Origin: Gammaproteobacteria bacterium
Lineage (GTDB): Bacteria; Pseudomonadota; Gammaproteobacteria; Ga0077536
Length of the DNA: 64,000 nucleotides
NCBI GenBank assembly: GCA_016191285.1
Contig: JACPPA010000012.1
Coordinates: 124,001 to 188,000, forward strand
Direction of reading: 5' to 3'
Shown here: one piece after another, positions 1 through 64,000 of the stretch
How the letters are laid out: each line of letters begins with the position of its first letter
Numbering within the stretch: the first letter of the stretch is position 1
Notes under the pieces: model-generated
What the model saw: the letters and a program-made list of their open reading frames with translations, nothing else
What the model was told of the DNA's origin: nothing
Databases searched by the model: none
Program-made: the position numbers and the translations under genes

Positions 1-226
1 CCGCGTCGTCCAAGAGCCCGCCGAGATGTCGAATGTGTCGTTGCAACGCGCCGCGTTGCAGGCGTCGACCGGTGTGAATGGCGTCCACCAGCGATTCCGG
101 GAGTGGCAACCGCTTGAGTAAGCGTTCCGGCAAATCGATCAAGATCCGGCCGAGTTCTTGCAGAGCATGCCGGTCGCGTTTTAACTGCGACTTGCTCTTT
201 AAGTCGCCCCACTCGTTATCGGTCAT
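1..226 (-). CDS. darP: DarP/YjgA ribosome-maturation protein (N-terminal part)
   Basis: Reading the minus strand from the ATG at 226 gives an uninterrupted 75-residue N-terminus beginning MTDNEWGDLKSKSQLKRDRH. It continues with ELGRILIDLPERLLKRLPLP and a GRRLQRGALQRHIRHLGG block. This is the pattern of the DUF615 family (E. coli YjgA/DarP), a cytosolic factor that joins late 50S subunit assembly. The rest of the gene lies outside the window. The start codon overlaps the stop of the upstream CMD gene (ATGA), so the two are probably co-transcribed. The family is known from beta- and gammaproteobacteria, which is the main taxonomic clue at this end. Confidence 0.88.
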   Translation of the reverse strand, partial: MTDNEWGDLKSKSQLKRDRHALQELGRILIDLPERLLKRLPLPESLVDAIHTGRRLQRGALQRHIRHLGGLLDDA

Positions 227-690
227 GGAGTGGGCGTAACCTTCACGCCGCGTTCAGCGAACACTTCTTTGGCCGCGGCAATGCCATTCAAGCTCGCGGG
301 GAAGCCGGCGTACACGGCCATCTGCATGATCACTTCGACGATCTCCTCCGGCTTGCAACCCACATTGAGCGCGCCGTTCAAATGCGATTTTAATTGCGGC
401 TGCGCGGTGCCGAGCGCCGTTAACGCCGCAACGGTCGCGAGTTCGCGCGTGCGCAGATCGAGTTGCGGTCTGGAGAGCACCTCGCCATAGCCAAATTCGA
501 CAATCCAGCGTCCGAGATCGGGCGCGATCTCTTGCAGGCTTTCGACTACCTTCGCGCCATTCGCGCCGGTCACGCGACCGAGCGTCTCTTTGCCCTGCGC
601 GTATTTCGCCGAGGGTGGCGCCGTCACGGCTTCCGCCGCGATGTTTAGACTCCACATCATCGCCAGCAACGTGAAAAAGTTTCTTAACAT
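223..690 (-). CDS. exported carboxymuconolactone decarboxylase (AhpD-like) family protein
   Basis: A 155-residue protein with a hydrophobic N-terminus (about residues 5-20, ending near AEA), which looks like a signal peptide. A CMD-family helical domain follows: RTRELATVAALTALG, then QLKSHLNGALNVGCKPEEIVE and QMAVYAGFPASLNG. The H-x(7)-C arrangement around HLNGALNVGC resembles the family's usual active-site region. There is only one cysteine here rather than the CxxC of AhpD, so peroxidase activity is unlikely. A periplasmic location is inferred from the leader. It lies directly upstream of darP with a 4-nt overlap. Substrate unknown. Confidence 0.82.
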   Translation of the reverse strand: MLRNFFTLLAMMWSLNIAAEAVTAPPSAKYAQGKETLGRVTGANGAKVVESLQEIAPDLGRWIVEFGYGEVLSRPQLDLRTRELATVAALTALGTAQPQLKSHLNGALNVGCKPEEIVEVIMQMAVYAGFPASLNGIAAAKEVFAERGVKVTPTP

Positions 691-735
691 CGTGATTCCT
701 CGCCTGGATTTCGGTATTGCTTCGATCGTCAGGAT

Positions 736-1089
736 CTACAGCAGCTTTGCAAAACTCAACTCGTGGCCATCCGGATCGGTAAGATGAAAATAACGCTCGC
801 CCCATTCCGCATCGCGCGGCGGCGCTTCCGGCGCGAAACCCGCGCGTAGCACGTTGGCATGAAACGCATCGACATCATCGACATAAAAAATCGCCCGCCC
901 CCACCACGACCAAGCGCGGGAACTGGGCATTGCAATTAAATTGAGATGGCCAGTGCCCACGACGAACGAAGTGAATTTAGCCATTTCGCCGCCGTAACGC
1001 ATTTCAAAGCTGAGCGCGCGATAGAACGCGACCGCGCGCCGCATGTCGTGCGTCGCCAAGGTCAACGCGCTAATCGCCTCTACTTTCAT
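736..1089 (-). CDS. VOC-family (glyoxalase/bleomycin-resistance-like) protein
   Basis: The frame is open further upstream, but the ATG at 1089 overlaps the stop of the upstream esterase gene (ATGA) and gives a compact 117-residue VOC protein starting MKVEAISALTLATHDMRRAV. It has one pair of beta-alpha-beta-beta-beta motifs: AVAFYRALSFEMRYGG in the first half, and IFYVDDVDAFHANVLRAGF with FHLTDPDGHELSFAK in the second. The terminal DPDGHELSF strand carries a potential metal-binding glutamate. Members are metal-dependent lyases, dioxygenases or resistance proteins, and the sequence does not say which. It is the last gene of a three-gene minus-strand run after an SDR and an esterase. Confidence 0.85.
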   Translation of the reverse strand: MKVEAISALTLATHDMRRAVAFYRALSFEMRYGGEMAKFTSFVVGTGHLNLIAMPSSRAWSWWGRAIFYVDDVDAFHANVLRAGFAPEAPPRDAEWGERYFHLTDPDGHELSFAKLL

Positions 1090-1751
1090 GCCAGGCGCGC
1101 GCTCAACCATTTGCCGATATCGGCAATTTGCGACGGACACACCGCGTGCTCCATCGCGTAAGTCTTGTATTCCACCGGATGGCCCCACTCGGTTAGCACG
1201 TCGGCACTCATCCGGCCCATGGCTTCCGGCACTAGCGGATCTTGTAGTCCGTGGTGAATCGCCACCGGCAATTTGGCATTGATCGGATGCGGCACGATGC
1301 TCTTGCGCGTCGCGAAATAAGTGGACAACGCCAGCAAGCCAGCCAACGGATGCGGATACGTTAACGCCAGTTGAAAACCGACCGCGCCGCCTTGCGAAAA
1401 GCCGGCCACCACAATCTTATCGCTCGGCACGCCGCGCGCGCGTTCGCGATCGATCAGCTCGCCCACCGCCAGCGCTGAACGCAGCAATTGGGCTTCGTCC
1501 ACCCGCCGCCCGAGATTCATCTCGAGAATGTCGTACCACGCCGGCATCACCATGCCGGCGTTAATGGTGATGGGAATTGCCGGCGCATGCGGAAACACAA
1601 AGCGCACTTGCAAGGTGGCAGGCAGGCGCAGGGCCGGCACGATAGGTTCGAAATCGTGCCCATTCGCGCCGAGGCCGTGCAGCCAGATCACCGCCGCGGT
1701 GGCTGGACCACGCGGCTCGAGTTCGACACAGGGCAAGGTTTGCGTGCTCAT
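1086..1751 (-). CDS. alpha/beta-hydrolase carboxylesterase (EstB/phospholipase family)
   Basis: A 221-residue cytosolic serine hydrolase of the phospholipase/carboxylesterase family (Pfam Abhydrolase_2). The oxyanion-hole region VIWLHGLGANGHDFEP is followed by the nucleophile elbow GFSQGGAVG (Ser). An Asp lies in HHGLQDPLVPEAMG and the catalytic His is probably in YAMEHAVC. Length is normal for the family. The start overlaps the end of the SDR gene by 4 nt and the stop overlaps the VOC gene by 4 nt, so the three are translationally coupled. It probably hydrolyses short acyl esters. Confidence 0.92.
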   Translation of the reverse strand: MSTQTLPCVELEPRGPATAAVIWLHGLGANGHDFEPIVPALRLPATLQVRFVFPHAPAIPITINAGMVMPAWYDILEMNLGRRVDEAQLLRSALAVGELIDRERARGVPSDKIVVAGFSQGGAVGFQLALTYPHPLAGLLALSTYFATRKSIVPHPINAKLPVAIHHGLQDPLVPEAMGRMSADVLTEWGHPVEYKTYAMEHAVCPSQIADIGKWLSARLA

Positions 1752-2521
1752 GACGCGCCCATGATCCCGCCATCAACCGGGATGACCGTGCCGGTGAGGA
1801 AACTTCCCGCTTTGGAAGCGAGAAAGATGGCGATGCCGGCGGCATCGTCTGGCCCGCCCATCCGCTTCAGGGGCACGCGATTCACGATCGCGTCGCCCAT
1901 TTGCGCCACCATCGGCGCCATCATATCGGTGGAAAATGGACCCGGGGCCACCGCATTGACCGTAATGTGACGCGCGGCAAGATGGGCCGACAGCATGCGC
2001 GTTAAATGATGGACAGCGGCCTTCGATGGCTGATAAGAAAAATTTTCAAAGATCGAGGTATGCATGCCATCGATCGATCCGATATTGATAATGCGTGCAG
2101 GGTTGTCAGCGGTTGCCGCGCTATCCAGTAGCGGCAGTAACTTCTGCGTCAAAAAAAACACCGACTTCACATTCAATGCCATCACTTTATCCCAACCGGA
2201 TTCTGGGAATGCATCGATACTGGCGCCCCAGGTCGCGCCGGCGTTGTTGATTAAAATATCGAGCTTCGATTCGCGTGTCGCGAGTTCCGCGGCAAGCCGC
2301 TCAACCTCGGACATTTTTCCGAGATCGGCGGGTAGCGACACACACATGCCGAACTTCGAAAGTTCCGCCGCGGTCGCGTCACACACCTCCTTTTTGCGCG
2401 ACGCGATGTAGACCTTCGCGCCCGCCTTGACGTAAGCCTCTGCAATCATGCGTCCGATACCGCGCGATCCGCCGGTGACCAGCGCGGTTTTCCCTGCGAT
2501 TGAAAATAAGGTATTAATCAT
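1748..2521 (-). CDS. short-chain dehydrogenase/reductase
   Basis: A 257-residue classical SDR. It has the cofactor motif TGGSRGIG near residue 17, NNAG in the middle (ILINNAGATWGAS), a serine in INIGSIDG, and the catalytic YxxxK as YQPSK. The C-terminal NAVAPGPFSTDMM and VIPVDGG blocks are also typical. SRK after the second strand suggests NADP(H) preference. It resembles FabG/RhlG-type 3-oxoacyl reductases, but the substrate cannot be assigned. It heads a three-gene overlapping unit with the esterase and the VOC protein. Confidence 0.92.
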   Translation of the reverse strand: MINTLFSIAGKTALVTGGSRGIGRMIAEAYVKAGAKVYIASRKKEVCDATAAELSKFGMCVSLPADLGKMSEVERLAAELATRESKLDILINNAGATWGASIDAFPESGWDKVMALNVKSVFFLTQKLLPLLDSAATADNPARIINIGSIDGMHTSIFENFSYQPSKAAVHHLTRMLSAHLAARHITVNAVAPGPFSTDMMAPMVAQMGDAIVNRVPLKRMGGPDDAAGIAIFLASKAGSFLTGTVIPVDGGIMGAS

Positions 2522-2582
2522 TTAACCCCTACGCGATAGTCGCGACCAGATTTATTGCGCCAAGAACTTTCGACTATTGTGG

Positions 2583-3380
2583 CTAACGTTTACCGTAGCT
2601 CGCTTCAATACTGTCGAGTGGAGATTTTTGTATGCCATGGTTGGGGATCGGATAGCGCAGCCCATTCGCCGCCAACGCTTGCAGGCCGGCGACCACTTGG
2701 GGCAGAAAACTGGGTGGAATAGCCATCAACATTTCCTCGTCGAGCACGCCACCAAATTTGCGCTCGGCATAACACGGCACCGACAACGACGGTTCGCCGG
2801 TTTTCAACGCATTGCCCCAGGAATCGGCGCAGGCGCTTTCACCCACACAGGTGAACGTATACTTTTTATAATGGCGATATTGCAATCCATTGATGAACGT
2901 AATCATCTGCCCGGGCGTGCCGTAGATAAGGCAGATGTCCGGATTATCCAAGCGCCCCGAAGTGAGCGGTGACACCGCGAGCGCGGCGTAATCACCATAT
3001 GACGCGCAACTCATCGCGCGTTGATGCTTAGCGCTGTCTTCGAGCGTTCCGTACCACACGCCGGTTAATGGTTTGCCGGCGAGCCAAGTTGGATCTGGCG
3101 GATGCAATCCGACCACTGCACCGCATTGCGCCCCCATCAAATTGCCCATCGTGATCCCAAGCGTCCACCCCAGCCAGCGGCTTTGGCCTACGATCTGGTC
3201 GGTCGCAAATTTTTCATTTGCCGGCGGTCTGCGCAGGCGTGGAATCGCTTCCATCTCGGCCACGGTGCGAAAACGTTTCATTCCGATTGGCAGCGTCTTT
3301 AGTTTTAAATGCTCGTTCAGCCCGCCGACTAGGGTCGCATAGTCGTAGGGCGATTCGTCGCCCCAGCAGTTGGGTGTCAT
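2583..3380 (-). CDS. DUF169 domain protein
   Basis: A 265-residue protein that resembles the uncharacterised DUF169 family (COG2043). Blocks include GVWYGTLEDSAKHQRAMSC, AALAVSPLTSGRLDNPDICL, IYGTPGQMITFINGLQY and SLSVPCYAERKFGGVLDEE. Several cysteines (AQCG, SCAS, FTCVGESACADSWG, VPCYAE) could bind metal or a cofactor, but no function is known. Its start overlaps the stop of the creatininase-family gene by 4 nt. That coupling suggests the two proteins act on the same compound. Confidence 0.75.
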   Translation of the reverse strand: MTPNCWGDESPYDYATLVGGLNEHLKLKTLPIGMKRFRTVAEMEAIPRLRRPPANEKFATDQIVGQSRWLGWTLGITMGNLMGAQCGAVVGLHPPDPTWLAGKPLTGVWYGTLEDSAKHQRAMSCASYGDYAALAVSPLTSGRLDNPDICLIYGTPGQMITFINGLQYRHYKKYTFTCVGESACADSWGNALKTGEPSLSVPCYAERKFGGVLDEEMLMAIPPSFLPQVVAGLQALAANGLRYPIPNHGIQKSPLDSIEASYGKR

Positions 3381-4126
3381 GGGTGCGCTCCAGTTATCTC
3401 AAATTCGGCTTCGACATCGGCGAGCATGGCGTGCAGCAATTGTTCGCCTTTCGTGGCACTGGCCAGTGTCGGATTGCCGTTCACTCCGCTGGCCGAGAAA
3501 TTGGGCGCGTGTGGCGCATAACGATTAAACAGTCCTCGCGCAATGCGGGTGGTCGCGGGAACGGCGCGCGGAAGGTCGACGAGATGCGGCGCGATGGTCA
3601 GCATCAACGAAGTCTCGATTTCATCCGCATGACCGCCGAACGTTTGTTCAGCCAGCCCCGCACTCGTCTGGATGAACCGCGGCCCATGATAAACGTTGAT
3701 CAGCTGCTTTTCGCGCACGAGCCGCGGATCACCGAGCGCGGTCTCGAGCGGCTCGATGGTGCTGATGCCGGTATTGAGGATGACCACCCGAATGGCCCCG
3801 GCCTGTTGCAACCCGAGCGCGATCTCGGTGACCAGCGCAATAAATGTGGTCTGCGACGTGCTGATACTACCCGGATAATCGACAAACACTGGATAGAAAC
3901 CATAGTTAAGCGTCGGCCACACCACCACGTCGCGACGCATGACGAGTTCGCGCGCCAGCCATTCGACTTGATGCCAGTCGGTTCCGAGCGGCAGATGCGG
4001 ACCATGTTCCTTAGCCGCCGCGCCGATTGGCAATACCGCGACGGCACCGGCTTCCAAACGGCGCGCGACCGTGGGCCATGGCGCATCGGCGACGAAAATT
4101 CCGCGCGGTGAGGTGCTTCGGGTCAT
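3377..4126 (-). CDS. creatininase-family amidohydrolase
   Basis: A 249-residue protein of the creatininase superfamily, whose members cleave cyclic or linear amides with a binuclear metal centre. Ligand motifs are visible: KEHGPHLPLGTDWHQVE carries a Glu-His pair and an Asp-His pair, and GGHADEIETSLML supplies a further His and Glu. Family members include creatinine amidohydrolase, FAPy deformylase (ArfB) and the mycofactocin protein MftE. No mycofactocin genes are visible here. The gene is overlapped by DUF169 downstream and follows a MaoC-type hydratase by 19 nt. Confidence 0.87.
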   Translation of the reverse strand: MTRSTSPRGIFVADAPWPTVARRLEAGAVAVLPIGAAAKEHGPHLPLGTDWHQVEWLARELVMRRDVVVWPTLNYGFYPVFVDYPGSISTSQTTFIALVTEIALGLQQAGAIRVVILNTGISTIEPLETALGDPRLVREKQLINVYHGPRFIQTSAGLAEQTFGGHADEIETSLMLTIAPHLVDLPRAVPATTRIARGLFNRYAPHAPNFSASGVNGNPTLASATKGEQLLHAMLADVEAEFEITGAHP

Positions 4127-4145
4127 TGATCGACGACGCCTAAGT

Positions 4146-4622
4146 TCACAGGTTCCGGCACCGCACCAATCCGACCGAGCGCATCGTCATTCGCGGTTCG
4201 CCGTGGCCGTCCACGACTTCCATTAGGGTATGAATGAGACCGCGATCGGGTTTGGAAGCCGAACGGCGCGCGACCTCGACGGTGACGCGGACGTTTAGCG
4301 TTTCGTTGGGACGTACTGGTTTCAACCAGCGGATTTCATCGACCCCAGGACTGCCCATCCCCGCCACCGAGGAGATAAAGCCATCGACGACCACGCGCAT
4401 CATGGCGCTGCCGGTATGCCAGCCGCTGGCGATGATTCCGCGAAAATGCGAGGCCGCGGCGGCGTCACGATCGAGATGAAACGGTTGCGGATCAAAACGC
4501 CGCGCGAAGTCGATAATTGCACTTTCGCTTAAGGTAAACGTACCTAGAAGGTACGTCGCGCCAAGTTCGTAATCCTCGAAGTAGCGATCGTTGGGCGGGG
4601 TTTTGAACTCGCGGATATGCAT
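4146..4622 (-). CDS. MaoC-like (hotdog) hydratase
   Basis: A 158-residue single hotdog-domain protein. The hydratase-2 signature is present as RFDPQPFHLD followed by FRGIIASGWHTGS, with the Asp-His dyad used by R-specific enoyl-CoA hydratases. The start at ATG 4622 (MHIREFKTPP) is chosen because the longer open frame runs upstream through a REP palindrome (4694-4720) and reads as REP-derived sequence (VGADLSAN). Substrate unknown. It sits upstream of the creatininase/DUF169 pair in the same orientation. Confidence 0.88.
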   Translation of the reverse strand: MHIREFKTPPNDRYFEDYELGATYLLGTFTLSESAIIDFARRFDPQPFHLDRDAAAASHFRGIIASGWHTGSAMMRVVVDGFISSVAGMGSPGVDEIRWLKPVRPNETLNVRVTVEVARRSASKPDRGLIHTLMEVVDGHGEPRMTMRSVGLVRCRNL

Positions 4623-4671
4623 GAAAGGGTTGCTCGATTGAAATTCCTCGGTATGGTAATCGACGACTCCT

Positions 4672-5820
4672 TCAACCGCGACCATACCGCGAAGATTCGC
4701 GGATAAATCCGCTCCCACAACTGGGCGTGTCGGGCGTGGAGCTCCCCCAAAATCCAAACGCTGATTTATAAAAGCACCTACCTAGGAGGCGCTCTGCAGT
4801 GAGCACCTCATCGAGTAATTGACTCAGCGTGTGGTGCGTTGCTTCAAGCGGATCATCCACTGCGGGATTCACCGGAGTCGTAGGCGTTTTATCTCCGCTC
4901 CCAAGTACCCGGCGCTCGGCTTCAAGCGGTTCGATCAGCGTCGCCAACGAGCGCCCGGTCAGAGTCGCGCTGAGATCGCTAGCCTGCGGTTCAAATGGCG
5001 GGGTATTGGTCACGGTAGAAGCTCCTAGAGTCAGGGCTGGATTTGGGATGGAGGTCGCGGTCGTGGTTATCGCCATCGACGATTGAACCGGCGCGACGGC
5101 TGGCGATACGTGGATTTCCGCGGGCGCAAAATGATTTAAGACCGAGCTATTCAAGTAACCGGCGCCGAAGCCACTCTCAATAAGTAAGAAAGCGCCGATT
5201 GCGCTCAGCTCCGGGTCATCGCTACAGACTACAAAATTAGAATCGGCCGGCAGCGTGCGACGACGGATCCTGAGCACCGCCAACGGAATGTTAACGGCCT
5301 GCGGCAACGACCCGCGAACAAAGGCGTCTTGATAGCGAATATCAAGCCAGCGTGCGCCACGTCGAATAGCGACATTCCCTTGATCAATGATCGTGTCTCC
5401 AACCCACATCGGAAAGGTGTGCATCCGCGTAAAGAGCAGTTGAATGTTTTGCGCGGGTAACCGCGCATAAACGCCGGATCGCAGCAGCGTATTCATCCAA
5501 TGCGTGGTGCCGTCGGACGCGCCGCCGTTAATCGCCGATGCCAAACCGAGCTCCAGGCGCGCGCGTGGGATCCGTAGCACCACACAAGCGGTGTTCGCGC
5601 GCACGATCTGGGTTGGCCCTTTTGCATCCACCAACGGGAACCGCGCCGCGTCTTCCGTATGCAGCAGGCGCTTGATCAGGACTCTATCACGCAGGATATC
5701 GATGGCCCCGAGTAACAGGTAATACGCGAACTGGTCGCTGTCCGCGCTTTGATACACCGGTTCACCAGCGGCAATTTGCTCGACGCTACTGCTCGCCAGT
5801 CGCTTCGCGATCCGCCGCAT
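4672..5820 (-). CDS. cyclic-nucleotide-binding-like plus rhodanese-domain protein
   Basis: A 382-residue protein. The first ~150 residues look like a degenerate cNMP-binding beta-roll (GEPVYQSADSDQFAYYLLLG; IVRANTACVVLRIPRARLE). A rhodanese-like domain follows around residues 160-235 (ARWLDIRYQDAFVRGSLPQAVNIPL), with Cys in NFVVCSDDPE at the active-site position. The rest is a low-complexity Ala/Thr/Pro region. The last ~15 codons run through a REP palindrome (CGSGFIRES is translated REP), so the natural C-terminus has probably been replaced. An in-frame TAA sits immediately before the ATG at 5820, so the N-terminus may be shortened too. Role inferred as redox or sulfur signalling only. Confidence 0.68.
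   Translation of the reverse strand: MRRIAKRLASSSVEQIAAGEPVYQSADSDQFAYYLLLGAIDILRDRVLIKRLLHTEDAARFPLVDAKGPTQIVRANTACVVLRIPRARLELGLASAINGGASDGTTHWMNTLLRSGVYARLPAQNIQLLFTRMHTFPMWVGDTIIDQGNVAIRRGARWLDIRYQDAFVRGSLPQAVNIPLAVLRIRRRTLPADSNFVVCSDDPELSAIGAFLLIESGFGAGYLNSSVLNHFAPAEIHVSPAVAPVQSSMAITTTATSIPNPALTLGASTVTNTPPFEPQASDLSATLTGRSLATLIEPLEAERRVLGSGDKTPTTPVNPAVDDPLEATHHTLSQLLDEVLTAERLLGRCFYKSAFGFWGSSTPDTPSCGSGFIRESSRYGRG
4694..4720 (-). repeat. REP palindrome, stem GCGGATTTATCCGC
   Basis: One copy of the window-wide REP family, read on the minus strand as GTGGGAGCGGATTTATCCGC plus flanking bases. It supplies the last codons of the cNMP/rhodanese gene and lies upstream of the MaoC start. Confidence 0.88.
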
Positions 5821-6028
5821 TTAAGCGATCCACGGGATCGAGGCGAGCAATTCGCGCGCCATGGCGCGCGCGTTCAACACTATCCATGATTCTCGGCTTC
5901 CGTGCGTATTGAAATAAGTCCTACGCGTTGCGATGGGGTGCGCCACTAACGGCGCGATAAACGCAATCACCGGCCAAATTGTAACGGCAAGACGCCGGGG
6001 CGTCGCCCGTTAGCATCCGATCGGGTGT

Positions 6029-6802
6029 CTAAACGGTAATGCCGAGTGCGGCGACCGCTAGGCAGAGCAGCGGCGCCAAGCGCTGCACCCACGCGGCTTG
6101 CCCACCTTCGTCGGCAATCTGGTCCTGCCGGATTTCGAGCAATGCATGCGGGAGGCCGCGCTGCTCGCCGTGCACGGGGACGCCATAATCCCCTTCATCG
6201 GAAAGCCGATACGGAATATTGTCGCCAACGCAGAGCGCGGGATCTTTGCGCAGCTCATGCAGCAATACTTCGGCGACTCGGCGATCACGGTTCGACAGCA
6301 ACGCCGCCTGCCACGGCCGCGCCGCGCCTTTATACACCGGGGTGAAGCTATGCACGGAGACGTAGAGAGTCGCGATCCCTGCCGCTGTGCGCGCATCAAG
6401 CAGCTGCGCGATTTGTTCGTGATACGGCCGATACAGTGCGCGACGCCGCGCTTCGCGCGCCTCTTCATCCAGATCGCGATTACCTGGAATTTCCGTGTGC
6501 TCGCTAATTAAGGGAATTGAATCCTCGCGCCAGACGGGGCGGTTGCAGTCGATCACCAGCCGTGAATAATTACTCGCAATTAACGACGCCCCGAAGTGGC
6601 GTGACAATCCTTGGGCGACGCCTAAGGCGCCGATGTCCCACGCGATATGCCGCTGCCGTTCGGCTTCCGTCACGCCAAGATCGCCGAGCGCCATGGGAAT
6701 TCGGTTACTGGCGTGATCGCAGGTAAAGAAAAATGGCGACGTACTTGCCGCGCGTTCCACCAGAATAGGTCCCGGTTCGTCGCTAGATAACAGACTTTTC
6801 AT
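6029..6802 (-). CDS. N-formylglutamate amidohydrolase family protein
   Basis: A 257-residue protein of the FGase family (Pfam PF05013). Motifs are FFFTCDHASNRIP (Asp-His near residue 28), HIAWDIGALGVA, YSRLVIDCNRP, LYVSVHSFTPV and VGDNIPYRL. Members hydrolyse N-formylglutamate at the end of histidine degradation (HutG) or related N-formyl compounds. No other hut genes are present, so the substrate may differ. It stands alone, divergent from the nitronate monooxygenase gene with about 130 bp between them. Confidence 0.9.
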   Translation of the reverse strand: MKSLLSSDEPGPILVERAASTSPFFFTCDHASNRIPMALGDLGVTEAERQRHIAWDIGALGVAQGLSRHFGASLIASNYSRLVIDCNRPVWREDSIPLISEHTEIPGNRDLDEEAREARRRALYRPYHEQIAQLLDARTAAGIATLYVSVHSFTPVYKGAARPWQAALLSNRDRRVAEVLLHELRKDPALCVGDNIPYRLSDEGDYGVPVHGEQRGLPHALLEIRQDQIADEGGQAAWVQRLAPLLCLAVAALGITV

Positions 6803-6931
6803 GCGCTACTGTCGTGGTTCAAACTCATTGTTCGCTCTGGCCGATGCCTAGCGGCGAGTATAGAAGTGCGGCAATCTCACGCCAATGATTGGCTTACGTT
6901 GTATGTGAACAATTAATCGGGATCCGTACCC

Positions 6932-7918
6932 ATGATCAAAACGCGCTTCACGGAACAATTTAGGATCTCGGTCCCCATCATGAATGCACCGATGGCGCTG
7001 GTCGCGGGCGGCGCGCTCGCCGCGGCGGTAACGCGCAGTGGCGGGTTAGGCGTGATTGGCGGCGGTTACGCCGGGACGCTCGGCGGCGAACCGCCGCTGG
7101 CCGAGGAATTCGTCAAGGCCGCCGGCGCGCGCGTCGGGATTGGCTTCATCACATGGGCGCTCGCGCAAGCGCCCGAACTTCTTGAGCGTGTATTAGCGCT
7201 TGAGCCCGCGTTTATTTTTTTATCGTTTACCGATCCCGGCCGCTGCTCGCGACGAATTCTGAAGGCGGGCGTTCCGCTGATCTGCCAGGTGCAAACCTTG
7301 GCGCAGGTGGGCGAGGCCCTCGCCGCCGGCGCCAGTGTGATCGTGGCCCAAGGCACTGAAGCCGGCGGTCACGGCGGCGCCCGTTCTACGCTGCCCTTCG
7401 TGCCTGAAGTAGCGGATTACCTGAAGAGGCATGCGCCGGAAGCGCTACTGCTCGCGGCTGGCGGCATCGCGGATGGCCGCGGTCTGGCGGCGGCGTTGAT
7501 GCTGGGCGCGGATGGCGTGGTGATCGGTACGCGCTTGTGGGCGGCCCGCGAAGCCCTCACCGCCGACGCCGCGGTCGCTCGCGCCGTGGCAGCCACCGGA
7601 GATGCGACAGTACGCACCACCGCCATTGATGCCCTACGCGATGTCGCATGGCCACGCGAATTTTCGTTTCGCGTGATCAAGAATCAATTGACCGACACCT
7701 GGAGTGCGCGCGAGGCCGAAGCTGAAACCAAGCGCGGCAGCCTACGTGAAACCTATGCCGCAGCTCGCGCGGCGGGCGACTTCGACATCGTGCCCGCGGT
7801 CGCCGGCGAAGCCATTGGACTCGTGCACGGCAGGGAGTCAGTGGCCGACCTTGTGTCGCAGATCACCGCGCAAGCAGAAACGTGCCTTACGCGCGGCGGC
7901 AGCTGCGACTTCCGCTAG
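6932..7918 (+). CDS. nitronate monooxygenase (2-nitropropane dioxygenase family)
   Basis: A 328-residue FMN-dependent TIM-barrel enzyme. It has the N-terminal PIMNAPMALVAGGALAAAV, GIGFITWAL, the QGTEAGGHGG loop with the conserved His, and the phosphate-binding AAGGIADGRGLAAALMLGA followed by GVVIGTRLWA. Family members oxidise alkyl nitronates such as propionate-3-nitronate, which protects against nitro toxins. Length is typical. Translation starts at ATG 6932. Single-gene unit on the plus strand. Confidence 0.93.
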   Translation: MIKTRFTEQFRISVPIMNAPMALVAGGALAAAVTRSGGLGVIGGGYAGTLGGEPPLAEEFVKAAGARVGIGFITWALAQAPELLERVLALEPAFIFLSFTDPGRCSRRILKAGVPLICQVQTLAQVGEALAAGASVIVAQGTEAGGHGGARSTLPFVPEVADYLKRHAPEALLLAAGGIADGRGLAAALMLGADGVVIGTRLWAAREALTADAAVARAVAATGDATVRTTAIDALRDVAWPREFSFRVIKNQLTDTWSAREAEAETKRGSLRETYAAARAAGDFDIVPAVAGEAIGLVHGRESVADLVSQITAQAETCLTRGGSCDFR

Positions 7919-8073
7919 ATTCACGGCTTATTCATGAGGCGGCGCCACGATCGGTTCGCAGCCGCCGGGGAAAAGGAGAGAACGAAAGTGAGGCAATCCA
8001 CCTTGCATTGAATTCTGGAGAAGCAACTCCCACAAAAGGTGCCTGCCGCACGAGGGCGCTGTTGAGCCGATGA

Positions 8074-8144
8074 TGTGGGAGCGGATTTATCCGCGAATCC
8101 ATTACTGGTATTCCGTCATTGCGAGCGAAAGCGTAGCAATCCAT
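8074..8144 (+). repeat. REP palindrome plus second short repeat in a gap
   Basis: 8074-8098 is a REP copy (stem GCGGATTTATCCGC). It is followed at about 8114-8144 by a GTCATTGCGAGCGAAAGCG... element of a type common between genes in many bacteria. The rest of the 245-bp gap between the two converging genes shows nothing else. Confidence 0.75.
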
Positions 8145-8163
8145 TATTTGAATGCTTCGATCG

Positions 8164-9045
8164 CTACCCGGCGAGAAACGCTTCAACCAACTCCATAAAG
8201 TGCGCGAACTGGTCGTGATGAACCCAGTGTCCCGCCCCGTCAAGCGTCGCCACGGTGGCGCTTTTAAAATGCTTGGCGCGGCCGTCCAGACTCGGATTCG
8301 AGGCGCCGCTCTCGGCGCCATAAACCAACAACGTCGGGCACGTAATGCCGGCCCAGAGCTGCTCAACTTCGTCGATGGCCATGTCATAACCAAGCCACGA
8401 ACGCACGTAATTATCGAATTTCCACGAGAAGGTGCCATCTTCGTTCTGATTGACGCCGTGAACCGTCAGATGGCGGGCCTGCGCAGGTGACAGATGTTTA
8501 TTCTCCTCCTGCATGCGCTTGAAGGCGTCCTCGATCGAGGGGTAACGCCGCGGCAAGCGGCCGGCAAGATCGCGCTGCTCATCGATCCATGCACGCAGCC
8601 GCGCATCGAGCGTTAGTTTGGCGCGTTCGCGCACCAGCTTCGGTGACGCGCCGAGCCCTTCGATGGCGACCAGTCGCTGCACCGTTTCGGGATAAATACC
8701 GCTGTAACGGATCGCAATGTTGCCACCTAGCGAATGCGCGATGACGGTGACTGGCGCCAGGTGTTGCTGGTGGATGAGTTGCGCGAGGTCATACACATAG
8801 CTGTCCAGGCGATAGCTGCCCTCGGCCGACCATTGGCTATCGCCATGGCCGCGCAAGTCCGGCGCAATCACGTGCCAGCGCTCGCGAAGCTGCGCTGCCA
8901 CCCAATCCCAGTTCCGACAATGATCGCGACCGCCGTGCACGAGCAGCAGGGGTGGCGCCGTTGGATTGCCCCAGTCGACGTAGTGCAGGCGTAGCCGCTG
9001 CGAGAAATAAGTGTGCGATGTCGGGCCGGACGCAGTAGCGCTCAT
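8164..9045 (-). CDS. alpha/beta-fold hydrolase
   Basis: A 293-residue hydrolase of the large Abhydrolase_1 family. It has the oxyanion strand LLLVHGGRDHCRNWDW, LRGHGDSQW, the nucleophile elbow AHSLGGNIA (Ser), a probable acid in LVYGAESGAS and the catalytic His in GAGHWVHHDQ. The start is put at ATG 9045 (MSATASGPTS); an in-frame upstream ATG at 9105 would add an unconserved leader. It could be an esterase, a haloalkane-dehalogenase-like or an epoxide-hydrolase-like enzyme. The sequence does not decide. Confidence 0.9.
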   Translation of the reverse strand: MSATASGPTSHTYFSQRLRLHYVDWGNPTAPPLLLVHGGRDHCRNWDWVAAQLRERWHVIAPDLRGHGDSQWSAEGSYRLDSYVYDLAQLIHQQHLAPVTVIAHSLGGNIAIRYSGIYPETVQRLVAIEGLGASPKLVRERAKLTLDARLRAWIDEQRDLAGRLPRRYPSIEDAFKRMQEENKHLSPAQARHLTVHGVNQNEDGTFSWKFDNYVRSWLGYDMAIDEVEQLWAGITCPTLLVYGAESGASNPSLDGRAKHFKSATVATLDGAGHWVHHDQFAHFMELVEAFLAG

Positions 9046-9229
9046 GATGGGCTCATGGAGGGTGGGAGTGCCCGCAAGCGTAGTGCAGATAGCGGGCGAC
9101 GGCAAAACTCGTGGGTGTCCCTAATTTTGCCTAACTTTGCGGTGCGATCTTTTCTTGAAATGAAACCGCGACTTGTACCGCACCCCTTCCAAAACTAGAC
9201 TAAGTCGGACTAATCTCCCGAGAATTGTC

Positions 9230-9475
9230 ATGCGCATGCGCACGGTGAATATCCACGAAGCTAAAACCCACTTGTCCCGCCTACTGGAAGAAGTCGCGGC
9301 GGGGGGGGAAGTGATTATCTCCAAGGCTGGCAAACCCGTCGCCCGCCTGGTGCCGCTTGAGGCGAAGAAAATCACACTCAGATTTGGCGCGCTTAAGGGA
9401 CAGCTCTGGATTGCGGAAGATTTCAATGCACCCCTGCCTGACGACGTCATCGCTGCATTCGAGGGGCGCACGTGA
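9230..9475 (+). CDS. Phd/YefM-type antitoxin of a VapC-like toxin
   Basis: An 81-residue antitoxin with the Phd fold: TVNIHEAKTHLSRLLEEVA, then GEVIISKAGKPVARLVPLE (the DNA-binding beta/alpha unit), and an acidic C-terminal tail (FNAPLPDDVIAAFEG) that would wrap the toxin. ATG 9230 or 9236 could start it. The stop overlaps the toxin start (GTGA). GACTAA direct repeats just upstream (about 9200-9213) are a possible operator for autoregulation. First module of the toxin-antitoxin island. Confidence 0.93.
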   Translation: MRMRTVNIHEAKTHLSRLLEEVAAGGEVIISKAGKPVARLVPLEAKKITLRFGALKGQLWIAEDFNAPLPDDVIAAFEGRT

Positions 9476-9852
9476 AACTGCTCCTCGACACCCAAATATA
9501 TCTCTGGGTGCTCGACGATTCCTCGCGGTTGAGCGAACGCGCGCGTGCGCTCATCCAGGCCGCCGATCAGGTGCTCATAAGCGCTGCCACGATATGGGAG
9601 GCAGCCATCAAGAACGCCTTGGGAAAGTTGCGAGTCGACCCCGCGCTCCTGGTCTCGGAAATTGCGCGCTCCGGGTTCACCGAGCTGCCGATTCTCGCCC
9701 GGCATGCAGCAGCCGTCAGCGCCTTGCCCATGCATCATAAGGACCCATTCGATCGCTTGCTCATCGCCCAAGCACTCACCGAACCGGCGCGCCTGCTGAC
9801 CGCCGATTCGATCTTGCGGTCTTATTCGGAATTAGTCGAAACCGTCTCGTAA
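9472..9852 (+). CDS. vapC: PIN-domain ribonuclease toxin (VapC family)
   Basis: A 126-residue PIN-domain protein. Acidic active-site residues are visible in LLLDTQIYLWVLDD, ATIWEAAIK and HHKDPFDRLLIAQA, with LLTADSIL at the end. VapC toxins cut tRNA or rRNA in the cytoplasm and are held by the upstream antitoxin. It starts at GTG 9472, overlapping the antitoxin stop. Full length, no lesion seen. Confidence 0.94.
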   Translation: MKLLLDTQIYLWVLDDSSRLSERARALIQAADQVLISAATIWEAAIKNALGKLRVDPALLVSEIARSGFTELPILARHAAAVSALPMHHKDPFDRLLIAQALTEPARLLTADSILRSYSELVETVS

Positions 9853-9958
9853 TGCTTTATCACCATCGTCGCAACGCACCAATCGTTGGCGGACGCGCCA
9901 CACATCCGTGAAAACTCAATAATTAGCGCATTGCGAGTTGATCGACGCCGACGACCGA

Positions 9959-9990
9959 TGAAATTGCAGAATCTGGGTGTCCCTTATTCC
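9959..9990 (+). repeat. left direct repeat flanking mazEF
   Basis: TGAAATTGC-A-GAATC followed by TGGGTGTCCCTTATT. A near copy lies at 10683-10716 on the other side of the mazEF genes. The TGGGTGTCCC core recurs at 9111-9127 and 12356-12366, and inverted at 12314-12323. Confidence 0.7.
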
Positions 9991-10076
9991 GCTCCTCTCT
10001 ACCCAACTCCTGGCGTTGACATATCCCAAGCCACGTAATTACGATGTGCTCACGTCGCTAATTGATAAGTCTGAGT

Positions 10077-10331
10077 ATGAAAACCAATATTATCCAAATC
10101 GGAAACTCCAAAGGAATTCGCCTACCCAAGTCAATTTTGGATCAGTGTTGCCTCAAGGATGCGGTCGAGATTGAGGTGGTAGGTAATGTCCTTACCATTC
10201 GCGCTGCACCCATGCCGCGCGAAAAATGGTCGCAAGCTTTTGCGAAAATGGCAGAATGCAACGACGACAAGCTACTTGACCGGGACACCGAACTCACCAC
10301 TGTTTGGGATCGAAGAGAATGGCGTTGGTGA
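10077..10331 (+). CDS. mazE: MazE-type (AbrB/SpoVT fold) antitoxin
   Basis: An 84-residue protein starting MKTNIIQIGNSKGIRLPKS, the classic swapped-hairpin DNA-binding domain of MazE. An acidic/aromatic tail follows (CNDDKLLDRDTELTTVWDRR) that should bind the toxin. ATG 10077 is chosen over the in-frame TTG at 10062 because the family begins at MKTNI. The last 13 nt overlap the mazF start. Confidence 0.93.
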   Translation: MKTNIIQIGNSKGIRLPKSILDQCCLKDAVEIEVVGNVLTIRAAPMPREKWSQAFAKMAECNDDKLLDRDTELTTVWDRREWRW

Positions 10332-10648
10332 TCTCGCGTTTCGATATTTACCTCGTCGCACTCGATCCAACCGAGGGTCACGAGATCCGCAAGACCCGAC
10401 CGTGTGTCATCATTTCGCCGAATGAAATGAATGCTCACATTAGCACCGTCATCGTCGCCCCCATGACCACTAATGGACGCAACTACCCTACCCGCCTCTC
10501 GCTGACGTTCCGGCGTAAGAAAGGCCAGATAGTCCTCGATCAAATTCGCACGGTAGATAAAGCCCGGGTGGTCAAGCGCCTTGGCAAACTTGACATGAAC
10601 ACCGCGGCTAAAGCTGTGGCGGTGTTGCAGGAAATGTTCGCGATGTAG
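10319..10648 (+). CDS. mazF: MazF/PemK endoribonuclease toxin
   Basis: A 109-residue MazF-fold protein. It has the N-terminal strand FDIYLVALDPTEGHEIRKTR, the RPCVIISPNEMN block, VIVAPMTTNGRNYPTRL, and GQIVLDQIRTVDKARVVK with the conserved Asp-Gln-Arg of the RNase site. MazF toxins cut mRNA at short motifs. ATG 10319 overlaps the antitoxin end, which is usual for the pair. Appears intact. Confidence 0.94.
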   Translation: MALVISRFDIYLVALDPTEGHEIRKTRPCVIISPNEMNAHISTVIVAPMTTNGRNYPTRLSLTFRRKKGQIVLDQIRTVDKARVVKRLGKLDMNTAAKAVAVLQEMFAM

Positions 10649-10682
10649 TTCGGAGTGGCTGTCTTCGGTTCGCGATTAGCCG

Positions 10683-10716
10683 TGAAATTGCGGAATCAGT
10701 GGATGTCCCTTATTCG
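10683..10716 (+). repeat. right direct repeat flanking mazEF
   Basis: TGAAATTGC-G-GAATC followed by TGGATGTCCCTTATT. It matches 9959-9990 with a few changes and runs straight into the first attC-like element. Confidence 0.7.
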
Positions 10717-10786
10717 CGCGCGGGCCACCGAACTAAAACCTCGATGCCAGACTGTCACCGCGTCGGCTCGATTGGCTTGCTAGATT
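10715..10786 (+). repeat. attC-like imperfect palindrome, copy 1 (degraded)
   Basis: Carries GCGCGGGCCACCGAACTAAA and, after a short loop, CACCGCGTCGGCTCGATT. Both blocks are shared with copies at 11352 and 11925. The outer RYYYAAC box is missing, replaced by the mazEF flanking repeat, and the closing GTTRRRY box is altered (GCTAGAT). The stop codon of the reversed toxin gene lies in it. Confidence 0.6.
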
Positions 10787-11078
10787 TCATGCACACGAGA
10801 GCGCCAGTGATCCGGCGCTTGATGAAGATGTGCGATTGAAATGACCAAAATCTCAGATTCAGACGGCTCGTAAATGATGCCGTAGGGAAAACGCTGCATC
10901 TGGCAGCGTCGTATCGCTCCACCCAACGGATGCCACGCTAGCGGGAATTTTACGATCCGCCGAATAGTTTCCCACGCTTCGTCACGGAACTCATACCCAG
11001 ACGTGGACGCTGCACCTTGTAATAGCGAATTGCATCGTTCAGTTCCCGGCGGGCCGGTAGCAAGAACCGTGTTTTCAA
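10780..11078 (-). pseudogene. RelE/ParE-type toxin, frameshifted
   Basis: From TTG 11078, overlapping the antitoxin stop, the frame reads LKTRFLLPARRELNDAIRYY and then KVQRPRLG. Near 10993-10998 the toxin continues in another frame as GYEFRDEAWETIRRIVKF, then WHPLGGAIRRCQMQRFPYGI and IYEPSESEILVISIAHLH. These are consecutive blocks of ParE-family toxins (plasmid-stabilisation type, gyrase or ribosome poisons). The locus is 299 nt long, so one added base would give exactly 99 codons plus a stop. A single-base deletion is the simple explanation. A sequencing error cannot be excluded. Confidence 0.82.
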
Positions 11079-11299
11079 ACCTTCTTTCCCAGCTCCCGAA
11101 AAACGTCCTCGGCGTCAACCGTGCCAAGTTCACCGGAGTGGTAAGCGGCCAAACGATCTTCAGCCTCTTTGAGCCAGAGAGCATCAAGCGAGGGGTCGGG
11201 TTGGTCGAGGCTGAGAATAAGCCCTTCAACCAAGGCGGCGCGGTCGTTCGAGGGCAATTGCAATGCCTCTCGCAAGAGGGATTGAGTAGACGCCGTCAT
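11075..11299 (-). CDS. addiction-module antitoxin (CHP02574 family)
   Basis: A 74-residue protein of the small helical antitoxin family found next to ParE/RelE-like toxins: SLLREALQLPSNDRAALVEG, then LILSLDQPDPSLDALWLKEA and AYHSGELGTVDAEDVFREL. ATG 11299 is preferred because GGAG lies at a suitable distance; the ATG at 11314 would place this sequence inside the coding region. The partner toxin is frameshifted, so the antitoxin may now be solitary. Confidence 0.9.
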   Translation of the reverse strand: MTASTQSLLREALQLPSNDRAALVEGLILSLDQPDPSLDALWLKEAEDRLAAYHSGELGTVDAEDVFRELGKKV

Positions 11300-11351
11300 G
11301 TAGGCCATCTCCATTCTGACTGCCTGAACTTTACCAGCGACGCGAATTGAA

Positions 11352-11440
11352 ATCTAACGCTCACAGTGAGCCGCGCGGGCCACAAGCGTGAGATAGAAAT
11401 GCCGGCTTGTCGCCGCGTCGGCTCGATTATGTTGTTAGGC
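11352..11440 (+). repeat. attC-like recombination site, copy 2 (best preserved)
   Basis: Begins with ATCTAAC (fits RYYYAAC) and ends with GTTAGGC (fits GTTRRRY), 89 bp apart. Inside, GAGCCGCGCGG pairs with CCGCGTCGGCTC except for one extra base, the extrahelical base typical of integron attC hairpins. It follows the start side of the antitoxin gene and precedes the BrnT module. Confidence 0.72.
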
Positions 11441-11448
11441 CGATTGCC

Positions 11449-11646
11449 CTATTTGATCTCGGCGGGATGTTCTCGCAGATACGTTCGCAAAGCCTTGTTT
11501 ACCGCTTCCGCGTCTGCAAAAGCCTGGGCTACATCTACGTCGAGCAGCACAAGATTCGTTCCCTCAGCATATCTCTTGGAATATTTGCCGCGAACGCCCG
11601 TACTGAAGTCGTATTCTGGGCGTAGTTCGTTACGTTCCTCGTTCAT
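11449..11646 (-). CDS. antitoxin partner of BrnT-like toxin
   Basis: A 65-residue protein, MNEERNELRPEYDFSTGVRG, followed by KYSKRYAEGTNLVLLDVDVA and a helical tail. This is the usual short CopG/BrnA-like antitoxin sequence found after BrnT toxins. The upstream part of the open frame overlaps the toxin and is not conserved, so ATG 11646 is taken. It overlaps the toxin end by 17 nt and stops 9 nt from attC-like copy 2. Confidence 0.87.
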   Translation of the reverse strand: MNEERNELRPEYDFSTGVRGKYSKRYAEGTNLVLLDVDVAQAFADAEAVNKALRTYLREHPAEIK

Positions 11647-11908
11647 AATCTCGTCGCTCCCGAGACTCAGCTGGCCTCGCTCCGATAATGCGTATCCTAC
11701 TCGACCGCTCAGTGTGAGACACCACAATGAGGCGACCCATCGCACTCGTCCCCAGCAAAATATACCGATATTCTCCCGCCGAGTGCTCGGGGTCTGGAAT
11801 TGTCAGCGACAGCGAGTCGCTAAATGCTGAGGCAGCTTCATCAAACGACACACCGTGTTTCGCGAGGTTGCTTGCTGCCTTCACCTCGTCCCATTCAAAT
11901 TCGAGCAT
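11630..11908 (-). CDS. brnT: BrnT-family ribonuclease toxin
   Basis: A 92-residue protein starting MLEFEWDEVKAASNLAKHGV, with FDEAASAFSDSLSLTIPDPE, YRYILLGTSAMGRLIVVSHT and a basic end RIRIIGARPAESRERRDYE. These are the features of BrnT (Pfam PF04365), a RelE-fold RNase. The toxin precedes its antitoxin, as is normal for brnTA. The cassette lies between attC-like copies 2 and 3 and is read against their orientation. Confidence 0.93.
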   Translation of the reverse strand: MLEFEWDEVKAASNLAKHGVSFDEAASAFSDSLSLTIPDPEHSAGEYRYILLGTSAMGRLIVVSHTERSSRIRIIGARPAESRERRDYERGT

Positions 11909-11924
11909 CGCCCTTCCTCAAGCG

Positions 11925-12010
11925 GCCCAACGCCGCCGATGAGCCGCGCGGGCCACCGAGCTAAAACTTGGATGCCAGCCCGTCACCGCGTCGGCTCGAT
12001 TGTGTTGATA
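11925..12010 (+). repeat. attC-like site, copy 3
   Basis: Opens with GCCCAAC (RYYYAAC) and carries GAGCCGCGCGGGCC and CACCGCGTCGGCTCGATT, nearly identical to copies 1 and 2. The closing box is GTTGATA, one base off GTTRRRY. It is 86 bp long and immediately precedes an unassigned hairpin region. Confidence 0.65.
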
Positions 12011-12580
12011 CTCACTGAGGCCCCCTCCTGGGACTTTCAGGCTTCGCCAGCTTGCTGACTGTCCTATGGTGGGAGTTCATTAACTCATGCCCAGAAGGGG
12101 GACTCAGAGGCGATTTTATACCACCACTCATCAACCTTATTGCGGCATCGATTTACAGGCGAAGCAGATGTAGGTCTGCCTCATCAATCAGGCGGGTGCG
12201 ACGGTGCTTCATTGCAATATGAAAGCGCGCCCCGAGCCCTTGGCCTCCGCCATCGCACCCTATCGCGACGGGTTGGTCATCAGTGTGGCGTGGTCGGAGA
12301 AATTGGAGAAATTGGGACACCCACTCTTTTACGGTTGATTTCGAGCAGCATATTCGTGGGTGTCCCGGATTCGCCCCTCCCGGATTCGCCCCGCGGATTC
12401 GCGCTGGCATTTTCGTGGATACCGGATTCGCCACTTGAGCGCCCGACGTAGATCGGTTCCCGTGTACTTCGCAGATAAATGATGCATACGCCAGAGTCGT
12501 GGCGCACACTGGAAACGGATAGGTGGTCAAATAGTAATCGCTTCATGGACAGGGCGCGAGGCCCTCAAGATAGAACTGAT
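12011..12580. other. gap with hairpin, short repeats and a broken GIY-YIG-like fragment
   Basis: No intact gene is present in these 570 bp. 12015-12032 (CTGAGGCCCCCTCCTGGG) pairs with 12090-12107 (CCCAGAAGGGGGACTCAG) around a ~57-nt loop, perhaps a mobile-element end or structured RNA. 12314-12366 holds two inverted copies of the GTGGGTGTCCC motif. 12365-12432 contains four CGGATTCGC(C/G) repeats. Confidence 0.6.
12153..12546 (-). pseudogene. possible GIY-YIG nuclease remnant
   Basis: From ATG 12546 the minus strand reads MKRLLFDHLSV and then SGVCIIYLRSTREPIYVGRS, which resembles the GIY...YIG core of these nucleases (GVYIIY...PIYVGRS). The frame then enters repeat-derived sequence (GESGRGESG). 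Beyond the repeats, GARFHIAMKHRRTRLIDEAD in a neighbouring frame could be the rest of such a protein. The reading is tentative: no continuous frame joins the parts. Confidence 0.4.
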
Positions 12581-12697
12581 CTAGGGTTGAGTCAGATTTA
12601 TGTAAAAACTGGACAGTAAACCCTCCGCAACGATTGCCCACGCGCGTTGCGATAGATTCAGTGCTTGCTCTAGCATTTTTTTTGCGTCTGCGCTCAT
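12581..12697 (-). pseudogene. truncated addiction-module antitoxin remnant
   Basis: A 38-codon frame from ATG 12697 reads MSADAKKMLEQALNLSQ and then AIVAEGLLSSFYINLTQP before TAG. The first ~30 residues match the N-terminus of the CHP02574-type antitoxins, the family present intact at 11075-11299. The conserved middle and C-terminus are missing and no toxin follows. It marks the edge of the island. Confidence 0.65.
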
Positions 12698-12759
12698 GGT
12701 CGATTGCCTTGCGGAATTTCCCGTGGCGTTTAAAGTAACGCCTGTTCGTTAATTCCACC

Positions 12760-14598
12760 CTACTTTGCGTGTTGGCGTTGGACCGATTTTCGCTTAATCG
12801 CACCCCGGTGGATCACCTGCCCCCGTTGCAGTTGCGCCACTTTCAGCGCGAGTTCAATTTCGAGACGCCGCTCACCGCGTGCCGGATCGCCGCCGAGCAG
12901 CTCGGCAAGTTTCTTGACGCGATACTTGATGGTGTTGAGATGCAGACCCAAACTGCGCGCGGCTTCGGCTAAATTAAAATCGTGCGCGACCAGTACTTCA
13001 AGGGTCGGCATTAACACCGCCCGGCGGCTTGTAGCATCGGCTCGGTACAGGCGACCCAACACAGTTTCGACGAATTCCGCATGATCGGTACCGTGATTCG
13101 GCGAAAGCAGTAGTCGATAGACCCCAAGATCTTCGAAGAACACTGGACGTGCAATCTGCAGGCGTTGCGCAGCACGGAGGGCCTGCTCAGCACTGTGCAG
13201 GCTCCACGCCAAGGCCGTTGCCGCGGACTCCGCGCGGCCGATGCCGACACGCAACGCAAGCGCCGGCGCTCCTGGCGCATTGGCGCGTAGCGCACGACCA
13301 AAGGCGCGCTCGGCGGCCGGCGTTTGCAGGCGCTCCGCGGCGCTCGCCGGTAGCACGGTGACAAAGCCATTGCGCCACGGCAGCAAGGCGGCGCTTAATT
13401 CCTGCTGCTTCAAGGTCGCGCTGATCGCGCGCCTCACCTGCGGTTCCAAGGCGGTCTCCTCTTCCGCGCTAATGAGCGCAATCCGCGCTACGCGCCACGG
13501 GCCCTTCGTCGTAAATCCCAGCCGCTTCAAAATGGCGAGTGCGACTTCGCCCGTCACCTCGGTTTCAAAGAGATCGCCCAACAGGTCGCCCGCGACGCGG
13601 CGCTCCGCTTCGAAGGCCGAACGTTCCTGCAAGATTTCGACGGCAAACACGGTAGCCGCCTGCTCAATAGCTTTGCGATCGATGGCATCGAGCGGCGCCC
13701 CGCCATCTTCCACCACGATGAAGCCGGCCGCGTGCGCGCCCAGCATGATCGCCACTGCATTTAAATGCAGCTCCGGACCGGACACCTCACGCGTCACGCG
13801 TTGCAGACTGCTCGAGGGCGCGAGCGCGACGGCCGCACGTGCCGCGGTGGCCGTCCCGCCCGCGAGCCATCCCGCATCAGCCATGGCGCGGCGCATGGCG
13901 TCCAGCACTAACACCGGGCGTTGCAGCAGTTCACTCAACGTCGTGCACAGTCGATCGATACCGTGGGCTTCCTGCACCGTGCGTGTCAGCACCGCGTGAA
14001 TATGCATCGCGCGTTCAAGTTTATGCCGCTCGGTTTCAATGACCTTGAACATCCGCGCCGATTGCAGCACGGTCGCGAGCAGCGGCGCGACCAACGACAA
14101 CAGTGCCACATCGTCGGGCACGAAGACGCCGCTGCGTTTGTTGATCGCGTGAAACACCCCAATCGGCCGATCGCCCAAGATCAGCGGCACGGTCACCGTA
14201 TTCCGTGTCTTAAACAACTTGATGAACTGTTGCAGCATGCGCGGATTGCGGCGTGCGTCATTGGCGACATAGGGCTCCCGCGATAAAAATACTCGCGCGG
14301 CATTACCGCCGGCCGAGACTGACACTCGATAACTCGAGACGACGGTCGCCGCGTGGACGCCGAACGCGGGCTTCTGTAACACCAATTCGTCGCGCTCGGG
14401 GTCATAGAGCATGAAACCGCCGCTGCTGGCATCGACCGTCCCGCACACGGCTTCGATCACATCGCTCAACACTTTTTCATAATCACCGGTCGCAGCCATC
14501 GCGCGGCCCACGGCAAGCACGGCGGCGACTTGGCGTGCCGCAAGATCGTTGGCCACCCTGGTGGAAGTCTCGATTTGACGGGCGCGGGCTGGCGGCAT
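12760..14598 (-). CDS. GAF-domain PucR/CdaR-type transcriptional regulator
   Basis: A 612-residue regulator. Residues ~25-185 form a GAF domain (AVGRAMAATGDYEKVLSDVI; VTVPLILGDRPIGVFHAINK). A middle region contains EQAATVFAVEILQERSAFEA, typical of CdaR/PucR proteins. The C-terminal ~55 residues hold the PucR helix-turn-helix DFNLAEAARSLGLHLNTIKY, followed by RVKKLAELLG. Such proteins sense small organic molecules and control catabolic operons. It is divergent from the carboxylase operon and so is its likely regulator. Several possible starts exist near the N-terminus. Confidence 0.9.
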   Translation of the reverse strand: MPPARARQIETSTRVANDLAARQVAAVLAVGRAMAATGDYEKVLSDVIEAVCGTVDASSGGFMLYDPERDELVLQKPAFGVHAATVVSSYRVSVSAGGNAARVFLSREPYVANDARRNPRMLQQFIKLFKTRNTVTVPLILGDRPIGVFHAINKRSGVFVPDDVALLSLVAPLLATVLQSARMFKVIETERHKLERAMHIHAVLTRTVQEAHGIDRLCTTLSELLQRPVLVLDAMRRAMADAGWLAGGTATAARAAVALAPSSSLQRVTREVSGPELHLNAVAIMLGAHAAGFIVVEDGGAPLDAIDRKAIEQAATVFAVEILQERSAFEAERRVAGDLLGDLFETEVTGEVALAILKRLGFTTKGPWRVARIALISAEEETALEPQVRRAISATLKQQELSAALLPWRNGFVTVLPASAAERLQTPAAERAFGRALRANAPGAPALALRVGIGRAESAATALAWSLHSAEQALRAAQRLQIARPVFFEDLGVYRLLLSPNHGTDHAEFVETVLGRLYRADATSRRAVLMPTLEVLVAHDFNLAEAARSLGLHLNTIKYRVKKLAELLGGDPARGERRLEIELALKVAQLQRGQVIHRGAIKRKSVQRQHAK

Positions 14599-14802
14599 GG
14601 CCGAAGAAAGTCGCTTTTCGAAGGAAGACTTAGTTTGTCCGATCGAGCTAAATTAGCCAACGTTAATTTAGCCGTATCAGCTATAGACGATCCGAAGCAC
14701 TTGGCCTATCTTCCGGCGGCAGGAGGCGCAGACCTCCTTCAATTAAGCGCAAATTTACCGCCGCCCACACCGGTGCAGCGCGGATTACGCGGGGGGGGTC
14801 AT
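14599..14802. promoter_or_regulatory. divergent control region between regulator and carboxylase operon
   Basis: A 204-bp spacer. 14647-14657 is a perfect odd palindrome (GCTAAATTAGC). A related half, GTTAATTTAGC, lies at 14662-14672, giving a paired A+T-rich operator candidate in a GC-rich setting. A small hairpin AGGAGG-N6-CCTCCT lies at 14721-14738. A G-run at about 14791-14798 is the ribosome-binding site for the TTG start at 14803. Confidence 0.5.
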
Positions 14803-16725
14803 TTGTATAGCGTCGATATCGACACCGGCGGCACCATGACCGATACCTTGATCACGGGTGGCGGCGAGCCGGTCTTGATCAAAGTCGAGTCGACCCCACA
14901 CGACGTCACGGTCTCCTTCATGCAGAGCTTGGAAGCGGCGGCAAAGGCCCTGAACTCCGACTCGTTAGCCGCCTTCCTCGATCAAGTAAAGCTTATCCGT
15001 TGGTCATCGACCATCACGTCGAATGTACTGGCCCAACGCGCAGGCCCGAAACTTGGGCTGGTTGTTAGCATCGGGCATGAACAAGACTTATATGCGACGA
15101 ACCCCGCGGATACCGCGGCCGTGGTGCCTTCTCTGGTGCGACCCGAACATATCACCGGCCTACCGGAGAATGCGGATCGCGGGGAAATCGTCGCGATTCT
15201 GAAGCGCCTCATCGATCAAGGCATACGTCGCATCAACGTCTCGCTCAAAGGTGCGTTCCCAGATGGTCGGCGTGAGCAAGAGATCTTGAAAATTGTCGCC
15301 GAACAATTTCCGGATCATTACCTGGGTTCGGTGCCCGCGCTTGCCGGCAGCGACATGCTCATGCGACCGGACGATATGTCGCGAACCTTCTTCGCGTTGA
15401 TCAATTCCTATGTGCACAACTCGCTCGCGAATTCCTTGTTCAAGGCCGAGGACGCCGTCAAGGTTGAGCACAAATGGAAGGGCGATATTCTGGTCGGTCA
15501 TTTGAGCGGCGGTGTCGCGCGTATTGGTAAAACCAAGGCGGTCGATACCATCGAGTCCGGACCATTGTTTGGCACGCATGCGTCAGCGTATGTGGCCAAG
15601 GCCTTGAAGCTGCCGCGTGTACTCGCCATCGACATTGGCGGCACCACAGGTAAGGTCAGCGCCGTCACCGATGGGCGGATCGAAATGAAATCCGAAGGCG
15701 CGTTCTTCGGCATCCCCGTGCGCATGCCGATGGCGGTGCTGCGCTCCAACGCGTTGGGCGGCGGCAGTGTCGCACGGGCCGCAAACGGCACGGTGACCTT
15801 GGGGCCGGATAGCATGGGTGCCGCACCCGGTCCGGCCTGCTACGGCTTGGGCGGGACTCAAGCCACCTTGACCGACGCGCTGGTTACGCTCGGGCTAATC
15901 TCACCGACTGGTTTCTTAAACGGACGCCGCGTGTTGAACACCCACCTTGCGGCAGCGGCGCTTAAAAAGCAGGTGGCGGATCCGTTATCGATCACCGATC
16001 ACGCAGCTGCCGAGCAAGTCTACGCCCGCGCCGTCACGCTGATGAGTCAGCTGGCGCGCGACACGCTGCAAGAAGCCGGCTGGCCGAATGTGAGCAACAC
16101 CGTGCTCTTTGCGTATGGCGGTAACGGGCCGCTGTTTGCAACGGCGATCGCGGAGCACTTAGGCATTCGATCCGTGCGTTGTTTTGCACTGGGCACCGTG
16201 TTCAGTGCCTACGGTTCGGCGATCGCTGACGTGGTGCACCTGTACGAACGTGCACTCGTCAGTACCGAACTAACACGTGAAATCAACACCTGCACGAGCG
16301 AACTACTGGCGCAAGCCGCACGCGATCTCAAAGGCGAAGGCTTTGATCCGGCCGAGGCGAACTTGATCTGGACCCTGGAAGGCTCAGACGGCACGCGCGT
16401 CGAACAGGAAGGCGCCTTTGATTCGGCAATGATCGCGAAAATCCGCGCGCCGCAATTGCTGAGTCTCGCCGCGCGCTTCCCGATCGCGAAACAAGCGATC
16501 CCCGAACGCACGCCGAGCACAGGCGAATCGAAGACCGCGAGTCGTCAGTCGCCGCTCTCGTCGGCGGGCGAATTACCGGTGCACGACCATGGCGGATTAT
16601 TCGGGCGCACCCTGCGCGGACCGCTGATCGTCGACGGCGGCACCTTCACCTGGTACGTCGGCGCGCGGTGGGAATTGGTCGTCGATTTGCGCGGCGATGG
16701 CCTCCTCACCCAAGTCGCGGAGTAG
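14803..16725 (+). CDS. HyuA-like subunit of an acetophenone/acetone carboxylase-type enzyme (first copy)
   Basis: A 640-residue protein of the hydantoinase A/5-oxoprolinase N-terminal superfamily. It begins LYSVDIDTGGTMTDTLITGG (phosphate-binding loop of the ASKHA fold). A second nucleotide-binding segment is RVLAIDIGGTTGKVSAVTDG, and SMGAAPGPACYGLGG and LFAYGGNGPLFATAIAEHLG follow. The start is TTG 14803, behind a G-rich ribosome-binding site; the longer open frame upstream is not conserved-looking. In ketone carboxylases these subunits phosphorylate the substrate enol and/or bicarbonate using ATP. First gene of the operon. Confidence 0.88.
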   Translation: MYSVDIDTGGTMTDTLITGGGEPVLIKVESTPHDVTVSFMQSLEAAAKALNSDSLAAFLDQVKLIRWSSTITSNVLAQRAGPKLGLVVSIGHEQDLYATNPADTAAVVPSLVRPEHITGLPENADRGEIVAILKRLIDQGIRRINVSLKGAFPDGRREQEILKIVAEQFPDHYLGSVPALAGSDMLMRPDDMSRTFFALINSYVHNSLANSLFKAEDAVKVEHKWKGDILVGHLSGGVARIGKTKAVDTIESGPLFGTHASAYVAKALKLPRVLAIDIGGTTGKVSAVTDGRIEMKSEGAFFGIPVRMPMAVLRSNALGGGSVARAANGTVTLGPDSMGAAPGPACYGLGGTQATLTDALVTLGLISPTGFLNGRRVLNTHLAAAALKKQVADPLSITDHAAAEQVYARAVTLMSQLARDTLQEAGWPNVSNTVLFAYGGNGPLFATAIAEHLGIRSVRCFALGTVFSAYGSAIADVVHLYERALVSTELTREINTCTSELLAQAARDLKGEGFDPAEANLIWTLEGSDGTRVEQEGAFDSAMIAKIRAPQLLSLAARFPIAKQAIPERTPSTGESKTASRQSPLSSAGELPVHDHGGLFGRTLRGPLIVDGGTFTWYVGARWELVVDLRGDGLLTQVAE

Positions 16726-16729
16726 GCCA

Positions 16730-17107
16730 ATGAAACTCCTCAACATCGGCGAAAACCTGCAATGCGATCTGGACCGCGAAGTCTGGGTCTGCGGTCGCTG
16801 CCAGCACACGCTGGGTTCGGCGCACGCGAATGTGAAACAGGGACTACTGGTCGGCGAGCGCGATCCGCGCGAAATTCATCCGCCACTGTTGGAAAATCAG
16901 GAATACACCTTCGCGCCGAATCCCGAATGGATCCGCATCCTCGAATTCTATTGCCCTGGCTGCGGAGTGCAGATCGAAACCGAATACCTGCCGCCCGGAC
17001 ATCCCATCACCTACACCACCGAAATCGATATCGCCGCCTTGAAACAGCGCCTGGCGAATGGCGAAGTCGTGATCGAACACGGACATCTCAAAGTGGTGGG
17101 AGCATGA
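16730..17107 (+). CDS. small zinc-binding gamma subunit of the carboxylase (AcxC-like)
   Basis: A 125-residue protein with two CxxC pairs: WVCGRCQHTLG near residue 23 and EFYCPGCGVQIETEYLPPG near residue 81. This is the pattern of acetone carboxylase gamma and the equivalent 15-kDa acetophenone carboxylase subunit, a zinc-ribbon-like structural subunit. The start at ATG 16730 lies 4 nt after the first HyuA-like gene. The stop overlaps the next start (ATGA), so stoichiometric co-translation is likely. Confidence 0.87.
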   Translation: MKLLNIGENLQCDLDREVWVCGRCQHTLGSAHANVKQGLLVGERDPREIHPPLLENQEYTFAPNPEWIRILEFYCPGCGVQIETEYLPPGHPITYTTEIDIAALKQRLANGEVVIEHGHLKVVGA

Positions 17108-19248
17108 GAAGTGTCGATATCGATGTCGGCGGCACGTTTACCGACTTGGTCCTGACCTTCGACAGCCGCCGCGTCATCGCGAAATCGCCGACCACGCCGT
17201 ACGATCTTTCCGTGTGCTTCATGAATGTGCTCGAAGATGGCGCCGACCAACTCGGGATCGGCGTCGAGGATCTGCTGCCGCAGATCGAAGTCGTGCGCTA
17301 TTCGACGACGGTCGCGATGAACCGACTCATCGAACGTAAGGGCCCACGCCTCGGCTTTATGACCACCGAAGGCCACGAAGACGCGATCTTGATCGGCCGC
17401 GGCGCGCAATGGGTGGACGGCCTGCGCATTGGCGAACGGCGCAATTTGGCCGTGCAACATAAGCCAACACCGCTGGTCACGCGGCAGATGATTGTTGGCT
17501 TGCGCGAACGCGTGGATTCAACCGGCAGCATTCTGCGCGCGCTGGATGAAGACGATGTCCGCGTCAAATTGCGTTACCTCATGGACAACGGCGCGCGCTC
17601 GATCGCCGTATGTTTGTTGTGGTCGTTTGCCAATCCAACGCATGAACGACGCGTGCGCGAAATCATTCGCGAAGAATACAAGGGGTATCACGTCGGTTAC
17701 TTGCCGGTGGTGCTGTCGCACGAAGTCGTCGCCAAGGTCGGCGAATACGAACGCAGCATGACGGCCATTCTGGACGCCTACCTGCAGCGTTCGATCAAGC
17801 TCGAAATGGAAGCGACCTGGGATCAATTGCGCGAACGCGGTTATCGCGGCAGCTTCCTGCTGACGCACAACACCGGCGGCAGCGCCGAGATGTTCAAAAC
17901 CACCGCCTCGCGCACCTACAATGGCGGACCGATCTCGGGCTTGATGGGCTCCTACCATATCGGTCGTGCACTCGGTTACAAAAACGTGATCGCGAGCGAC
18001 GTCGGTGGCACCAGTTTCGATGTCGGCATGGTGGTCGATGCCGGCGTGCGGAGTTACGAGTTCCGTCCGATCATCGACCGCTGGATGGTCGGCATCACCA
18101 TGTTACAGACCACGACCATGGGCGCCGGCGGCGGCTCGATCGCGTCGATCAATAAATTACTCAATCGTCTCGAAGTGGGTCCGCACAGCGCGGGCGCCAT
18201 GCCGGGACCGGTGTGTTACGACTTAGGCGGCACCGAACCCACGGTGACGGATGCCGATGTCGCGCTCGGCTATATTTCGCCGGACAGCTACTTTGGCGGC
18301 CGCATGCCGTTGAATCTGGGCAAGGCCGTGGCGGCGATTCAAAACAAGATCGCCACCCCACTCGGCATGTCGGTCGATGAAGCCGCGGCGATGATCCGCA
18401 ACATCGTCGAAGAGAACATGGCGTCGGCGATCAAACGCGAAGTGCATCTGCGCGGCTATCATCCCGAGGATTTCGTCCTGTTCGCCTTCGGTGGTGGCGG
18501 CCCGACGCATGTCGCGGGCTATCGCGCCGAGGTGCCGGTCGCGGTGATCTTTCCGCAGGCTCCGGTGTTCTGCGCGCTCGGCAGTTCGGTCATGGACATC
18601 ATGCATGTCTACGAAGTCTCGCGGCGCATGGTGTTCATGGAAGCCGTCAGCGAAAAATTCACGACCGAGTACGAAGGTTTTAACGACGCCGTGCGCGACA
18701 TGGTCGCGCAGGCCAAAATCGATCTAACCGCCGAGGGCTTGGCAGTTGAGAGTGCAAGTTTTCAGCTCGAACTCGATATGTTGTACGGCGGCCAAATTCA
18801 CGTAAAACGCGTGTCATCGCCCCATCTGTACTTGGAGGATCCGCGGCATGTCGAGGAAATCTATGCGGCGTTCGAAGCGGAATTCTCCGCTGCGTTCTCG
18901 CCACATGTGGTGAACAAACCGGGCGGCGTGTATCTCGAAAACATCGTCTTGAAAGCCACTGTGCCGACCGAAAAGCTTGCGCTCCCGGAACACCCGCTGG
19001 GATCGCCGGACGCGAGCAGCGCGCGCGCAGGAGTACGCAATGCGTACTGGCCGGCGCTGAAGGCGCGACAAGATACGCCGGTCTATCGCTTTGAAGGCAT
19101 GCAACCGGGTCACCGCGTAACGGGGCCGGTGCTCATTGATGCGGAATTCACGACCGTCATCGTGCCACCCGGACAAGACTTTCACATCGATAGCCGCGGT
19201 CTCGGCATCATGGAATACGTTGCCACCACGCCAGGAGCGCACCCGTGA
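17104..19248 (+). CDS. HyuA-like subunit of the carboxylase (second, longer copy)
   Basis: A 714-residue hydantoinase A-like protein. It opens MRSVDIDVGGTFTDLVLTFD and contains KVGEYERSMTAILDAYLQR, LTHNTGGSAEMFKTTASRT, VIASDVGGTSFDVGMVVDAG, GAMPGPVCYDLGGTEPTVTD and LFAFGGGGPTHVAGYRAE. It is paralogous to but clearly different from the first copy. Having two distinct HyuA-like subunits is the composition reported for acetophenone carboxylase (alpha and alpha'). It overlaps the gamma gene by 4 nt and the HyuB-like gene by 4 nt. Confidence 0.9.
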   Translation: MRSVDIDVGGTFTDLVLTFDSRRVIAKSPTTPYDLSVCFMNVLEDGADQLGIGVEDLLPQIEVVRYSTTVAMNRLIERKGPRLGFMTTEGHEDAILIGRGAQWVDGLRIGERRNLAVQHKPTPLVTRQMIVGLRERVDSTGSILRALDEDDVRVKLRYLMDNGARSIAVCLLWSFANPTHERRVREIIREEYKGYHVGYLPVVLSHEVVAKVGEYERSMTAILDAYLQRSIKLEMEATWDQLRERGYRGSFLLTHNTGGSAEMFKTTASRTYNGGPISGLMGSYHIGRALGYKNVIASDVGGTSFDVGMVVDAGVRSYEFRPIIDRWMVGITMLQTTTMGAGGGSIASINKLLNRLEVGPHSAGAMPGPVCYDLGGTEPTVTDADVALGYISPDSYFGGRMPLNLGKAVAAIQNKIATPLGMSVDEAAAMIRNIVEENMASAIKREVHLRGYHPEDFVLFAFGGGGPTHVAGYRAEVPVAVIFPQAPVFCALGSSVMDIMHVYEVSRRMVFMEAVSEKFTTEYEGFNDAVRDMVAQAKIDLTAEGLAVESASFQLELDMLYGGQIHVKRVSSPHLYLEDPRHVEEIYAAFEAEFSAAFSPHVVNKPGGVYLENIVLKATVPTEKLALPEHPLGSPDASSARAGVRNAYWPALKARQDTPVYRFEGMQPGHRVTGPVLIDAEFTTVIVPPGQDFHIDSRGLGIMEYVATTPGAHP

Positions 19249-21296
19249 GTTATCCGACTGTCGAAGAAAAATTAGCCTCGCTCAAGGTCACGCCGGCCAG
19301 CGACTACGAACGCGAGTGCATGCAGAAAGTGTCGCGCGGCGCTTACGAAATCGCCGTGCAACGCACCGCCGACATCCTCGATGAGGGTTATGAAATCTTC
19401 ATGCGCTCGTCGCGAAGCTCAATGGGCGTCGCTGGCGATTCGATCGTCGCGATGTTCACGGCGGCTGGCGATCTGGTGAATGCGTCCGCCGGCACTTATT
19501 TGCACGCGGTGATCCCGCCGATCGTCATCAAGTATATTTTGAAAAAGTATCACGAGAATCCCGGCATCAACGACGGCGACATCTTCTACACCAACGATGC
19601 GCTGTACGGCGGCATTCACAACCCCGATCAAGTCGCCATCATGCCGGTGTTCTATGCCGGAAAACTGGTCGCGTGGACGGCGGCGTTATCGCATACCACC
19701 GAGACGGGGGCATGCGAACCGGGCGGCATGCCGTTGTCCGCCACTTCGCGGTTTGAAGAAGGGATGAATCTGCCGCCGATGAAGATCGGTCAAAATTTCC
19801 GGATCAATAACGACATCATCGAACTCTTCAGCGCCTTCGGGATCCGGGCGGAGGCGATGGTCACCGTCGACCTTAAAGCCCGTTGCACCACCGCCGATCG
19901 CGTGCGGTTGCGCCTGGTTGAAATGTGCAAGCGTGAAACGCCGGAATTTGTCACCGGCCTCTTCCGTCGCATGCTGATCGAAGCCGAAGCCGGTGCGCGC
20001 AAGCGCCTCAAAACCTGGCCCGATGGTATCTACCGCTGCGCGACGTTCAGCGACGCGGCCGGATTGAAGCGCGGCCTGATCCGCAATTGCTTCATGACCA
20101 TGCGGAAGTGTGGCGATCACCTCACCATAGATTTTACCGGCACCAGCCCCGAGAACCTGTCGAGTTATAACGCGCACCCGCAGGCGGTGGTCGGCCATCT
20201 GGCGAATTACATCTACGAATATGTGTTTCACGATCTGCCCATTTCGAGCGCGACGTTCGCGCCGCTCGATTTTATTTTTCCGGAAGCGAGCTGTCTGTCG
20301 CCAACACCCCGGGCCGCAACCAGCAACGCAGTGATGATCTGCACCGGGGCGATGAGCGCGATCGCCAATTGCATTTCGCGCGCGCGTTTCCCGAGCGAAG
20401 AATGGCGCCAAGCCACCGCCTCAATGGGTAACGGCGGTAACGCGCCCGTGATCGCGGGCGCCTCGCAATGGCAGATGCCCTTCGCCGACATGATCGCCTA
20501 CACCATCAACACCGAGGGCCAGGGCGCGCGCTGCACCCACGATGGCATGGATGCGTATGGCTTTCCATGGTGTGCCTTTGGCCGCGCGCCCAATGTCGAG
20601 AACATGGAAAATGAATTTCCAATGTTGGTGCCCTTTAGCCAGCATTGGCCGGATTCCGGCGGCCATGGCAAATATCGCGGGGGCTGTGGCACGGCGCAGT
20701 TTTGGTCGGCGCACCACGTGCCGATGCTGTTCTTCCTGGCGATTGCGGATAACAGCACCGTCCAGACCCCGCAACCGCTATTCGGTGGCTACGCGCCACC
20801 CACCGTGCCTGGGTTATCGATCAAGGACACCAAGATCTCGGAACTGATGCGGCAGTTGGAAAACAAAACGCTCGATTTTCTAAGCCTCGTCAAAGGCGAA
20901 TTCGGCGAACTCACTACCGAACCTTTTGGCCGTGCAGCACGTCCGATCGAGGGCGACAAAACGATTTCGATTCTGATGTCGACCGGCGGTGCAGGTTATG
21001 GCGATCCGCTCGATCGGGATCCATTGTCCGTGCAAAAAGATTTGATTGCGGGCCTGTGTTCGGAATTCAGTGCGCGCGAAATCTACCAGGTTGCCTGGGA
21101 TGCAGTGCGCGAGCGGGTCGATCTCGTGGCCACCGAAGCCTTACGTGCGGAAGCGCGCCGCGCGCGCCTGAAGCGTGGCGTGCCGTACCACGAGTTTGAG
21201 CCCGCGTGGCTTAAACGCCGACCGCCTGAGGACGCAATGGCGCTGTATGGTTCATGGCCGGACGCGAAGCCGCTCGCGCCAGTGTATCGGCCGTAA
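19245..21296 (+). CDS. HyuB-like catalytic subunit of the carboxylase
   Basis: A 683-residue hydantoinase B family protein starting at GTG 19245, overlapping the previous stop. Conserved blocks include SSRSSMGVAGDSIVAMFTAA, DGDIFYTNDALYGGIHNPDQ, FTGTSPENLSSYNAHPQAVV, FWSAHHVPMLFFLAIADN and MSTGGAGYGDPLDRDP. In acetone and acetophenone carboxylases this subunit joins the activated ketone enolate to CO2 or carboxyphosphate. Length is close to that of the known 75-kDa subunit. The true substrate is not shown by the sequence. Confidence 0.9.
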   Translation: MSYPTVEEKLASLKVTPASDYERECMQKVSRGAYEIAVQRTADILDEGYEIFMRSSRSSMGVAGDSIVAMFTAAGDLVNASAGTYLHAVIPPIVIKYILKKYHENPGINDGDIFYTNDALYGGIHNPDQVAIMPVFYAGKLVAWTAALSHTTETGACEPGGMPLSATSRFEEGMNLPPMKIGQNFRINNDIIELFSAFGIRAEAMVTVDLKARCTTADRVRLRLVEMCKRETPEFVTGLFRRMLIEAEAGARKRLKTWPDGIYRCATFSDAAGLKRGLIRNCFMTMRKCGDHLTIDFTGTSPENLSSYNAHPQAVVGHLANYIYEYVFHDLPISSATFAPLDFIFPEASCLSPTPRAATSNAVMICTGAMSAIANCISRARFPSEEWRQATASMGNGGNAPVIAGASQWQMPFADMIAYTINTEGQGARCTHDGMDAYGFPWCAFGRAPNVENMENEFPMLVPFSQHWPDSGGHGKYRGGCGTAQFWSAHHVPMLFFLAIADNSTVQTPQPLFGGYAPPTVPGLSIKDTKISELMRQLENKTLDFLSLVKGEFGELTTEPFGRAARPIEGDKTISILMSTGGAGYGDPLDRDPLSVQKDLIAGLCSEFSAREIYQVAWDAVRERVDLVATEALRAEARRARLKRGVPYHEFEPAWLKRRPPEDAMALYGSWPDAKPLAPVYRP

Positions 21297-21322
21297 GCGG
21301 CCGCGGACCGCCGTGCACGCCG

Positions 21323-22045
21323 ATGACGATTAAACCCGCACGCAAAAGAGTCCAAGCCATCGCGCTGGGGCGCGGGGCGACTGAGCGCGTTATCGGCCCA
21401 CTCGCGTTTGAGACCGCCGCACAAATTTCCGCGCGTCCGCTCGATGAATTTCGTACCGACCCCACACAACTCGCGAATGGACTCAATGAATTTCAACGGG
21501 CGACCGCCACCGACTTTATTTGTTGTGCATTGGCGAACGAGTTGGAACTCGCCTCGAGCGGTGGGGTGTTAACGCTTGAAGCGTGGCTGACGCCGGGGCA
21601 GCGGTTATACGCCAGTCTCGAAGCTTGTAAGCGCTTGCGAATAACGGTGGGTGATAACGTCGCCTTACTGGTGGGACTAACGGGACCCGCGACCCTCGCG
21701 GCGCAGTTCAACGCGCCGCTCAGTGCGGTGAGCGAGATTTTTAGCGCGCTGGTTAAACATTTCTGCGAAGCCGGCGCCGATCTAGTCTTAGTGATTGACC
21801 CCACAGGTTCGAACGCCGATACCGGCATTAATGACATCCTACGCACGGCTAGCAACATCGCGCGCTTTCACCGCGGCTTGACCTTGGGCTGGGAACCGGC
21901 TTCGTCGCTGCCGCAACCGCAGCGCGTGCCGCTCGCGAGTCCGCTGGTCGCCGGCGCCGGGATCACCACCACCGACACCATCGTCGCGGCCGACGCGAGT
22001 ATCGAAGCCGTACGCCGATGGATGGCCATCACCGCGGGCAGTTGA
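21323..22045 (+). CDS. short UroD-like protein in the carboxylase operon
   Basis: A 240-residue protein with blocks like the uroporphyrinogen decarboxylase/corrinoid methyltransferase barrel: RKRVQAIALGRGATERVIGP at the start, then ALLVGLTGPATLAAQF and LVKHFCEAGADLVLVIDPTG. It is about 100 residues shorter than UroD and lacks the usual C-terminal barrel strands. It occupies the place of the fifth gene in the apcABCDE order of Aromatoleum. Whether it matches that epsilon subunit cannot be judged here. ATG 21323 is chosen; an earlier in-frame ATG (21254) would overlap the HyuB gene. Role unknown. Confidence 0.6.
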   Translation: MTIKPARKRVQAIALGRGATERVIGPLAFETAAQISARPLDEFRTDPTQLANGLNEFQRATATDFICCALANELELASSGGVLTLEAWLTPGQRLYASLEACKRLRITVGDNVALLVGLTGPATLAAQFNAPLSAVSEIFSALVKHFCEAGADLVLVIDPTGSNADTGINDILRTASNIARFHRGLTLGWEPASSLPQPQRVPLASPLVAGAGITTTDTIVAADASIEAVRRWMAITAGS

Positions 22046-22047
22046 AC

Positions 22048-23367
22048 ATGACCAAGCTCTACTGGAACGCCGAGGCGGAAACGCTAGCCGCGGCTGCGCT
22101 GCGCGCCTTGCATACCCGAAAGCTGCACACCGCACTGAACTACGTCGCGACGCATTCAAAATTTTATCAGGCGAAATTTGCAGGAGCTGGGGTTTCGCCT
22201 AACGACTTCACCGCCCTTGAGGATCTGGCGCGCTTTCCGTTCACCGAGAAAAGTGAACTGCGTGAAAGTCAGCTCCGCGACCCGCCGTTCGGCGAACATC
22301 GCGCCTGCGCTAGCGCGGAAATTCGTCGCGTGTACTCGACCAGCGGCACCACGGGCCGCCCGACCTATATAGGGTTGACTGCCCACGACATCGCACAATG
22401 GCGCGAGGTGGCCTTACGCGCCTTTTGGGCGTCGGGCTTGCGCCCCGGCGCGATCGTTCCGGTGGTGGTATCGCCCTTCGTCGTCGCGGCCTCGTATGCC
22501 GACGCCTTCGAGACCGTCGGCACCTGTATCCCGATCGGCGTCAATATGACCGATCGTCTGATCGATGCGTTCCGCTTTGCACGCGCGAATACGCTGCTCT
22601 GCACGGCGTCGTATCCCTTACACTTCGCCGCCGCACTCCAACAGCGCGGCATCGATCCTAAAACCTTGGGACTAAAACTCATTTTCGCCGGCGGTGAGCC
22701 GGGCGCTTCGATCCCCTCGGTGCGCCAACAAATAGAGGATACCTTTGCGTGCCGCATGCTGGAAGTGTCGGGCAACGGCGATTACAGTGCGATGGCCTGG
22801 GGCGAGTGCGAACATCGACTGGGCATGCATTTTTGCGGGCAAGGCTTGATCCATCCGGAACTCGTCGAACCCGACACGGGTCGCGTCATTGACATCGTTC
22901 CCGGGGCACAAGGCGAGCTGGTGTGTACCAGTCTGGATCGCGAATGCATTCCGCTCGTACGCTTCCGCACCCGCGATCATGTCGTCGTTACCCACACTGA
23001 GTGCGCCTGCGGACGAACGGGGTTCGGCATTCGCATCATCGGCCGTACGGATGACATGCTGATTGTGCGCGGCGTGAATGTTTATCCGTCGGCGGTGCGC
23101 GATGTGATCGCGAGCTTCGCGCCGCGGACGACCGGCGTTATCGAAATTCAACTGCACAAACCGCCGCCAGAGGGTTGGGAACCGCCATTGCAAATCAAGG
23201 TTGAGCACACCGGGCTCGCCGATCGACTCACCGGCCTTAGTGCTGAAATCGAGGCAAAGCTCCGCGAAAAGCTAATTTTCCGAGCGCAGATCGAATTGGT
23301 GCCAGACGGTTCCCTTCCCCGCTACGAATACAAAGCAAAGCTGGTGCGGAAAATCTACGAAGGATAA
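22048..23367 (+). CDS. PaaK-like acyl/aryl-CoA ligase
   Basis: A 439-residue AMP-forming ligase of the phenylacetate-CoA ligase type. The ATP-binding motif is RVYSTSGTTGRPTYIG. Other blocks are LKLIFAGGEPGASIPSVRQQ, the EVSGNGDYSAMAWGECE region, LVRFRTRDHVVV with a following CACG metal site, and IIGRTDDMLIVRGVNVYPSA. It starts 2 nt after the UroD-like gene. A CoA ligase after a ketone carboxylase fits a route in which the new beta-keto acid is activated to its CoA thioester for thiolysis. Aromatoleum uses a different ligase (Bal) at the same step. Confidence 0.9.
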   Translation: MTKLYWNAEAETLAAAALRALHTRKLHTALNYVATHSKFYQAKFAGAGVSPNDFTALEDLARFPFTEKSELRESQLRDPPFGEHRACASAEIRRVYSTSGTTGRPTYIGLTAHDIAQWREVALRAFWASGLRPGAIVPVVVSPFVVAASYADAFETVGTCIPIGVNMTDRLIDAFRFARANTLLCTASYPLHFAAALQQRGIDPKTLGLKLIFAGGEPGASIPSVRQQIEDTFACRMLEVSGNGDYSAMAWGECEHRLGMHFCGQGLIHPELVEPDTGRVIDIVPGAQGELVCTSLDRECIPLVRFRTRDHVVVTHTECACGRTGFGIRIIGRTDDMLIVRGVNVYPSAVRDVIASFAPRTTGVIEIQLHKPPPEGWEPPLQIKVEHTGLADRLTGLSAEIEAKLREKLIFRAQIELVPDGSLPRYEYKAKLVRKIYEG

Positions 23368-23394
23368 GGACCGCATCGCTCTGCGCGCCGCTCC

Positions 23395-23628
23395 TGTGGA
23401 AGCGGATTTATCCGCGAACGGACACCAATCGCAGCTTCGCCGCTAAAGCGGCTCCCACCAGATCGACGCTAAAGCCACCCTCACACGAATGATTTCCGCC
23501 AATGCATTTTTTGTGGGAGCGGATTTATCCGCGGCGAGGCACCAATCGCAACTTCGCCGCTAAAGCCATCCACACAAGAACAATTTCCGCTGACGCAGCT
23601 TTTTGTGGGAGCGGATTTATCCGCGAAC
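23395..23628. repeat. REP cluster upstream of the RlmI-like gene
   Basis: Three plus-oriented copies with stem GCGGATTTATCCGC (23395-23419, 23511-23534, 23603-23628). They alternate with minus-oriented copies of the GCCGCTTTAGCGGC type (23435-23460, and a partial copy at 23552-23567). Linking segments such as CAATTTCCGC and ACCAATCGCA recur, so the whole ~100-bp unit is duplicated, not only the palindromes. Confidence 0.88.
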
Positions 23629-23655
23629 GGGCTGTCAAGGCGGTATCATGCACTC

Positions 23656-24843
23656 ATGCAAGTCCCTCGATTAGTTCTCAAACCCGGCCGCGAGAAGGCG
23701 CTCCTTCGCCGCCATCCGTGGATTTTTTCCGGCGCCGTGGCGCGCGCCGAAGGCGGGCTTGAATCCGGAACCACCGTGCGAATCGATGCCGCCGATGGCG
23801 GCTTCCTCGGTTGGGCAGCCTACAGTCCCACTTCGCAAATCAGTGCGCGGGTGTGGAGCTTCGATCAAACGATTCCGCTCGATCGCTCGCTCATTGCACA
23901 GCGTGTTACGGCAGCCGTGGCGCGTCGCGCACGCTGGTTGCCGGACGTCAGTGCGCTACGCCTGATTCATGCCGAGTCCGATGGCCTGCCGGGCGTGCTC
24001 TGCGATCGCTACGGCCAACAGCTGGTGGTGCAATTATCGAGCGCCGGCGCGGCACATTGGCGCGAAGTGATCGCGGACGCGCTAATCAGCGCCACCGGCT
24101 GCGCGCAGCTCTACGAGCGCTCGGATTCCGACGTTCTGGAACTCGAAGGCATTGCACCGCGAGTCGGTCCGCTGCGCGGCGATGCGCCGCTCGCTGCCAC
24201 GCCGATCGTCGAACACGATTTAAATTTCGCGGTCAGCGTCGTCGACGGGCATAAGACCGGGTTCTATCTCGATCAACGCGACAACCGCCACCTGGTTCAA
24301 CACTTCAGTGCGGTCGACGAAGTGCTCGATTGTTTTTGCTATACCGGCGGCTTCACGGTTAACGCGTTGGCTGGCGGCGCGAAACATGTCACGGCCATCG
24401 ACAGTTCCGCCACAGCGATCGCCGCCGCCGCGATCAACGTTAGTCTCAACGGCGCGTACGCGGAGCGCGTGGACTGGATTGAGGACGATGTATTCAAACG
24501 CCTGCGGCGGCTGCGTGACCAAGCGCGCGCGTTCGACTTAATCATTCTCGATCCGCCGAAATTCGCGCCCACCGCCGCGCTCGCCGAGCGCGCCGCGCGC
24601 GGCTACAAAGACATCAACCTGCTCGCATTTAAATTACTGAAACCCGGTGGATTACTTTTCACGTTCTCTTGCTCGGGCGGCGTCAATCGCGATCTATTCC
24701 AAAAAATAATAGCCGGCGCGGCGCTCGATGCCGGAGCGGAGGCGCAGATCGTCCGGCACCTTGGCGCCGGCGCTGATCATCCTACCGCGCTCAATTTTCC
24801 CGAGGGCGATTACTTGAAGGGACTATTGTGTCAGCGCGGTTGA
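23656..24843 (+). CDS. rlmI: RlmI-like 23S rRNA (cytosine-5) methyltransferase
   Basis: A 395-residue SAM-dependent methyltransferase. The N-terminal PUA-like domain is RLVLKPGREKALLRRHPWIF. The Rossmann domain contains GFYLDQRDNRHLV, DCFCYTGGFTVNALAGGA, LIILDPPKFAP and LFTFSCSGGVNRD, whose Cys fits the catalytic SCS motif. This matches RlmI, which makes m5C1962 in 23S rRNA. ATG 23656 is used because the upstream frame is REP-derived. It stands alone, with REP clusters on both sides. Confidence 0.9.
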   Translation: MQVPRLVLKPGREKALLRRHPWIFSGAVARAEGGLESGTTVRIDAADGGFLGWAAYSPTSQISARVWSFDQTIPLDRSLIAQRVTAAVARRARWLPDVSALRLIHAESDGLPGVLCDRYGQQLVVQLSSAGAAHWREVIADALISATGCAQLYERSDSDVLELEGIAPRVGPLRGDAPLAATPIVEHDLNFAVSVVDGHKTGFYLDQRDNRHLVQHFSAVDEVLDCFCYTGGFTVNALAGGAKHVTAIDSSATAIAAAAINVSLNGAYAERVDWIEDDVFKRLRRLRDQARAFDLIILDPPKFAPTAALAERAARGYKDINLLAFKLLKPGGLLFTFSCSGGVNRDLFQKIIAGAALDAGAEAQIVRHLGAGADHPTALNFPEGDYLKGLLCQRG

Positions 24844-24850
24844 AGTGTCT

Positions 24851-25042
24851 GGTGGGAGCCGCTTTAGCGGCGAACTGAGCCTCAATAAATATTCGCCGCT
24901 AAAGCGGCTCCCACCAGCCCGAGACTAGCGCGTCCGACGCAAAAGTCCTCCACACAAGGACAATTTCCGCTAACGTATTTTTTGTGGGAGCGGATTTATC
25001 CGCGAACGGGCACCAATCGCAGATTCGCCGCTAAAGCGACCC
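24851..25042. repeat. REP cluster downstream of the RlmI-like gene
   Basis: An inverted pair with stem GCCGCTTTAGCGGC (24851-24875 plus, 24891-24915 minus) is followed by a GCGGATTTATCCGC copy (24982-25006) and a partial minus copy (25022-25042). The segment from about 24946 repeats the organisation seen at 23566-23640. Confidence 0.87.
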
Positions 25043-25059
25043 CATAAACTCTTGATCTT

Positions 25060-26568
25060 TTAGCGTTGGCGCCAATCGCCGCTTTGCTCGAAGGCGTACG
25101 CAATCCGATACAGCGTGGCTTCGTCAAAATGTTTACCGATTAACATCAAACCCACCGGCAAACCATCGGACATGCCACACGGCAGACTAATCGCGGGGTG
25201 ATGCGTGGCATCGGTTGCACAGGTGTTGGCCAGCATCTCGGTTGCCCGTCGGCACCATTCAGTCACCGAGCAATCGGGCGCCGGTAGCGGTTGCGCCTTC
25301 ATCGGCGTGGTTGGCATCAAGAGCGCGTGGTAGTTCGCGAACGCTGCATCGTAGCCCGCGCGGACGCCGGCTAAGCGATTCACGGCCTTGCCGTAGTAGA
25401 CAAAACCATAACGCTCGATGATGTAACTGCCGACCAGCGTGAAGAGCTTAATGTTTGGCGGCACTTCGTCGATACGGAGCTTCCGCGCCTGCAGGTACTC
25501 CATCATCGACGTCATATAGTGATCGCCGCGGCCGATGCCGAAGCCTTGGGTGTGCAGCACGGTGTTGGTCAGGCCATCGATGCCGATCGGCGTCCACGCC
25601 GCCGCGCCTTGCGCATGTGCTGGTAGTGAGATCTCTTCAACCACCGCCCCCAGCGCTTTCAGTTGTGCCGCTGCCGCGCGCACTTTGGCGTCCACATCGG
25701 GCTCGGAACTGGGCAGCCCAAAGCCTTCCTTGACGACGCCAATTCGTAGCCCCCGCACGCCACCGGAAAGCGCTTCGGTGTAGCGCTCCACGCGCACCGC
25801 ATGCTGCCGCGGATCGATGCCATCGGGTCCCGCGAGCACTTCGAGCAACAGCGCGTTATCGCGCACGTTCATCGTCATCGGCCCCACATGATCGATCAAG
25901 GTTTCGATGGGCGCGAGTCCCGTATACGGCACCAAGCTATACGTCGGCTTCATGCCGACGGTACCGGAGAACGACGACGGCATGCGTATCGATCCGCCTT
26001 GATCGGCCCCGAGCGCCATATCCGCTTCGCCAGTCACCAGCACGACCGCGCTACCGCTCGACGAGCCGCCGGACGAGTAACCATGACGATGCGGATTGTG
26101 CACCGGCCCGGTCGCATTCGTGTGACTGCCGCCCGACAGACAAAAATATTCGCAATGCGTTTTGCCAACAATCTCCGCGCCCGCATCGAGAACTCGCGTG
26201 ACGACGGTCGCATCCATCTCCGGCACATAACCCTGCAGTAACGACGCGCCGTTCATCATCGGCACTCCGGCGATGGCGATGCTGTCCTTGATCGCGATTC
26301 GCATACCCGCGAGCGGCCCACTGGCCGCGCCACGTAACTTGGTTTTGACATACCATGCGTTGTGCGGATTTGCTGTCGGTGTTGAAAAACTGCGCGCGGT
26401 ATATTTCGTTGATGGCGGCGAATCGGGCAGCGAATCGACCGCGTCATAGCCGGCCAACATGCCGTCGAGCATGATCGCGTATTCAGCTAATTCGTGCGGC
26501 GTAATGCGATAACCGAGACGTTCTGCAAGGACTGCAAGTTCGGCGGCGGACGGGCGCGGTATCGACAT
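25060..26568 (-). CDS. amidase-signature family hydrolase
   Basis: A 502-residue amidase-signature enzyme. The catalytic Ser-cisSer-Lys elements are visible: Lys in GMRIAIKDSIAIAGVPMMNG, and the Ser-rich segment YSSGGSSSGSAVVLVTGEA followed by ADQGGSIRMPSSFSG. The C-terminal LPCGMSDGLPVGLMLIGKHF is also typical. Members hydrolyse diverse amides; GatA is unlikely because gatB and gatC are absent. The substrate is unknown. Monocistronic on the minus strand. Confidence 0.91.
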   Translation of the reverse strand: MSIPRPSAAELAVLAERLGYRITPHELAEYAIMLDGMLAGYDAVDSLPDSPPSTKYTARSFSTPTANPHNAWYVKTKLRGAASGPLAGMRIAIKDSIAIAGVPMMNGASLLQGYVPEMDATVVTRVLDAGAEIVGKTHCEYFCLSGGSHTNATGPVHNPHRHGYSSGGSSSGSAVVLVTGEADMALGADQGGSIRMPSSFSGTVGMKPTYSLVPYTGLAPIETLIDHVGPMTMNVRDNALLLEVLAGPDGIDPRQHAVRVERYTEALSGGVRGLRIGVVKEGFGLPSSEPDVDAKVRAAAAQLKALGAVVEEISLPAHAQGAAAWTPIGIDGLTNTVLHTQGFGIGRGDHYMTSMMEYLQARKLRIDEVPPNIKLFTLVGSYIIERYGFVYYGKAVNRLAGVRAGYDAAFANYHALLMPTTPMKAQPLPAPDCSVTEWCRRATEMLANTCATDATHHPAISLPCGMSDGLPVGLMLIGKHFDEATLYRIAYAFEQSGDWRQR

Positions 26569-26712
26569 GGGGTAACTCCTCTAAAAGTTCAGGTGAGTGT
26601 ACTGGTTCTCACTTTGTCTTGAAGCGCTGGCGATTCATTTTGCATTAAGCGCGGCACGCCTACAGTGCCTCCCGTACTCGCGCACCGGCAACGCCGAAAG
26701 GAGGCAAGCACA

Positions 26713-27210
26713 ATGCGCACTTCTACGCACATCGCTAATGCTAAGGGGACTCGCGAATGGCGGATGCCACTCGCCGCGGCGGCGTTGACGCTCGGGATGA
26801 GCGGCGCCGCGCTGGCCGAGCCGCACGGGTTCTACGGCGGTTATGGTGGTTACGGATCGGGCTACGGCCACCACCAACGGTATTGCCCGGAACGCCGCGC
26901 GCCGGTGGTGGTGGAGCAGTATTACTACCCGCAGGACCGCATGTACTACGCGCCGCCGCAGGTGGTGTATCAGCCCCCGCCCCAGGTTTATTACTACCAG
27001 GAGCCGGCGTATCGACAAAGCTATGCGCCGCCCGCGAATTATGGCTACAGCAGCGGCTATGGTGGCGGTAACCGCCTGATGTCGAGCGCGCTGCTTGGCG
27101 CAGCCGGTGGCTTCATCGGCTCCCAGGTCGGTCACGGCAGTTCTCGCGCGGCAGCCACCGCGGCTGGCGCGGTCGCCGGTTGGGTCTTAGGCGGCCGTGG
27201 CGGTTGGTAA
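26713..27210 (+). CDS. exported glycine-zipper, Tyr/Pro-rich protein
   Basis: A 165-residue protein starting at ATG 26713 behind a strong AAAGGAGG site. A signal peptide ends near SGAALA (about residue 35). The middle is rich in Gly, Tyr, His and Pro. The C-terminus is a glycine-zipper membrane hairpin (LGAAGGFIGSQVGHG and AATAAGAVAGWVLGG), like the 17-kDa antigen/YMGG-type proteins of the outer membrane. Probably a cell-envelope protein; exact role unknown. Confidence 0.83.
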   Translation: MRTSTHIANAKGTREWRMPLAAAALTLGMSGAALAEPHGFYGGYGGYGSGYGHHQRYCPERRAPVVVEQYYYPQDRMYYAPPQVVYQPPPQVYYYQEPAYRQSYAPPANYGYSSGYGGGNRLMSSALLGAAGGFIGSQVGHGSSRAAATAAGAVAGWVLGGRGGW

Positions 27211-27372
27211 TTCAGGTCGGCCAAGTCAACAACGTTAAGGGCCGCCTCCAAACCGGCCTTTAGCCCACGCCTGGGTCACATCCGTGGCCCAGGCACTCTC
27301 CCGTAAGTTGCGACGCAAACTCGTCGTAGAAGAAAGCTGCAGGCGCATCCGCACTTACGCCACAATGCGCCC

Positions 27373-27627
27373 ATGACTTCCCCACCGAATTCAGAACGCT
27401 CTTGGCAAATACGCGGACGGCGCTATTTAGGCGCGCTCGTGTTCGCCCTGGCCTTTATGGTGATGTCGTGGGTGGGCGGTCTCACACATTCGGTTGTCGC
27501 AGAGGCGTTGCGCTTTCGCCCACAGCTATTCAGTGTCGCGGTAGGATTAGGACTATTGGCGCTGATTGTCGGTTATTTTTTCTGGCGTCGCCGTCGCCGA
27601 ACTAGTCGTATGCCGCCGCCCGCTTGA
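27373..27627 (+). CDS. small two-helix membrane protein
   Basis: An 84-residue protein with two predicted transmembrane helices (about residues 19-40, GALVFALAFMVMSWVGG, and 51-70, LFSVAVGLGLLALIVGYFFW) and a basic C-terminal tail WRRRRRTSR. No family recognised. The frame and positive-inside tail favour a real gene, but it could be spurious. Confidence 0.5.
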   Translation: MTSPPNSERSWQIRGRRYLGALVFALAFMVMSWVGGLTHSVVAEALRFRPQLFSVAVGLGLLALIVGYFFWRRRRRTSRMPPPA

Positions 27628-27778
27628 CGGCCACGCACGCGCCGCCTACCTTGGCTCCGCAATTAATTACAACCAGTTCGTCGGCCCACGGCGTTCAGCA
27701 GGTTTGACCCGCATAATCCGCGCGGTCGGCCCGCGGACGCCAGTTAGCGAGACGACCAATCTGCCTTGGAGGCAATCG

Positions 27779-28429
27779 ATGAAATTAATCCATTCGTTTG
27801 GACCCAACCCGCGTATCGTCCGGATGTTCCTGGCCGAGAAAGGCATCGCGCTGCCGATGGAAGAAGTCGACATTCTCGCCGGTGAGAACCGCCAGGAAGG
27901 ATTTCTAAAGCGTAATCCAGCCGGCCAGTCGCCCGCACTTGAACTCGATGACGGCACCGTGGTCGCGGAAACGGCCGTCATCTGCGAATTGCTGGAAGAG
28001 AAGCATCCCAACCCACCGCTGATTGGGAAGACGCCGGAAGAGCGCGCCGTGTCGCGCACCTGGCAGCGTCGCGTCGAACTCAATATAACCGAGCACATGT
28101 ACAATGGCTTTCGCTTTGCGGAAGGTTACGAGTTATTCAAGAATCGCGTGCATTGCATCCCGAGTGCGGCGGCCGATCTCAAAGCCAGTGCGCAGGAAAA
28201 ACTCGTGTGGCTGGATGGTCTGATGGCGGGGCATGATTTTATCTGCGGGAATCAACTGCGCTTCATCGATATCGGGCTGTATTGCTGTCTCGATTTTGCC
28301 AAGGATGTTGGACAACCGCTGAATACGAATTTGAAAAATCTGAACGGCTGGTACAAGCGCATGGACGCCCGTCCGAGCGCGACTTCGAGCCTGCATCCAG
28401 GTTGGGAGCAGGCGAAGATGCGCGGGTAG
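27779..28429 (+). CDS. glutathione S-transferase
   Basis: A 216-residue GST. The thioredoxin-fold N-terminus is MKLIHSFGPNPRIVRMFLAE, with NPAGQSPALELDDG and VAETAVICELLEEKHPNPPL carrying the glutathione gamma-glutamyl-binding Glu and Thr/Ala positions. An all-helical C-terminal domain ends with FIDIGLYCCLDFAK. The start at ATG 27779 is supported by GGAGG 8 nt upstream. Specific substrate unknown. Confidence 0.9.
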   Translation: MKLIHSFGPNPRIVRMFLAEKGIALPMEEVDILAGENRQEGFLKRNPAGQSPALELDDGTVVAETAVICELLEEKHPNPPLIGKTPEERAVSRTWQRRVELNITEHMYNGFRFAEGYELFKNRVHCIPSAAADLKASAQEKLVWLDGLMAGHDFICGNQLRFIDIGLYCCLDFAKDVGQPLNTNLKNLNGWYKRMDARPSATSSLHPGWEQAKMRG

Positions 28430-28445
28430 ATTCCGCGGTAAATTT

Positions 28446-28550
28446 CTCCCTCACCCGCTCCCGCGAGGGGAGCGGGAACGAAGAGACAAGAGGCGCGAGC
28501 GAATTCCCCCTCTCCCCTCGCGGGAGAGGGCCGGGGTGAGGGAGCGCTAC
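28446..28550. repeat. large inverted repeat between GST and MBL genes
   Basis: CCCTCACCCGCTCCCGCGAG at the left, and CCCTCTCCCCTCGCGGGAGA with a closing GGGGTGAGGG at the right, form interlocking inverted repeats in a convergent gap. This is a common GC-rich intergenic element type and could also act as a bidirectional terminator. Confidence 0.75.
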
Positions 28551-29537
28551 TCAATCCTTCAAGCGTCGCGTCTCCCCGTGTTTTAGCACCCAAAAATCAT
28601 GCTCGGTCAGGCCCTGTGCGTGGAGTGCCTGGCGTAAACGCCGCGGCGGCTCATCGAGCGGCTCATCGGTTAACACAAAGGTTCCCCAATGCATCGCCAC
28701 CGACTGTGTCGCCCGCAGATCGCCGTGAATTTGCACCGCTTCTTCCGGATTCACATGACTCGTTTGCATGAACCACCGTGGTTCATACGCGCCGATCGGC
28801 AAGGCGGCCAGATCCACTGGCCCGAGCCTTGACTGGATATCGCGAAAATCGTTGGAGTATCCGGTGTCGCCGGCAAAGAAAAATTTAAACGCCGGATGAT
28901 CGATTCGCCAGCCACCCCATAAGGTCCGATTACGATCGTTTAACGTGCGTGCGCTCCAGTGCTGCGCGGGGGTGAACGTGACGACAAGCTGCTTGAAATC
29001 CGTGGTATCCCACCAATCGAGTTCCAGCGTGTTATCGATGCCATGGGCCTTGAACCACGTCTTAAGGCCCAACGGCACCAAAAATTTAGGCGGCCCGCCT
29101 GGCTGCCGATTCAAGCGTTGCACGGTGCTTTGATCGAGATGGTCGTAGTGATTATGCGAGAGCACCACGAGATCGAGGTGGGGAAGTTCCTGAACCGTTA
29201 ACGGCGGCGGCATCCAGCGTTTCGGCCCGAGGAAACTGAGGGGCGAAGCACGCGCGGTCAAATGCGGATCGGTGATGATGTTTAAGCCACCTACCTGCAA
29301 CAACATCGTGGCGTGCCCAAGCCAGGTCAATGTCGACTCCGTGCGATTGCCATTAAGCCAAACGTGGTCGGGTTTAACGCTCGGAAATCGCCAGCCGCCG
29401 GGTGGCGGTGGCGGCACGCCGTTGCGCCGACGTTCGCGCTGCCATTGCCAGAAGCTTCCGTGATGCCAACCGCTCGGATAATTATTCCGGAAGCCCTGCG
29501 GCGTATGGTGCGGCTTGTCCAGGTTGCTCGATGACAC
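28551..29537 (-). CDS. metallo-beta-lactamase-fold hydrolase, NAPE-PLD/UlaG-like
   Basis: A 328-residue MBL-fold protein. Metal ligands are in VVLSHNHYDHLDQST, FFFAGDTGYSNDF and the final VAMHWGTF. The N-terminal GFRNNYP and WLGHATMLLQVGGLNIITDP are typical of the NAPE-specific phospholipase D/YP-like subgroup. It probably hydrolyses phosphodiester or lactone bonds of lipids, but the substrate is unproven. Cytosolic, with no signal peptide. Confidence 0.9.
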   Translation of the reverse strand: MSSSNLDKPHHTPQGFRNNYPSGWHHGSFWQWQRERRRNGVPPPPPGGWRFPSVKPDHVWLNGNRTESTLTWLGHATMLLQVGGLNIITDPHLTARASPLSFLGPKRWMPPPLTVQELPHLDLVVLSHNHYDHLDQSTVQRLNRQPGGPPKFLVPLGLKTWFKAHGIDNTLELDWWDTTDFKQLVVTFTPAQHWSARTLNDRNRTLWGGWRIDHPAFKFFFAGDTGYSNDFRDIQSRLGPVDLAALPIGAYEPRWFMQTSHVNPEEAVQIHGDLRATQSVAMHWGTFVLTDEPLDEPPRRLRQALHAQGLTEHDFWVLKHGETRRLKD

Positions 29538-29562
29538 TTATGCTGTCCCGCGATAATCTTGT

Positions 29563-29630
29563 TTTGTGGGAGCGGCTTTAGCCGCGAATGGGCTGCCACA
29601 ACAAAGATTCGCCGCTAAAGCGGCTCCCAC
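29563..29630. repeat. REP inverted pair
   Basis: Plus copy 29563-29589 with stem GCGGCTTTAGCCGC, and minus copy 29607-29630 with stem GCCGCTTTAGCGGC. The two arms can also pair with each other. Confidence 0.87.
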
Positions 29631-29681
29631 GAAGCGCCGCCGGCAGCCTGCGAGTTATGAACATTCATTGCATGGACAACC

Positions 29682-31433
29682 CTAAATCGGCTGAACGCTA
29701 AGTGTCGTACCCGCTCCGCTCGGCGCCAACGCAATCCGTTGCGTGTGATAGGTCGCGACAGTCGAGCGATGCGCGATGCTGACGACGGTGGTTTCGTGCA
29801 GGCGTTCGCGAATGAGGGTGTAGAGTTGCTTTTCCATCCCTTCGTCCAGCGCCGAAGTGGCCTCGTCTAAAAACAACCAAGCGGGTTTATTCAACAGCGC
29901 GCGGGCAAACGCGAGGCGTTGTTGTTCGCCGATCGACAGCCGTTGACCCCAGTGATCGGATTCATCGAGTCGCGTGGCCAGCGCCGGCAATTGACAGGCT
30001 TGCAACGCCTCCACGATCGCGGCGTCACTGAACCCCTGACTCGCCATCGGATACGCCACGGCATCGCGCAACGATCCGATCGGAATATACGGACGCTGCG
30101 GCAGAAACATCAATCGTGCATCTGCCGGCACTCGGACCTTACCGGATCCAAACGGCCAAATCCCCGACAACACTCGAAACAAAGTGCTCTTGCCGATCCC
30201 TGAAGGACCCGTGATCAACGTATGTGCGCCGGGTTTGATGCGCGCGTTGATATGGCCGAGGAGCAACGTGCCATCGGGTAACAGGATGTCGGTGTCATCG
30301 AGAATCAGGTCGGCCTGGGGCGACGTGGTGTGTTGGATCCCACGTCCGCTCTGCGCCTCCTCGCGCGCCGCTTCAATCGCATCGTGAAAACTCGTCAGAC
30401 GATTCAAGGTCGCGCGCCATTGCGCGATTTCGCCGTAGGCGGTGACAAACCACGACAGCGCCCCTTGTACCTGGCCAAAGGCCGAACTAGTTTGAAAGAT
30501 GACGCCGAATTCGATCTTGTCGGCGAAGTAGCGCGGCGCGACCACCATAATCGGAAAAATGATCGCGATCTGGCGATAGCCAATCACAAACCACGTCAGA
30601 CGCTTGTTATAGATCATCAACTGTCGGAAGTTATTCCACACATCGAGGAAGCGCGCGGTCAAGTTGCGCTTTTCATCGTTTTCCCCGCCATAAGCCGCGA
30701 TGCTTTCGGCATTTTCGCGCAGACGCACGAGGTCATAACGAAAATTCGCTTCAAAACGCTGCTGCGTAAAGTTAAGGCCGGTTAACGCGGCGCCGACTTT
30801 TTGCGTTAACCACGATCCGATCACGGCATAGATCAACGCCACCCACATCATATAGCCATCGATCGTGATGCCATGACCGCCAAGCGGGATCGTGATGGGT
30901 CCCGAAAGTTTCCATAGGATGTGGGCAAAGGTTACCAAGGTCACCACTGAACTCAACAGATCCAAGCCCAACGATAATGTCAGGCTCGCGAAGTCTTTCA
31001 AATCTTCCTGAATTCGCTGATCGACGTTATCCGTGCCGTAGTCTTTAATCTCCAAGCGATAGTGCACGCGATCTTGCAGCCAGTCGCCAAGATATTGGTC
31101 GGTTAGCCAGCGCCGCCAGCGAATTTGCAACAATAAATTCAAATAGCGGTTATAGCCCGAGACCGCTATGTAGACGGCCGCTAAAAACGAGAACCAAATG
31201 ATTAGACTCCAGAAGTCATCGACTGCTTTTTTTTGCAGCGCGTTGTAGAAATTGTTGTACCAGGAGTTAATCTGGACATCGATAAACACTAAGAACAGCG
31301 CCATGCCGATGACGGCAGCTAATAGCCCGCGTGCAGTCCAGCGTTCTTCGGACGACCAGTACGGTTTGGACAGGGCCCACGCTTTGCCAAGCGTGCTCCT
31401 TCCCGCGAGGGAAAGCTGCGATAGTTCTGACAT
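29682..31433 (-). CDS. ABC transporter, fused permease-ATPase of the SbmA/BacA (YddA) type
   Basis: A 583-residue half-transporter. The N-terminal ~330 residues form the SbmA/BacA-like membrane domain (LLAAVIGMALFLVFIDVQIN; NSWYNNFYNALQKKAVDDFW; FTQQRFEANFRYDLVRLREN). The C-terminal ATPase has Walker A GPSGIGKST, signature LSIGEQQRLAFARA, Walker B AWLFLDEATSAL and the H-loop SIAHRS. Related proteins import peptides, cobalamin or acyl-CoAs. It has REPs on both sides and no obvious partner gene. Confidence 0.92.
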   Translation of the reverse strand: MSELSQLSLAGRSTLGKAWALSKPYWSSEERWTARGLLAAVIGMALFLVFIDVQINSWYNNFYNALQKKAVDDFWSLIIWFSFLAAVYIAVSGYNRYLNLLLQIRWRRWLTDQYLGDWLQDRVHYRLEIKDYGTDNVDQRIQEDLKDFASLTLSLGLDLLSSVVTLVTFAHILWKLSGPITIPLGGHGITIDGYMMWVALIYAVIGSWLTQKVGAALTGLNFTQQRFEANFRYDLVRLRENAESIAAYGGENDEKRNLTARFLDVWNNFRQLMIYNKRLTWFVIGYRQIAIIFPIMVVAPRYFADKIEFGVIFQTSSAFGQVQGALSWFVTAYGEIAQWRATLNRLTSFHDAIEAAREEAQSGRGIQHTTSPQADLILDDTDILLPDGTLLLGHINARIKPGAHTLITGPSGIGKSTLFRVLSGIWPFGSGKVRVPADARLMFLPQRPYIPIGSLRDAVAYPMASQGFSDAAIVEALQACQLPALATRLDESDHWGQRLSIGEQQRLAFARALLNKPAWLFLDEATSALDEGMEKQLYTLIRERLHETTVVSIAHRSTVATYHTQRIALAPSGAGTTLSVQPI

Positions 31434-31878
31434 GCGGTGGATCTCTTGAAGTAAAGAGGCGAAGTGTTATTAAGTTGCTCTGGCGGCGGCGCTCATGATA
31501 GCCGAATCCCATCGGCGGCTTCTGCTTCGCGCGTTTATGCGGACCCGAAGTGAGACCTTGATTAGTTCGCCCAGGTTCAATTCTCGCGTAACCTTGGAGG
31601 AGGTCGAGGACCACTGCGGCCATTTTTCTACCGGAGGAACAACCGGCGGCGGTGGAGGCGCTGCGCTACTTCATGCGATAACGAGCCGCTCGCAACCATA
31701 GTCTTTGTGTGTTGCTCAAACGCCTACCGTGGGAGCCGCTTTAGCGGCGAATCCCTTACCGCGTCCATCGCTACCCGGGCAGTCAAGATTCGCGGATAAA
31801 TCCGCTCCCACACCAGACGACTCATCGACGCAGGGCGCTTCCCCAAGGAGCCGCTTTAGTGTTTGTAGGTCGGATGCT
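31434..31878. other. 445-bp gap with REPs
   Basis: 31434-31725 shows no convincing gene; a 68-codon plus-strand frame has no family features. 31729-31752 (stem GCCGCTTTAGCGGC) and 31788-31812 (minus, stem GCGGATTTATCCGC) are REP copies of two different types. A half copy lies at about 31845-31861. Confidence 0.7.
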
Positions 31879-32085
31879 TTACTTCTCGACGACTTTCGCG
31901 CGATCGCGCGCATAGGTGTCGTATCCGTGGTCACCCTCGATCTTGCAATTCGGATCGCTGCCGCGTTTAAGGCATTCGTTGGTGCGTAACGACGCATACA
32001 CTCCGGATTGGAGGTTATCGCGGCTGCAGGCCGCGAGGAACACACTCACCAATAGGCTAACGAATAGACCATTGCGCGTGGTCAT
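31879..32085 (-). CDS. small lipoprotein
   Basis: A 68-residue protein with a signal peptide ending in the lipobox LAAC (FVSLLVSVFLAACSRDN), so the mature chain is about 50 residues on a lipidated cysteine. The mature part has three more cysteines or charged segments (NECLKRGSDPNCKIEGDHG). No family recognised. Its start overlaps the stop of the CMD gene by 4 nt. Confidence 0.78.
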   Translation of the reverse strand: MTTRNGLFVSLLVSVFLAACSRDNLQSGVYASLRTNECLKRGSDPNCKIEGDHGYDTYARDRAKVVEK

Positions 32086-32465
32086 GCCTTACCTTCCAAT
32101 TCTTTAAAAACTTCTTTGGCGGTCCGAAACGCATCAACCGCAGCGGGCATGCCGCAATACACCGCCGCGTGCAGAAACATTTCGCGGATTTCGATCTTCG
32201 TCACGCCATTGGTCAATGCACCGTGCAAATGGAGTTTTAATTCGTGCGGCCGATTAAGCGCGATCAACATCACCACCGTTAACATGCTGCGTTCGCGACG
32301 CGTGAGGCCATCGCGTGTCCACACCGTGCCCCAGGCGTTTTCAGTGACTAATTCCTGCAAGGCTTCGGTGAAGTCATCAGCATCGGCCAGCGCGCGCTCG
32401 ACATACGCCTTCCCCAGCACCGCTTTGCGCACGGCCAGACCGGCATCGAATTTTGCAGTTGTCAT
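32082..32465 (-). CDS. carboxymuconolactone decarboxylase family protein (PcaC-like)
   Basis: A 127-residue CMD protein. TENAWGTVWTRDGLTRRERS, then MLTVVMLIALNRPHELKLHL and HAAVYCGMPAAVDAFRTAKE are close to the 4-carboxymuconolactone decarboxylase pattern (beta-ketoadipate pathway). The His of HLHGALTNG is at the usual position. No other pca genes are here, so the assignment to PcaC itself is open. It lies 8 nt after the giant membrane protein gene. Confidence 0.85.
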   Translation of the reverse strand: MTTAKFDAGLAVRKAVLGKAYVERALADADDFTEALQELVTENAWGTVWTRDGLTRRERSMLTVVMLIALNRPHELKLHLHGALTNGVTKIEIREMFLHAAVYCGMPAAVDAFRTAKEVFKELEGKA

Positions 32466-32473
32466 AATTTCCC

Positions 32474-35400
32474 TTAGGTCGTTGGTTCAATCGTCCGCGA
32501 AGAGAGCAGTTGTACCGAGCGCCATACGCCGTCACGCGCAAAAATAATCCAGGCCCAGCGCAACCACGTCAGGAGCGCGAAGGCGAGCCACAGCGACCAC
32601 GCCAGCATTAGACCGCGATAAACCCATAGGGATACCGACACCACCCAGATTGTGGGATGCGCCGCGGCCGACACGCGATCTTGAAACCAATTCAGCGCAT
32701 AGGCGCTCGAGCCATTGCCGGCGATTTGCATGCTCGGGTTGCCGAGTAAGCCCCGGCGAATCGCATCAAACAACATCGAGAGCGCAACCAGAGTCAAGGC
32801 CGTGAGCGCCACTTGCAGCAGATTGAATCGCCATTTAACGCCGGGAGCCGGCAACCGCTCGCGGAGCGCGAACGTAACCAACCAACCGACCACCACCAGC
32901 GCATTGATCACCGTGGTTTGACTCAATCCAACAAACAACAGCAGCCATTGCCACGCCGACAGGGGTGTGAAACGGCTGCGACCAAGCGCGATCGCGATTA
33001 AGGCGCTAACGAGCAGCACGCCCCAGAACAGCACCGCCGGGCCGAGACGTGGACCACCGACCAACAAGGTCCATCGATCCTGCGGCAATTCCACGTTAAT
33101 CATCGCGTTCACGCTCGGCGCGCCCAACGACCACGCCGGCGATACGAAGCGCGCGCGCAGGCCTTCGTCGCTGCGCCACAGGGCAGTAACTTGTTGCTCA
33201 CCCGGCACCACCGGCATCGTGACTTTGGTGCCCTCTTGCCGAATGGGTTGCGGCACCCCATTCACCACGAACGATTGTAAGCTCGCACCGTCGGGCAGCG
33301 TAAGACTGTGCTGTCCGCCTTGACTGCTGCGTAGCGTGAATTCGAGCGTGGTGTCGGTAGCGCGCTGTCCGGGTCGAAGGTGTAATTGGCTGCGATCGAT
33401 GGTGAGGGTCTGACCTGCCACCCCTTGCGGCCGGGTCAGTTTTAAATTCACGGTTTCGGTCGGCCACGGTTGCCATTCGGGAAGCCACACGCCGCTTTCG
33501 GTTTGATGATGAATGACGGGGATCCCACTCAACTCCGCGTGCCAGAGCGGCGAGACATCAGCGCGCCAGGTCTCGACCCAATCGGTGGTGGTGGGCGCCA
33601 CCAGGGTCAACGAATCCGCTTTGCTTAGCACCGAGGACCATCCGAATTCGCCTTGCTCGGCGGAGAAATTTGCATTGACCTTGCGGTCGGTGAGATGAAT
33701 CTCTGGGGTAGTCACGGATTCGCCGGTCAACAATGGAATCGCCAACGCCGCCGCGGTGCCCGGTGGGGTCAAGCGCAGCACACGCGTTTCCACGCGCCAA
33801 TCCAAGCCGAGATGCAACGTGCGTTCGACGCGGAAAAACGCTGGCAACGCACTTGCTTCCAAGGTCGCCGGCTGCGCGGTGGCCGTCGCGAGCCGCGTGA
33901 AGATCAGTTGCGGCTCGCTCGACCCGTCGGGCTTCACGCCATCGACACGAAAGCCCTCGATGGCCGTGTCGACGCGTTGCGGAATGAGTTGAAACGGAAT
34001 TTGGAAACTCGCGCGCGGCGGCACCGGCCCACTCAACACCACGTCGTGCATGCCAGCTGGCAACATCAGCCATAACACCCCATCGGGTGCAAGAAACAGC
34101 GCGTGACTCACACTGCCGTCAACTAAGACCGTCGCCGGTGCCCATTGCTCGGCGCGACCTGGCAGCGGGAAGCCCACGTCAAGCGCCGCATGCGCTTCGA
34201 GACGAAGCGTGAGCTCACCGCCCTGAAGCGCGGCATACAAGCGCGGTAGCTCGGCGCAATTCGGTAGGCAGTCGGGGGCGAGCGTTAACCGCCGCTTAAG
34301 CTCCTCGAGCAGCGCCACATCCGGCAATGCGGCGCGCGCCGACGGCCAGTAACTGGCGCCCGCTAACAGCATCAGCAGCATACCGACCGCAGGCGTGACA
34401 TTGAATTTCAAACGCCGCAATTCACCAAAACTGGCGCGCAGGAAAATGCCGATCAACCCCGCCAACAAGCCCACGCGCGCCAACGCGAGCAGGAGATTGA
34501 TGCGCGGCGAAAGCAGCACCAAGCCGAGCGTTTGGCCCTGCCCCACGGGACCATTCCATTGCAATTGCACGGCGTTCCAGCGCCATTCCGGCAGGCCCGG
34601 GCCGGTTTGAATCATGGCCTTCGGATCGAATTCGTGCTGGTTTGAATCGTCGACTCGGCGCGGTTTACTTTTCTCCGCCATCAACACCGCACGATTCACG
34701 GTCGATTCCGCGATGCCGACGCCTGCCGACAACGCATCAACGGCGCCGGCGGCCTGCCGCGATGCGGGCGCGTCCATTTTTTCCGCAACCACTGGGGCCG
34801 GCGCCGCGGCAGCGCCGGTGCTCATCGTGGTCGTGCCCGCATAGGGGTGTTCAAGTTGGGGATATAAACCGAGGCGCACTTGCTCGATCATGAAATTCAC
34901 GCTGAGCGCGATCAGGACTAGCAAGGCGCCATTGCGATACGCGCTGACCAACGTTTGAATTCTGCCTGCGGGCAACACTTTCAACACCGCTAGCGCCGCG
35001 AGTAGATGCAGCCACACTTGGCGTGGCGCGTCGCTTTCGTGCCAGATCAGCACCAGACACAACGCACCGACGGCAGCCCATTGCCAATGCCACAGCCGCG
35101 CAAGCGTCACGGTAATGATTAAGACTAAGAAGATATCGAGTAAAGTCCAGCGATGCAGCCAGGTGTCGGGCACATTGTCGATACCGCTCGCCGACCACAA
35201 ACGCCATCCTGGTGGCAGATGCAGGGTAATACCAAGGCTGCTGACAGCGTGCGCCCAGCCCACTGCCGATAATGTGTGCATGTCACCGCGATAGCGCGAA
35301 TCGGCCACCAGTTGGACCGCGCCATGGCGTACTTCCACACCGGGACTCGCGCCCGCGACGGTGGTGATGAACTGCGGCTCGCCCTGCAACAGCACGCGAC

Positions 35401-36571
35401 CGAGCTCGAGCGAGGGCCCCACCTCCAGACGCCAGCGGCGCGTCATGCGCCCCGCCAAGGTGTCGTTAATCGTATAGCCAGCGCCATCGAAATCGAGCCA
35501 GAGCTGGCGCGTCAAATTGAGTTGGTCGGGCTCAGGATCGGGATCGCCGCGCCGCCGCTCGACGAATTTGAGCCCTGCCGTCGCGGTAACTCGATAGGCG
35601 GGTAAGCCCTGCCAATCAGGAGGCAACTGGGTCTGACGTGGATCTACCGCGGTACCCCCTTGCACATCGACCAAGCGCAACGAAGTGCGCGCTGCAAAAG
35701 TCCAAATTTCGTCACTGGGCCATGGTGCGACGGGGGGCAGCGGCGCCAGTGAGGTCACGGGCGCCGTGTGCCGCGTGGTGATGCGTAGAATCCAATTTCC
35801 TGGGCGAACCTGCACGCGCAACTCACCGTTGCGATCGAGGCGCGCCGGAAGGGGGCTGTCCACCGCCATCGGCAGCGTGCCGGGTAAGAGCGCGCCGACC
35901 AGGCTCACCTCACGTTGTTTGCCAGTGACATCGATCTTAAGTTGAGTGACGACTTGCATCGGCAACTCGTCGATGACTTGCCGGAAGACTTGGAATTCGA
36001 GACGGTCTTCGTCTTTAGCGGATAGGGTCGCGTCCGACTTACTCTTCAACCAGAGTTGGCCCAGACGGCGCGCGTTAAGCGTCGAATCCTCACGGCCGGC
36101 CACTTTCAACGCGATTACGCCGAAATCCGCGGGCACCTGCAGAGTTTCAGGCAAGCCCGGCCACCCATAGCGACCGTCGATGGTGTGCTTCCCCGGCCAC
36201 AGTTCGACGGCCGGTACGCCTTGATGCGCAATGACGGTCGCGATCGCGCCATCGATGCGCACGCCATCCGGCCATTGTCCCACGCGGCCCGGCAACGACA
36301 GCCAGCTTGACTCGTAGACCGCGACTTGAACACTAAACGTGCCGCCGTGCTCATCGAGATCAAGCGCAAGTTTACCCGGCCACACACAGTGCCTGGCATC
36401 GGCATTGAATAAATACGGACACTCGCGATCGTGGATATCCTGTAACACCCACGGGATCCAGGGCTTCAACGGCGCGGGCACGGCCTCCGGCGCCAGCGCC
36501 TCCGCGCCAGCGCCGAGCGCGAAGGCTAAGAGGAGACTTAACAACCACTGCGCGGCTGGCGACTGTGGCAT
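32474..36571 (-). CDS. 1365-residue envelope membrane protein with duplicated beta domain (unknown function)
   Basis: Not recognised. A signal peptide (residues ~1-25) precedes a beta-rich extracytoplasmic region to ~460. Four membrane segments lie at ~476-493, 500-516, 520-535 and 548-562. An Ala/Pro-rich linker (~580-640), membrane segments near 690-711 and 726-745, a second beta-rich region (~755-1150) and a C-terminal group of about five helices follow. Residues ~92-150 (SLPGRVGQWPDG; ELWPGKHTI) match ~801-860 (PLPGRAEQWAPA; WLMLPAGMHDV), showing internal duplication. It is flanked by a DUF2780 gene (13 nt upstream) and a CMD gene (8 nt downstream). Confidence 0.8.
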   Translation of the reverse strand: MPQSPAAQWLLSLLLAFALGAGAEALAPEAVPAPLKPWIPWVLQDIHDRECPYLFNADARHCVWPGKLALDLDEHGGTFSVQVAVYESSWLSLPGRVGQWPDGVRIDGAIATVIAHQGVPAVELWPGKHTIDGRYGWPGLPETLQVPADFGVIALKVAGREDSTLNARRLGQLWLKSKSDATLSAKDEDRLEFQVFRQVIDELPMQVVTQLKIDVTGKQREVSLVGALLPGTLPMAVDSPLPARLDRNGELRVQVRPGNWILRITTRHTAPVTSLAPLPPVAPWPSDEIWTFAARTSLRLVDVQGGTAVDPRQTQLPPDWQGLPAYRVTATAGLKFVERRRGDPDPEPDQLNLTRQLWLDFDGAGYTINDTLAGRMTRRWRLEVGPSLELGRVLLQGEPQFITTVAGASPGVEVRHGAVQLVADSRYRGDMHTLSAVGWAHAVSSLGITLHLPPGWRLWSASGIDNVPDTWLHRWTLLDIFLVLIITVTLARLWHWQWAAVGALCLVLIWHESDAPRQVWLHLLAALAVLKVLPAGRIQTLVSAYRNGALLVLIALSVNFMIEQVRLGLYPQLEHPYAGTTTMSTGAAAAPAPVVAEKMDAPASRQAAGAVDALSAGVGIAESTVNRAVLMAEKSKPRRVDDSNQHEFDPKAMIQTGPGLPEWRWNAVQLQWNGPVGQGQTLGLVLLSPRINLLLALARVGLLAGLIGIFLRASFGELRRLKFNVTPAVGMLLMLLAGASYWPSARAALPDVALLEELKRRLTLAPDCLPNCAELPRLYAALQGGELTLRLEAHAALDVGFPLPGRAEQWAPATVLVDGSVSHALFLAPDGVLWLMLPAGMHDVVLSGPVPPRASFQIPFQLIPQRVDTAIEGFRVDGVKPDGSSEPQLIFTRLATATAQPATLEASALPAFFRVERTLHLGLDWRVETRVLRLTPPGTAAALAIPLLTGESVTTPEIHLTDRKVNANFSAEQGEFGWSSVLSKADSLTLVAPTTTDWVETWRADVSPLWHAELSGIPVIHHQTESGVWLPEWQPWPTETVNLKLTRPQGVAGQTLTIDRSQLHLRPGQRATDTTLEFTLRSSQGGQHSLTLPDGASLQSFVVNGVPQPIRQEGTKVTMPVVPGEQQVTALWRSDEGLRARFVSPAWSLGAPSVNAMINVELPQDRWTLLVGGPRLGPAVLFWGVLLVSALIAIALGRSRFTPLSAWQWLLLFVGLSQTTVINALVVVGWLVTFALRERLPAPGVKWRFNLLQVALTALTLVALSMLFDAIRRGLLGNPSMQIAGNGSSAYALNWFQDRVSAAAHPTIWVVSVSLWVYRGLMLAWSLWLAFALLTWLRWAWIIFARDGVWRSVQLLSSRTIEPTT

Positions 36572-36584
36572 TCCGGAACTCCTT

Positions 36585-37091
36585 TCAGAATCCTAACGCC
36601 CCAGTAAGGAGTTTGACCGTCGAGGGGCCGCCGGCAGACTGCAGATAATCCGTTACGACCGGCACAAATTTCCCGATCATTTTGGATTTCAGGCCGAGTT
36701 TCGCAAAGGCCGGCGCCAGTTGCTGAATCGCTTGAGCCTTGCCGCCGAGCGCCGTGCCACCCGTCATCGACAAGGCCTTATCCGCGAGGCTGCCCATGCC
36801 GGGCGCGCCGGTCGCATCAGCGGCTGATGCAACCGCCGGCGTACCGAGTGGTGGTGCGGCAGCTAAATATTTATCCATCCCCGGTACCGCACTTTTGAGT
36901 TTAGCGAAATTCTCCAGGGTCATTTGCGATTTCGCATAATTAAAAATCGCGCCAGTCCCACCTACCGCCTGCGGTTGTGTCACCCCGACTCTCGACATCA
37001 GGAGATCGGTCAGCCCAGCAGCATAGACCATGCCGTGCAGGCTGCATAAACACCCCGCAAGGACCAAAGTGCTGAAATTTAGACGGCGCAT
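36585..37091 (-). CDS. exported DUF2780-like protein
   Basis: A 168-residue protein with a signal peptide (LVLAGCLCSLHGMVYA). The mature sequence has VGVTQPQAVGGTGAIFNYAK, LKSAVPGMDKYLAAAP and LKSKMIGKFVPVVTDYLQ, the pattern of DUF2780 (VcgC/VcgE-like) periplasmic proteins of unknown role. ATG 37091 is preferred because GGAG and TCCT elements lie just upstream. First gene of the operon that continues through the 1365-residue protein. Confidence 0.75.
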   Translation of the reverse strand: MRRLNFSTLVLAGCLCSLHGMVYAAGLTDLLMSRVGVTQPQAVGGTGAIFNYAKSQMTLENFAKLKSAVPGMDKYLAAAPPLGTPAVASAADATGAPGMGSLADKALSMTGGTALGGKAQAIQQLAPAFAKLGLKSKMIGKFVPVVTDYLQSAGGPSTVKLLTGALGF

Positions 37092-37227
37092 AGGAGTTTC
37101 TCCGTAATTGCTGGGTAGCAATTTCTAAACGTAATTTCGAGGCAACGACCATTATGCCGTCCCACCATGAACTTTCATCCTTTGCCTGCTACCACCGGCG
37201 CAGCATCGCCCCTCGGAGGGCCATTTT

Positions 37228-37294
37228 TGTGAGAGCCGCTTTAGCGGCGAATGGACTTAAGAAATTTCTATTCGCGGCTAAAGCCGCTCCCACA
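37228..37294. repeat. REP inverted pair
   Basis: Plus copy 37228-37252 (stem GCCGCTTTAGCGGC) and minus copy 37270-37294 (stem GCGGCTTTAGCCGC), the mirror of the pair at 29563-29630. Confidence 0.87.
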
Positions 37295-37355
37295 AAGAAC
37301 AAGGGCTGCACAGCAGTCTGCCACGATCGCGCCAAATCGACGACCGATAGCGCCG

Positions 37356-38333
37356 TCACAGCCAGCCGCGACGGCGAAAAAAGCCATAGGTGCCCGCCGC
37401 CGACGCCAACATCGCGACCAACGCCCACGGGTAACCGAAAGGTAATCCAAGTTCGGGCATGAAACGAAAATTCATGCCGTAGATACTGGCGACCAACGTC
37501 GGCGGCATGAATACCACGGCGGCGACCGAGAAGATTTTGATGATGCCGTTCTGCTCGATATTGATCATGCCCAAAATTGCCGCCAATTCGAAACTGATGT
37601 TGTTGGCCAAAAAGCTCGTGTGATCGACCAGTGACTGAATGTCATGCAACATGGTCATCGCGCGCGGCCGAAAGCTTTTAGTCAATTCGAATTCCAACGC
37701 CGGTCGATTGATGAAATTCAACACGCGGTTGAGGCTATTCAAACTCGCGCGCGCTCTGGCGATCAGAATTTGCTGGCGTTCAAGCGAGCGCAACATTGCG
37801 GCGTAATCCAGTCGCTCGGGTGGCCGCTCAGGGTCCGGACTTAAGACCCGATGCACCATGTCGTCCAAACTCCGACTGGCCGCATCGATATTTTCAGCGA
37901 TCCGTTCGACCAGCGTTTCCAGTAAGCCGAGTAGCGCGCGCTCGCCACTGACAACGGCCAGCGGCGGCTGCGCGTTACGCGTCGCGAATAAGGCAATCGC
38001 TTTGGGTTCGGCGTAGCGCACCGTCACCAAACAACGCTTGGCTAGCACAAAGGTCAGCTCGTCGGTGCGCGGATATTCGCTATCGGAATTCACCATGACC
38101 GTGGCGGTGAGATACACCGCGCCGGTCGCCTCAAAGAGCCGGTGCGAATCTTCGAGCACGCGCATTTCTTCACGCGTCGGCAGATCGAGCCCCAACAATC
38201 CTTCAACGTGCTGCTCCTCGTCCAAGGTGGGGTCGAGGAGATCGATCCAGGGCGTGGTTTTAAAGTGCTCGGCGGTGACAAACCCAGCGCACCCGAGCAA
38301 GGCATCGGCGCTGGGAACATACGTCGTAATCAT
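37356..38333 (-). CDS. CorA-family magnesium/divalent-cation channel
   Basis: A 325-residue protein. A cytoplasmic alpha/beta N-domain (WIDLLDPTLDEEQHVEGLLG) and long helices precede two C-terminal membrane helices. The pore motif YGMNF lies in LVASIYGMNFRFMPEL, and the end is basic (FFRRRGWL). The start is put at ATG 38333 with GAGG upstream; the longer open frame is not CorA-like. Divergent from the VWA gene. Confidence 0.93.
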   Translation of the reverse strand: MITTYVPSADALLGCAGFVTAEHFKTTPWIDLLDPTLDEEQHVEGLLGLDLPTREEMRVLEDSHRLFEATGAVYLTATVMVNSDSEYPRTDELTFVLAKRCLVTVRYAEPKAIALFATRNAQPPLAVVSGERALLGLLETLVERIAENIDAASRSLDDMVHRVLSPDPERPPERLDYAAMLRSLERQQILIARARASLNSLNRVLNFINRPALEFELTKSFRPRAMTMLHDIQSLVDHTSFLANNISFELAAILGMINIEQNGIIKIFSVAAVVFMPPTLVASIYGMNFRFMPELGLPFGYPWALVAMLASAAGTYGFFRRRGWL

Positions 38334-38515
38334 CAATATCCTCGTTGCGGTCCACGGGTTAAAACACCCGCCAAGCAGTGTCCCACAGGCGCGCGGCGAC
38401 AGCAGCTGCCCTCGACATGTTCGTGGACCGCAATTGATCCGCGCGAAACTCAAGAAAAGCCGCCGGCAGCCGCCACACGATAACCTAAACCAGCAATTAG
38501 TTTGCGGAGCCGCCG

Positions 38516-40228
38516 TTGAGTACATTTCGCCGCGTCTGCCACGCGGCAACCCTTTGCTTCGTTGGAATGGTGAGCGACGCGCACGCGGCGGCGCCGGATG
38601 TGCGAGTTTTGATCGATACGTCGGGCAGCATGCGCCTAAACGACCCCGCCAATTTACGCGCACCGGCCCTGCGCTTGCTGACCGAATTATTGCCGAGCGG
38701 CGCTACCGCCGGCGTATGGACATTCGATACCGACGCGATCCAGCTGGTCGCACCGAGCACCGTCGACAAAGCGTGGAAAACTGGTGCGCGGGCCGCCGCG
38801 GCCAAGGTCAATTCGCGCGGACTCTTCACCAATATCGAAGCGGCGCTCACCGCCGCGACCGCTGCCTGGACTGAGCCGAACGTCGCGAAGGGCTCGCGCC
38901 AAGTGATCCTGCTGACCGATGGCATGGTCGACGTCGGCAAAGACCCCGCTGATAACATGGCCTCGCGGGCCCGGATCCTGAACGAGGCGCTGCCGCGGCT
39001 GAAAACCCTCGGCGCGACCATCAACACCATCGCGTTATCCGAACACGCCGATCGGACCTTGCTCGAGGCCCTGGCCAACGCCACCGACGGTTGGTCTGCT
39101 CAGGCGCACGATGCGGCGGCCCTGCAACGCATTTTTCTGCACATGTTCGAACAAGCCGCGCCACCCACGGGCGTCCCGCTCCAGGGCAATCACTTTTCCA
39201 TCGACACCAGCGTGAAGGAACTGACGCTGCTGGTATTCAGCAAAGCGGGCGCACCGCCCTTACAGATCACCCGGCCCGATAAGGGCGCATTCATCCGCGA
39301 AACCGCGGGCCACGATGTGGACTGGCAACACGAGGAGGGCTACGACCTGGTCACCATTAGTCAACCCGCCGTCGGTGACTGGAGCTTTAACGCCGCGGCC
39401 GATCCGGACAACCGCGCGCTCATCGTGACCGATCTCGAACTCGCCCTCGATCCGCTACCGACCAACGTGGTGCCCGGCGAGCCGCTCACGGTCGCCGCCC
39501 GGCTGACGAACAAAGGGACACCCATCCAAAACGTCGATTTTCTAAAACTCGTCAAAAGCGACCTCGCGACTAGCAGTAGTCAGGGCGCGGGCAATGTATC
39601 GACGCTAAGTTTGGACTCGACGAGTACTGCGTTTGGGGGCGCCGCCGACACCGCGCTCCCGCCCGGCGACTATCAACTGCTGGTGCGCGCCGATGGCGGG
39701 ACGTTTCAACGCGAGCAACGCCGTCAAATCAAAATCAATGGACCGCCGTTCACGTTTACCGCGGAAACCGCGCGCGGCGGCGACGGCCGCGTCATCCATC
39801 TCACCGTGACCGCTGACGCCAACGCCATCGATCCCACGTCATTCTCAGGGTTGCTGGAGCTCACCATGCCGGGGAAACCGCCCCAAGTGATCGAAATGCC
39901 GGGCCTTGAGGACAATGAAATCACGCTGGAACTCGGCGCTGAATTCGCCGGCGACTACAGGTTACAACCGTGGATTTTCGCTGCTACCCATGCCGGTCGC
40001 GCGGTCAAGCTAAAACCCGCTCCGCTGCTCGTGTCCTATCGCACTGGCCGCAAAGTGACCAAACTCGCGGCCGCCGGGCCCACGGTGAGCAAGCCGCCGG
40101 CCAGCATTAATTGGGGCCAGGCGGGTCTCATTGTTGGCGTCAGCAATTTGAGTCTGGGATCGGTGTTGGGCGGATTGTGGTATGCGCTACGCCGGCGCGG
40201 TCTCGCACCGCAAGGAGTGTCGCTGTAA
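38516..40228 (+). CDS. exported VWA-domain protein (TIGR03503-like)
   Basis: A 570-residue protein starting at TTG 38516 behind GGAG. A signal peptide precedes a von Willebrand factor A domain with the MIDAS motif DTSGSM (residue ~33), a conserved Thr and VILLTDGMVDVG. Beta-sandwich regions follow, and a C-terminal membrane helix (LIVGVSNLSLGSVLGGLWYA) ends in RRRGL. The layout fits the gammaproteobacterial TIGR03503 family of unknown role. It overlaps the next gene (TAATG). Confidence 0.82.
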   Translation: MSTFRRVCHAATLCFVGMVSDAHAAAPDVRVLIDTSGSMRLNDPANLRAPALRLLTELLPSGATAGVWTFDTDAIQLVAPSTVDKAWKTGARAAAAKVNSRGLFTNIEAALTAATAAWTEPNVAKGSRQVILLTDGMVDVGKDPADNMASRARILNEALPRLKTLGATINTIALSEHADRTLLEALANATDGWSAQAHDAAALQRIFLHMFEQAAPPTGVPLQGNHFSIDTSVKELTLLVFSKAGAPPLQITRPDKGAFIRETAGHDVDWQHEEGYDLVTISQPAVGDWSFNAAADPDNRALIVTDLELALDPLPTNVVPGEPLTVAARLTNKGTPIQNVDFLKLVKSDLATSSSQGAGNVSTLSLDSTSTAFGGAADTALPPGDYQLLVRADGGTFQREQRRQIKINGPPFTFTAETARGGDGRVIHLTVTADANAIDPTSFSGLLELTMPGKPPQVIEMPGLEDNEITLELGAEFAGDYRLQPWIFAATHAGRAVKLKPAPLLVSYRTGRKVTKLAAAGPTVSKPPASINWGQAGLIVGVSNLSLGSVLGGLWYALRRRGLAPQGVSL

Positions 40229-41040
40229 TGCCGACTACCGCACTTGAACTCAGTCTATTAGTGCTAACCCTCGAGTTCGCTCTGATCGCCATCGCAATCG
40301 TTGGCTTTACTTTACACGGCGGCCGCCGCACCCAAGCAGTACAGATCACGGCCGCCACCAGTCTCGTGACTAAAGTAGAAGCCACCGAGGCTGCCCGTCG
40401 CGACGCGTTGTCGGCGATATTTCGTGATACCTACAATTTCGACGCGGCCGAGTCCGAGCGCGTGGTGACCGACTTCATCGAACGCGAGCGCGCGTTTTAT
40501 AACGCGATGATCGGCGTACACCTCGGCCGCGGCGGCAAATCGCTGGATGATGTGCCCGCTGAACTGACCAAGGTGATCGCGCCCTGGTTGCGGCTGACGC
40601 CGAAAAATATGATCAACGCCGATGCCGTGCAAGCCTTGGAGAATGCTAACTCCATGTTGAATCAAGAGCTCACTAGCACCAAGCGCGTGCTCGACGAACT
40701 GATGGAAGAGTACAACGCAGCCTTCCATAAAGAGCAGCAGCGGCGCGGCGCGGCAACCGATCCTCAACCGGGCGCCGTGGACGACAGTCATGATCGCTTA
40801 AGCATCGATGACTCGGTGCCGCGCGAAACGTCCGCAACGCTTTCAATACTCCGTCCGGAACCGCCTGACACATCACCGACCGCGAACACCGCCGAAAACC
40901 TGGACGAAGAGATCATCGCGCTCGATCTCGATCTCCCGGATTCCGAATTACCCAGTTCGGAACCGCTGACCCCGAATGATCTCGATCTGTTAATGGAAAA
41001 TCTTGAATCCGAATACAAGCCTGAATCCGTGGCGGCTTAA
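40228..41040 (+). CDS. membrane-anchored coiled-coil protein
   Basis: A 270-residue protein. It has one N-terminal membrane helix (ELSLLVLTLEFALIAIAIVG), a charged helical region (~60-170, with ENANSMLNQELTSTKRVLDE likely coiled coil), and an acidic tail rich in Asp, Glu, Ser and Pro. No family recognised. Translationally coupled to the VWA gene, so it is probably its partner at the inner membrane. Confidence 0.75.
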   Translation: MPTTALELSLLVLTLEFALIAIAIVGFTLHGGRRTQAVQITAATSLVTKVEATEAARRDALSAIFRDTYNFDAAESERVVTDFIERERAFYNAMIGVHLGRGGKSLDDVPAELTKVIAPWLRLTPKNMINADAVQALENANSMLNQELTSTKRVLDELMEEYNAAFHKEQQRRGAATDPQPGAVDDSHDRLSIDDSVPRETSATLSILRPEPPDTSPTANTAENLDEEIIALDLDLPDSELPSSEPLTPNDLDLLMENLESEYKPESVAA

Positions 41041-41079
41041 ACAGAAGCCCATCGGAAATGATCCAGGAAATCATGAAAT

Positions 41080-41220
41080 GCCTGAGCCTGACCTTCGTCA
41101 TTCCGGACGCCGCCGCGCACGCGGCGGAGATCCGGAATCCGGAGGGCTTTTGATCCATGGCATGGATTCCGGATCACCGCGCGGCGGTTTCCGGCACGCC
41201 GAGGTTTGGGAGTCCGGACG
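41080..41220. repeat. CATTCCGG-type palindromic repeats
   Basis: CGTCATTCCGGACGCCGCCG ... CGGCGGAGATCCGGAATCC, then ATGGATTCCGGATCACCGCG, fill most of the gap before the GGDEF gene. Related elements with CATTCCGGCG and CGCCGGAATCC lie at 46555-46640. Confidence 0.72.
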
Positions 41221-41301
41221 AAGATTCGTGGATCGCACGGGCGACCAAAGTCCATTGAGCCATCATCGATGCGAACGTGCTTTGTTTCGAGCCGCGGTCC
41301 A

Positions 41302-42288
41302 GTGAAGATTGAACAGCGGCTCCATTCGACGTCCCGGGGTGAGTATCTCGCCGAGGCCTTCGGCCATCTGGATCTTTTTCAGCATATCGATTTCGGCTCG
41401 ATCGCCGACCTCATTGCGCAATGCGAGTTAGTCCACGTCAATCCGCAGACCACCCTGCTCGCCGAAGGCTTATCGAACCGTGCGGTCTATCAAATAATCA
41501 GCGGCCGTGTCGAGGTCAAGTTGCACCACGCCGACTACGGGCCGAACCTAATCCTTGAAAGCGGCGCCTGCGTCGGCGAGTTGTCGATCCTCGGTCAGCA
41601 TCCAGTGTCGGCCGATGTGATCGCCCTCGAGCAAACGCGACTATTGATGATTAATGAGGAAACCCTATGGGCGCTGGTCCAAGGCTGTCATCAATTCGCA
41701 TGCAATCTGCTCGAAGTGATGGCCGGCCGCCTGCGCGATTCCAACGCGCGTTTACGCCGCAGCGTACACGCCGAGCAGCAAGCCCTGCGCGCGGCGCGGA
41801 TCGATGCCTTGACCGGACTCTACAATCGACGCTGGCTGGATGAAGTCCTGCCGAGTGAACTTGAGCGCTGTGTAACCGACGAATTGCCCCTCGGTTTAGT
41901 CTTGATCGATATCGATAATTTCAAGGATTTGAATGACCGGCATGGTCATTTGGTGGGCGACGAAGTGTTGCGTATTGTCGGTTTACGTCTGGCGAACGCC
42001 GTGCGTGAAATTGGCATGGCGGTGCGCTTCGGTGGCGAGGAATTCGCGATGGTGTTGCCCGGACTCGATTTACCGAGCGCCGCCGCCGCCGCTGAAGCCT
42101 GTCGCGAGCTTTACGCCACCAGCCGTCTTGCGACCAGCGCGGGGCCGTTGAGTATCACCGTGTCGGCCGGCGTCAGCACCGCGCGCGGCAGCGTCACAGC
42201 CCACGCCCTACTCACACAAGCCGACCAGGCGCTGTATCTCGCCAAACACCAGGGGCGCAACCAAGTGTGCTGCGCACCACCAAGTTAA
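41302..42288 (+). CDS. cNMP-binding plus GGDEF diguanylate cyclase
   Basis: About 328 residues. A cyclic-nucleotide-binding beta-roll (LLAEGLSNRAVYQIISGRVE; VGELSILGQHPVSADVIALE) is followed by a GGDEF domain (RIDALTGLYNRRWLDEVLPS; DNFKDLNDRHGHLVGDEVLR; RFGGEEFAMVLPG). GGEEF is an active variant. No RxxD inhibitory site is seen before it. The protein should make c-di-GMP in response to a ligand bound by the first domain. GTG 41302 or ATG 41269 could start it; neither has a strong ribosome-binding site. Confidence 0.88.
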   Translation: MKIEQRLHSTSRGEYLAEAFGHLDLFQHIDFGSIADLIAQCELVHVNPQTTLLAEGLSNRAVYQIISGRVEVKLHHADYGPNLILESGACVGELSILGQHPVSADVIALEQTRLLMINEETLWALVQGCHQFACNLLEVMAGRLRDSNARLRRSVHAEQQALRAARIDALTGLYNRRWLDEVLPSELERCVTDELPLGLVLIDIDNFKDLNDRHGHLVGDEVLRIVGLRLANAVREIGMAVRFGGEEFAMVLPGLDLPSAAAAAEACRELYATSRLATSAGPLSITVSAGVSTARGSVTAHALLTQADQALYLAKHQGRNQVCCAPPS

Positions 42289-42375
42289 GGGCGTCTACGC
42301 TAAACCACCGTGCATTGCTGACGCCCCACCGGCGTGCTAGCGTCCGAAGCCTAGTATGCAAACGGAGGACTGCCC

Positions 42376-42756
42376 ATGACCCCGGATCAAATCGTGACTG
42401 CATTTTGCAATGCGTTTACCCGCGGTGCGCTCGACGACGCGCTCGCCCTCGTGACCGCCGACTGTGTTTATCACAACATTCCACTTGAACCCGTGCATGG
42501 CACCCAAGCGATGCGCGAAACCCTCGAAGGCTTTGTCAAAATCTTAGGCTCGATTCGACTCGAGACCCTGCACCAGGTCGCCAACGGCAACGTGGTCATG
42601 AACGAGCGCGTTGATTACTTCACTCCACCGGGCGGCAAAAAATACGGCTTACCCGTGATGGGCGTGTTCGAAATTCGTGACGGAAAAATCGCGGCTTGGC
42701 GTGACTATTTCGACATTCGCCAATTCGAGACGGGGGTCGGCATCAAGTTGACCTAA
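42376..42756 (+). CDS. limonene-1,2-epoxide hydrolase-like (SnoaL-fold) protein
   Basis: A 126-residue cone-shaped SnoaL-like fold. The catalytic Arg-x-Asp of the epoxide hydrolase group appears in VMNERVDYF, and the second Asp in AAWRDYFDIRQF. Members open small epoxides. The stop of the converging FolP gene overlaps its end by 4 nt. Confidence 0.84.
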   Translation: MTPDQIVTAFCNAFTRGALDDALALVTADCVYHNIPLEPVHGTQAMRETLEGFVKILGSIRLETLHQVANGNVVMNERVDYFTPPGGKKYGLPVMGVFEIRDGKIAAWRDYFDIRQFETGVGIKLT

Positions 42757-43592
42757 GGTTCCAGTGCGTGGCCAATCGCCCACGCGACTTCGAGCGCTTG
42801 GCGATTGGCTTTCACGTCGTGCACACGAAAGATTCGCACGCCAGCGCCCATACCGAGTGCGGTGGTGGCACAGGTCGCGCCAACTAAATCCGCAAACACC
42901 GTTTCGCGACAGATCGAACCCATGAAGCGTTTGCGGCTGGTGCCGAGCAGCACCGGGTACCCCACCGCGACCAAGCGCGGCAAGGCGGCTAATAAGGCAA
43001 GGTTGTGCGCCTTGGTTTTACCGAAGCCGATGCCGGGATCGAGCAGAATCCGGGCGCGTTGTACGCCGCCCTGCACGGCACACGCCGCGCGCTCCGCGAG
43101 ATAATTCACCACTTCGGCGACAACGTCTGAATAACTCGGCTGTATCTGCATGGTCTGTGGTGTGCCTTGCATATGCATCAGCACAATCCCAGCTCCCTGC
43201 GCCGCGACCACTTCGAGCATGCGCGGATCGCGCGCGCCTGAAATATCGTTCACGAGCGTCGCGCCGGCTTTCAATATTTGCTCAGCTACTTCTGGCGAGC
43301 GGGTGTCGACACTGATGGCGCAATGCACTGACCGACTGCTGCGTAAGGCTTCGATCACCGGTGTGAGGCGACGCAATTGTTCGGACGCAGCGACAGCCGC
43401 CGCACCCGGGCGGGACGACTCGGCGCCGATATCGATGATGTCCGCGCCCTCCGCGGCCATGATCTCGGCATGCATCACGGCACGACTAACGTCCGCGTAT
43501 TGACCGCCATCGGAGAAACTGTCCGGCGTGACATTGAGGACACCCATGATAAGCGGTGGTGCGGTGGTGTCGTGAAGACGAGCCCAGTTCAT
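42753..43592 (-). CDS. folP: dihydropteroate synthase
   Basis: A 279-residue FolP. PPLIMGVLNVTPDSFSDGGQ binds the pterin pyrophosphate, with DIIDIGAESSRPGA, ISVDTRSPEVAEQILKAG, LVNDISGARD and the SRKRFMG loop. It joins p-aminobenzoate to the pterin in folate synthesis. ATG 43592 is the family start; the upstream part of the frame is not FolP. It follows the peptidase gene by 22 nt. Confidence 0.95.
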   Translation of the reverse strand: MNWARLHDTTAPPLIMGVLNVTPDSFSDGGQYADVSRAVMHAEIMAAEGADIIDIGAESSRPGAAAVAASEQLRRLTPVIEALRSSRSVHCAISVDTRSPEVAEQILKAGATLVNDISGARDPRMLEVVAAQGAGIVLMHMQGTPQTMQIQPSYSDVVAEVVNYLAERAACAVQGGVQRARILLDPGIGFGKTKAHNLALLAALPRLVAVGYPVLLGTSRKRFMGSICRETVFADLVGATCATTALGMGAGVRIFRVHDVKANRQALEVAWAIGHALEP

Positions 43593-43614
43593 TCGAGACC
43601 TACGGAAGAATCGC

Positions 43615-44580
43615 CTAGGTGGATGACACAGCATCGCCGGCAAGCGTACCCAGCATCGCATCCGCCGCGCGCACCAGCGCCTCGGTCATCAGCGGTTCGC
43701 CCGAAAGATGACCGGTGGTTCGTAACACTTCGAACGTCGACCACGGCGCGGCTTGATGCAAAGACCATCCAGCCTCGGCGGCGCAAGTGAGATCGCGTTG
43801 GCCGTGGATGATATGCACAGGCACGCGCGGCAACCAATGCGCGTTGGCGAGTAGTTGGTCATCGTCCAGGAAGTAGCGGTGGACCGCGTAATGTAATTCG
43901 ATCTGCGTCTTCGCCATCAATTCAGGGAGTGGCATCGGTGGATCGCCATCGCCATGTTCCAACGCGAAGCTCACCACTTCGCCCGACCATTTTGACCAGG
44001 CGCGTGCGACGCGCTCGGCTAGCCGAGCGTCCGGTCCGAAAACTGCCGCGTGCAGTGCCGGAATTTCGCAGCCGACTCCGTGCACCGCGTTGTTGAATTC
44101 GGCCCACGCGCGCGGTAACAAGCGTGCCGCGCCATCCTGCATGAACCAATCAAGGTCACGTTGTCGTGCCAAGAACGTGCCGCGCAGGATGATCCCGAGC
44201 ACGTGCGCGGGATGCGCTTCGGCATAAGCCACCGCGAGCGCCGCGCCCCACGAGCCGCCGAACAGCACCCATTTGTCGACCTGCGCCGCGCGGCGTAAGT
44301 GTTCGAGATCGGCAACGAGCGCTTGCGTGGTGTTAGCCGCCGTTCCGCCGAACGGGCGCGAGCGTCCCGCACCGCGTTGGTCGAGCAAGAAATTACGGTA
44401 GCGTGCCGGATTAAAAAATTGGCGGTGGCTCGGTTTACAACTTGAACCCGGGCCGCCATGCAGGAACACGATCGGTATACCGTCGGGAGCGCCGGCTTCT
44501 TCGACATACACCGTGTGGCCATCGCCGACTTCGAGCTGATGGACGATGCGCGCTGCCGAAGGAGGATAGAGGTTAGACAC
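43615..44580 (-). CDS. pip: proline iminopeptidase
   Basis: A 321-residue alpha/beta-hydrolase peptidase (S33). HGGPGSSCKPSHRQFF supplies the oxyanion hole, DQRGAGRSRPFG the next loop and FGGSWGAALAVAYAE the Ser nucleophile. IIHGQRDLTCAAEAG carries the Asp and TTGHLSGEP the His. It removes N-terminal proline from peptides in the cytosol. Co-transcribed with folP. Confidence 0.93.
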   Translation of the reverse strand: MSNLYPPSAARIVHQLEVGDGHTVYVEEAGAPDGIPIVFLHGGPGSSCKPSHRQFFNPARYRNFLLDQRGAGRSRPFGGTAANTTQALVADLEHLRRAAQVDKWVLFGGSWGAALAVAYAEAHPAHVLGIILRGTFLARQRDLDWFMQDGAARLLPRAWAEFNNAVHGVGCEIPALHAAVFGPDARLAERVARAWSKWSGEVVSFALEHGDGDPPMPLPELMAKTQIELHYAVHRYFLDDDQLLANAHWLPRVPVHIIHGQRDLTCAAEAGWSLHQAAPWSTFEVLRTTGHLSGEPLMTEALVRAADAMLGTLAGDAVSST

Positions 44581-44603
44581 GACGGGTTATCGATTTCGAG
44601 CAC

Positions 44604-44668
44604 TGTGGGAGCCGCTTTAGCGGCGAATTAAATAGAAATTCGTATTCGCGGCTAAAGCCGCTCCCACC
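44604..44668. repeat. REP inverted pair
   Basis: Plus copy 44604-44628 (stem GCCGCTTTAGCGGC) and minus copy 44644-44668 (stem GCGGCTTTAGCCGC). Confidence 0.87.
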
Positions 44669-44710
44669 ATGACAACTCGTCGATTTGTTAAAGTCCATGG
44701 CGGGACCGCA

Positions 44711-45220
44711 CTACCCATTCCCTTTGGCGATTACTGCGTGCGAGACCTGGCCGTTTTTCAAATCCCGGGTGACTATCCGTTGACCCAGCGCTTGTTGATT
44801 CGTGCCGAGCACGAGCGCCATCCACCGCATATAGAACACTGCTCGAGGATGGCCCGAGCTACGCGCCGCGGCGTACCAACCGAAGGCGCGAAAGTCGTCT
44901 TTATTGGTGCCCAGACCCTGCCTGAACATACTGCCCAGATGACGTTGCGCCGAGCCGTCACCAGCCAACGCCGCGCGCTCAAACCAGTAAACCGCCTGCC
45001 GGTAATCGCGAGCCACGCCAACACCGGTGTAGTACAGCACGCCCACCGCGTTTTGCGCGGTGACATCACCCTGAATCGCCGCAGCATTTAATTTGGCGTA
45101 AGCCTCGGCGAAGCGCCCGGCGCGATAGGCTGAGCGTGCATCCGGCGGGCGCGCGCAACCAAGCAAGGACACCAGCAATAAAAGAATGAGGCTGCGTCGA
45201 CTTAAATTCCGCACCCGCAT
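44711..45220 (-). CDS. Sel1-repeat lipoprotein
   Basis: A 169-residue protein with a lipoprotein signal (LILLLLVSLLGCARPPDARS, lipobox LLGC). Two to three Sel1-like repeats follow (AQNAVGVLYYTGVGVARDYR; AQRHLGSMFRQGLGTNKDDF). Sel1 repeats are protein-protein scaffolds. Location is inferred as periplasmic or outer-membrane facing. It lies 6 nt after the CoA-transferase gene. Confidence 0.85.
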   Translation of the reverse strand: MRVRNLSRRSLILLLLVSLLGCARPPDARSAYRAGRFAEAYAKLNAAAIQGDVTAQNAVGVLYYTGVGVARDYRQAVYWFERAALAGDGSAQRHLGSMFRQGLGTNKDDFRAFGWYAAARSSGHPRAVFYMRWMALVLGTNQQALGQRIVTRDLKNGQVSHAVIAKGNG

Positions 45221-45226
45221 AGCGGG

Positions 45227-46438
45227 TTAGGTCGCGGGATTTGCTTGCAATACGCCTTGCGTCGTAAGCGTCGCGATTTTTTCGGCGCTAAACCCCAGCA
45301 TGCTCGACAAGACTTCGGCGTTGTTCTGTCCCAAATGCACCGCTTCCAACGGAATATTATGTGGGAAACCGGAGAACCGTAACGGCATCCCCGGCAAGAT
45401 GGCGGTGCCGATTTTAGGATCTTGTACGGCGCGCACCGTCCCGCGTCCTTGCATGTGTGGATGATTCACGACTTCCTCGATCGTCAGCACCGGCGCGCAC
45501 GGCACATGGACTTCTTTCAACGCCGCGAGCACAGCGTCCTCGCTGGCTATCGAATCCACCCACTGTTGAATAATCGCGATGATTTCTGGCGCGTGTTCAA
45601 CGCGCTTGGCGTTGGAGTCATAGCGTGGATCGGTCCCCAGTTCGGGGCGCTCCATGGCCGTGCACAGCGGCGCCCATTGGTTCTGCAACGCAATGATGCA
45701 AAGGTAGTGGTCTTTCGATTTGAATAAGCCCAGTGGACATATCGCGTAGTGATGATTGCCGGCACGCGTCGGTGAGTTACCGGTCAAGCCATAAACCGCG
45801 ATATTAATTTCGTGGCAGTGCGCATAAACGTCGAGCAACGACACGTCGATGTACTGACCTTCGCCACCGCGTTCGCGATGAAGCAGGGCAAAACCGATCG
45901 CACAGGCGGCATGCACGCCGGTGTTGACGTCACCCAAGCCCAGCATCGGCAGCATCGGCGCGCCGCCGGCCTCGCCGATCATCCCTGTGACCCCGGCGTA
46001 GGCCTGGGCGATGTAGTCAAAGCCAGGTAACGCGGACAGCGGACCCTGCTGACCGAAGGCCGAGATCGAACACATGACCGCGCGCGGATTGAGCGCATGC
46101 ACCCGCTCCCAGCCGATACCGAGACGCGCCGCGACACCCGGCGAAAAGTTTTCGATGACAACATCGACCTCTTTAATCAGGGCTTCGACAATTTCTTTGC
46201 CTTCTGGTGTTTTTAAGTTCACGCACAGGCTTTTTTTGCCGCGATTCTGCTGCAAGTAATACGCACTGCGACCGTTCTTGACCGTTGGAAGCATACGAGA
46301 AACATCGCCGAGCGGCGGGAACTCAACCTTGATTACTTCGGCGCCCATCTCAACCATCAAACGCGTCGCGGTCGGGCCGGCCAGCACGTGCGTGAAATCG
46401 AGAACTTTAAAGCCGCTCAAGAGGTGTTTATTCATCAT
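45227..46438 (-). CDS. CaiB/BaiF-type (family III) CoA transferase
   Basis: 403 residues. LSGFKVLDFTHVLAGPTATR, ARLGIGWERVHALNPRAVMC, IGEAGGAPMLPMLGLGDVNT and HPHMQGRGTVRAVQDP are standard family III blocks. The catalytic Asp is expected in the LGDVNTG segment. The specific acid/CoA pair is unknown. ATG 46438 is chosen with GGAG upstream; the longer frame reads into CATTCCGG-type repeats. The F420 operon lies upstream in the same direction. Confidence 0.9.
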   Translation of the reverse strand: MMNKHLLSGFKVLDFTHVLAGPTATRLMVEMGAEVIKVEFPPLGDVSRMLPTVKNGRSAYYLQQNRGKKSLCVNLKTPEGKEIVEALIKEVDVVIENFSPGVAARLGIGWERVHALNPRAVMCSISAFGQQGPLSALPGFDYIAQAYAGVTGMIGEAGGAPMLPMLGLGDVNTGVHAACAIGFALLHRERGGEGQYIDVSLLDVYAHCHEINIAVYGLTGNSPTRAGNHHYAICPLGLFKSKDHYLCIIALQNQWAPLCTAMERPELGTDPRYDSNAKRVEHAPEIIAIIQQWVDSIASEDAVLAALKEVHVPCAPVLTIEEVVNHPHMQGRGTVRAVQDPKIGTAILPGMPLRFSGFPHNIPLEAVHLGQNNAEVLSSMLGFSAEKIATLTTQGVLQANPAT

Positions 46439-46554
46439 GATCTCCAATCCTCCGTGTGATGCGGGCTTAATGGTCGGAGTCTGCTGTCGCGCGAGTCTAA
46501 ATAGGAAATCATAAATGGCAGCGAGGTCGCGAAGTGGAGCCAGGCCGACAGCAT

Positions 46555-46640
46555 TGCGGCCGTCGTCCCGGCGAACGCCGGAATCCAGGGCCTCAGAGCA
46601 CCCCCCACCGTCATTCCGGCGACCGCCGGAATCCAGTGAA
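46555..46640. repeat. CATTCCGG-type palindromic repeat pair
   Basis: GTCCCGGCGAACGCCGGAAT and GTCATTCCGGCGACCGCCGG, each followed by AATCCAG, occur twice in the 236-bp gap upstream of the CoA-transferase gene. Confidence 0.75.
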
Positions 46641-46674
46641 GAAATGCTGTCCGCGCCGTGCGCGGACACTGAAT

Positions 46675-49128
46675 TTAGGCGTCGACATGATTCCGTAACA
46701 ACGGGCGTCGCGCGCCGCGCTCATAGGCTTGCGCCGGGGTGTTGATGATGTCGGTCAAGACCCCGGCGCTAAGCGCGGCCGCCGCGCGCTCGTCACTGAC
46801 CGGCGCATAAACAGTACTGCGTTGACGCGGCACGCGTCCGGCACTCGCAATCATCGCCATCATCAAATTCGGATCGGTTTCTTGACCGTGACTCGCGCCC
46901 GCCGCGCGCGTGATGCTTTCATTCATCAACGTGCCGCCGAGATCGTTGACCCCGGCGCCCAAACACGCCACCACGCCCTTATGGCCCATTTTGACCCACG
47001 AGGCTTGGATATTCGTAATCACGGGATTAAGCGTCAACCGCGCCACCGCGTGCATCAACACCGCTTCGCGGAACGTTGGTCCCTTGCGCGCACGGCCTTT
47101 GAGATACAGCGGCGCTTCCATGTGCACGAACGGTAACGGCACAAATTCAGTAAAGCCGCCGGTTTCCATTTGCTGTGCCCGGATCCGCAATAAATGGCGC
47201 GCCCAATGTTGGTAACCATCGACATGGCCGTACATGATCGTCGCGGTGGTTTTGAATCCGATCCGATGCGCGGTCCGCATGACTTCGAGCCATTGCGCGG
47301 TATTGATCTTATCCGGGCAAATGATCTTGCGAACTTCATCATCCAAGATTTCGGCGGCGGTGCCTGGCAAGGTACCGAGCCCAGCGTCTTTGAGACGCAT
47401 TAGGAAATCACGCAGCGGCGCGCCCAAGGTGGCCGCGCCCTGCCACACTTCGAGCGGCGAAAAAGCGTGCACATGGATCGCGGGCTCCGCGGCTTTAACG
47501 GCGGCCACGATATCGAGATAGGTCTGCCCGGTGTATTGCGGGTGGATCCCGCCTTGCATGCAGACTTCGGTGGCGCCACGCGCCCAGGCTTCGTGCACGC
47601 GACGTTGAATTTCACTCAAATCCAAGTCGTACGGTTTGCCGCGCAAGTTCTCGGACAGTTTGCCTTTGGAAAACGCGCAGAACTGACATTTGAAATAACA
47701 GACGTTGGTGTAGTTGATGTTGCGATTGACGACGTAACTGACCACGTCGCCGTTCGCGGTTTTCCGTAGCTCATCCGCGGCGTGGCAGACAGCGGCGAAA
47801 TCTTCGCCTCGCGCCTGGAAGAGACGGACAATTTCATTCTCGGTTAACGTCGCACCGACGCGCGCGCGTTCGAGCGTGGCCGCTATCGCCGACGAGTGTC
47901 GTGAGGGCTGCGTTAGGTAAGCGAGATCATCTGCACTCGGCTCGCTGGGTTCACCCGGACTCCAGGCATCGGTGCGCGGCAACCCTTCGCCATCGATGGC
48001 TTGTAAGACTGGGGTGCGAAACGCCGACGCCAGCCAAGTCTCGCTATTTAAGGCGTACTGCGGATAAACCGTCAGACGCTCCTGCAGTAGCTTGCCGGCG
48101 TTGGCCGTTTCGCGTGCCAATGCTTCCAGCTGCGGCCATGGCGCTTCGGGATTAACATAATCCGGTGTCAACGGCGATACCCCGCCCCAGTCGTTGATAC
48201 CGGCGGCGATCAATTGCTCAAGCACGCCGGGACTTAAATTCGGCGGCGCTTGCACGCTCATGTTCGCGCCAAAAATGACGCGCGTTACCGCCAAGGTCCA
48301 CAGCATTTCGTCGAGGTCAGGTTCTGGCGCGTGGACCATCTTGGTCCCTGGCTTGGCGCGAAAATTCTGAATGATGAGTTCTTGGACATGCCCGTAGCGC
48401 GCATGGGACGCACGGATGGCGAGCAGGGATTCGATCCGTTCACGCCGGGTCTCGCCAATGCCGATTAAAATTCCTGTCGTGAACGGTACTCGGGCTCGGC
48501 CAGCCTCATCTAGGGTTTGTAAACGCACCGCTGGCACCTTATCCGGTGAACCGTAATGCGGCAGGCCTTTTTCAGTTAGGCGCACGGCGGCGGATTCGAG
48601 CATCAGGCCCATGCTGGGCGCGACTTCGCGCAGCGTCGCGAATTCCGCCGCGGTCAACGTACCAGGATTTAAATGCGGTAAGAGTCCGCTGTCGCGAAAC
48701 ACGGCGTCGGCCGCCGCGCGCAAATAGTCGAGCGTCGACGCATAACCCATGCGCTCCAAGGCATCGCGCGCTGCCTTATAACGCAGTTCTGGTCGTTCGC
48801 CGAGCGTAAACAACGCTTCCTTACAGCCGAGCGTCGCACCATGTCGCGCCACCGCGAGCACTTCGTCGAGCGTCATATACGGACTCGTCACCCGCTTTGG
48901 CGCTTGGGCGAACGTGCAGTAGTGGCATACATCGCGACACAGATGCGTTAACGGAATAAAGACCTTTTTCGAATAGGTCACCACATTGCGAAAACCTTGG
49001 TCGCGCAACGCGGCCGCAGTCGCCATCAAGGTTTCGAGATCGGTGCAGTCGGTGAGCGTCAAGGCTTCGGCGTCGGTCGGCGCGGCGCCACCCAACGTTC
49101 GCTCGAGCATCGTGCGCATGCTTACCAC
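46675..49128 (-). CDS. fbiC: FO synthase, fused CofG-CofH (FbiC)
   Basis: An 817-residue fusion of two radical-SAM enzymes. The CofG half has CRDVCHYC (residue ~64) and the CofH half CYFKCQFC (residue ~485); each binds a 4Fe-4S cluster. CofG-type blocks include TLGERPELRYKAARDALERM and FRAKPGTKMVHAPEPD. CofH-type blocks include QGGIHPQYTGQTYLDIVAAV, GTAAEILDDEVRKIICPDK and TATIMYGHVDGYQHWARHL. Together they make the deazaflavin FO from tyrosine and 5-amino-6-ribitylaminouracil. The one-protein form is that of actinobacteria; archaea use two genes. Overlaps cofC by 7 nt. Confidence 0.96.
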   Translation of the reverse strand: MVSMRTMLERTLGGAAPTDAEALTLTDCTDLETLMATAAALRDQGFRNVVTYSKKVFIPLTHLCRDVCHYCTFAQAPKRVTSPYMTLDEVLAVARHGATLGCKEALFTLGERPELRYKAARDALERMGYASTLDYLRAAADAVFRDSGLLPHLNPGTLTAAEFATLREVAPSMGLMLESAAVRLTEKGLPHYGSPDKVPAVRLQTLDEAGRARVPFTTGILIGIGETRRERIESLLAIRASHARYGHVQELIIQNFRAKPGTKMVHAPEPDLDEMLWTLAVTRVIFGANMSVQAPPNLSPGVLEQLIAAGINDWGGVSPLTPDYVNPEAPWPQLEALARETANAGKLLQERLTVYPQYALNSETWLASAFRTPVLQAIDGEGLPRTDAWSPGEPSEPSADDLAYLTQPSRHSSAIAATLERARVGATLTENEIVRLFQARGEDFAAVCHAADELRKTANGDVVSYVVNRNINYTNVCYFKCQFCAFSKGKLSENLRGKPYDLDLSEIQRRVHEAWARGATEVCMQGGIHPQYTGQTYLDIVAAVKAAEPAIHVHAFSPLEVWQGAATLGAPLRDFLMRLKDAGLGTLPGTAAEILDDEVRKIICPDKINTAQWLEVMRTAHRIGFKTTATIMYGHVDGYQHWARHLLRIRAQQMETGGFTEFVPLPFVHMEAPLYLKGRARKGPTFREAVLMHAVARLTLNPVITNIQASWVKMGHKGVVACLGAGVNDLGGTLMNESITRAAGASHGQETDPNLMMAMIASAGRVPRQRSTVYAPVSDERAAAALSAGVLTDIINTPAQAYERGARRPLLRNHVDA

Positions 49129-49793
49129 GCGGCCGCCTGATGCTGGCGCGACGGGATTCGCGCATCGAGTCCGCGATCACATAAATAAACCAAGGTCTCG
49201 GCCTCCGTATCAAAGCTCATCAGGTCGCGCAAATCATCGGGGGTGTCGATGTCGAAGGCAATCCCCGGTAATTGCAATATCCGCACCGCGGCGCCGATGT
49301 CGCGCGCCGCCGCGCAATGCGCATGAAAGCTTTCGTGTCCAAAATGAAACGGTATCAAGTCCGGCGACGATACCGCCAACGCATTGGTGCCAAAGCCTTC
49401 GCGATCAGAGACGATGGTCATGTGCGGGGCCTCGCTATGCGCCATGATTATTGTATCGATCTCGTAGGGCGTGGCGAGCGGCACATCGCCGGGCAACATC
49501 AGCATGCGCGTTTCGCCCCGCGCCAGCAAATGCAAGCCCGCTTGCGTCACGGCGCGCGACAGCCCGCGCATTTCTTCCGGCAACACGCTCGCGCCAGCGC
49601 GTGCGGCGAGTTCGTGAATCGTCGCTTCCTGCGACACAACGAGCACCCCGGTCACTCGGCTACAACGCGCGAGCGTCGCCAGCAAATCCTGCAGCATCAC
49701 GCGCGCCAGCGTCGCGCGCTCGGTGTCGGTCAATACCGCGGCGAGGCGTTGCTTCGCATACGCAAAAGGTTTAACGGGGATAACGGTCCACAT
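49122..49793 (-). CDS. cofC: CofC (FbiD) phospholactate/3-phosphoglycerate/PEP guanylyltransferase
   Basis: A 223-residue nucleotidyltransferase. It has the N-terminal VIPVKPFAYAKQRLAAVLTD, LMLPGDVPLATPYEID, GFGTNALAVSSPDLIPFHFG and GIAFDIDTPDDLRDL. CofC activates a three-carbon phospho-acid with GTP for transfer to FO. The acid differs by clade (PEP, 2-phospholactate or 3-phosphoglycerate) and this sequence does not settle it by eye. Second-last gene of the F420 run. Confidence 0.93.
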   Translation of the reverse strand: MWTVIPVKPFAYAKQRLAAVLTDTERATLARVMLQDLLATLARCSRVTGVLVVSQEATIHELAARAGASVLPEEMRGLSRAVTQAGLHLLARGETRMLMLPGDVPLATPYEIDTIIMAHSEAPHMTIVSDREGFGTNALAVSSPDLIPFHFGHESFHAHCAAARDIGAAVRILQLPGIAFDIDTPDDLRDLMSFDTEAETLVYLCDRGLDARIPSRQHQAAAW

Positions 49794-49860
49794 AGAAAAT
49801 TAACGCCACGTGCCTTACACGGCGACACTACCCAGTGGACAGCAAAAAAATGACACGGAT

Positions 49861-50826
49861 TTAATGGGCTTTTTTGTCAGCGTTGAGTCGGTGGATTAAA
49901 TCCAGAGTGACGCGGGCCAGCTCGATTTTGTCGGCCAACGTTACCATGACCGTCGGGGCAGCGATAGCGGCCAAATCCAACCCTTCGAAGCTGGGCAATA
50001 GCGCCGCGTCCGCGTGGTCCAAGATGAATCCGTCAAGGATATCCGCATAGTGCGCCGCTACCGCAACGGCCGATTGCGGAACCTTGAGTTCGCTCATCAT
50101 TTTGACCGTTGGCCCCTTCAACGCGAGACCCGCCACGATCGGCGATACGGCGACGACGGGCGCTGGGAGCGCGCGTAACCGTTCGCGTAAGCCCGGCACC
50201 GCCAACACCGGATCGATACTGACAAAGGGATTCGACGGACAAATGATCACCCCTCTCAGCGCCGAGTCATCCAACCATCCCAACACTTCCGAACTCATGC
50301 GCGCATCGGCCGCGCCCGCAAACGAGAAGCCGGTTACCGCGGGCTCGCAGCGGTCGCGCACAAAATAATGCTGGAAGGCCAGCGCGCCAGCGGCCGTGTG
50401 AACCACGGTGCGCACCGGCGCGTCGGTCATCGGCAATATTGAATGTGCTATGCCGAGGCGAGTTGTCAGCTCGCGCGTGATCGCGGTTAGCGTCGCGCCC
50501 TCGCGCAAACGCGCGGTACGCAGCGCATGCAAAGCCAAATCGCGATCGCCGAGATTAAACCAGGCCTCGCCACCCAATAGGCGCAAGGTCTCGATGAAAT
50601 GCCAGGTTTCGCCGCGCCGGCCCCAACCGGTGTCGGGATTGCTGAGGTCCGCTAGCGTATAAGTCAGGGTGTCGATATCGGGCGAGATATGCAGCCCGAG
50701 ATGTTCAAAATCGTCACCCGTGTTAACCACGAAGGCGAGCGCACTCGAATCTTCCAAGTGAGTCAACCCTAAGGCCAACTTGGCGCCGCCGACGCCTCCC
50801 GTAATCGCCAAATATTTTGCGCCCAT
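49861..50826 (-). CDS. cofD: CofD (FbiA) 2-phospho-L-lactate-type transferase
   Basis: A 321-residue protein with the family hallmarks: YLAITGGVGGAKLALGLTHL, GWGRRGETWHFIETLRLLGG, WFNLGDRDLALHALRTARL and ICPSNPFVSIDPVLAVPGL. It joins the guanylylated acid from CofC to FO, giving F420-0 or dehydro-F420-0. Same strand as cofC and cofE; a REP pair lies between it and cofE. Confidence 0.95.
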   Translation of the reverse strand: MGAKYLAITGGVGGAKLALGLTHLEDSSALAFVVNTGDDFEHLGLHISPDIDTLTYTLADLSNPDTGWGRRGETWHFIETLRLLGGEAWFNLGDRDLALHALRTARLREGATLTAITRELTTRLGIAHSILPMTDAPVRTVVHTAAGALAFQHYFVRDRCEPAVTGFSFAGAADARMSSEVLGWLDDSALRGVIICPSNPFVSIDPVLAVPGLRERLRALPAPVVAVSPIVAGLALKGPTVKMMSELKVPQSAVAVAAHYADILDGFILDHADAALLPSFEGLDLAAIAAPTVMVTLADKIELARVTLDLIHRLNADKKAH

Positions 50827-50883
50827 CGCCTAGTGTGGAGTCCCGCAACGAACTTTAGTAGTTCGTAATGCTATTACAACACT

Positions 50884-50953
50884 TTGTGGGAGCCGCTTCA
50901 GCGGCGAATCTTGACTGAGCAAGGTGCAATTCGCGGCTAAAGCCGCTCCCACC
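50884..50953. repeat. REP inverted pair between cofD and cofE
   Basis: Plus copy 50884-50909 (stem GCCGCTTCAGCGGC, one base changed in the loop) and minus copy 50929-50953 (stem GCGGCTTTAGCCGC). Confidence 0.85.
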
Positions 50954-50997
50954 ATAACTAAGGTGTCGATTAATTGAGTTGATTACGGAATGGCACA

Positions 50998-51762
50998 CTA
51001 GCGAAACATGTCTTCGGCAAGCGGACGGATAATGTCGCGCGCCGTTTGCAGGGAATCGTCGACGGGGAGTCCCTGAATCAACACCGCCGGCGTTTGTTGC
51101 ACGCTCTCGCCCATCAACAAACACGCTGTCCCGGCGAGGGAATCGGCGCGATTAATAATCGTTACTTTGAGTTCGCGACCAAACATATCCGAGGTGCCCC
51201 GTAAGTCGTCCAATACCTTGAGCCCGGCGCAGCCTATTGCGCCGCCGATGGTGCCCATGCGCCACGCGCGATTCATGCTATCGGCGATAATCACCGCCAC
51301 ATGTTTGCCGGTCGCGGCGCGGAGCGCGGTGTGCAGACGCAGCGCCGAAGCATCGGGATCGACGGGCAATAACAACGCGCACTCGCCTTGTGCATGTTCG
51401 ATATTGGATTGATCAATGCCGGCATGCGCACCTACGTTGCCGAGTCGGTGGCGCATGATCAGCACGCCGGGTTTCTTCCGTAAAACTTCAATCGATTCGT
51501 CGAGGATGAGTTGTACCAGGCGCGGATCCTTGGCAGTCTCTGCCGCGAGTTCGATGGCGCGCGGCGTCGGCGTGACACTTGCCAAGGGAATCAGTCGACC
51601 TTCAGCTTTTGAAACGATTTTTTGCGCCAGCACCAGGACGTCGCCATCGGCCACGGGCTGCTGCAAACGCCGCAGGCTAGTGAGCAACAGATCCAACAGA
51701 TCGTCACCCGCCTTGACCAACGGGATCCCAGGCAATAGATGGAAACGCAAGGTGTCCGACAC
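50998..51762 (-). CDS. cofE: CofE coenzyme F420-0:L-glutamate ligase
   Basis: 254 residues, the CofE domain alone, without the nitroreductase-like FbiB C-terminus. Motifs are VLVLAQKIVSKAEGRLIPLA, GVLIMRHRLGNVGAHAGIDQ, IIADSMNRAWRMGTIGGAIG, and a GMP/metal site probably in LLPVDPDASALRLH. It adds the glutamate tail to F420-0. The longer frame position fits ATG 51762. First gene of the run, so transcription likely goes cofE, cofD, cofC, fbiC, with the REP pair as a possible attenuator. Confidence 0.94.
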   Translation of the reverse strand: MSDTLRFHLLPGIPLVKAGDDLLDLLLTSLRRLQQPVADGDVLVLAQKIVSKAEGRLIPLASVTPTPRAIELAAETAKDPRLVQLILDESIEVLRKKPGVLIMRHRLGNVGAHAGIDQSNIEHAQGECALLLPVDPDASALRLHTALRAATGKHVAVIIADSMNRAWRMGTIGGAIGCAGLKVLDDLRGTSDMFGRELKVTIINRADSLAGTACLLMGESVQQTPAVLIQGLPVDDSLQTARDIIRPLAEDMFR

Positions 51763-51900
51763 GCTAACTCGCGAAGGTTTGGTGCAGGCGCCAGCCTACG
51801 CTGTCTGACGGCGGTTTTGAATCATATGCAGTGATGACTATTCGTTCTCCTCATCCCCGGTTAAAATTCGAGTTCATCAACCGACTAACCCCCGCCGCGC

Positions 51901-53124
51901 ATGCAAGCAATCCTGACCGGTCTGCGGATCATCGAGGCCTCGGCCTTTGTCGCCGCCCCGATGTGCGGCATGACCTTGGCGCAACTCGGCGCCGACGTCA
52001 TTCGATTTGATCAAATCGGGGGCGGCATCGACTATCGCCGCTGGCCGGTGACCGGCGACAACCACAGCATTTACTGGGCCGATTTGAACAAGGGCAAGCG
52101 TTCGATCGCGGTCGATCTGCGCCAACCCGAAGCCCGCGAATTAATTCAACGCCTGATCTGCGCGCCCGGCAAAGACGCGGGCATTCTCTCGACCAATTTG
52201 CCGGCCAAAGGCTGGCTCGATTACACCGCACTCAAAGCCTTGCGCGACGACGTAATCCAGCTCGCAATCGTGGGCGATCGGCATGGCGGGTCAGCGGTCG
52301 ACTACACTGTCAATGCCCAAGTGGGTTATCCGTACTTGACCGGGCCCGAGGGCGAGTCGCAACCTGTCAATCATGTGATGCCGGCCTGGGATATCACCAC
52401 GGCCATGCTCGCGGCGACCACTCTGTTGGCGGCGCTGCGTTTTCGCGAGACCACCGGGCGAGGTCAAAAGATCGATCTCGCACTGGCTGATGTGGCGCTG
52501 GCGACGATGGGCCATCTCGGATTTATCGGGGAACGAATCATCAATCACACCGCGCGCCAACGTGGTGGTAATTACTTGTACGGGGCGTTCGGTCGCGACT
52601 TCGTGACCAAGGACCAGGTCCGCGTGATGGTCATCGCGATCAGCGCTAAAATGTGGAGCGGCTTACTCGAGGCGACCGGTCTGCGCGACGCGCTACGCGA
52701 GACCGCGACGGCCCTCGGCCTGGATTTCGAGCGCGAAGGAGACCGCTACACCGCGCGCCGCGAGATCGCGGCCGTGCTCGAGCGCTGGGTGGGCGCCCAC
52801 GCCTACGCCGACGTCGCGCGCGCGTTCGACGCGCACGGCGTGTGTTGGGGCAAGTATCAGACCTTGACCGAATTAATCGATCACGATCCGGATTGTTCGC
52901 CGGCCAATCCAATCTTTCATGCCGTGACCCAACCCGACATCGGCACTTATCCAGTGCCGGGTGTCCCGGCGCATTTCGGCGCGGTTACGCGCCAACCCGC
53001 CCGGCGCGCCGCACGCCTGGGCGAACACACCGACGAGATCCTTGCCGATATACTGGGGCTCTCCAGCGCCGAGATCGGGCAACTGCACGATCGACGCGTG
53101 GTCGCCGGCCCGCCCGCATCATGA
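51901..53124 (+). CDS. 2-methylfumaryl-CoA isomerase-like (Mct) family III CoA transferase
   Basis: 407 residues. The N-terminus (EASAFVAAPMCGMTLAQLGA, VIRFDQIGGGIDYRRWPVTG, YWADLNKGKRSIAVDLRQPE) and the blocks SAVDYTVNAQVGYPYLTGPE and GGNYLYGAFGRDF follow, by memory, the mesaconyl-CoA C1-C4 CoA isomerase of the Chloroflexus 3-hydroxypropionate bi-cycle. These enzymes move CoA within one molecule. The rest of that cycle is not here, so an alternative intramolecular transferase role is possible. ATGA-coupled to the kinase gene. Confidence 0.82.
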   Translation: MQAILTGLRIIEASAFVAAPMCGMTLAQLGADVIRFDQIGGGIDYRRWPVTGDNHSIYWADLNKGKRSIAVDLRQPEARELIQRLICAPGKDAGILSTNLPAKGWLDYTALKALRDDVIQLAIVGDRHGGSAVDYTVNAQVGYPYLTGPEGESQPVNHVMPAWDITTAMLAATTLLAALRFRETTGRGQKIDLALADVALATMGHLGFIGERIINHTARQRGGNYLYGAFGRDFVTKDQVRVMVIAISAKMWSGLLEATGLRDALRETATALGLDFEREGDRYTARREIAAVLERWVGAHAYADVARAFDAHGVCWGKYQTLTELIDHDPDCSPANPIFHAVTQPDIGTYPVPGVPAHFGAVTRQPARRAARLGEHTDEILADILGLSSAEIGQLHDRRVVAGPPAS

Positions 53125-54212
53125 GTAAGCACTCCCAAATGAACAATCGACAAGCAACGTTCAGTGGCACCAAGGAAGTTGAGGCGCATCTTAGCCTCGA
53201 TCTCCGACGCCTCGATCCCTATCTTAGACAACAGATCCCGGACTATGCCGGTCCGCTGACGTTGCGGCGTTTCAAGGGCGGCCAGTCGAATCCTACCTAT
53301 CAACTGGCGACGCCGTCGCGGAATTACGTGTTACGCCGCAAGCCACCGGGACCCTTGCTGCCCTCGGCGCATGCGGTCGATCGCGAATACCGGGTTATCA
53401 AAGCACTTCATATGGCTGGTTTCCCAGTGCCGCAACCGTTCGTGTTATGCCCCGATCCGAGCGTCATCGGCACCATGTTCTATGTCATGGAAATGGTCGA
53501 AGGTCGCGTGCTGTGGGAGATGTCGCTGCCGGGCATGAGCAAGACTGAGCGCGGCGCGATCTACGATTCGATGCTCAGCACCTTGGCGGCGCTGCAAAGC
53601 TTCGCGCCGCGTGCGCTCGGGCTCGACGACTTCGGGAAACCCACCGATTACTTTGCCCGGCAGATCGCGCGCTGGGGTAAGACTTACGGGGTCTCGGAAA
53701 CGGAAAAAATTCCCGACATGGAGCGACTCAATGCGTGGTTGCCAGCGCATATTCCGGCGCACGAGGAAACCTCGCTCGTGCATGGCGATTACCGCATGGA
53801 CAATCTCATCATGCATCCCACCGAACCGCGCGTCGTCGCCGTCCTTGATTGGGAACTGTCAACGCTCGGTCATCCGTTGGGCGACATGACCTATCATTTA
53901 CTCCCCTGGCTGCTACCGACGATGGGCGACAAGGTCAGTAATTTGGGGGGACTCGATTTACCGACGTTGGGCATTCCGACGCTCGACCAATACGTCACCC
54001 GTTATTGTGCGTTGACCGGTCGCGCCGAGATTCCGCATTTTGAGTTTTATTCGGCGTACACGGTGTGGCGGATGGCCGCGATTTACCAGGGCATCATCAA
54101 GCGCGTCAAGGACGGCACCGCGGCGAATTCCGAAGCGCCGAAGACGACCGAGTTGGTCCGCGAATTGGCGGCCCAGGCCTGGCAGTACGCGGTTAAAGCG
54201 GGAGCGAGGTAG
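53121..54212 (+). CDS. APH-fold kinase, LvaA/ACAD10-11 N-domain type
   Basis: 363 residues. The Gly-rich LRRFKGGQSNPTYQLATPSR and the Lys/Arg-rich NYVLRRKPPGPLLPSAHAVD precede the kinase motif LVHGDYRMDNLIMHPTEPRV and the metal motif AVLDWELSTLGHPLGDMTYH. This subgroup phosphorylates the hydroxyl of hydroxyacyl-CoA (LvaA in Pseudomonas levulinate use; ACAD11 in animals). It sits between Mct and an acyl-CoA dehydrogenase, as expected for a kinase/ACAD pair. The start at ATG 53121 overlaps the mct stop; a longer open frame starting at 52653 is a shadow. Confidence 0.87.
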   Translation: MSKHSQMNNRQATFSGTKEVEAHLSLDLRRLDPYLRQQIPDYAGPLTLRRFKGGQSNPTYQLATPSRNYVLRRKPPGPLLPSAHAVDREYRVIKALHMAGFPVPQPFVLCPDPSVIGTMFYVMEMVEGRVLWEMSLPGMSKTERGAIYDSMLSTLAALQSFAPRALGLDDFGKPTDYFARQIARWGKTYGVSETEKIPDMERLNAWLPAHIPAHEETSLVHGDYRMDNLIMHPTEPRVVAVLDWELSTLGHPLGDMTYHLLPWLLPTMGDKVSNLGGLDLPTLGIPTLDQYVTRYCALTGRAEIPHFEFYSAYTVWRMAAIYQGIIKRVKDGTAANSEAPKTTELVRELAAQAWQYAVKAGAR

Positions 54213-54216
54213 CCCT

Positions 54217-55377
54217 ATGAATTTAGACGCCTTGCGCTTTCCGCGCCATGAACTCCCAACGAATTTAGAACCGCTCAGGTCCGACGTTCGCGCGTTTCTG
54301 GCCGCCGAACTTAAGGGCTATTCGCCACTGGTCCGCAGTAACAGTTGGGACGGAGTCGATCCCGACTTCAGTCGCAAGTTGGGTGCGCATGGTTGGCTCG
54401 GCATGACCCTGCCAACCGCGTATGGCGGACACGGCCGTACCGCGCTCGAACGCTATGTGGTGGTCGAAGAAGTGCTCGCCGCCGGCGCGCCGGTCGGCTT
54501 TCACTGGGTGGCGGATCGCCAAAGCGGACCGATGATCGCGCGCTTGGGCACCGCAGAACAGAAGCGCACCATCTTGCCGGCGATCGCGCGCGGCGAAGCC
54601 TGTTTCTGTATTGGCATGAGCGAGCCTAACGCGGGTTCGGATTTGGCGTCAGTGCGCTCGCGCGCGGCCCGCACCAGTGACGGGTGGGTGCTGAACGGCA
54701 CCAAAATTTGGACCTCGAACGCGCATCGCGCGAATTACATGATCGCGTTATTCCGCACGGATTCGGCCACTGACAGCAAGCATGGCGGCCTGTCCCAATT
54801 TTTAATCGACATGCGCACCGCCAAAGGCATCACACCGCGCCCGATCCGCGACCTCACCGGGCGTAGTAACTTCAATGAGGTATCGTTTGTCGACGCCTGG
54901 TTACCACTCGATGCCATTCTCGGTAACGAAGGCGATGGCTGGAAACAAGTCACCGCCGAGCTTGCCTTTGAACGCAGCGGCCCAGAACGCTATTTGTCGT
55001 GTTTTATTCTGCTGACCCAGCTGGTTGAAATGTTGAAAGATCGCGCGAGCCCCGCCGCGCTCGCCAAGATCGGCGCCGAAATCGCCTGGACCGCCACCCT
55101 ACGCAATATGTCCCTGTCGGTCGCCGGCATGTTGAACGCCGGCCTGGACCCGAGTTTACAAGCGTCGGTCGTCAAAGACCTCGGCTGTCATTTCGAACAA
55201 CGCCTGCCGGGTCTCGCCCAAGAACTTATCGCGCTCGAACCGACCTTGGCGGACTCCGGGATCGATTTTCAACAAGTACTCGGAAATTTGGTGCAATTGG
55301 CGCCGTCGTTTTCATTGCGCGGCGGCACTTTGGAAATTCTGCGCGGCATCATCGCGCGAGGCTTGGGTGTACGATGA
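54217..55377 (+). CDS. acyl-CoA dehydrogenase family protein (first)
   Basis: A 386-residue ACAD. GHGRTALERYVVVEEVLAAG, CFCIGMSEPNAGSDLASVRS (flavin/substrate motif) and GWVLNGTKIWTSNAHRANYM lie in the middle. ELAFERSGPERYLSCFILLT and LRGGTLEILRGIIARGLGVR follow, with the catalytic Glu expected in the last block. Next to an LvaA-type kinase it may handle a phosphoacyl-CoA (LvaC-like) instead of a simple oxidation. It begins 4 nt after the kinase and overlaps the second ACAD by 4 nt. Confidence 0.92.
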   Translation: MNLDALRFPRHELPTNLEPLRSDVRAFLAAELKGYSPLVRSNSWDGVDPDFSRKLGAHGWLGMTLPTAYGGHGRTALERYVVVEEVLAAGAPVGFHWVADRQSGPMIARLGTAEQKRTILPAIARGEACFCIGMSEPNAGSDLASVRSRAARTSDGWVLNGTKIWTSNAHRANYMIALFRTDSATDSKHGGLSQFLIDMRTAKGITPRPIRDLTGRSNFNEVSFVDAWLPLDAILGNEGDGWKQVTAELAFERSGPERYLSCFILLTQLVEMLKDRASPAALAKIGAEIAWTATLRNMSLSVAGMLNAGLDPSLQASVVKDLGCHFEQRLPGLAQELIALEPTLADSGIDFQQVLGNLVQLAPSFSLRGGTLEILRGIIARGLGVR

Positions 55378-56420
55378 ACGAAGCGCAACAAATTCTTGAC
55401 GATAGCGTCAACCGGTTTTTTAACGCGCGAATCGATCGTGACTTTCTGACTCGAATCGAAGCTTCACATTGGGATGACGCGCTGTGGGGCAACTTGGTCG
55501 ACCAAGGGTTGTCGCAGGTCCTGGTCAGCGACGCACATGGCGGCATGGGGGGCGGTTGGCTCGATGCCTTCATTGTCGCGCGCGCCTGCGGTAAACACGC
55601 GCTGCCACTGCCAGTGCCGGAACAGCTATTGGCGAACTGGCTCCAAGAACAGGCGGGCTTGGCGCCACACACCGGCGTTGCCGGCTTGCTCGTCGCCCCG
55701 ATCCCCGGCACCGCATTAAGCGGCAATCAAGTTACGCTTACCGCGGAGCGCGTGCCGTGGGGTCGTCGTGCAGATTATTTCGTGGGCGTGACGAGCGCAT
55801 CGGAACTGCTGGTGCTTGATACCGCGGCGGCGCGCGTCGCCGCCGACGCGAACCTGGCGCGTGAACCGCGCGATCGGATCACGTTCACCGCCGCGCCAAT
55901 ACTTGCCCGGGCGCGAGTAGCCTTGCCCAGCGATGCGGTACGCGCCTTAGGCGCGCTCTTGCGCAGCGCGCAGATTGCCGGGGCGGCCGCGGCCTGTCTC
56001 GAGCTCAGCGTTAAATACACCTCCGAACGCGAACAATTCGGCCGCGCGCTGGCTCAGTTTCAAGCCATTCAACACCAGCTGGCCGAACTCGCGGGTGCGA
56101 TGGCATCGGTGGATACCATGGCGGCCACGGCCGCGATCGCGATGGACACGCGAGGCATCACCGCCGCCGGTCGCAACGCGCTTTTTGAAATCGCGGCCGC
56201 CAAGTGTCGCGCCAGCGAAGCCGTTGAATCGATCACCCGCATTAGCCATCAAGTGCACGGCGCAATTGGATTCACGTACGAGTACGACCTGCAGTTCCTG
56301 ACGCGCCGGTTGTGGTCATGGCGCGCTGAATTCGGCACGCATGGCCAGTGGGGCGAACAGCTCGGCCAAATCGCCATCGCCGAAGGCGGCGCAGAGCTGT
56401 GGCATTACTTAACCGCGTAA
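55374..56420 (+). CDS. acyl-CoA dehydrogenase family protein (second)
   Basis: A 348-residue ACAD-like protein, shorter than the first. GLSQVLVSDAHGGMGGGWLD and SEREQFGRALAQFQAIQHQL are ACAD C-domain blocks, with HQVHGAIGFTYEYDLQFLTR near the end. The middle domain is short and the usual SEPxxGSD motif is absent, as in the heterodimer partner subunits of steroid and cyclic acyl-CoA dehydrogenases (FadE/ChsE type). It may form a hetero-oligomer with the first ACAD; this is inference. Confidence 0.86.
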   Translation: MNEAQQILDDSVNRFFNARIDRDFLTRIEASHWDDALWGNLVDQGLSQVLVSDAHGGMGGGWLDAFIVARACGKHALPLPVPEQLLANWLQEQAGLAPHTGVAGLLVAPIPGTALSGNQVTLTAERVPWGRRADYFVGVTSASELLVLDTAAARVAADANLAREPRDRITFTAAPILARARVALPSDAVRALGALLRSAQIAGAAAACLELSVKYTSEREQFGRALAQFQAIQHQLAELAGAMASVDTMAATAAIAMDTRGITAAGRNALFEIAAAKCRASEAVESITRISHQVHGAIGFTYEYDLQFLTRRLWSWRAEFGTHGQWGEQLGQIAIAEGGAELWHYLTA

Positions 56421-56454
56421 CACCGAACCACCCAAGCACTAAGCGAGCAGTTTC

Positions 56455-57258
56455 ATGAGCGACGATCTTTTATTATTCGAAAAGCACGGTCACGTCGCGC
56501 GCGTGACGATCAATCGGCCGGACAAGCGCAACCCGCTCGGTCTGGCCGGCGATGGCGACGCGTTCCAAGCGGTGGCGAAGCGGATCAATGACGATTTCGA
56601 TCTGCGCTGCGTGATTATGACCGGCGCCGGTTCGGCATTTTCAGCCGGCGGCGATCTGAAAGCGATGCGCGATCGCAGTGGCGAGTTCGGCGTCGACAAT
56701 CTGCGCTTGCGCGATCATTATCGCAGCGGCATTCACGGCATCATCAAGGCCATGTGGAGCATTGAAGTGCCGATCGTCGGCGCGATCAACGGCCCCGCCA
56801 TCGGCTTGGGGGGCGATGTCGCGTCGCTGTGCGATATCCGTTTGTCGGCGGCGAGTGCAAAATTCGGCGCGACCTTTTTGAAGATTGGACTGCTGCCCGG
56901 CGACGGCGGGGCCTGGCTCTTGCCGCGCATCATCGGCTGGTCGCGGGCCTCGCAGTTGTATTTCACCGGTGACTTGATCGATGCCCCGACCGCGCGCGAA
57001 TGGGGCCTGGTGTCGGAAGTTTATCCCGATGCCGAACTCATGAGGGAAGCCGAGAAACTGGCCGCGAAGATCTGCATGCAACCCCCACAGGCCCTGCGCA
57101 TGACCAAGCGCTTGATGCGCGATGGCGTTAACGCGAGCTTCGATACCATCATGGAAATGTCGGCCGCCATGCAGGTGCTCGTACAACGCACCGACGATCA
57201 CATGGAAGCGGTGAACGCCTTCTTCGAGAAGCGCACGCCAGTGTTCACGGGTAAGTGA
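56455..57258 (+). CDS. enoyl-CoA hydratase/isomerase family protein
   Basis: A 267-residue crotonase-fold enzyme. VARVTINRPDKRNPLGLAGD, GAGSAFSAGGDLKAMRDRSG (oxyanion loop), GAINGPAIGLGGDVASLCDI and FLKIGLLPGDGGAWLLPRII are the core motifs. Whether it hydrates, isomerises or cleaves is not decided by these. It overlaps the CMD gene by 4 nt. Confidence 0.9.
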   Translation: MSDDLLLFEKHGHVARVTINRPDKRNPLGLAGDGDAFQAVAKRINDDFDLRCVIMTGAGSAFSAGGDLKAMRDRSGEFGVDNLRLRDHYRSGIHGIIKAMWSIEVPIVGAINGPAIGLGGDVASLCDIRLSAASAKFGATFLKIGLLPGDGGAWLLPRIIGWSRASQLYFTGDLIDAPTAREWGLVSEVYPDAELMREAEKLAAKICMQPPQALRMTKRLMRDGVNASFDTIMEMSAAMQVLVQRTDDHMEAVNAFFEKRTPVFTGK

Positions 57259-57785
57259 TGACCATTCCGTATCAACCGGTGGCTCTCGCCGAACCGGCCG
57301 ATCTGGTCGCCGCCATTCGCCAGCGGCGCGGTGGCGAATTGCTGAATCTCGATCGTATGCTGCTGCACAGTCCGCCGTTTGCCCGAGGCTGGAATGCCTT
57401 TTTAGGCGCGGTCCGTAGCGAACTCAACCTCGTGCCAAAGCTACGCGAGCTCGCTATCTGTGCGGTCGCGGTAGTCAATCGCGCCGACTACGAATTTAAT
57501 CAACACGCCCCCCTGTTCGTGCGCGCCGGTGGTACCGACGCGCAATTGCAGGCGCTTCGCACTCCCACCGAGGTGGCGGCAAGTAACCATTTCGATGCAC
57601 TAGAAAAAGCAGTGGTGGCGTTGACCGTCGCGATGTCGCGCGACATCGTCGTCCCGAAACCATTGATTACCGAATTGCACGAACGCTTGCCGGGCGATCG
57701 CGAGCTCGTCGAGTTGATCGGCACGATCGCCGCCTACAACATGGTGTCGAGATTTCTCGTTGCCACCGGCGTGACGCCGGAATGA
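57255..57785 (+). CDS. carboxymuconolactone decarboxylase family protein
   Basis: A 176-residue CMD/AhpD-like protein. NAFLGAVRSELNLVPKLREL, the central AICAVAVVNRADYEFNQHAP (the single His after the Glu is the usual proton-relay site) and LIGTIAAYNMVSRFLVATGV. No CxxC pair, so not a classical peroxidase. Role in the acyl-CoA operon unknown. Overlaps the hydratase gene. Confidence 0.85.
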   Translation: MMTIPYQPVALAEPADLVAAIRQRRGGELLNLDRMLLHSPPFARGWNAFLGAVRSELNLVPKLRELAICAVAVVNRADYEFNQHAPLFVRAGGTDAQLQALRTPTEVAASNHFDALEKAVVALTVAMSRDIVVPKPLITELHERLPGDRELVELIGTIAAYNMVSRFLVATGVTPE

Positions 57786-57812
57786 TTCAAGTCATTTTAA
57801 AGGAGCACGACG

Positions 57813-58088
57813 ATGGACGAAGCAACATTTCGAACTGAGATTGCCGCAGCCGGTTGTAAGGAATTTAGAACCATCGAATGGGAAGCAGACCGCGCGAATC
57901 CCGAACACGCGCATGACTTTAACGCGCACGGCTTCATCCTGCGCGGTGAATTCACCCTAACCACCGACGACTGGAGCCGCTGCTTAAAAGCCGGCGACAC
58001 CTTTGCCTTGACGGCGGGCACGGCGCATACCGAAACCGTCGGTCCGCGGGGCGTCGAGATTCTAAGCGGCCGTGTCTATCTAAACTAA
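57813..58088 (+). CDS. small cupin-domain protein
   Basis: A 91-residue single cupin. ANPEHAHDFNAHGFILRGEF carries the His-x-His-type first motif and GDTFALTAGTAHTETVGPRG the second, with His. AAGGAGC lies upstream at about 57800. Metal binding is likely; enzyme or sensor role unknown. Last gene of the plus-strand operon, convergent with the PQQ enzyme gene. Confidence 0.82.
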   Translation: MDEATFRTEIAAAGCKEFRTIEWEADRANPEHAHDFNAHGFILRGEFTLTTDDWSRCLKAGDTFALTAGTAHTETVGPRGVEILSGRVYLN

Positions 58089-58142
58089 GCACGACCGGGT
58101 CCTGGAGTTGAGCGGCACGCCCAGCACCACGGCGAGCTTGCG

Positions 58143-60245
58143 TCATTTGCCGGCATCGACCTTGAGCGCCCCGGCTTTTGCTGCTTTCGCCGCCTGGCGA
58201 CGGATGTAGTGTTGCAGGGCGACCAAGTCTTTATCGGTCAGTTCCTTGAACTGCGGCATGCCCTGTAGCTGTCGGCTGCCCTTGATCACGACTTCGTGGA
58301 ACGCTTCCAGAAACAGCGGTGCCTGCGATTCACGCAGATCAGGCGCATAACCGCCGGACACCGCGCTGCCACCGTGACACAGCGTGCAGTTCCTGACGTA
58401 AATATCGCTGCCCTGCTGCGCCAACAACGGATCGACTTTGAAATCCTCCTTCACCACCGGCTGCGGGATGCGTGGCGGCGGCGACGCCGGCAACACGGAT
58501 TTACTCTCCAGCGCAAACGTTAAAAGGCGTCGCGGTTGCTCACGATAGGCCCAGCCGTGCTGTGCCGTCACGGTGCCGGCAAACGACATGCCCGCGCCGC
58601 CCCAGCCGACCAGCAGCGACACATATTGTTTACCGTCCACGGCATAGGTGATCGGCGCGGATGAAATACCAAGGCCAGCGTTAAACGACCATAAGGCGGC
58701 ACCGGTTTTCGCGTTATAGACGAAGAATTTACCATCAGCTCGGCCTTGCAGAACTAAGTTGCCTGCCGTGGTCAGGGTGCCGGGATTCCACACCCCAGGC
58801 AGCTTCACTTCCCACACTTTCTTTTGTTTGACGGGATCCCAGGCGAGCAACCATGACGCATCGATTTTGATCGGCAGTTCGTCGCCCTTTGTAAATCGGA
58901 CTCCGGGATCCATTTGGAAGTTGGTCGCGTGCCAGGTGACTGGATTCATGCCTTTATCGGAAAACCAACCCGCCATTTCCATGGTGGGGATGTACACCAG
59001 GCCCGTGTCCTTGTTGTACGACATCGGTGGCCAGTTATGCACGCCAAAGGCACTTGGAAAAACCATTGCTTCGCCATCTTCGTAGCGCGCGCCGGGTATT
59101 TCGACGGGTCGCCCGGTTTTTAGATCGACATGCGAGGCCCAGGTGACCTTGCCGATCTTCTCCGCAGAAATGAGTTTGCCGGTGCTGCGGTCGATGACGT
59201 AGAAGAAGCCATTCTTCGGCGCATGCATCAAGGCCTTGACTGGTTTACCAGCGATCGTGAGATCGGCCAACACGATGTCCATATTCGAGTTGTAATCCCA
59301 CGACTCGCCGGGGGTGGTCTGGTAATGCCAGACATACTTTCCGGTGTCCGCATCGAGCGCGACAATCGCGCACAGAAATAAATTATCGCCGCCACCTGGA
59401 CTGCGGATCTTGCGATTCCATGGGGAGCCGTTGCCGGTGCCAATGTAGAAACGATTGAATTCCGGATCGTAAGTCAGCCCATTCCAGGTCTGACCACCAC
59501 CGCCGTGTTTCCACCATTCGCCAGTCCAAGTCTTGGCGGCCATGGCCTGGGCTTCGTCCTCAAACCCCTTCGCCGGATCGCCTGGTACCACGTAGAAGCG
59601 CCACGCCTGCTTACCGGTCGCGGTGTCATACGCTGTGACATAGCCACGCGCCGAACCCACTTCGGTGCCACCGTTGCCGATGAGGACTTTATCGCGGAAC
59701 ACGCGCGGCGCGCCGTTGATATAGAGCGGAAGTTTGGGATCGGTGGTTTGCGCGCTCCAGACTTCCTGGCCCGTTTGGGCGTCCACCGCGATCAGGCGAC
59801 CGTCGCCGGTGGCGACAAACAAGCGCCCTTTCCAATACGCCGCGCCGCGGTTCGAATCCCAAAAGATCCGCGCGCGATCGCCAGCGATTTCCAATACCTT
59901 GGGATCATAAGTCCACACCACCTTGCGCGCTCTTAAGTCGACCGCGAAAAGCTTGGCCCAGCTCCCCGTGAAATACATCATGCCGTCGACGACGAGCGGC
60001 GTTGAAATCAGTGAGCGCTGGTCGGGAAGCTCCAGAAACCAATCGAGGCCGAGACCTTTAACGGTCTCGTCGGTGATCGTTTTCAAAGGACTGTAGCGTT
60101 GTTCGCTGTAAGTGCGCCCATACGAGAGCCAGTTGGCGCCTTGGACTTCATCCGCGATCGCCGCGCCATCGACCGTGGTCTGTGCATGCACCGTGGGTAC
60201 CGCAATGAGAATGGCGGCACTGATCTTCGCTAAAGGATTCATCAA
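58143..60245 (-). CDS. PQQ-dependent alcohol dehydrogenase with C-terminal cytochrome c (copy 1)
   Basis: A 700-residue periplasmic quinohaemoprotein. A signal peptide (to ~HA, residue 21) precedes the eight-bladed PQQ propeller: ANWLSYGRTYSEQRYSPLKT, then GESWDYNSNMDIVLADL at the metal/PQQ Asp, and GKQYVSLLVGWGGAG. A cytochrome c domain with CTLCHGG near residue 632 follows. The usual vicinal cysteine pair is absent: the segment reads ARIFWDSNRGAAYWKGRLF. The residue two after the catalytic Asp is Asn (WDYN), not the Asp of lanthanide-type enzymes. Closely paralogous to the gene at 60467-62554. Confidence 0.93.
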   Translation of the reverse strand: MMNPLAKISAAILIAVPTVHAQTTVDGAAIADEVQGANWLSYGRTYSEQRYSPLKTITDETVKGLGLDWFLELPDQRSLISTPLVVDGMMYFTGSWAKLFAVDLRARKVVWTYDPKVLEIAGDRARIFWDSNRGAAYWKGRLFVATGDGRLIAVDAQTGQEVWSAQTTDPKLPLYINGAPRVFRDKVLIGNGGTEVGSARGYVTAYDTATGKQAWRFYVVPGDPAKGFEDEAQAMAAKTWTGEWWKHGGGGQTWNGLTYDPEFNRFYIGTGNGSPWNRKIRSPGGGDNLFLCAIVALDADTGKYVWHYQTTPGESWDYNSNMDIVLADLTIAGKPVKALMHAPKNGFFYVIDRSTGKLISAEKIGKVTWASHVDLKTGRPVEIPGARYEDGEAMVFPSAFGVHNWPPMSYNKDTGLVYIPTMEMAGWFSDKGMNPVTWHATNFQMDPGVRFTKGDELPIKIDASWLLAWDPVKQKKVWEVKLPGVWNPGTLTTAGNLVLQGRADGKFFVYNAKTGAALWSFNAGLGISSAPITYAVDGKQYVSLLVGWGGAGMSFAGTVTAQHGWAYREQPRRLLTFALESKSVLPASPPPRIPQPVVKEDFKVDPLLAQQGSDIYVRNCTLCHGGSAVSGGYAPDLRESQAPLFLEAFHEVVIKGSRQLQGMPQFKELTDKDLVALQHYIRRQAAKAAKAGALKVDAGK

Positions 60246-60317
60246 CGTCTCCCCGGTTCGAATGGTTTATTGGATTAGCGTTTGGTCCGTGTCGTTGCTA
60301 CCGCGGATCCAAATTCG

Positions 60318-60416
60318 ATTCGCCGATAAATCGGCTCCCACAATTAATCTCTACTGCTATTCCCTGCCTCTACTGACATGTTCTCATGTTCCGTGGGAGC
60401 CGATTTATCGGCGAAT
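60318..60416. repeat. REP inverted pair with stem GCCGATTTATCGGC
   Basis: Minus copy 60318-60342 and plus copy 60392-60416 lie between the two PQQ enzyme genes. This is a fourth stem variant of the family, with matching changes on both arms. Confidence 0.86.
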
Positions 60417-60466
60417 CTTCGTGCCTGAACGCGCGTTCAACATATAGAATCACGTGGCCGCACCTA

Positions 60467-62554
60467 TCACCGTTTCGCGGTCTCGATCGATTTATTGGCT
60501 TGGCGGCGAATGTAATGTTGAAGCGCCACCAAATCACTGTCGGTCAATTCGCGGAACGCCGGCATCCCAGCTTTTTTACGCACACCGCCAACTACGATTT
60601 CGCGCAAACCATCCAAGAACAACGGAATGGGCGAAGAGCGCAGATCGGGCGCGTAACCTCCCGACACCGCACCGCCGCCATGACAGGTCACGCAATTCTT
60701 CAAGAACAAATGACTGCCCTGCTCGGCCACCAGCGGATCGACTTTGAAATCATCCTTGATGAGGGGTTTAGCCATTTGCGGCGGTGGTGAGGGCGGCAAC
60801 ACCGCGCCACCTTCCAGGCTGAAAATCAGCAGGCGCCGCGGATGCACGCGATAACCCCAACCGTGCTGCGCCGTGATCGAGCCCGCCATCGACACCCCGG
60901 CGCCACCCCAGCCCGTGAGAATCGCGAGATATTGTTTGCCGTCGACGCTGTAGCTGATGGGCGGTGCCGAGAGACCAACGCCGGTGTTGAACTTCCAGAC
61001 TTCCTTGCCGGTGTCGGCACGGTAGCCGACGAGCATGCCGTCGGCACGCCCTTCGAACACCAGGTTTCCTGCAGTGGTGAGCGTGCCTGGATTCCATACG
61101 CCAGGCAGCTTGACCTCCCACACTTTCTTCTTCTTCACCGCATCCCATGCGATCAACGCGCTGGCATCCAGTTTCAGCGGCACATCTTCACGCATTAAAT
61201 CCACGCCCGGATCGAATTGAAAGCTGGGCGATTCCCATTTCACCAAATTGAATCCTTTGTCAGTGAAGATCGCCGGAATATCCATGATCGGGATGTAGGT
61301 GAGACCGGTTTGCGGATTGAAGGACATGGCGTGCCAGTTATGCACGCCTAAAGCGCTCGGGTTAATCAGCGTTTCACCGGTTTCATAGCGCGCGTTTGGC
61401 GCTTCTACGGGGCGGCCGGTTTTCAGATCGACATGCGTCGCCCAGGTCACATTGATCAGCTTGTCGGCCGAGATGAGCTTGCCAGTCGCGCGATCGATGA
61501 CATAGAAAAATCCATTTTTCGGCGCGTGCAACAAGGCCTTTACCGGCTTACCGTCGATTTTTAGATCAGCAAGCACCATGTCCATATTCGAGTTGTAATC
61601 CCACGACTCCCCGGGCACCGTTTGGTAATGCCACAGGTACTTGCCGGTATCAGCATCGAGCGCGACGATCGCGCACAAGAACAAATTGTCGCCGCCGCCG
61701 GGGCTCCGGATCTTGCGATTCCACGGCGAACCATTGCCCGTGCCGAGATAGATTCGATTGAACGCCGGGTCGTACGTAAGCCCGTTCCATACGGTGCCGC
61801 CGCCGCCGTGCTTCCACCACTCGCCGGTCCAGGTTTTCGCCGCCATCGCTTGCGTTTCATCTTCAAAGCCCGCGGCGGGATTACCCGGTACGGTATAGAA
61901 ACGCCAGATCTGTTTGCCGGTCGCCGCGTCATACGCGGTCACGTAACCGCGTAACGGACCCCATTCCGTGCCGCCGTTGCCGATAATGATTTTGTCGTTG
62001 AAGGCGCGCGGCGCGCCATTGATAAAATATGGCTTCGCGGGGTCGACGGTCATCGTGCTCCAGATTTCCGTGCCACTCTTCGCATCAACCGCATTCAGTC
62101 GACCATCCCCGGTGGCGACATAGACCTTGCCCTTCCAATATGCGACGCCGCGGTTCGAATCCCAAATCACGCGTCCGCGATCGCCCGCTGCCTCGATGAC
62201 CTGGGGGTCATAGGTCCATAGCACCTTTTGGGTTTTGAGATCGAGCGCAATGACGATACTGTAGCTGCCAGTGAAATACATGACACCGTCAACGACAAGC
62301 GGAGTGGCGAGCAGTGATTTGTGGGCGGGGAGATCGAGAAACCAATCGAGCGCGAGCTTGCTGACATTATCTGCCGTGACCTGACGCAATGGACTGTAGC
62401 GCTGCTCGCTATAGGTTCGGCCATAGGACAACCAATTGGCGCCTTGCGTGTCATCGGCCAGGGCCTTGCCATCCACCACGGTCACCGCGTGTGTGATCGC
62501 GCTGAACGCGATACCGCAGAGCAAGCTACTAATGATCCGTAATCGCATATTCAA
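60467..62554 (-). CDS. PQQ-dependent alcohol dehydrogenase with C-terminal cytochrome c (copy 2)
   Basis: A 695-residue paralogue of the downstream enzyme: signal peptide (SSLLCGIAFSAITHA), propeller with QGANWLSYGRTYSEQRYSPL, GESWDYNSNMDMVLADL and GKQYLAILTGWGGAG, and a haem c site CVTCHGG near residue 642. It also lacks the vicinal cysteines (GRVIWDSNRGVAYWKGKVY). The N-terminus is leader-like. It oxidises an alcohol or aldehyde in the periplasm and passes electrons to its haem. The specificity difference from copy 1 is unknown. Confidence 0.93.
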   Translation of the reverse strand: MNMRLRIISSLLCGIAFSAITHAVTVVDGKALADDTQGANWLSYGRTYSEQRYSPLRQVTADNVSKLALDWFLDLPAHKSLLATPLVVDGVMYFTGSYSIVIALDLKTQKVLWTYDPQVIEAAGDRGRVIWDSNRGVAYWKGKVYVATGDGRLNAVDAKSGTEIWSTMTVDPAKPYFINGAPRAFNDKIIIGNGGTEWGPLRGYVTAYDAATGKQIWRFYTVPGNPAAGFEDETQAMAAKTWTGEWWKHGGGGTVWNGLTYDPAFNRIYLGTGNGSPWNRKIRSPGGGDNLFLCAIVALDADTGKYLWHYQTVPGESWDYNSNMDMVLADLKIDGKPVKALLHAPKNGFFYVIDRATGKLISADKLINVTWATHVDLKTGRPVEAPNARYETGETLINPSALGVHNWHAMSFNPQTGLTYIPIMDIPAIFTDKGFNLVKWESPSFQFDPGVDLMREDVPLKLDASALIAWDAVKKKKVWEVKLPGVWNPGTLTTAGNLVFEGRADGMLVGYRADTGKEVWKFNTGVGLSAPPISYSVDGKQYLAILTGWGGAGVSMAGSITAQHGWGYRVHPRRLLIFSLEGGAVLPPSPPPQMAKPLIKDDFKVDPLVAEQGSHLFLKNCVTCHGGGAVSGGYAPDLRSSPIPLFLDGLREIVVGGVRKKAGMPAFRELTDSDLVALQHYIRRQANKSIETAKR

Positions 62555-62665
62555 CGCTCCCCTCGATTTATTGTTCTGGGCAAATCATTCGGATCTAATT
62601 CGCTTATGTAAAGCACCTCGGATTGACCGTCGGTTCAGACCAACCTGACGCGCGTCAAACACCCC

Positions 62666-62998
62666 GTGGATATCACATTTCTCGCCACTCATCCCCCTCT
62701 TGGCCCGCGCCTCGCAACCCTCCATGTTGCCGAATGGCAGCATCTGTATGCTGGCTGGAACGCCGTCATCGCGCTAGCCGAATTCGAAGCCCAATATAGC
62801 GATGGTCGGCTGCCAACAACACTGGTCGCGCTCGAAGGCGGATTGTTGCTGGGTTCGGTGAGCCCGATTTACGACGATCTCCCGGGTTGGGAGCACTTCA
62901 ATCCCTGGCTCGCGAGCCTCCTGGTGCTGCCCGAATTCCGCGGCGCGGGTACATGCCACTCGCGAGATCATGAAATTAGGGTACTGACTCGCGACTAA
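62666..62998 (+). pseudogene. truncated GNAT acetyltransferase
   Basis: A 110-codon frame from GTG 62666. AEWQHLYAGWNAVIALAEFE, LVALEGGLLLGSVSPIYDDL and PWLASLLVLPEFRGAG are the first half of a GNAT domain up to the acetyl-CoA-binding R/QxxGxG/A region. The frame then ends in unrelated sequence (TCHSRDHEIRVL) with no beta-5/alpha-4 part. It is probably cut by rearrangement. Confidence 0.72.
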
Positions 62999-63029
62999 CC
63001 CACTTCGTTCGTCTACTACTGGAGCGTTT

Positions 63030-63091
63030 TGTGGGAGCCGCTTTAGCGGCGAATCCCTATTGACGCCCATTCGCCGCTAAAGCGGCTCCCA
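63030..63091. repeat. REP inverted pair
   Basis: Plus copy 63030-63054 and minus copy 63069-63091, both with stem GCCGCTTTAGCGGC, after the truncated GNAT gene. Confidence 0.86.
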
Positions 63092-63133
63092 GAATTTCCA
63101 CGCACTCAACAATTGACCCAGACAATGCATCAA

Positions 63134-63913
63134 CTAAAACGGACTGCAGCCGCGATCGCTGTACTCAGTCCCGCCAAACAAAGCGGTCATAAGCCCATTC
63201 CGCCATTGGCGTACCTGGCCACCGAAGCGACAGAGATCGAGCATCTCCAGCCGTAACTCCATCATGCGCGTCAAAGGTAGTTTCACCTCCAACGGCGCGC
63301 GTGTGGCGCCGCTTAACAAGGTCATCACACAGAAGTCTTCGTTGCGCTGATCGTCATGCTCCACACGTTCGCAGAATTTGGGATCTTTGATCGCCGCACC
63401 GCCCAGCCATACTTCGTGATTACCACGGCCGAGCGACCAGCGCGCGAAAAGCTCAGCCCACGGCGGCGCCCAGTGGGACTTCAACAGTTGGACGGCCTGT
63501 TTCGAATCGCTCGCAAAGGGACTGCCCCATTCGCGGACCCGAAACGATTCAGGAAACGCCACGGGCGGATACGGAAACTCCGCGATCAGCGGCGGGTAAT
63601 TCGAATACCGTTGCATATCGATCGAGTCGATGCGTAACCGGACGCGCGCGGGCCGATCAAAGCGCAAGAGATCGCCCACTTGCGATAACGACCAATGCAC
63701 CGGATCTGGTCCACACTTCTGCACCAAATTGCTATTAGCGGGATCTTTCGCCGGGTCTTGCTCCATGCCGCGCATTACATAGAACAGCGCACAATCGTCG
63801 CTCGCGAAGTCAGCGCTGTGAATTGGCTGCCAGCCCCAGAAGATGCTGAGCTGGCGCGCGCCAACGACGAGCCCGATGAGGATCAAGAACCCGAGGATAA
63901 GGCGGCGAACCAT
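63134..63913 (-). CDS. membrane-anchored protein of unknown function
   Basis: A 259-residue protein. An N-terminal hydrophobic helix (RLILGFLILIGLVVGARQ) could be a signal anchor. The rest is soluble with six to seven cysteines (DDCALFY, KCGPDP, FCERVE, EDFCVMT, LCRFGGQ, RGCSPF). Not recognised. ATG 63913 is the natural start. A periplasmic location would suit the cysteines; this is inference. Confidence 0.7.
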   Translation of the reverse strand: MVRRLILGFLILIGLVVGARQLSIFWGWQPIHSADFASDDCALFYVMRGMEQDPAKDPANSNLVQKCGPDPVHWSLSQVGDLLRFDRPARVRLRIDSIDMQRYSNYPPLIAEFPYPPVAFPESFRVREWGSPFASDSKQAVQLLKSHWAPPWAELFARWSLGRGNHEVWLGGAAIKDPKFCERVEHDDQRNEDFCVMTLLSGATRAPLEVKLPLTRMMELRLEMLDLCRFGGQVRQWRNGLMTALFGGTEYSDRGCSPF

Positions 63914-63981
63914 CGCGTCAGGGTGCCACAGCGATGTCGATTAAACTAGCGTGCCGATCTGGCGCAGTCGATGGTTGCTTT

Positions 63982-64000
63982 AGTGTGGGAGCAACTTTAG
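63982..64000 (+). repeat. partial REP at window end
   Basis: AGTGTGGGAGCAACTTTAG begins like the REP family but the stem is altered and cut off by the window edge. Confidence 0.55.

Follow-up and report, generated by a model that had tools for sequence, protein, structure and literature searches.

An acetophenone carboxylase-type operon with a shortened ApcE and a PaaK-like CoA ligase in an uncultured gammaproteobacterium

The window, as the whole analysed stretch of 64,000 nucleotides is called here, carries between positions 14803 and 23367 six consecutive genes on the + strand, which are no more than about 27 bp apart or overlap by 4 bp (Table 1). The 4-bp overlaps lie at the apcB-apcC and apcC-apcD junctions, which suggests translational coupling. 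The genes follow the Aromatoleum order, apcA-apcB-apcC-apcD-apcE, and then a PaaK-like ligase, as anticipated in the original prediction of a five-gene acetophenone carboxylase (Apc) plan plus a ligase. Also, its rejection of the three-gene acetone carboxylase plan is borne out, there being five genes, two of them HyuA-like, in an order other than that of acxABC. The operon is real, complete and of the Apc type.

Table 1. Features of the apc locus and of associated genes in the window.
Feature	Coordinates	Strand	Remarks
apcA, Apc alpha' (HyuA-like; proposed bicarbonate kinase)	14803..16725	+	TTG start, 640 aa
apcB, small zinc subunit	16730..17107	+	125 aa
apcC, Apc alpha (HyuA-like; proposed ketone kinase)	17104..19248	+	714 aa
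apcD, Apc beta (HyuB-like core subunit)	19245..21296	+	GTG start, 683 aa
apcE, shortened epsilon, uroporphyrinogen-decarboxylase-like barrel	21323..22045	+	240 aa
PaaK-like CoA ligase (proposed 3-oxoacid/benzoylacetate CoA ligase)	22048..23367	+	
pucR-type regulator (GAF + GGDEF-like + PucR C-terminal HTH), divergent	12760..14598	-	
Possible operator, TTTGTCC half-site, pucR-apcA gap	14634..14651	+	
Type II quinohemoprotein alcohol dehydrogenase, orthologous to relatives' apc-adjacent gene	58143..60245	-	
Type II quinohemoprotein alcohol dehydrogenase no. 2	60467..62554	-	
259-aa protein, no Pfam or NCBIfam family	63134..63913	-	

The best solved relative of all five subunits is the Apc of Aromatoleum, with which subunits A-D share 47-64% identity. 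In phmmer searches, ApcA matched Apc alpha' (5l9w_b) with E 1.1e-165 and 47% identity, ApcB matched 5l9w_C (3.9e-38), ApcC matched Apc alpha (5l9w_B) with E 0 and 64% identity, and ApcD matched Apc beta (5l9w_A; 2.7e-290). These E-values, together with a gene order that recurs in dozens of genomes, place the matches far beyond chance. For the two HyuA-like proteins, Apc alpha' and alpha are better matches than AcxA, hydantoinases or oxoprolinases, in agreement with the assignment first proposed for them, and both proteins carry ATP motifs, all of which are present in ApcC. ApcA contains the motifs DTGGTMTD, DIGGT and GAAPGP and retains the equivalents of E248, D274 and K281 of the proposed bicarbonate pocket; ApcB harbors the Pfam domain Acetone_carb_G and four zinc-ligand cysteines; and ApcD retains the equivalents of D65, H123, D126 and H148. 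The fingerprint RERxDSxG occurs as RERVDSTG in ApcC and is absent from ApcA. Subunits A to D measure 640, 125, 714 and 683 residues versus 658, 129, 732 and 684 in 5l9w, the gamma subunit of Acx having 168. The operon thus agrees with all the features published for sorting Apc enzymes, namely gene order, position in the tree, lengths of the subunits, ATP motifs in the two HyuA-like proteins, an RERxDSxG fingerprint confined to alpha and four cysteines in the small subunit (PMC5214803).

In an ApcC tree, built by a quick method and with outgroups on long branches, the window's family and Actinomycetota form one clade (support 100), sister to the clade of Aromatoleum aromaticum EbN1 (99), with Acx and hydantoinase-like genes of the window's own genome falling outside. 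Membership of the operon in the Apc branch is settled. All five subunits miss the cut-offs of the NCBIfam equivalogs NF042960 and NF042974-NF042977 (score/cut-off for ApcA to ApcE, 656/1250, 161/250, 1187/1500, 1039/1500 and 73/450), so that the enzyme is not to be filed as an acetophenone carboxylase by function.

The fifth gene product matches crystalline ApcE (9fou_A) with E 3.4e-11, and an AlphaFold2 model computed from 28 sequences (pLDDT 96) aligns with that structure in VIA-align with Z 26.2 and an rmsd of 2.6 over 237 residues, followed by methylcobalamin:CoM methyltransferase and uroporphyrinogen decarboxylase as the next fold matches. The predicted fold confirms the gene as apcE, a homologue of which follows the core in 55 non-redundant loci. 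With 240 aa in the window, ApcE stands between the versions of Acidobacteria, Bacillota and the EbN1 clade (about 270-360 aa) and those of the Actinomycetota of the window's clade (about 200-220); judging from these sequences, its length declines along the tree. In the ApcE alignment T48 is the one invariant column, eight others (P, A, I, G, P, G, N, F) are almost invariant and no His or Cys is conserved, so that a catalytic active site could not be argued; a structural or triggering role would fit better than metal-dependent catalysis.

The ligase, which contains the Pfam domain AMP-binding_C_2, matches 2-hydroxyisobutyryl-CoA synthetase in the PDB (8.9e-56) and PaaK (5e-54) about equally. 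It scores 208 bits against TIGR02155 (PaaK phenylacetate-CoA ligase), below the equivalog cut-off of 646, and is therefore described as PaaK-like, not as PaaK. Homologues lie near apc in 37 non-redundant loci. In L061 and L116, with ApcC 90% and 85% identical to that of EbN1, a PaaK-like ligase directly follows apcE, so that the initial contrast between a PaaK-like ligase here and an Aromatoleum type does not hold in these EbN1-clade relatives. A PaaK-like ligase looks like the rule for apc operons.

The divergent GAF-PucR regulator described at the outset was recovered on the - strand (12760-14598), with Pfam HTH_30 at 1.6e-17 and GAF_2 at 3e-15. PucR homologues stand beside apc in 12 loci, mostly in divergent orientation, with Actinomycetota, Bacillota and Dormibacterota among the hosts, and the regulator would be expected to control transcription of the operon. 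Several pucR-apc gaps in the family contain a degenerate palindrome, TTTGTCC-N4/5-GGACAAA, a motif selected post hoc, which is strong in L025-L028, reduced to a half-site in the window and lacking in L022. The half-site is tentatively proposed as a putative operator, the motif not being general.

An ApcA orthologue occurs in 17 of the 36 family genomes, including the window's own, the other copies being 49-72% identical. A named scan recovered the operon in Pseudomonadota, Actinomycetota, Acidobacteriota, Chloroflexota, Bacillota and Archaeoglobi, the named hosts being uncultured Gammaproteobacteria, Pseudonocardia, Microbacterium, Panacagrimonas, Paenibacillus, Acidobacteria, Chloroflexi and Archaeoglobi. 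Given this spread, and given that Apc-like operons have already been described in several bacteria (PMC5214803), the claim of a new host in the original prediction carries little weight. New here are the shortened ApcE, a candidate thiolase and the association with alcohol dehydrogenases, the overall enzyme design being already known.

Ketone carboxylases are plentiful in the family, with six Acetone_carb_G matches in the window's own genome and 14 in genome G013. The former also encodes a second, divergent apc-like operon (G000:C40:225444-233239; L035:4444-12239) comprising A-D and a 279-aa fifth gene, for which hhalign gave a probability of only 7% as a remote ApcE. Its ApcC groups with that of an operon on a plasmid of the haloarchaeon Halorientalis marina (99), and the second operon adjoins a halogenase-like FAD protein and an MMPL/RND transporter, neighbours that make a different substrate likely. 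Elsewhere in the window, translations alone point to FbiC/CofGH-like, CofD-like and CofE-like genes (46675-51762), which in this gammaproteobacterium seem to form a cluster for F420 biosynthesis, and a CoA-transferase family protein (51901-53124) resembles 2-methylfumaryl-CoA isomerase, scoring 557 bits against a cut-off of 725.

Two type II quinohemoprotein alcohol dehydrogenases are encoded 35 kb downstream of apc (58143-62554). The protein at 58143..60245 exceeds the TIGR03075 cut-off of 480 with 558 bits, and genes 71-85% identical to it adjoin apc in L020 and L023; that at 60467..62554 matches PDB 1kv9 with E 9.5e-207 and has counterparts (73-82% identity) adjoining apc in L020, L022 and L023. 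Homologues of the protein at 63134-63913 (45-66% identity) lie beside apc in L020, L022, L023, L024 and L028, and in relatives the gene stands between pucR/apc and the quinohemoprotein dehydrogenase. The adjacency of the dehydrogenases to apc in relatives can partly be explained by vertically inherited gene order. Among 13 apc-bearing genomes of Acidobacteria, eight have a quinohemoprotein alcohol dehydrogenase within about 20 kb of apc on the same contig, either close to it (L083, L087, L088, L089, L103, L107) or some 15-16 kb away (L074, L075), and in seven of these eight it is the genome's only such gene above the family cut-off; the naive chance of this proximity is about 2e-11, too small a figure given the relatedness of the genomes. 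The dehydrogenase differs in orientation and side from locus to locus and its association with apc is seen in two phyla, which together with the proximity supports, without proving, the derivation of the ketone from a secondary alcohol. Quinohemoprotein alcohol dehydrogenases are broad in their substrates, and a search of the literature available found no paper on one acting on 1-phenylethanol.

As for downstream steps, a thiolase adjoins apc in 21 non-redundant loci and, within the window's family, is found in 10 of 12 genomes with apc and in 2 of 11 without it (Fisher 0.003, kinship ignored). No copy of this apc-linked thiolase was found in the window's own genome, the closest paralogue having 24% identity. 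The benzoylacetyl-CoA thiolase of EbN1 was called unknown (PMC4729919), and the operon-linked thiolase of the relatives is a concrete candidate for this missing step. The own genome contains the aerobic boxB, above cut-off, and lacks PF06050 benzoyl-CoA reductase subunits, which makes an anaerobic reductase route unlikely and favours an aerobic one if the product is benzoyl-CoA. Family genomes with and without apc carry boxB, so that its presence is permissive rather than specific.

Of seven residues lining the ApcC pocket, five equal those of EbN1, and the other two differ conservatively (L81M, F281Y). M81/Y281 is a common pocket state across the ApcC tree and is therefore uninformative as a guide to the substrate. 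In L025 and L026 the pocket motif Q-T at positions 344-345 of ApcC is replaced by E-C, a possible specificity variant.

We consider it probable, though by no means assured, that the operon encodes a biotin-independent, ATP-dependent ketone carboxylase of the Apc branch and a ligase for its product, most likely serving an acetophenone-like aryl methyl ketone under aerobic conditions. A periplasmic quinohemoprotein alcohol dehydrogenase would oxidize a secondary alcohol of the 1-phenylethanol type to the ketone. By analogy with the enzyme mechanism described for A. aromaticum (PMC5214803), ApcC would phosphorylate the enol of the ketone and ApcA would convert bicarbonate to carboxyphosphate. The complex with ApcB, ApcD and ApcE would join both intermediates into a 3-oxoacid at the expense of 2 ATP; the PaaK-like ligase would form the CoA thioester, a thiolase would cleave it to aroyl-CoA and acetyl-CoA, and any benzoyl-CoA would be degraded through the aerobic Box route.

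The same chemistry may instead act on a different ketone, be it aliphatic, alicyclic, terpenoid or a ring-substituted aryl ketone, a reading that we regard as possible but less probable. It draws on the breadth of the quinohemoprotein dehydrogenases, the missed equivalog cut-offs and the separation of the window's clade from that of EbN1; moreover, as of 2017 the Apc branch had a single characterised member, and function assignment to distant members was cautioned against (PMC5214803). However, ApcC retains an aromatic pocket residue and the Asn at the positions of F281 and N282, where Acx has I and V, the PaaK-like ligase is a frequent partner and boxB is present. Simple ketones are probably served by enzymes of their own, as the genome encodes three separate Acx-branch HyuA genes (35-40% identity to Acx). 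A more specific proposal is an aerobic module, so far undescribed and common to the window's clade and Acidobacteria, in which a periplasmic quinohemoprotein dehydrogenase of secondary alcohols would feed an Apc-type carboxylase, a PaaK-like ligase and a dedicated thiolase that act on a ketone other than acetophenone; this is possible, though less likely than not.

The remaining readings were rejected on gene order, scores and the tree. Hydantoinase_A/B Pfam domains and weaker matches to caprolactamase models are what an amide, lactam or hydantoin hydrolase (hydantoinase, 5-oxoprolinase or caprolactamase type) would share with the operon, but such enzymes are encoded by two genes without alpha', zinc subunit or epsilon, the Apc subunits score far better, and CoA ligase and thiolase partners do not suit an amidase, leaving this highly improbable. 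Equally hard to credit is a canonical acetone carboxylase AcxABC, despite the common superfamily and the Acetone_carb_G domain of ApcB, in view of the two HyuA genes among five, the different order, the position of Acx outside in the ApcC tree and the separate Acx-like genes of the same genome.

The operon can be set beside three known systems. A sister clade with a shortened ApcE, another regulator and a conserved dehydrogenase partner provides a natural contrast for studying ketone specificity and the role of ApcE. The ApcABCDE and bal of EbN1 (5L9W, 9FOU; PMC5214803, PMC4729919) comprise the same five subunits in the same order with a ligase after apcE, and share the ATP motifs, zinc cysteines, bicarbonate-site residues and ApcE fold. 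In contrast, the window belongs to the sister clade (ApcC 64% and ApcA 47% identical), its ApcE has 240 aa rather than about 300, a PucR regulator replaces the two-component system of EbN1 (PMC4729919), and distant quinohemoprotein dehydrogenases take the place of neighbouring ebd-ped genes. Members of the EbN1 clade carry a histidine kinase upstream (L116) and, in many operons, a CobW-type GTPase after apc (L033, L059, L061-L065, L067, L070, L116), possibly a metal chaperone for the zinc subunit. The operons of Pseudonocardia dioxanivorans and other Actinomycetota (L048-L055, L108) fall in the same ApcC clade as the window (100) and have the same apcABCDE order and, in several cases, a PaaK-like ligase, whereas their ApcE is even shorter (about 200 aa), several have a thiolase and a long AMP-binding enzyme after apc, and those checked have GntR or AraC regulators instead of PucR. 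The acetone carboxylase AcxABC (5M45, 5SVB) has the HyuA/HyuB core and zinc subunit in common with the operon, but consists of three genes without alpha' or epsilon, with longer subunits and other pocket residues.
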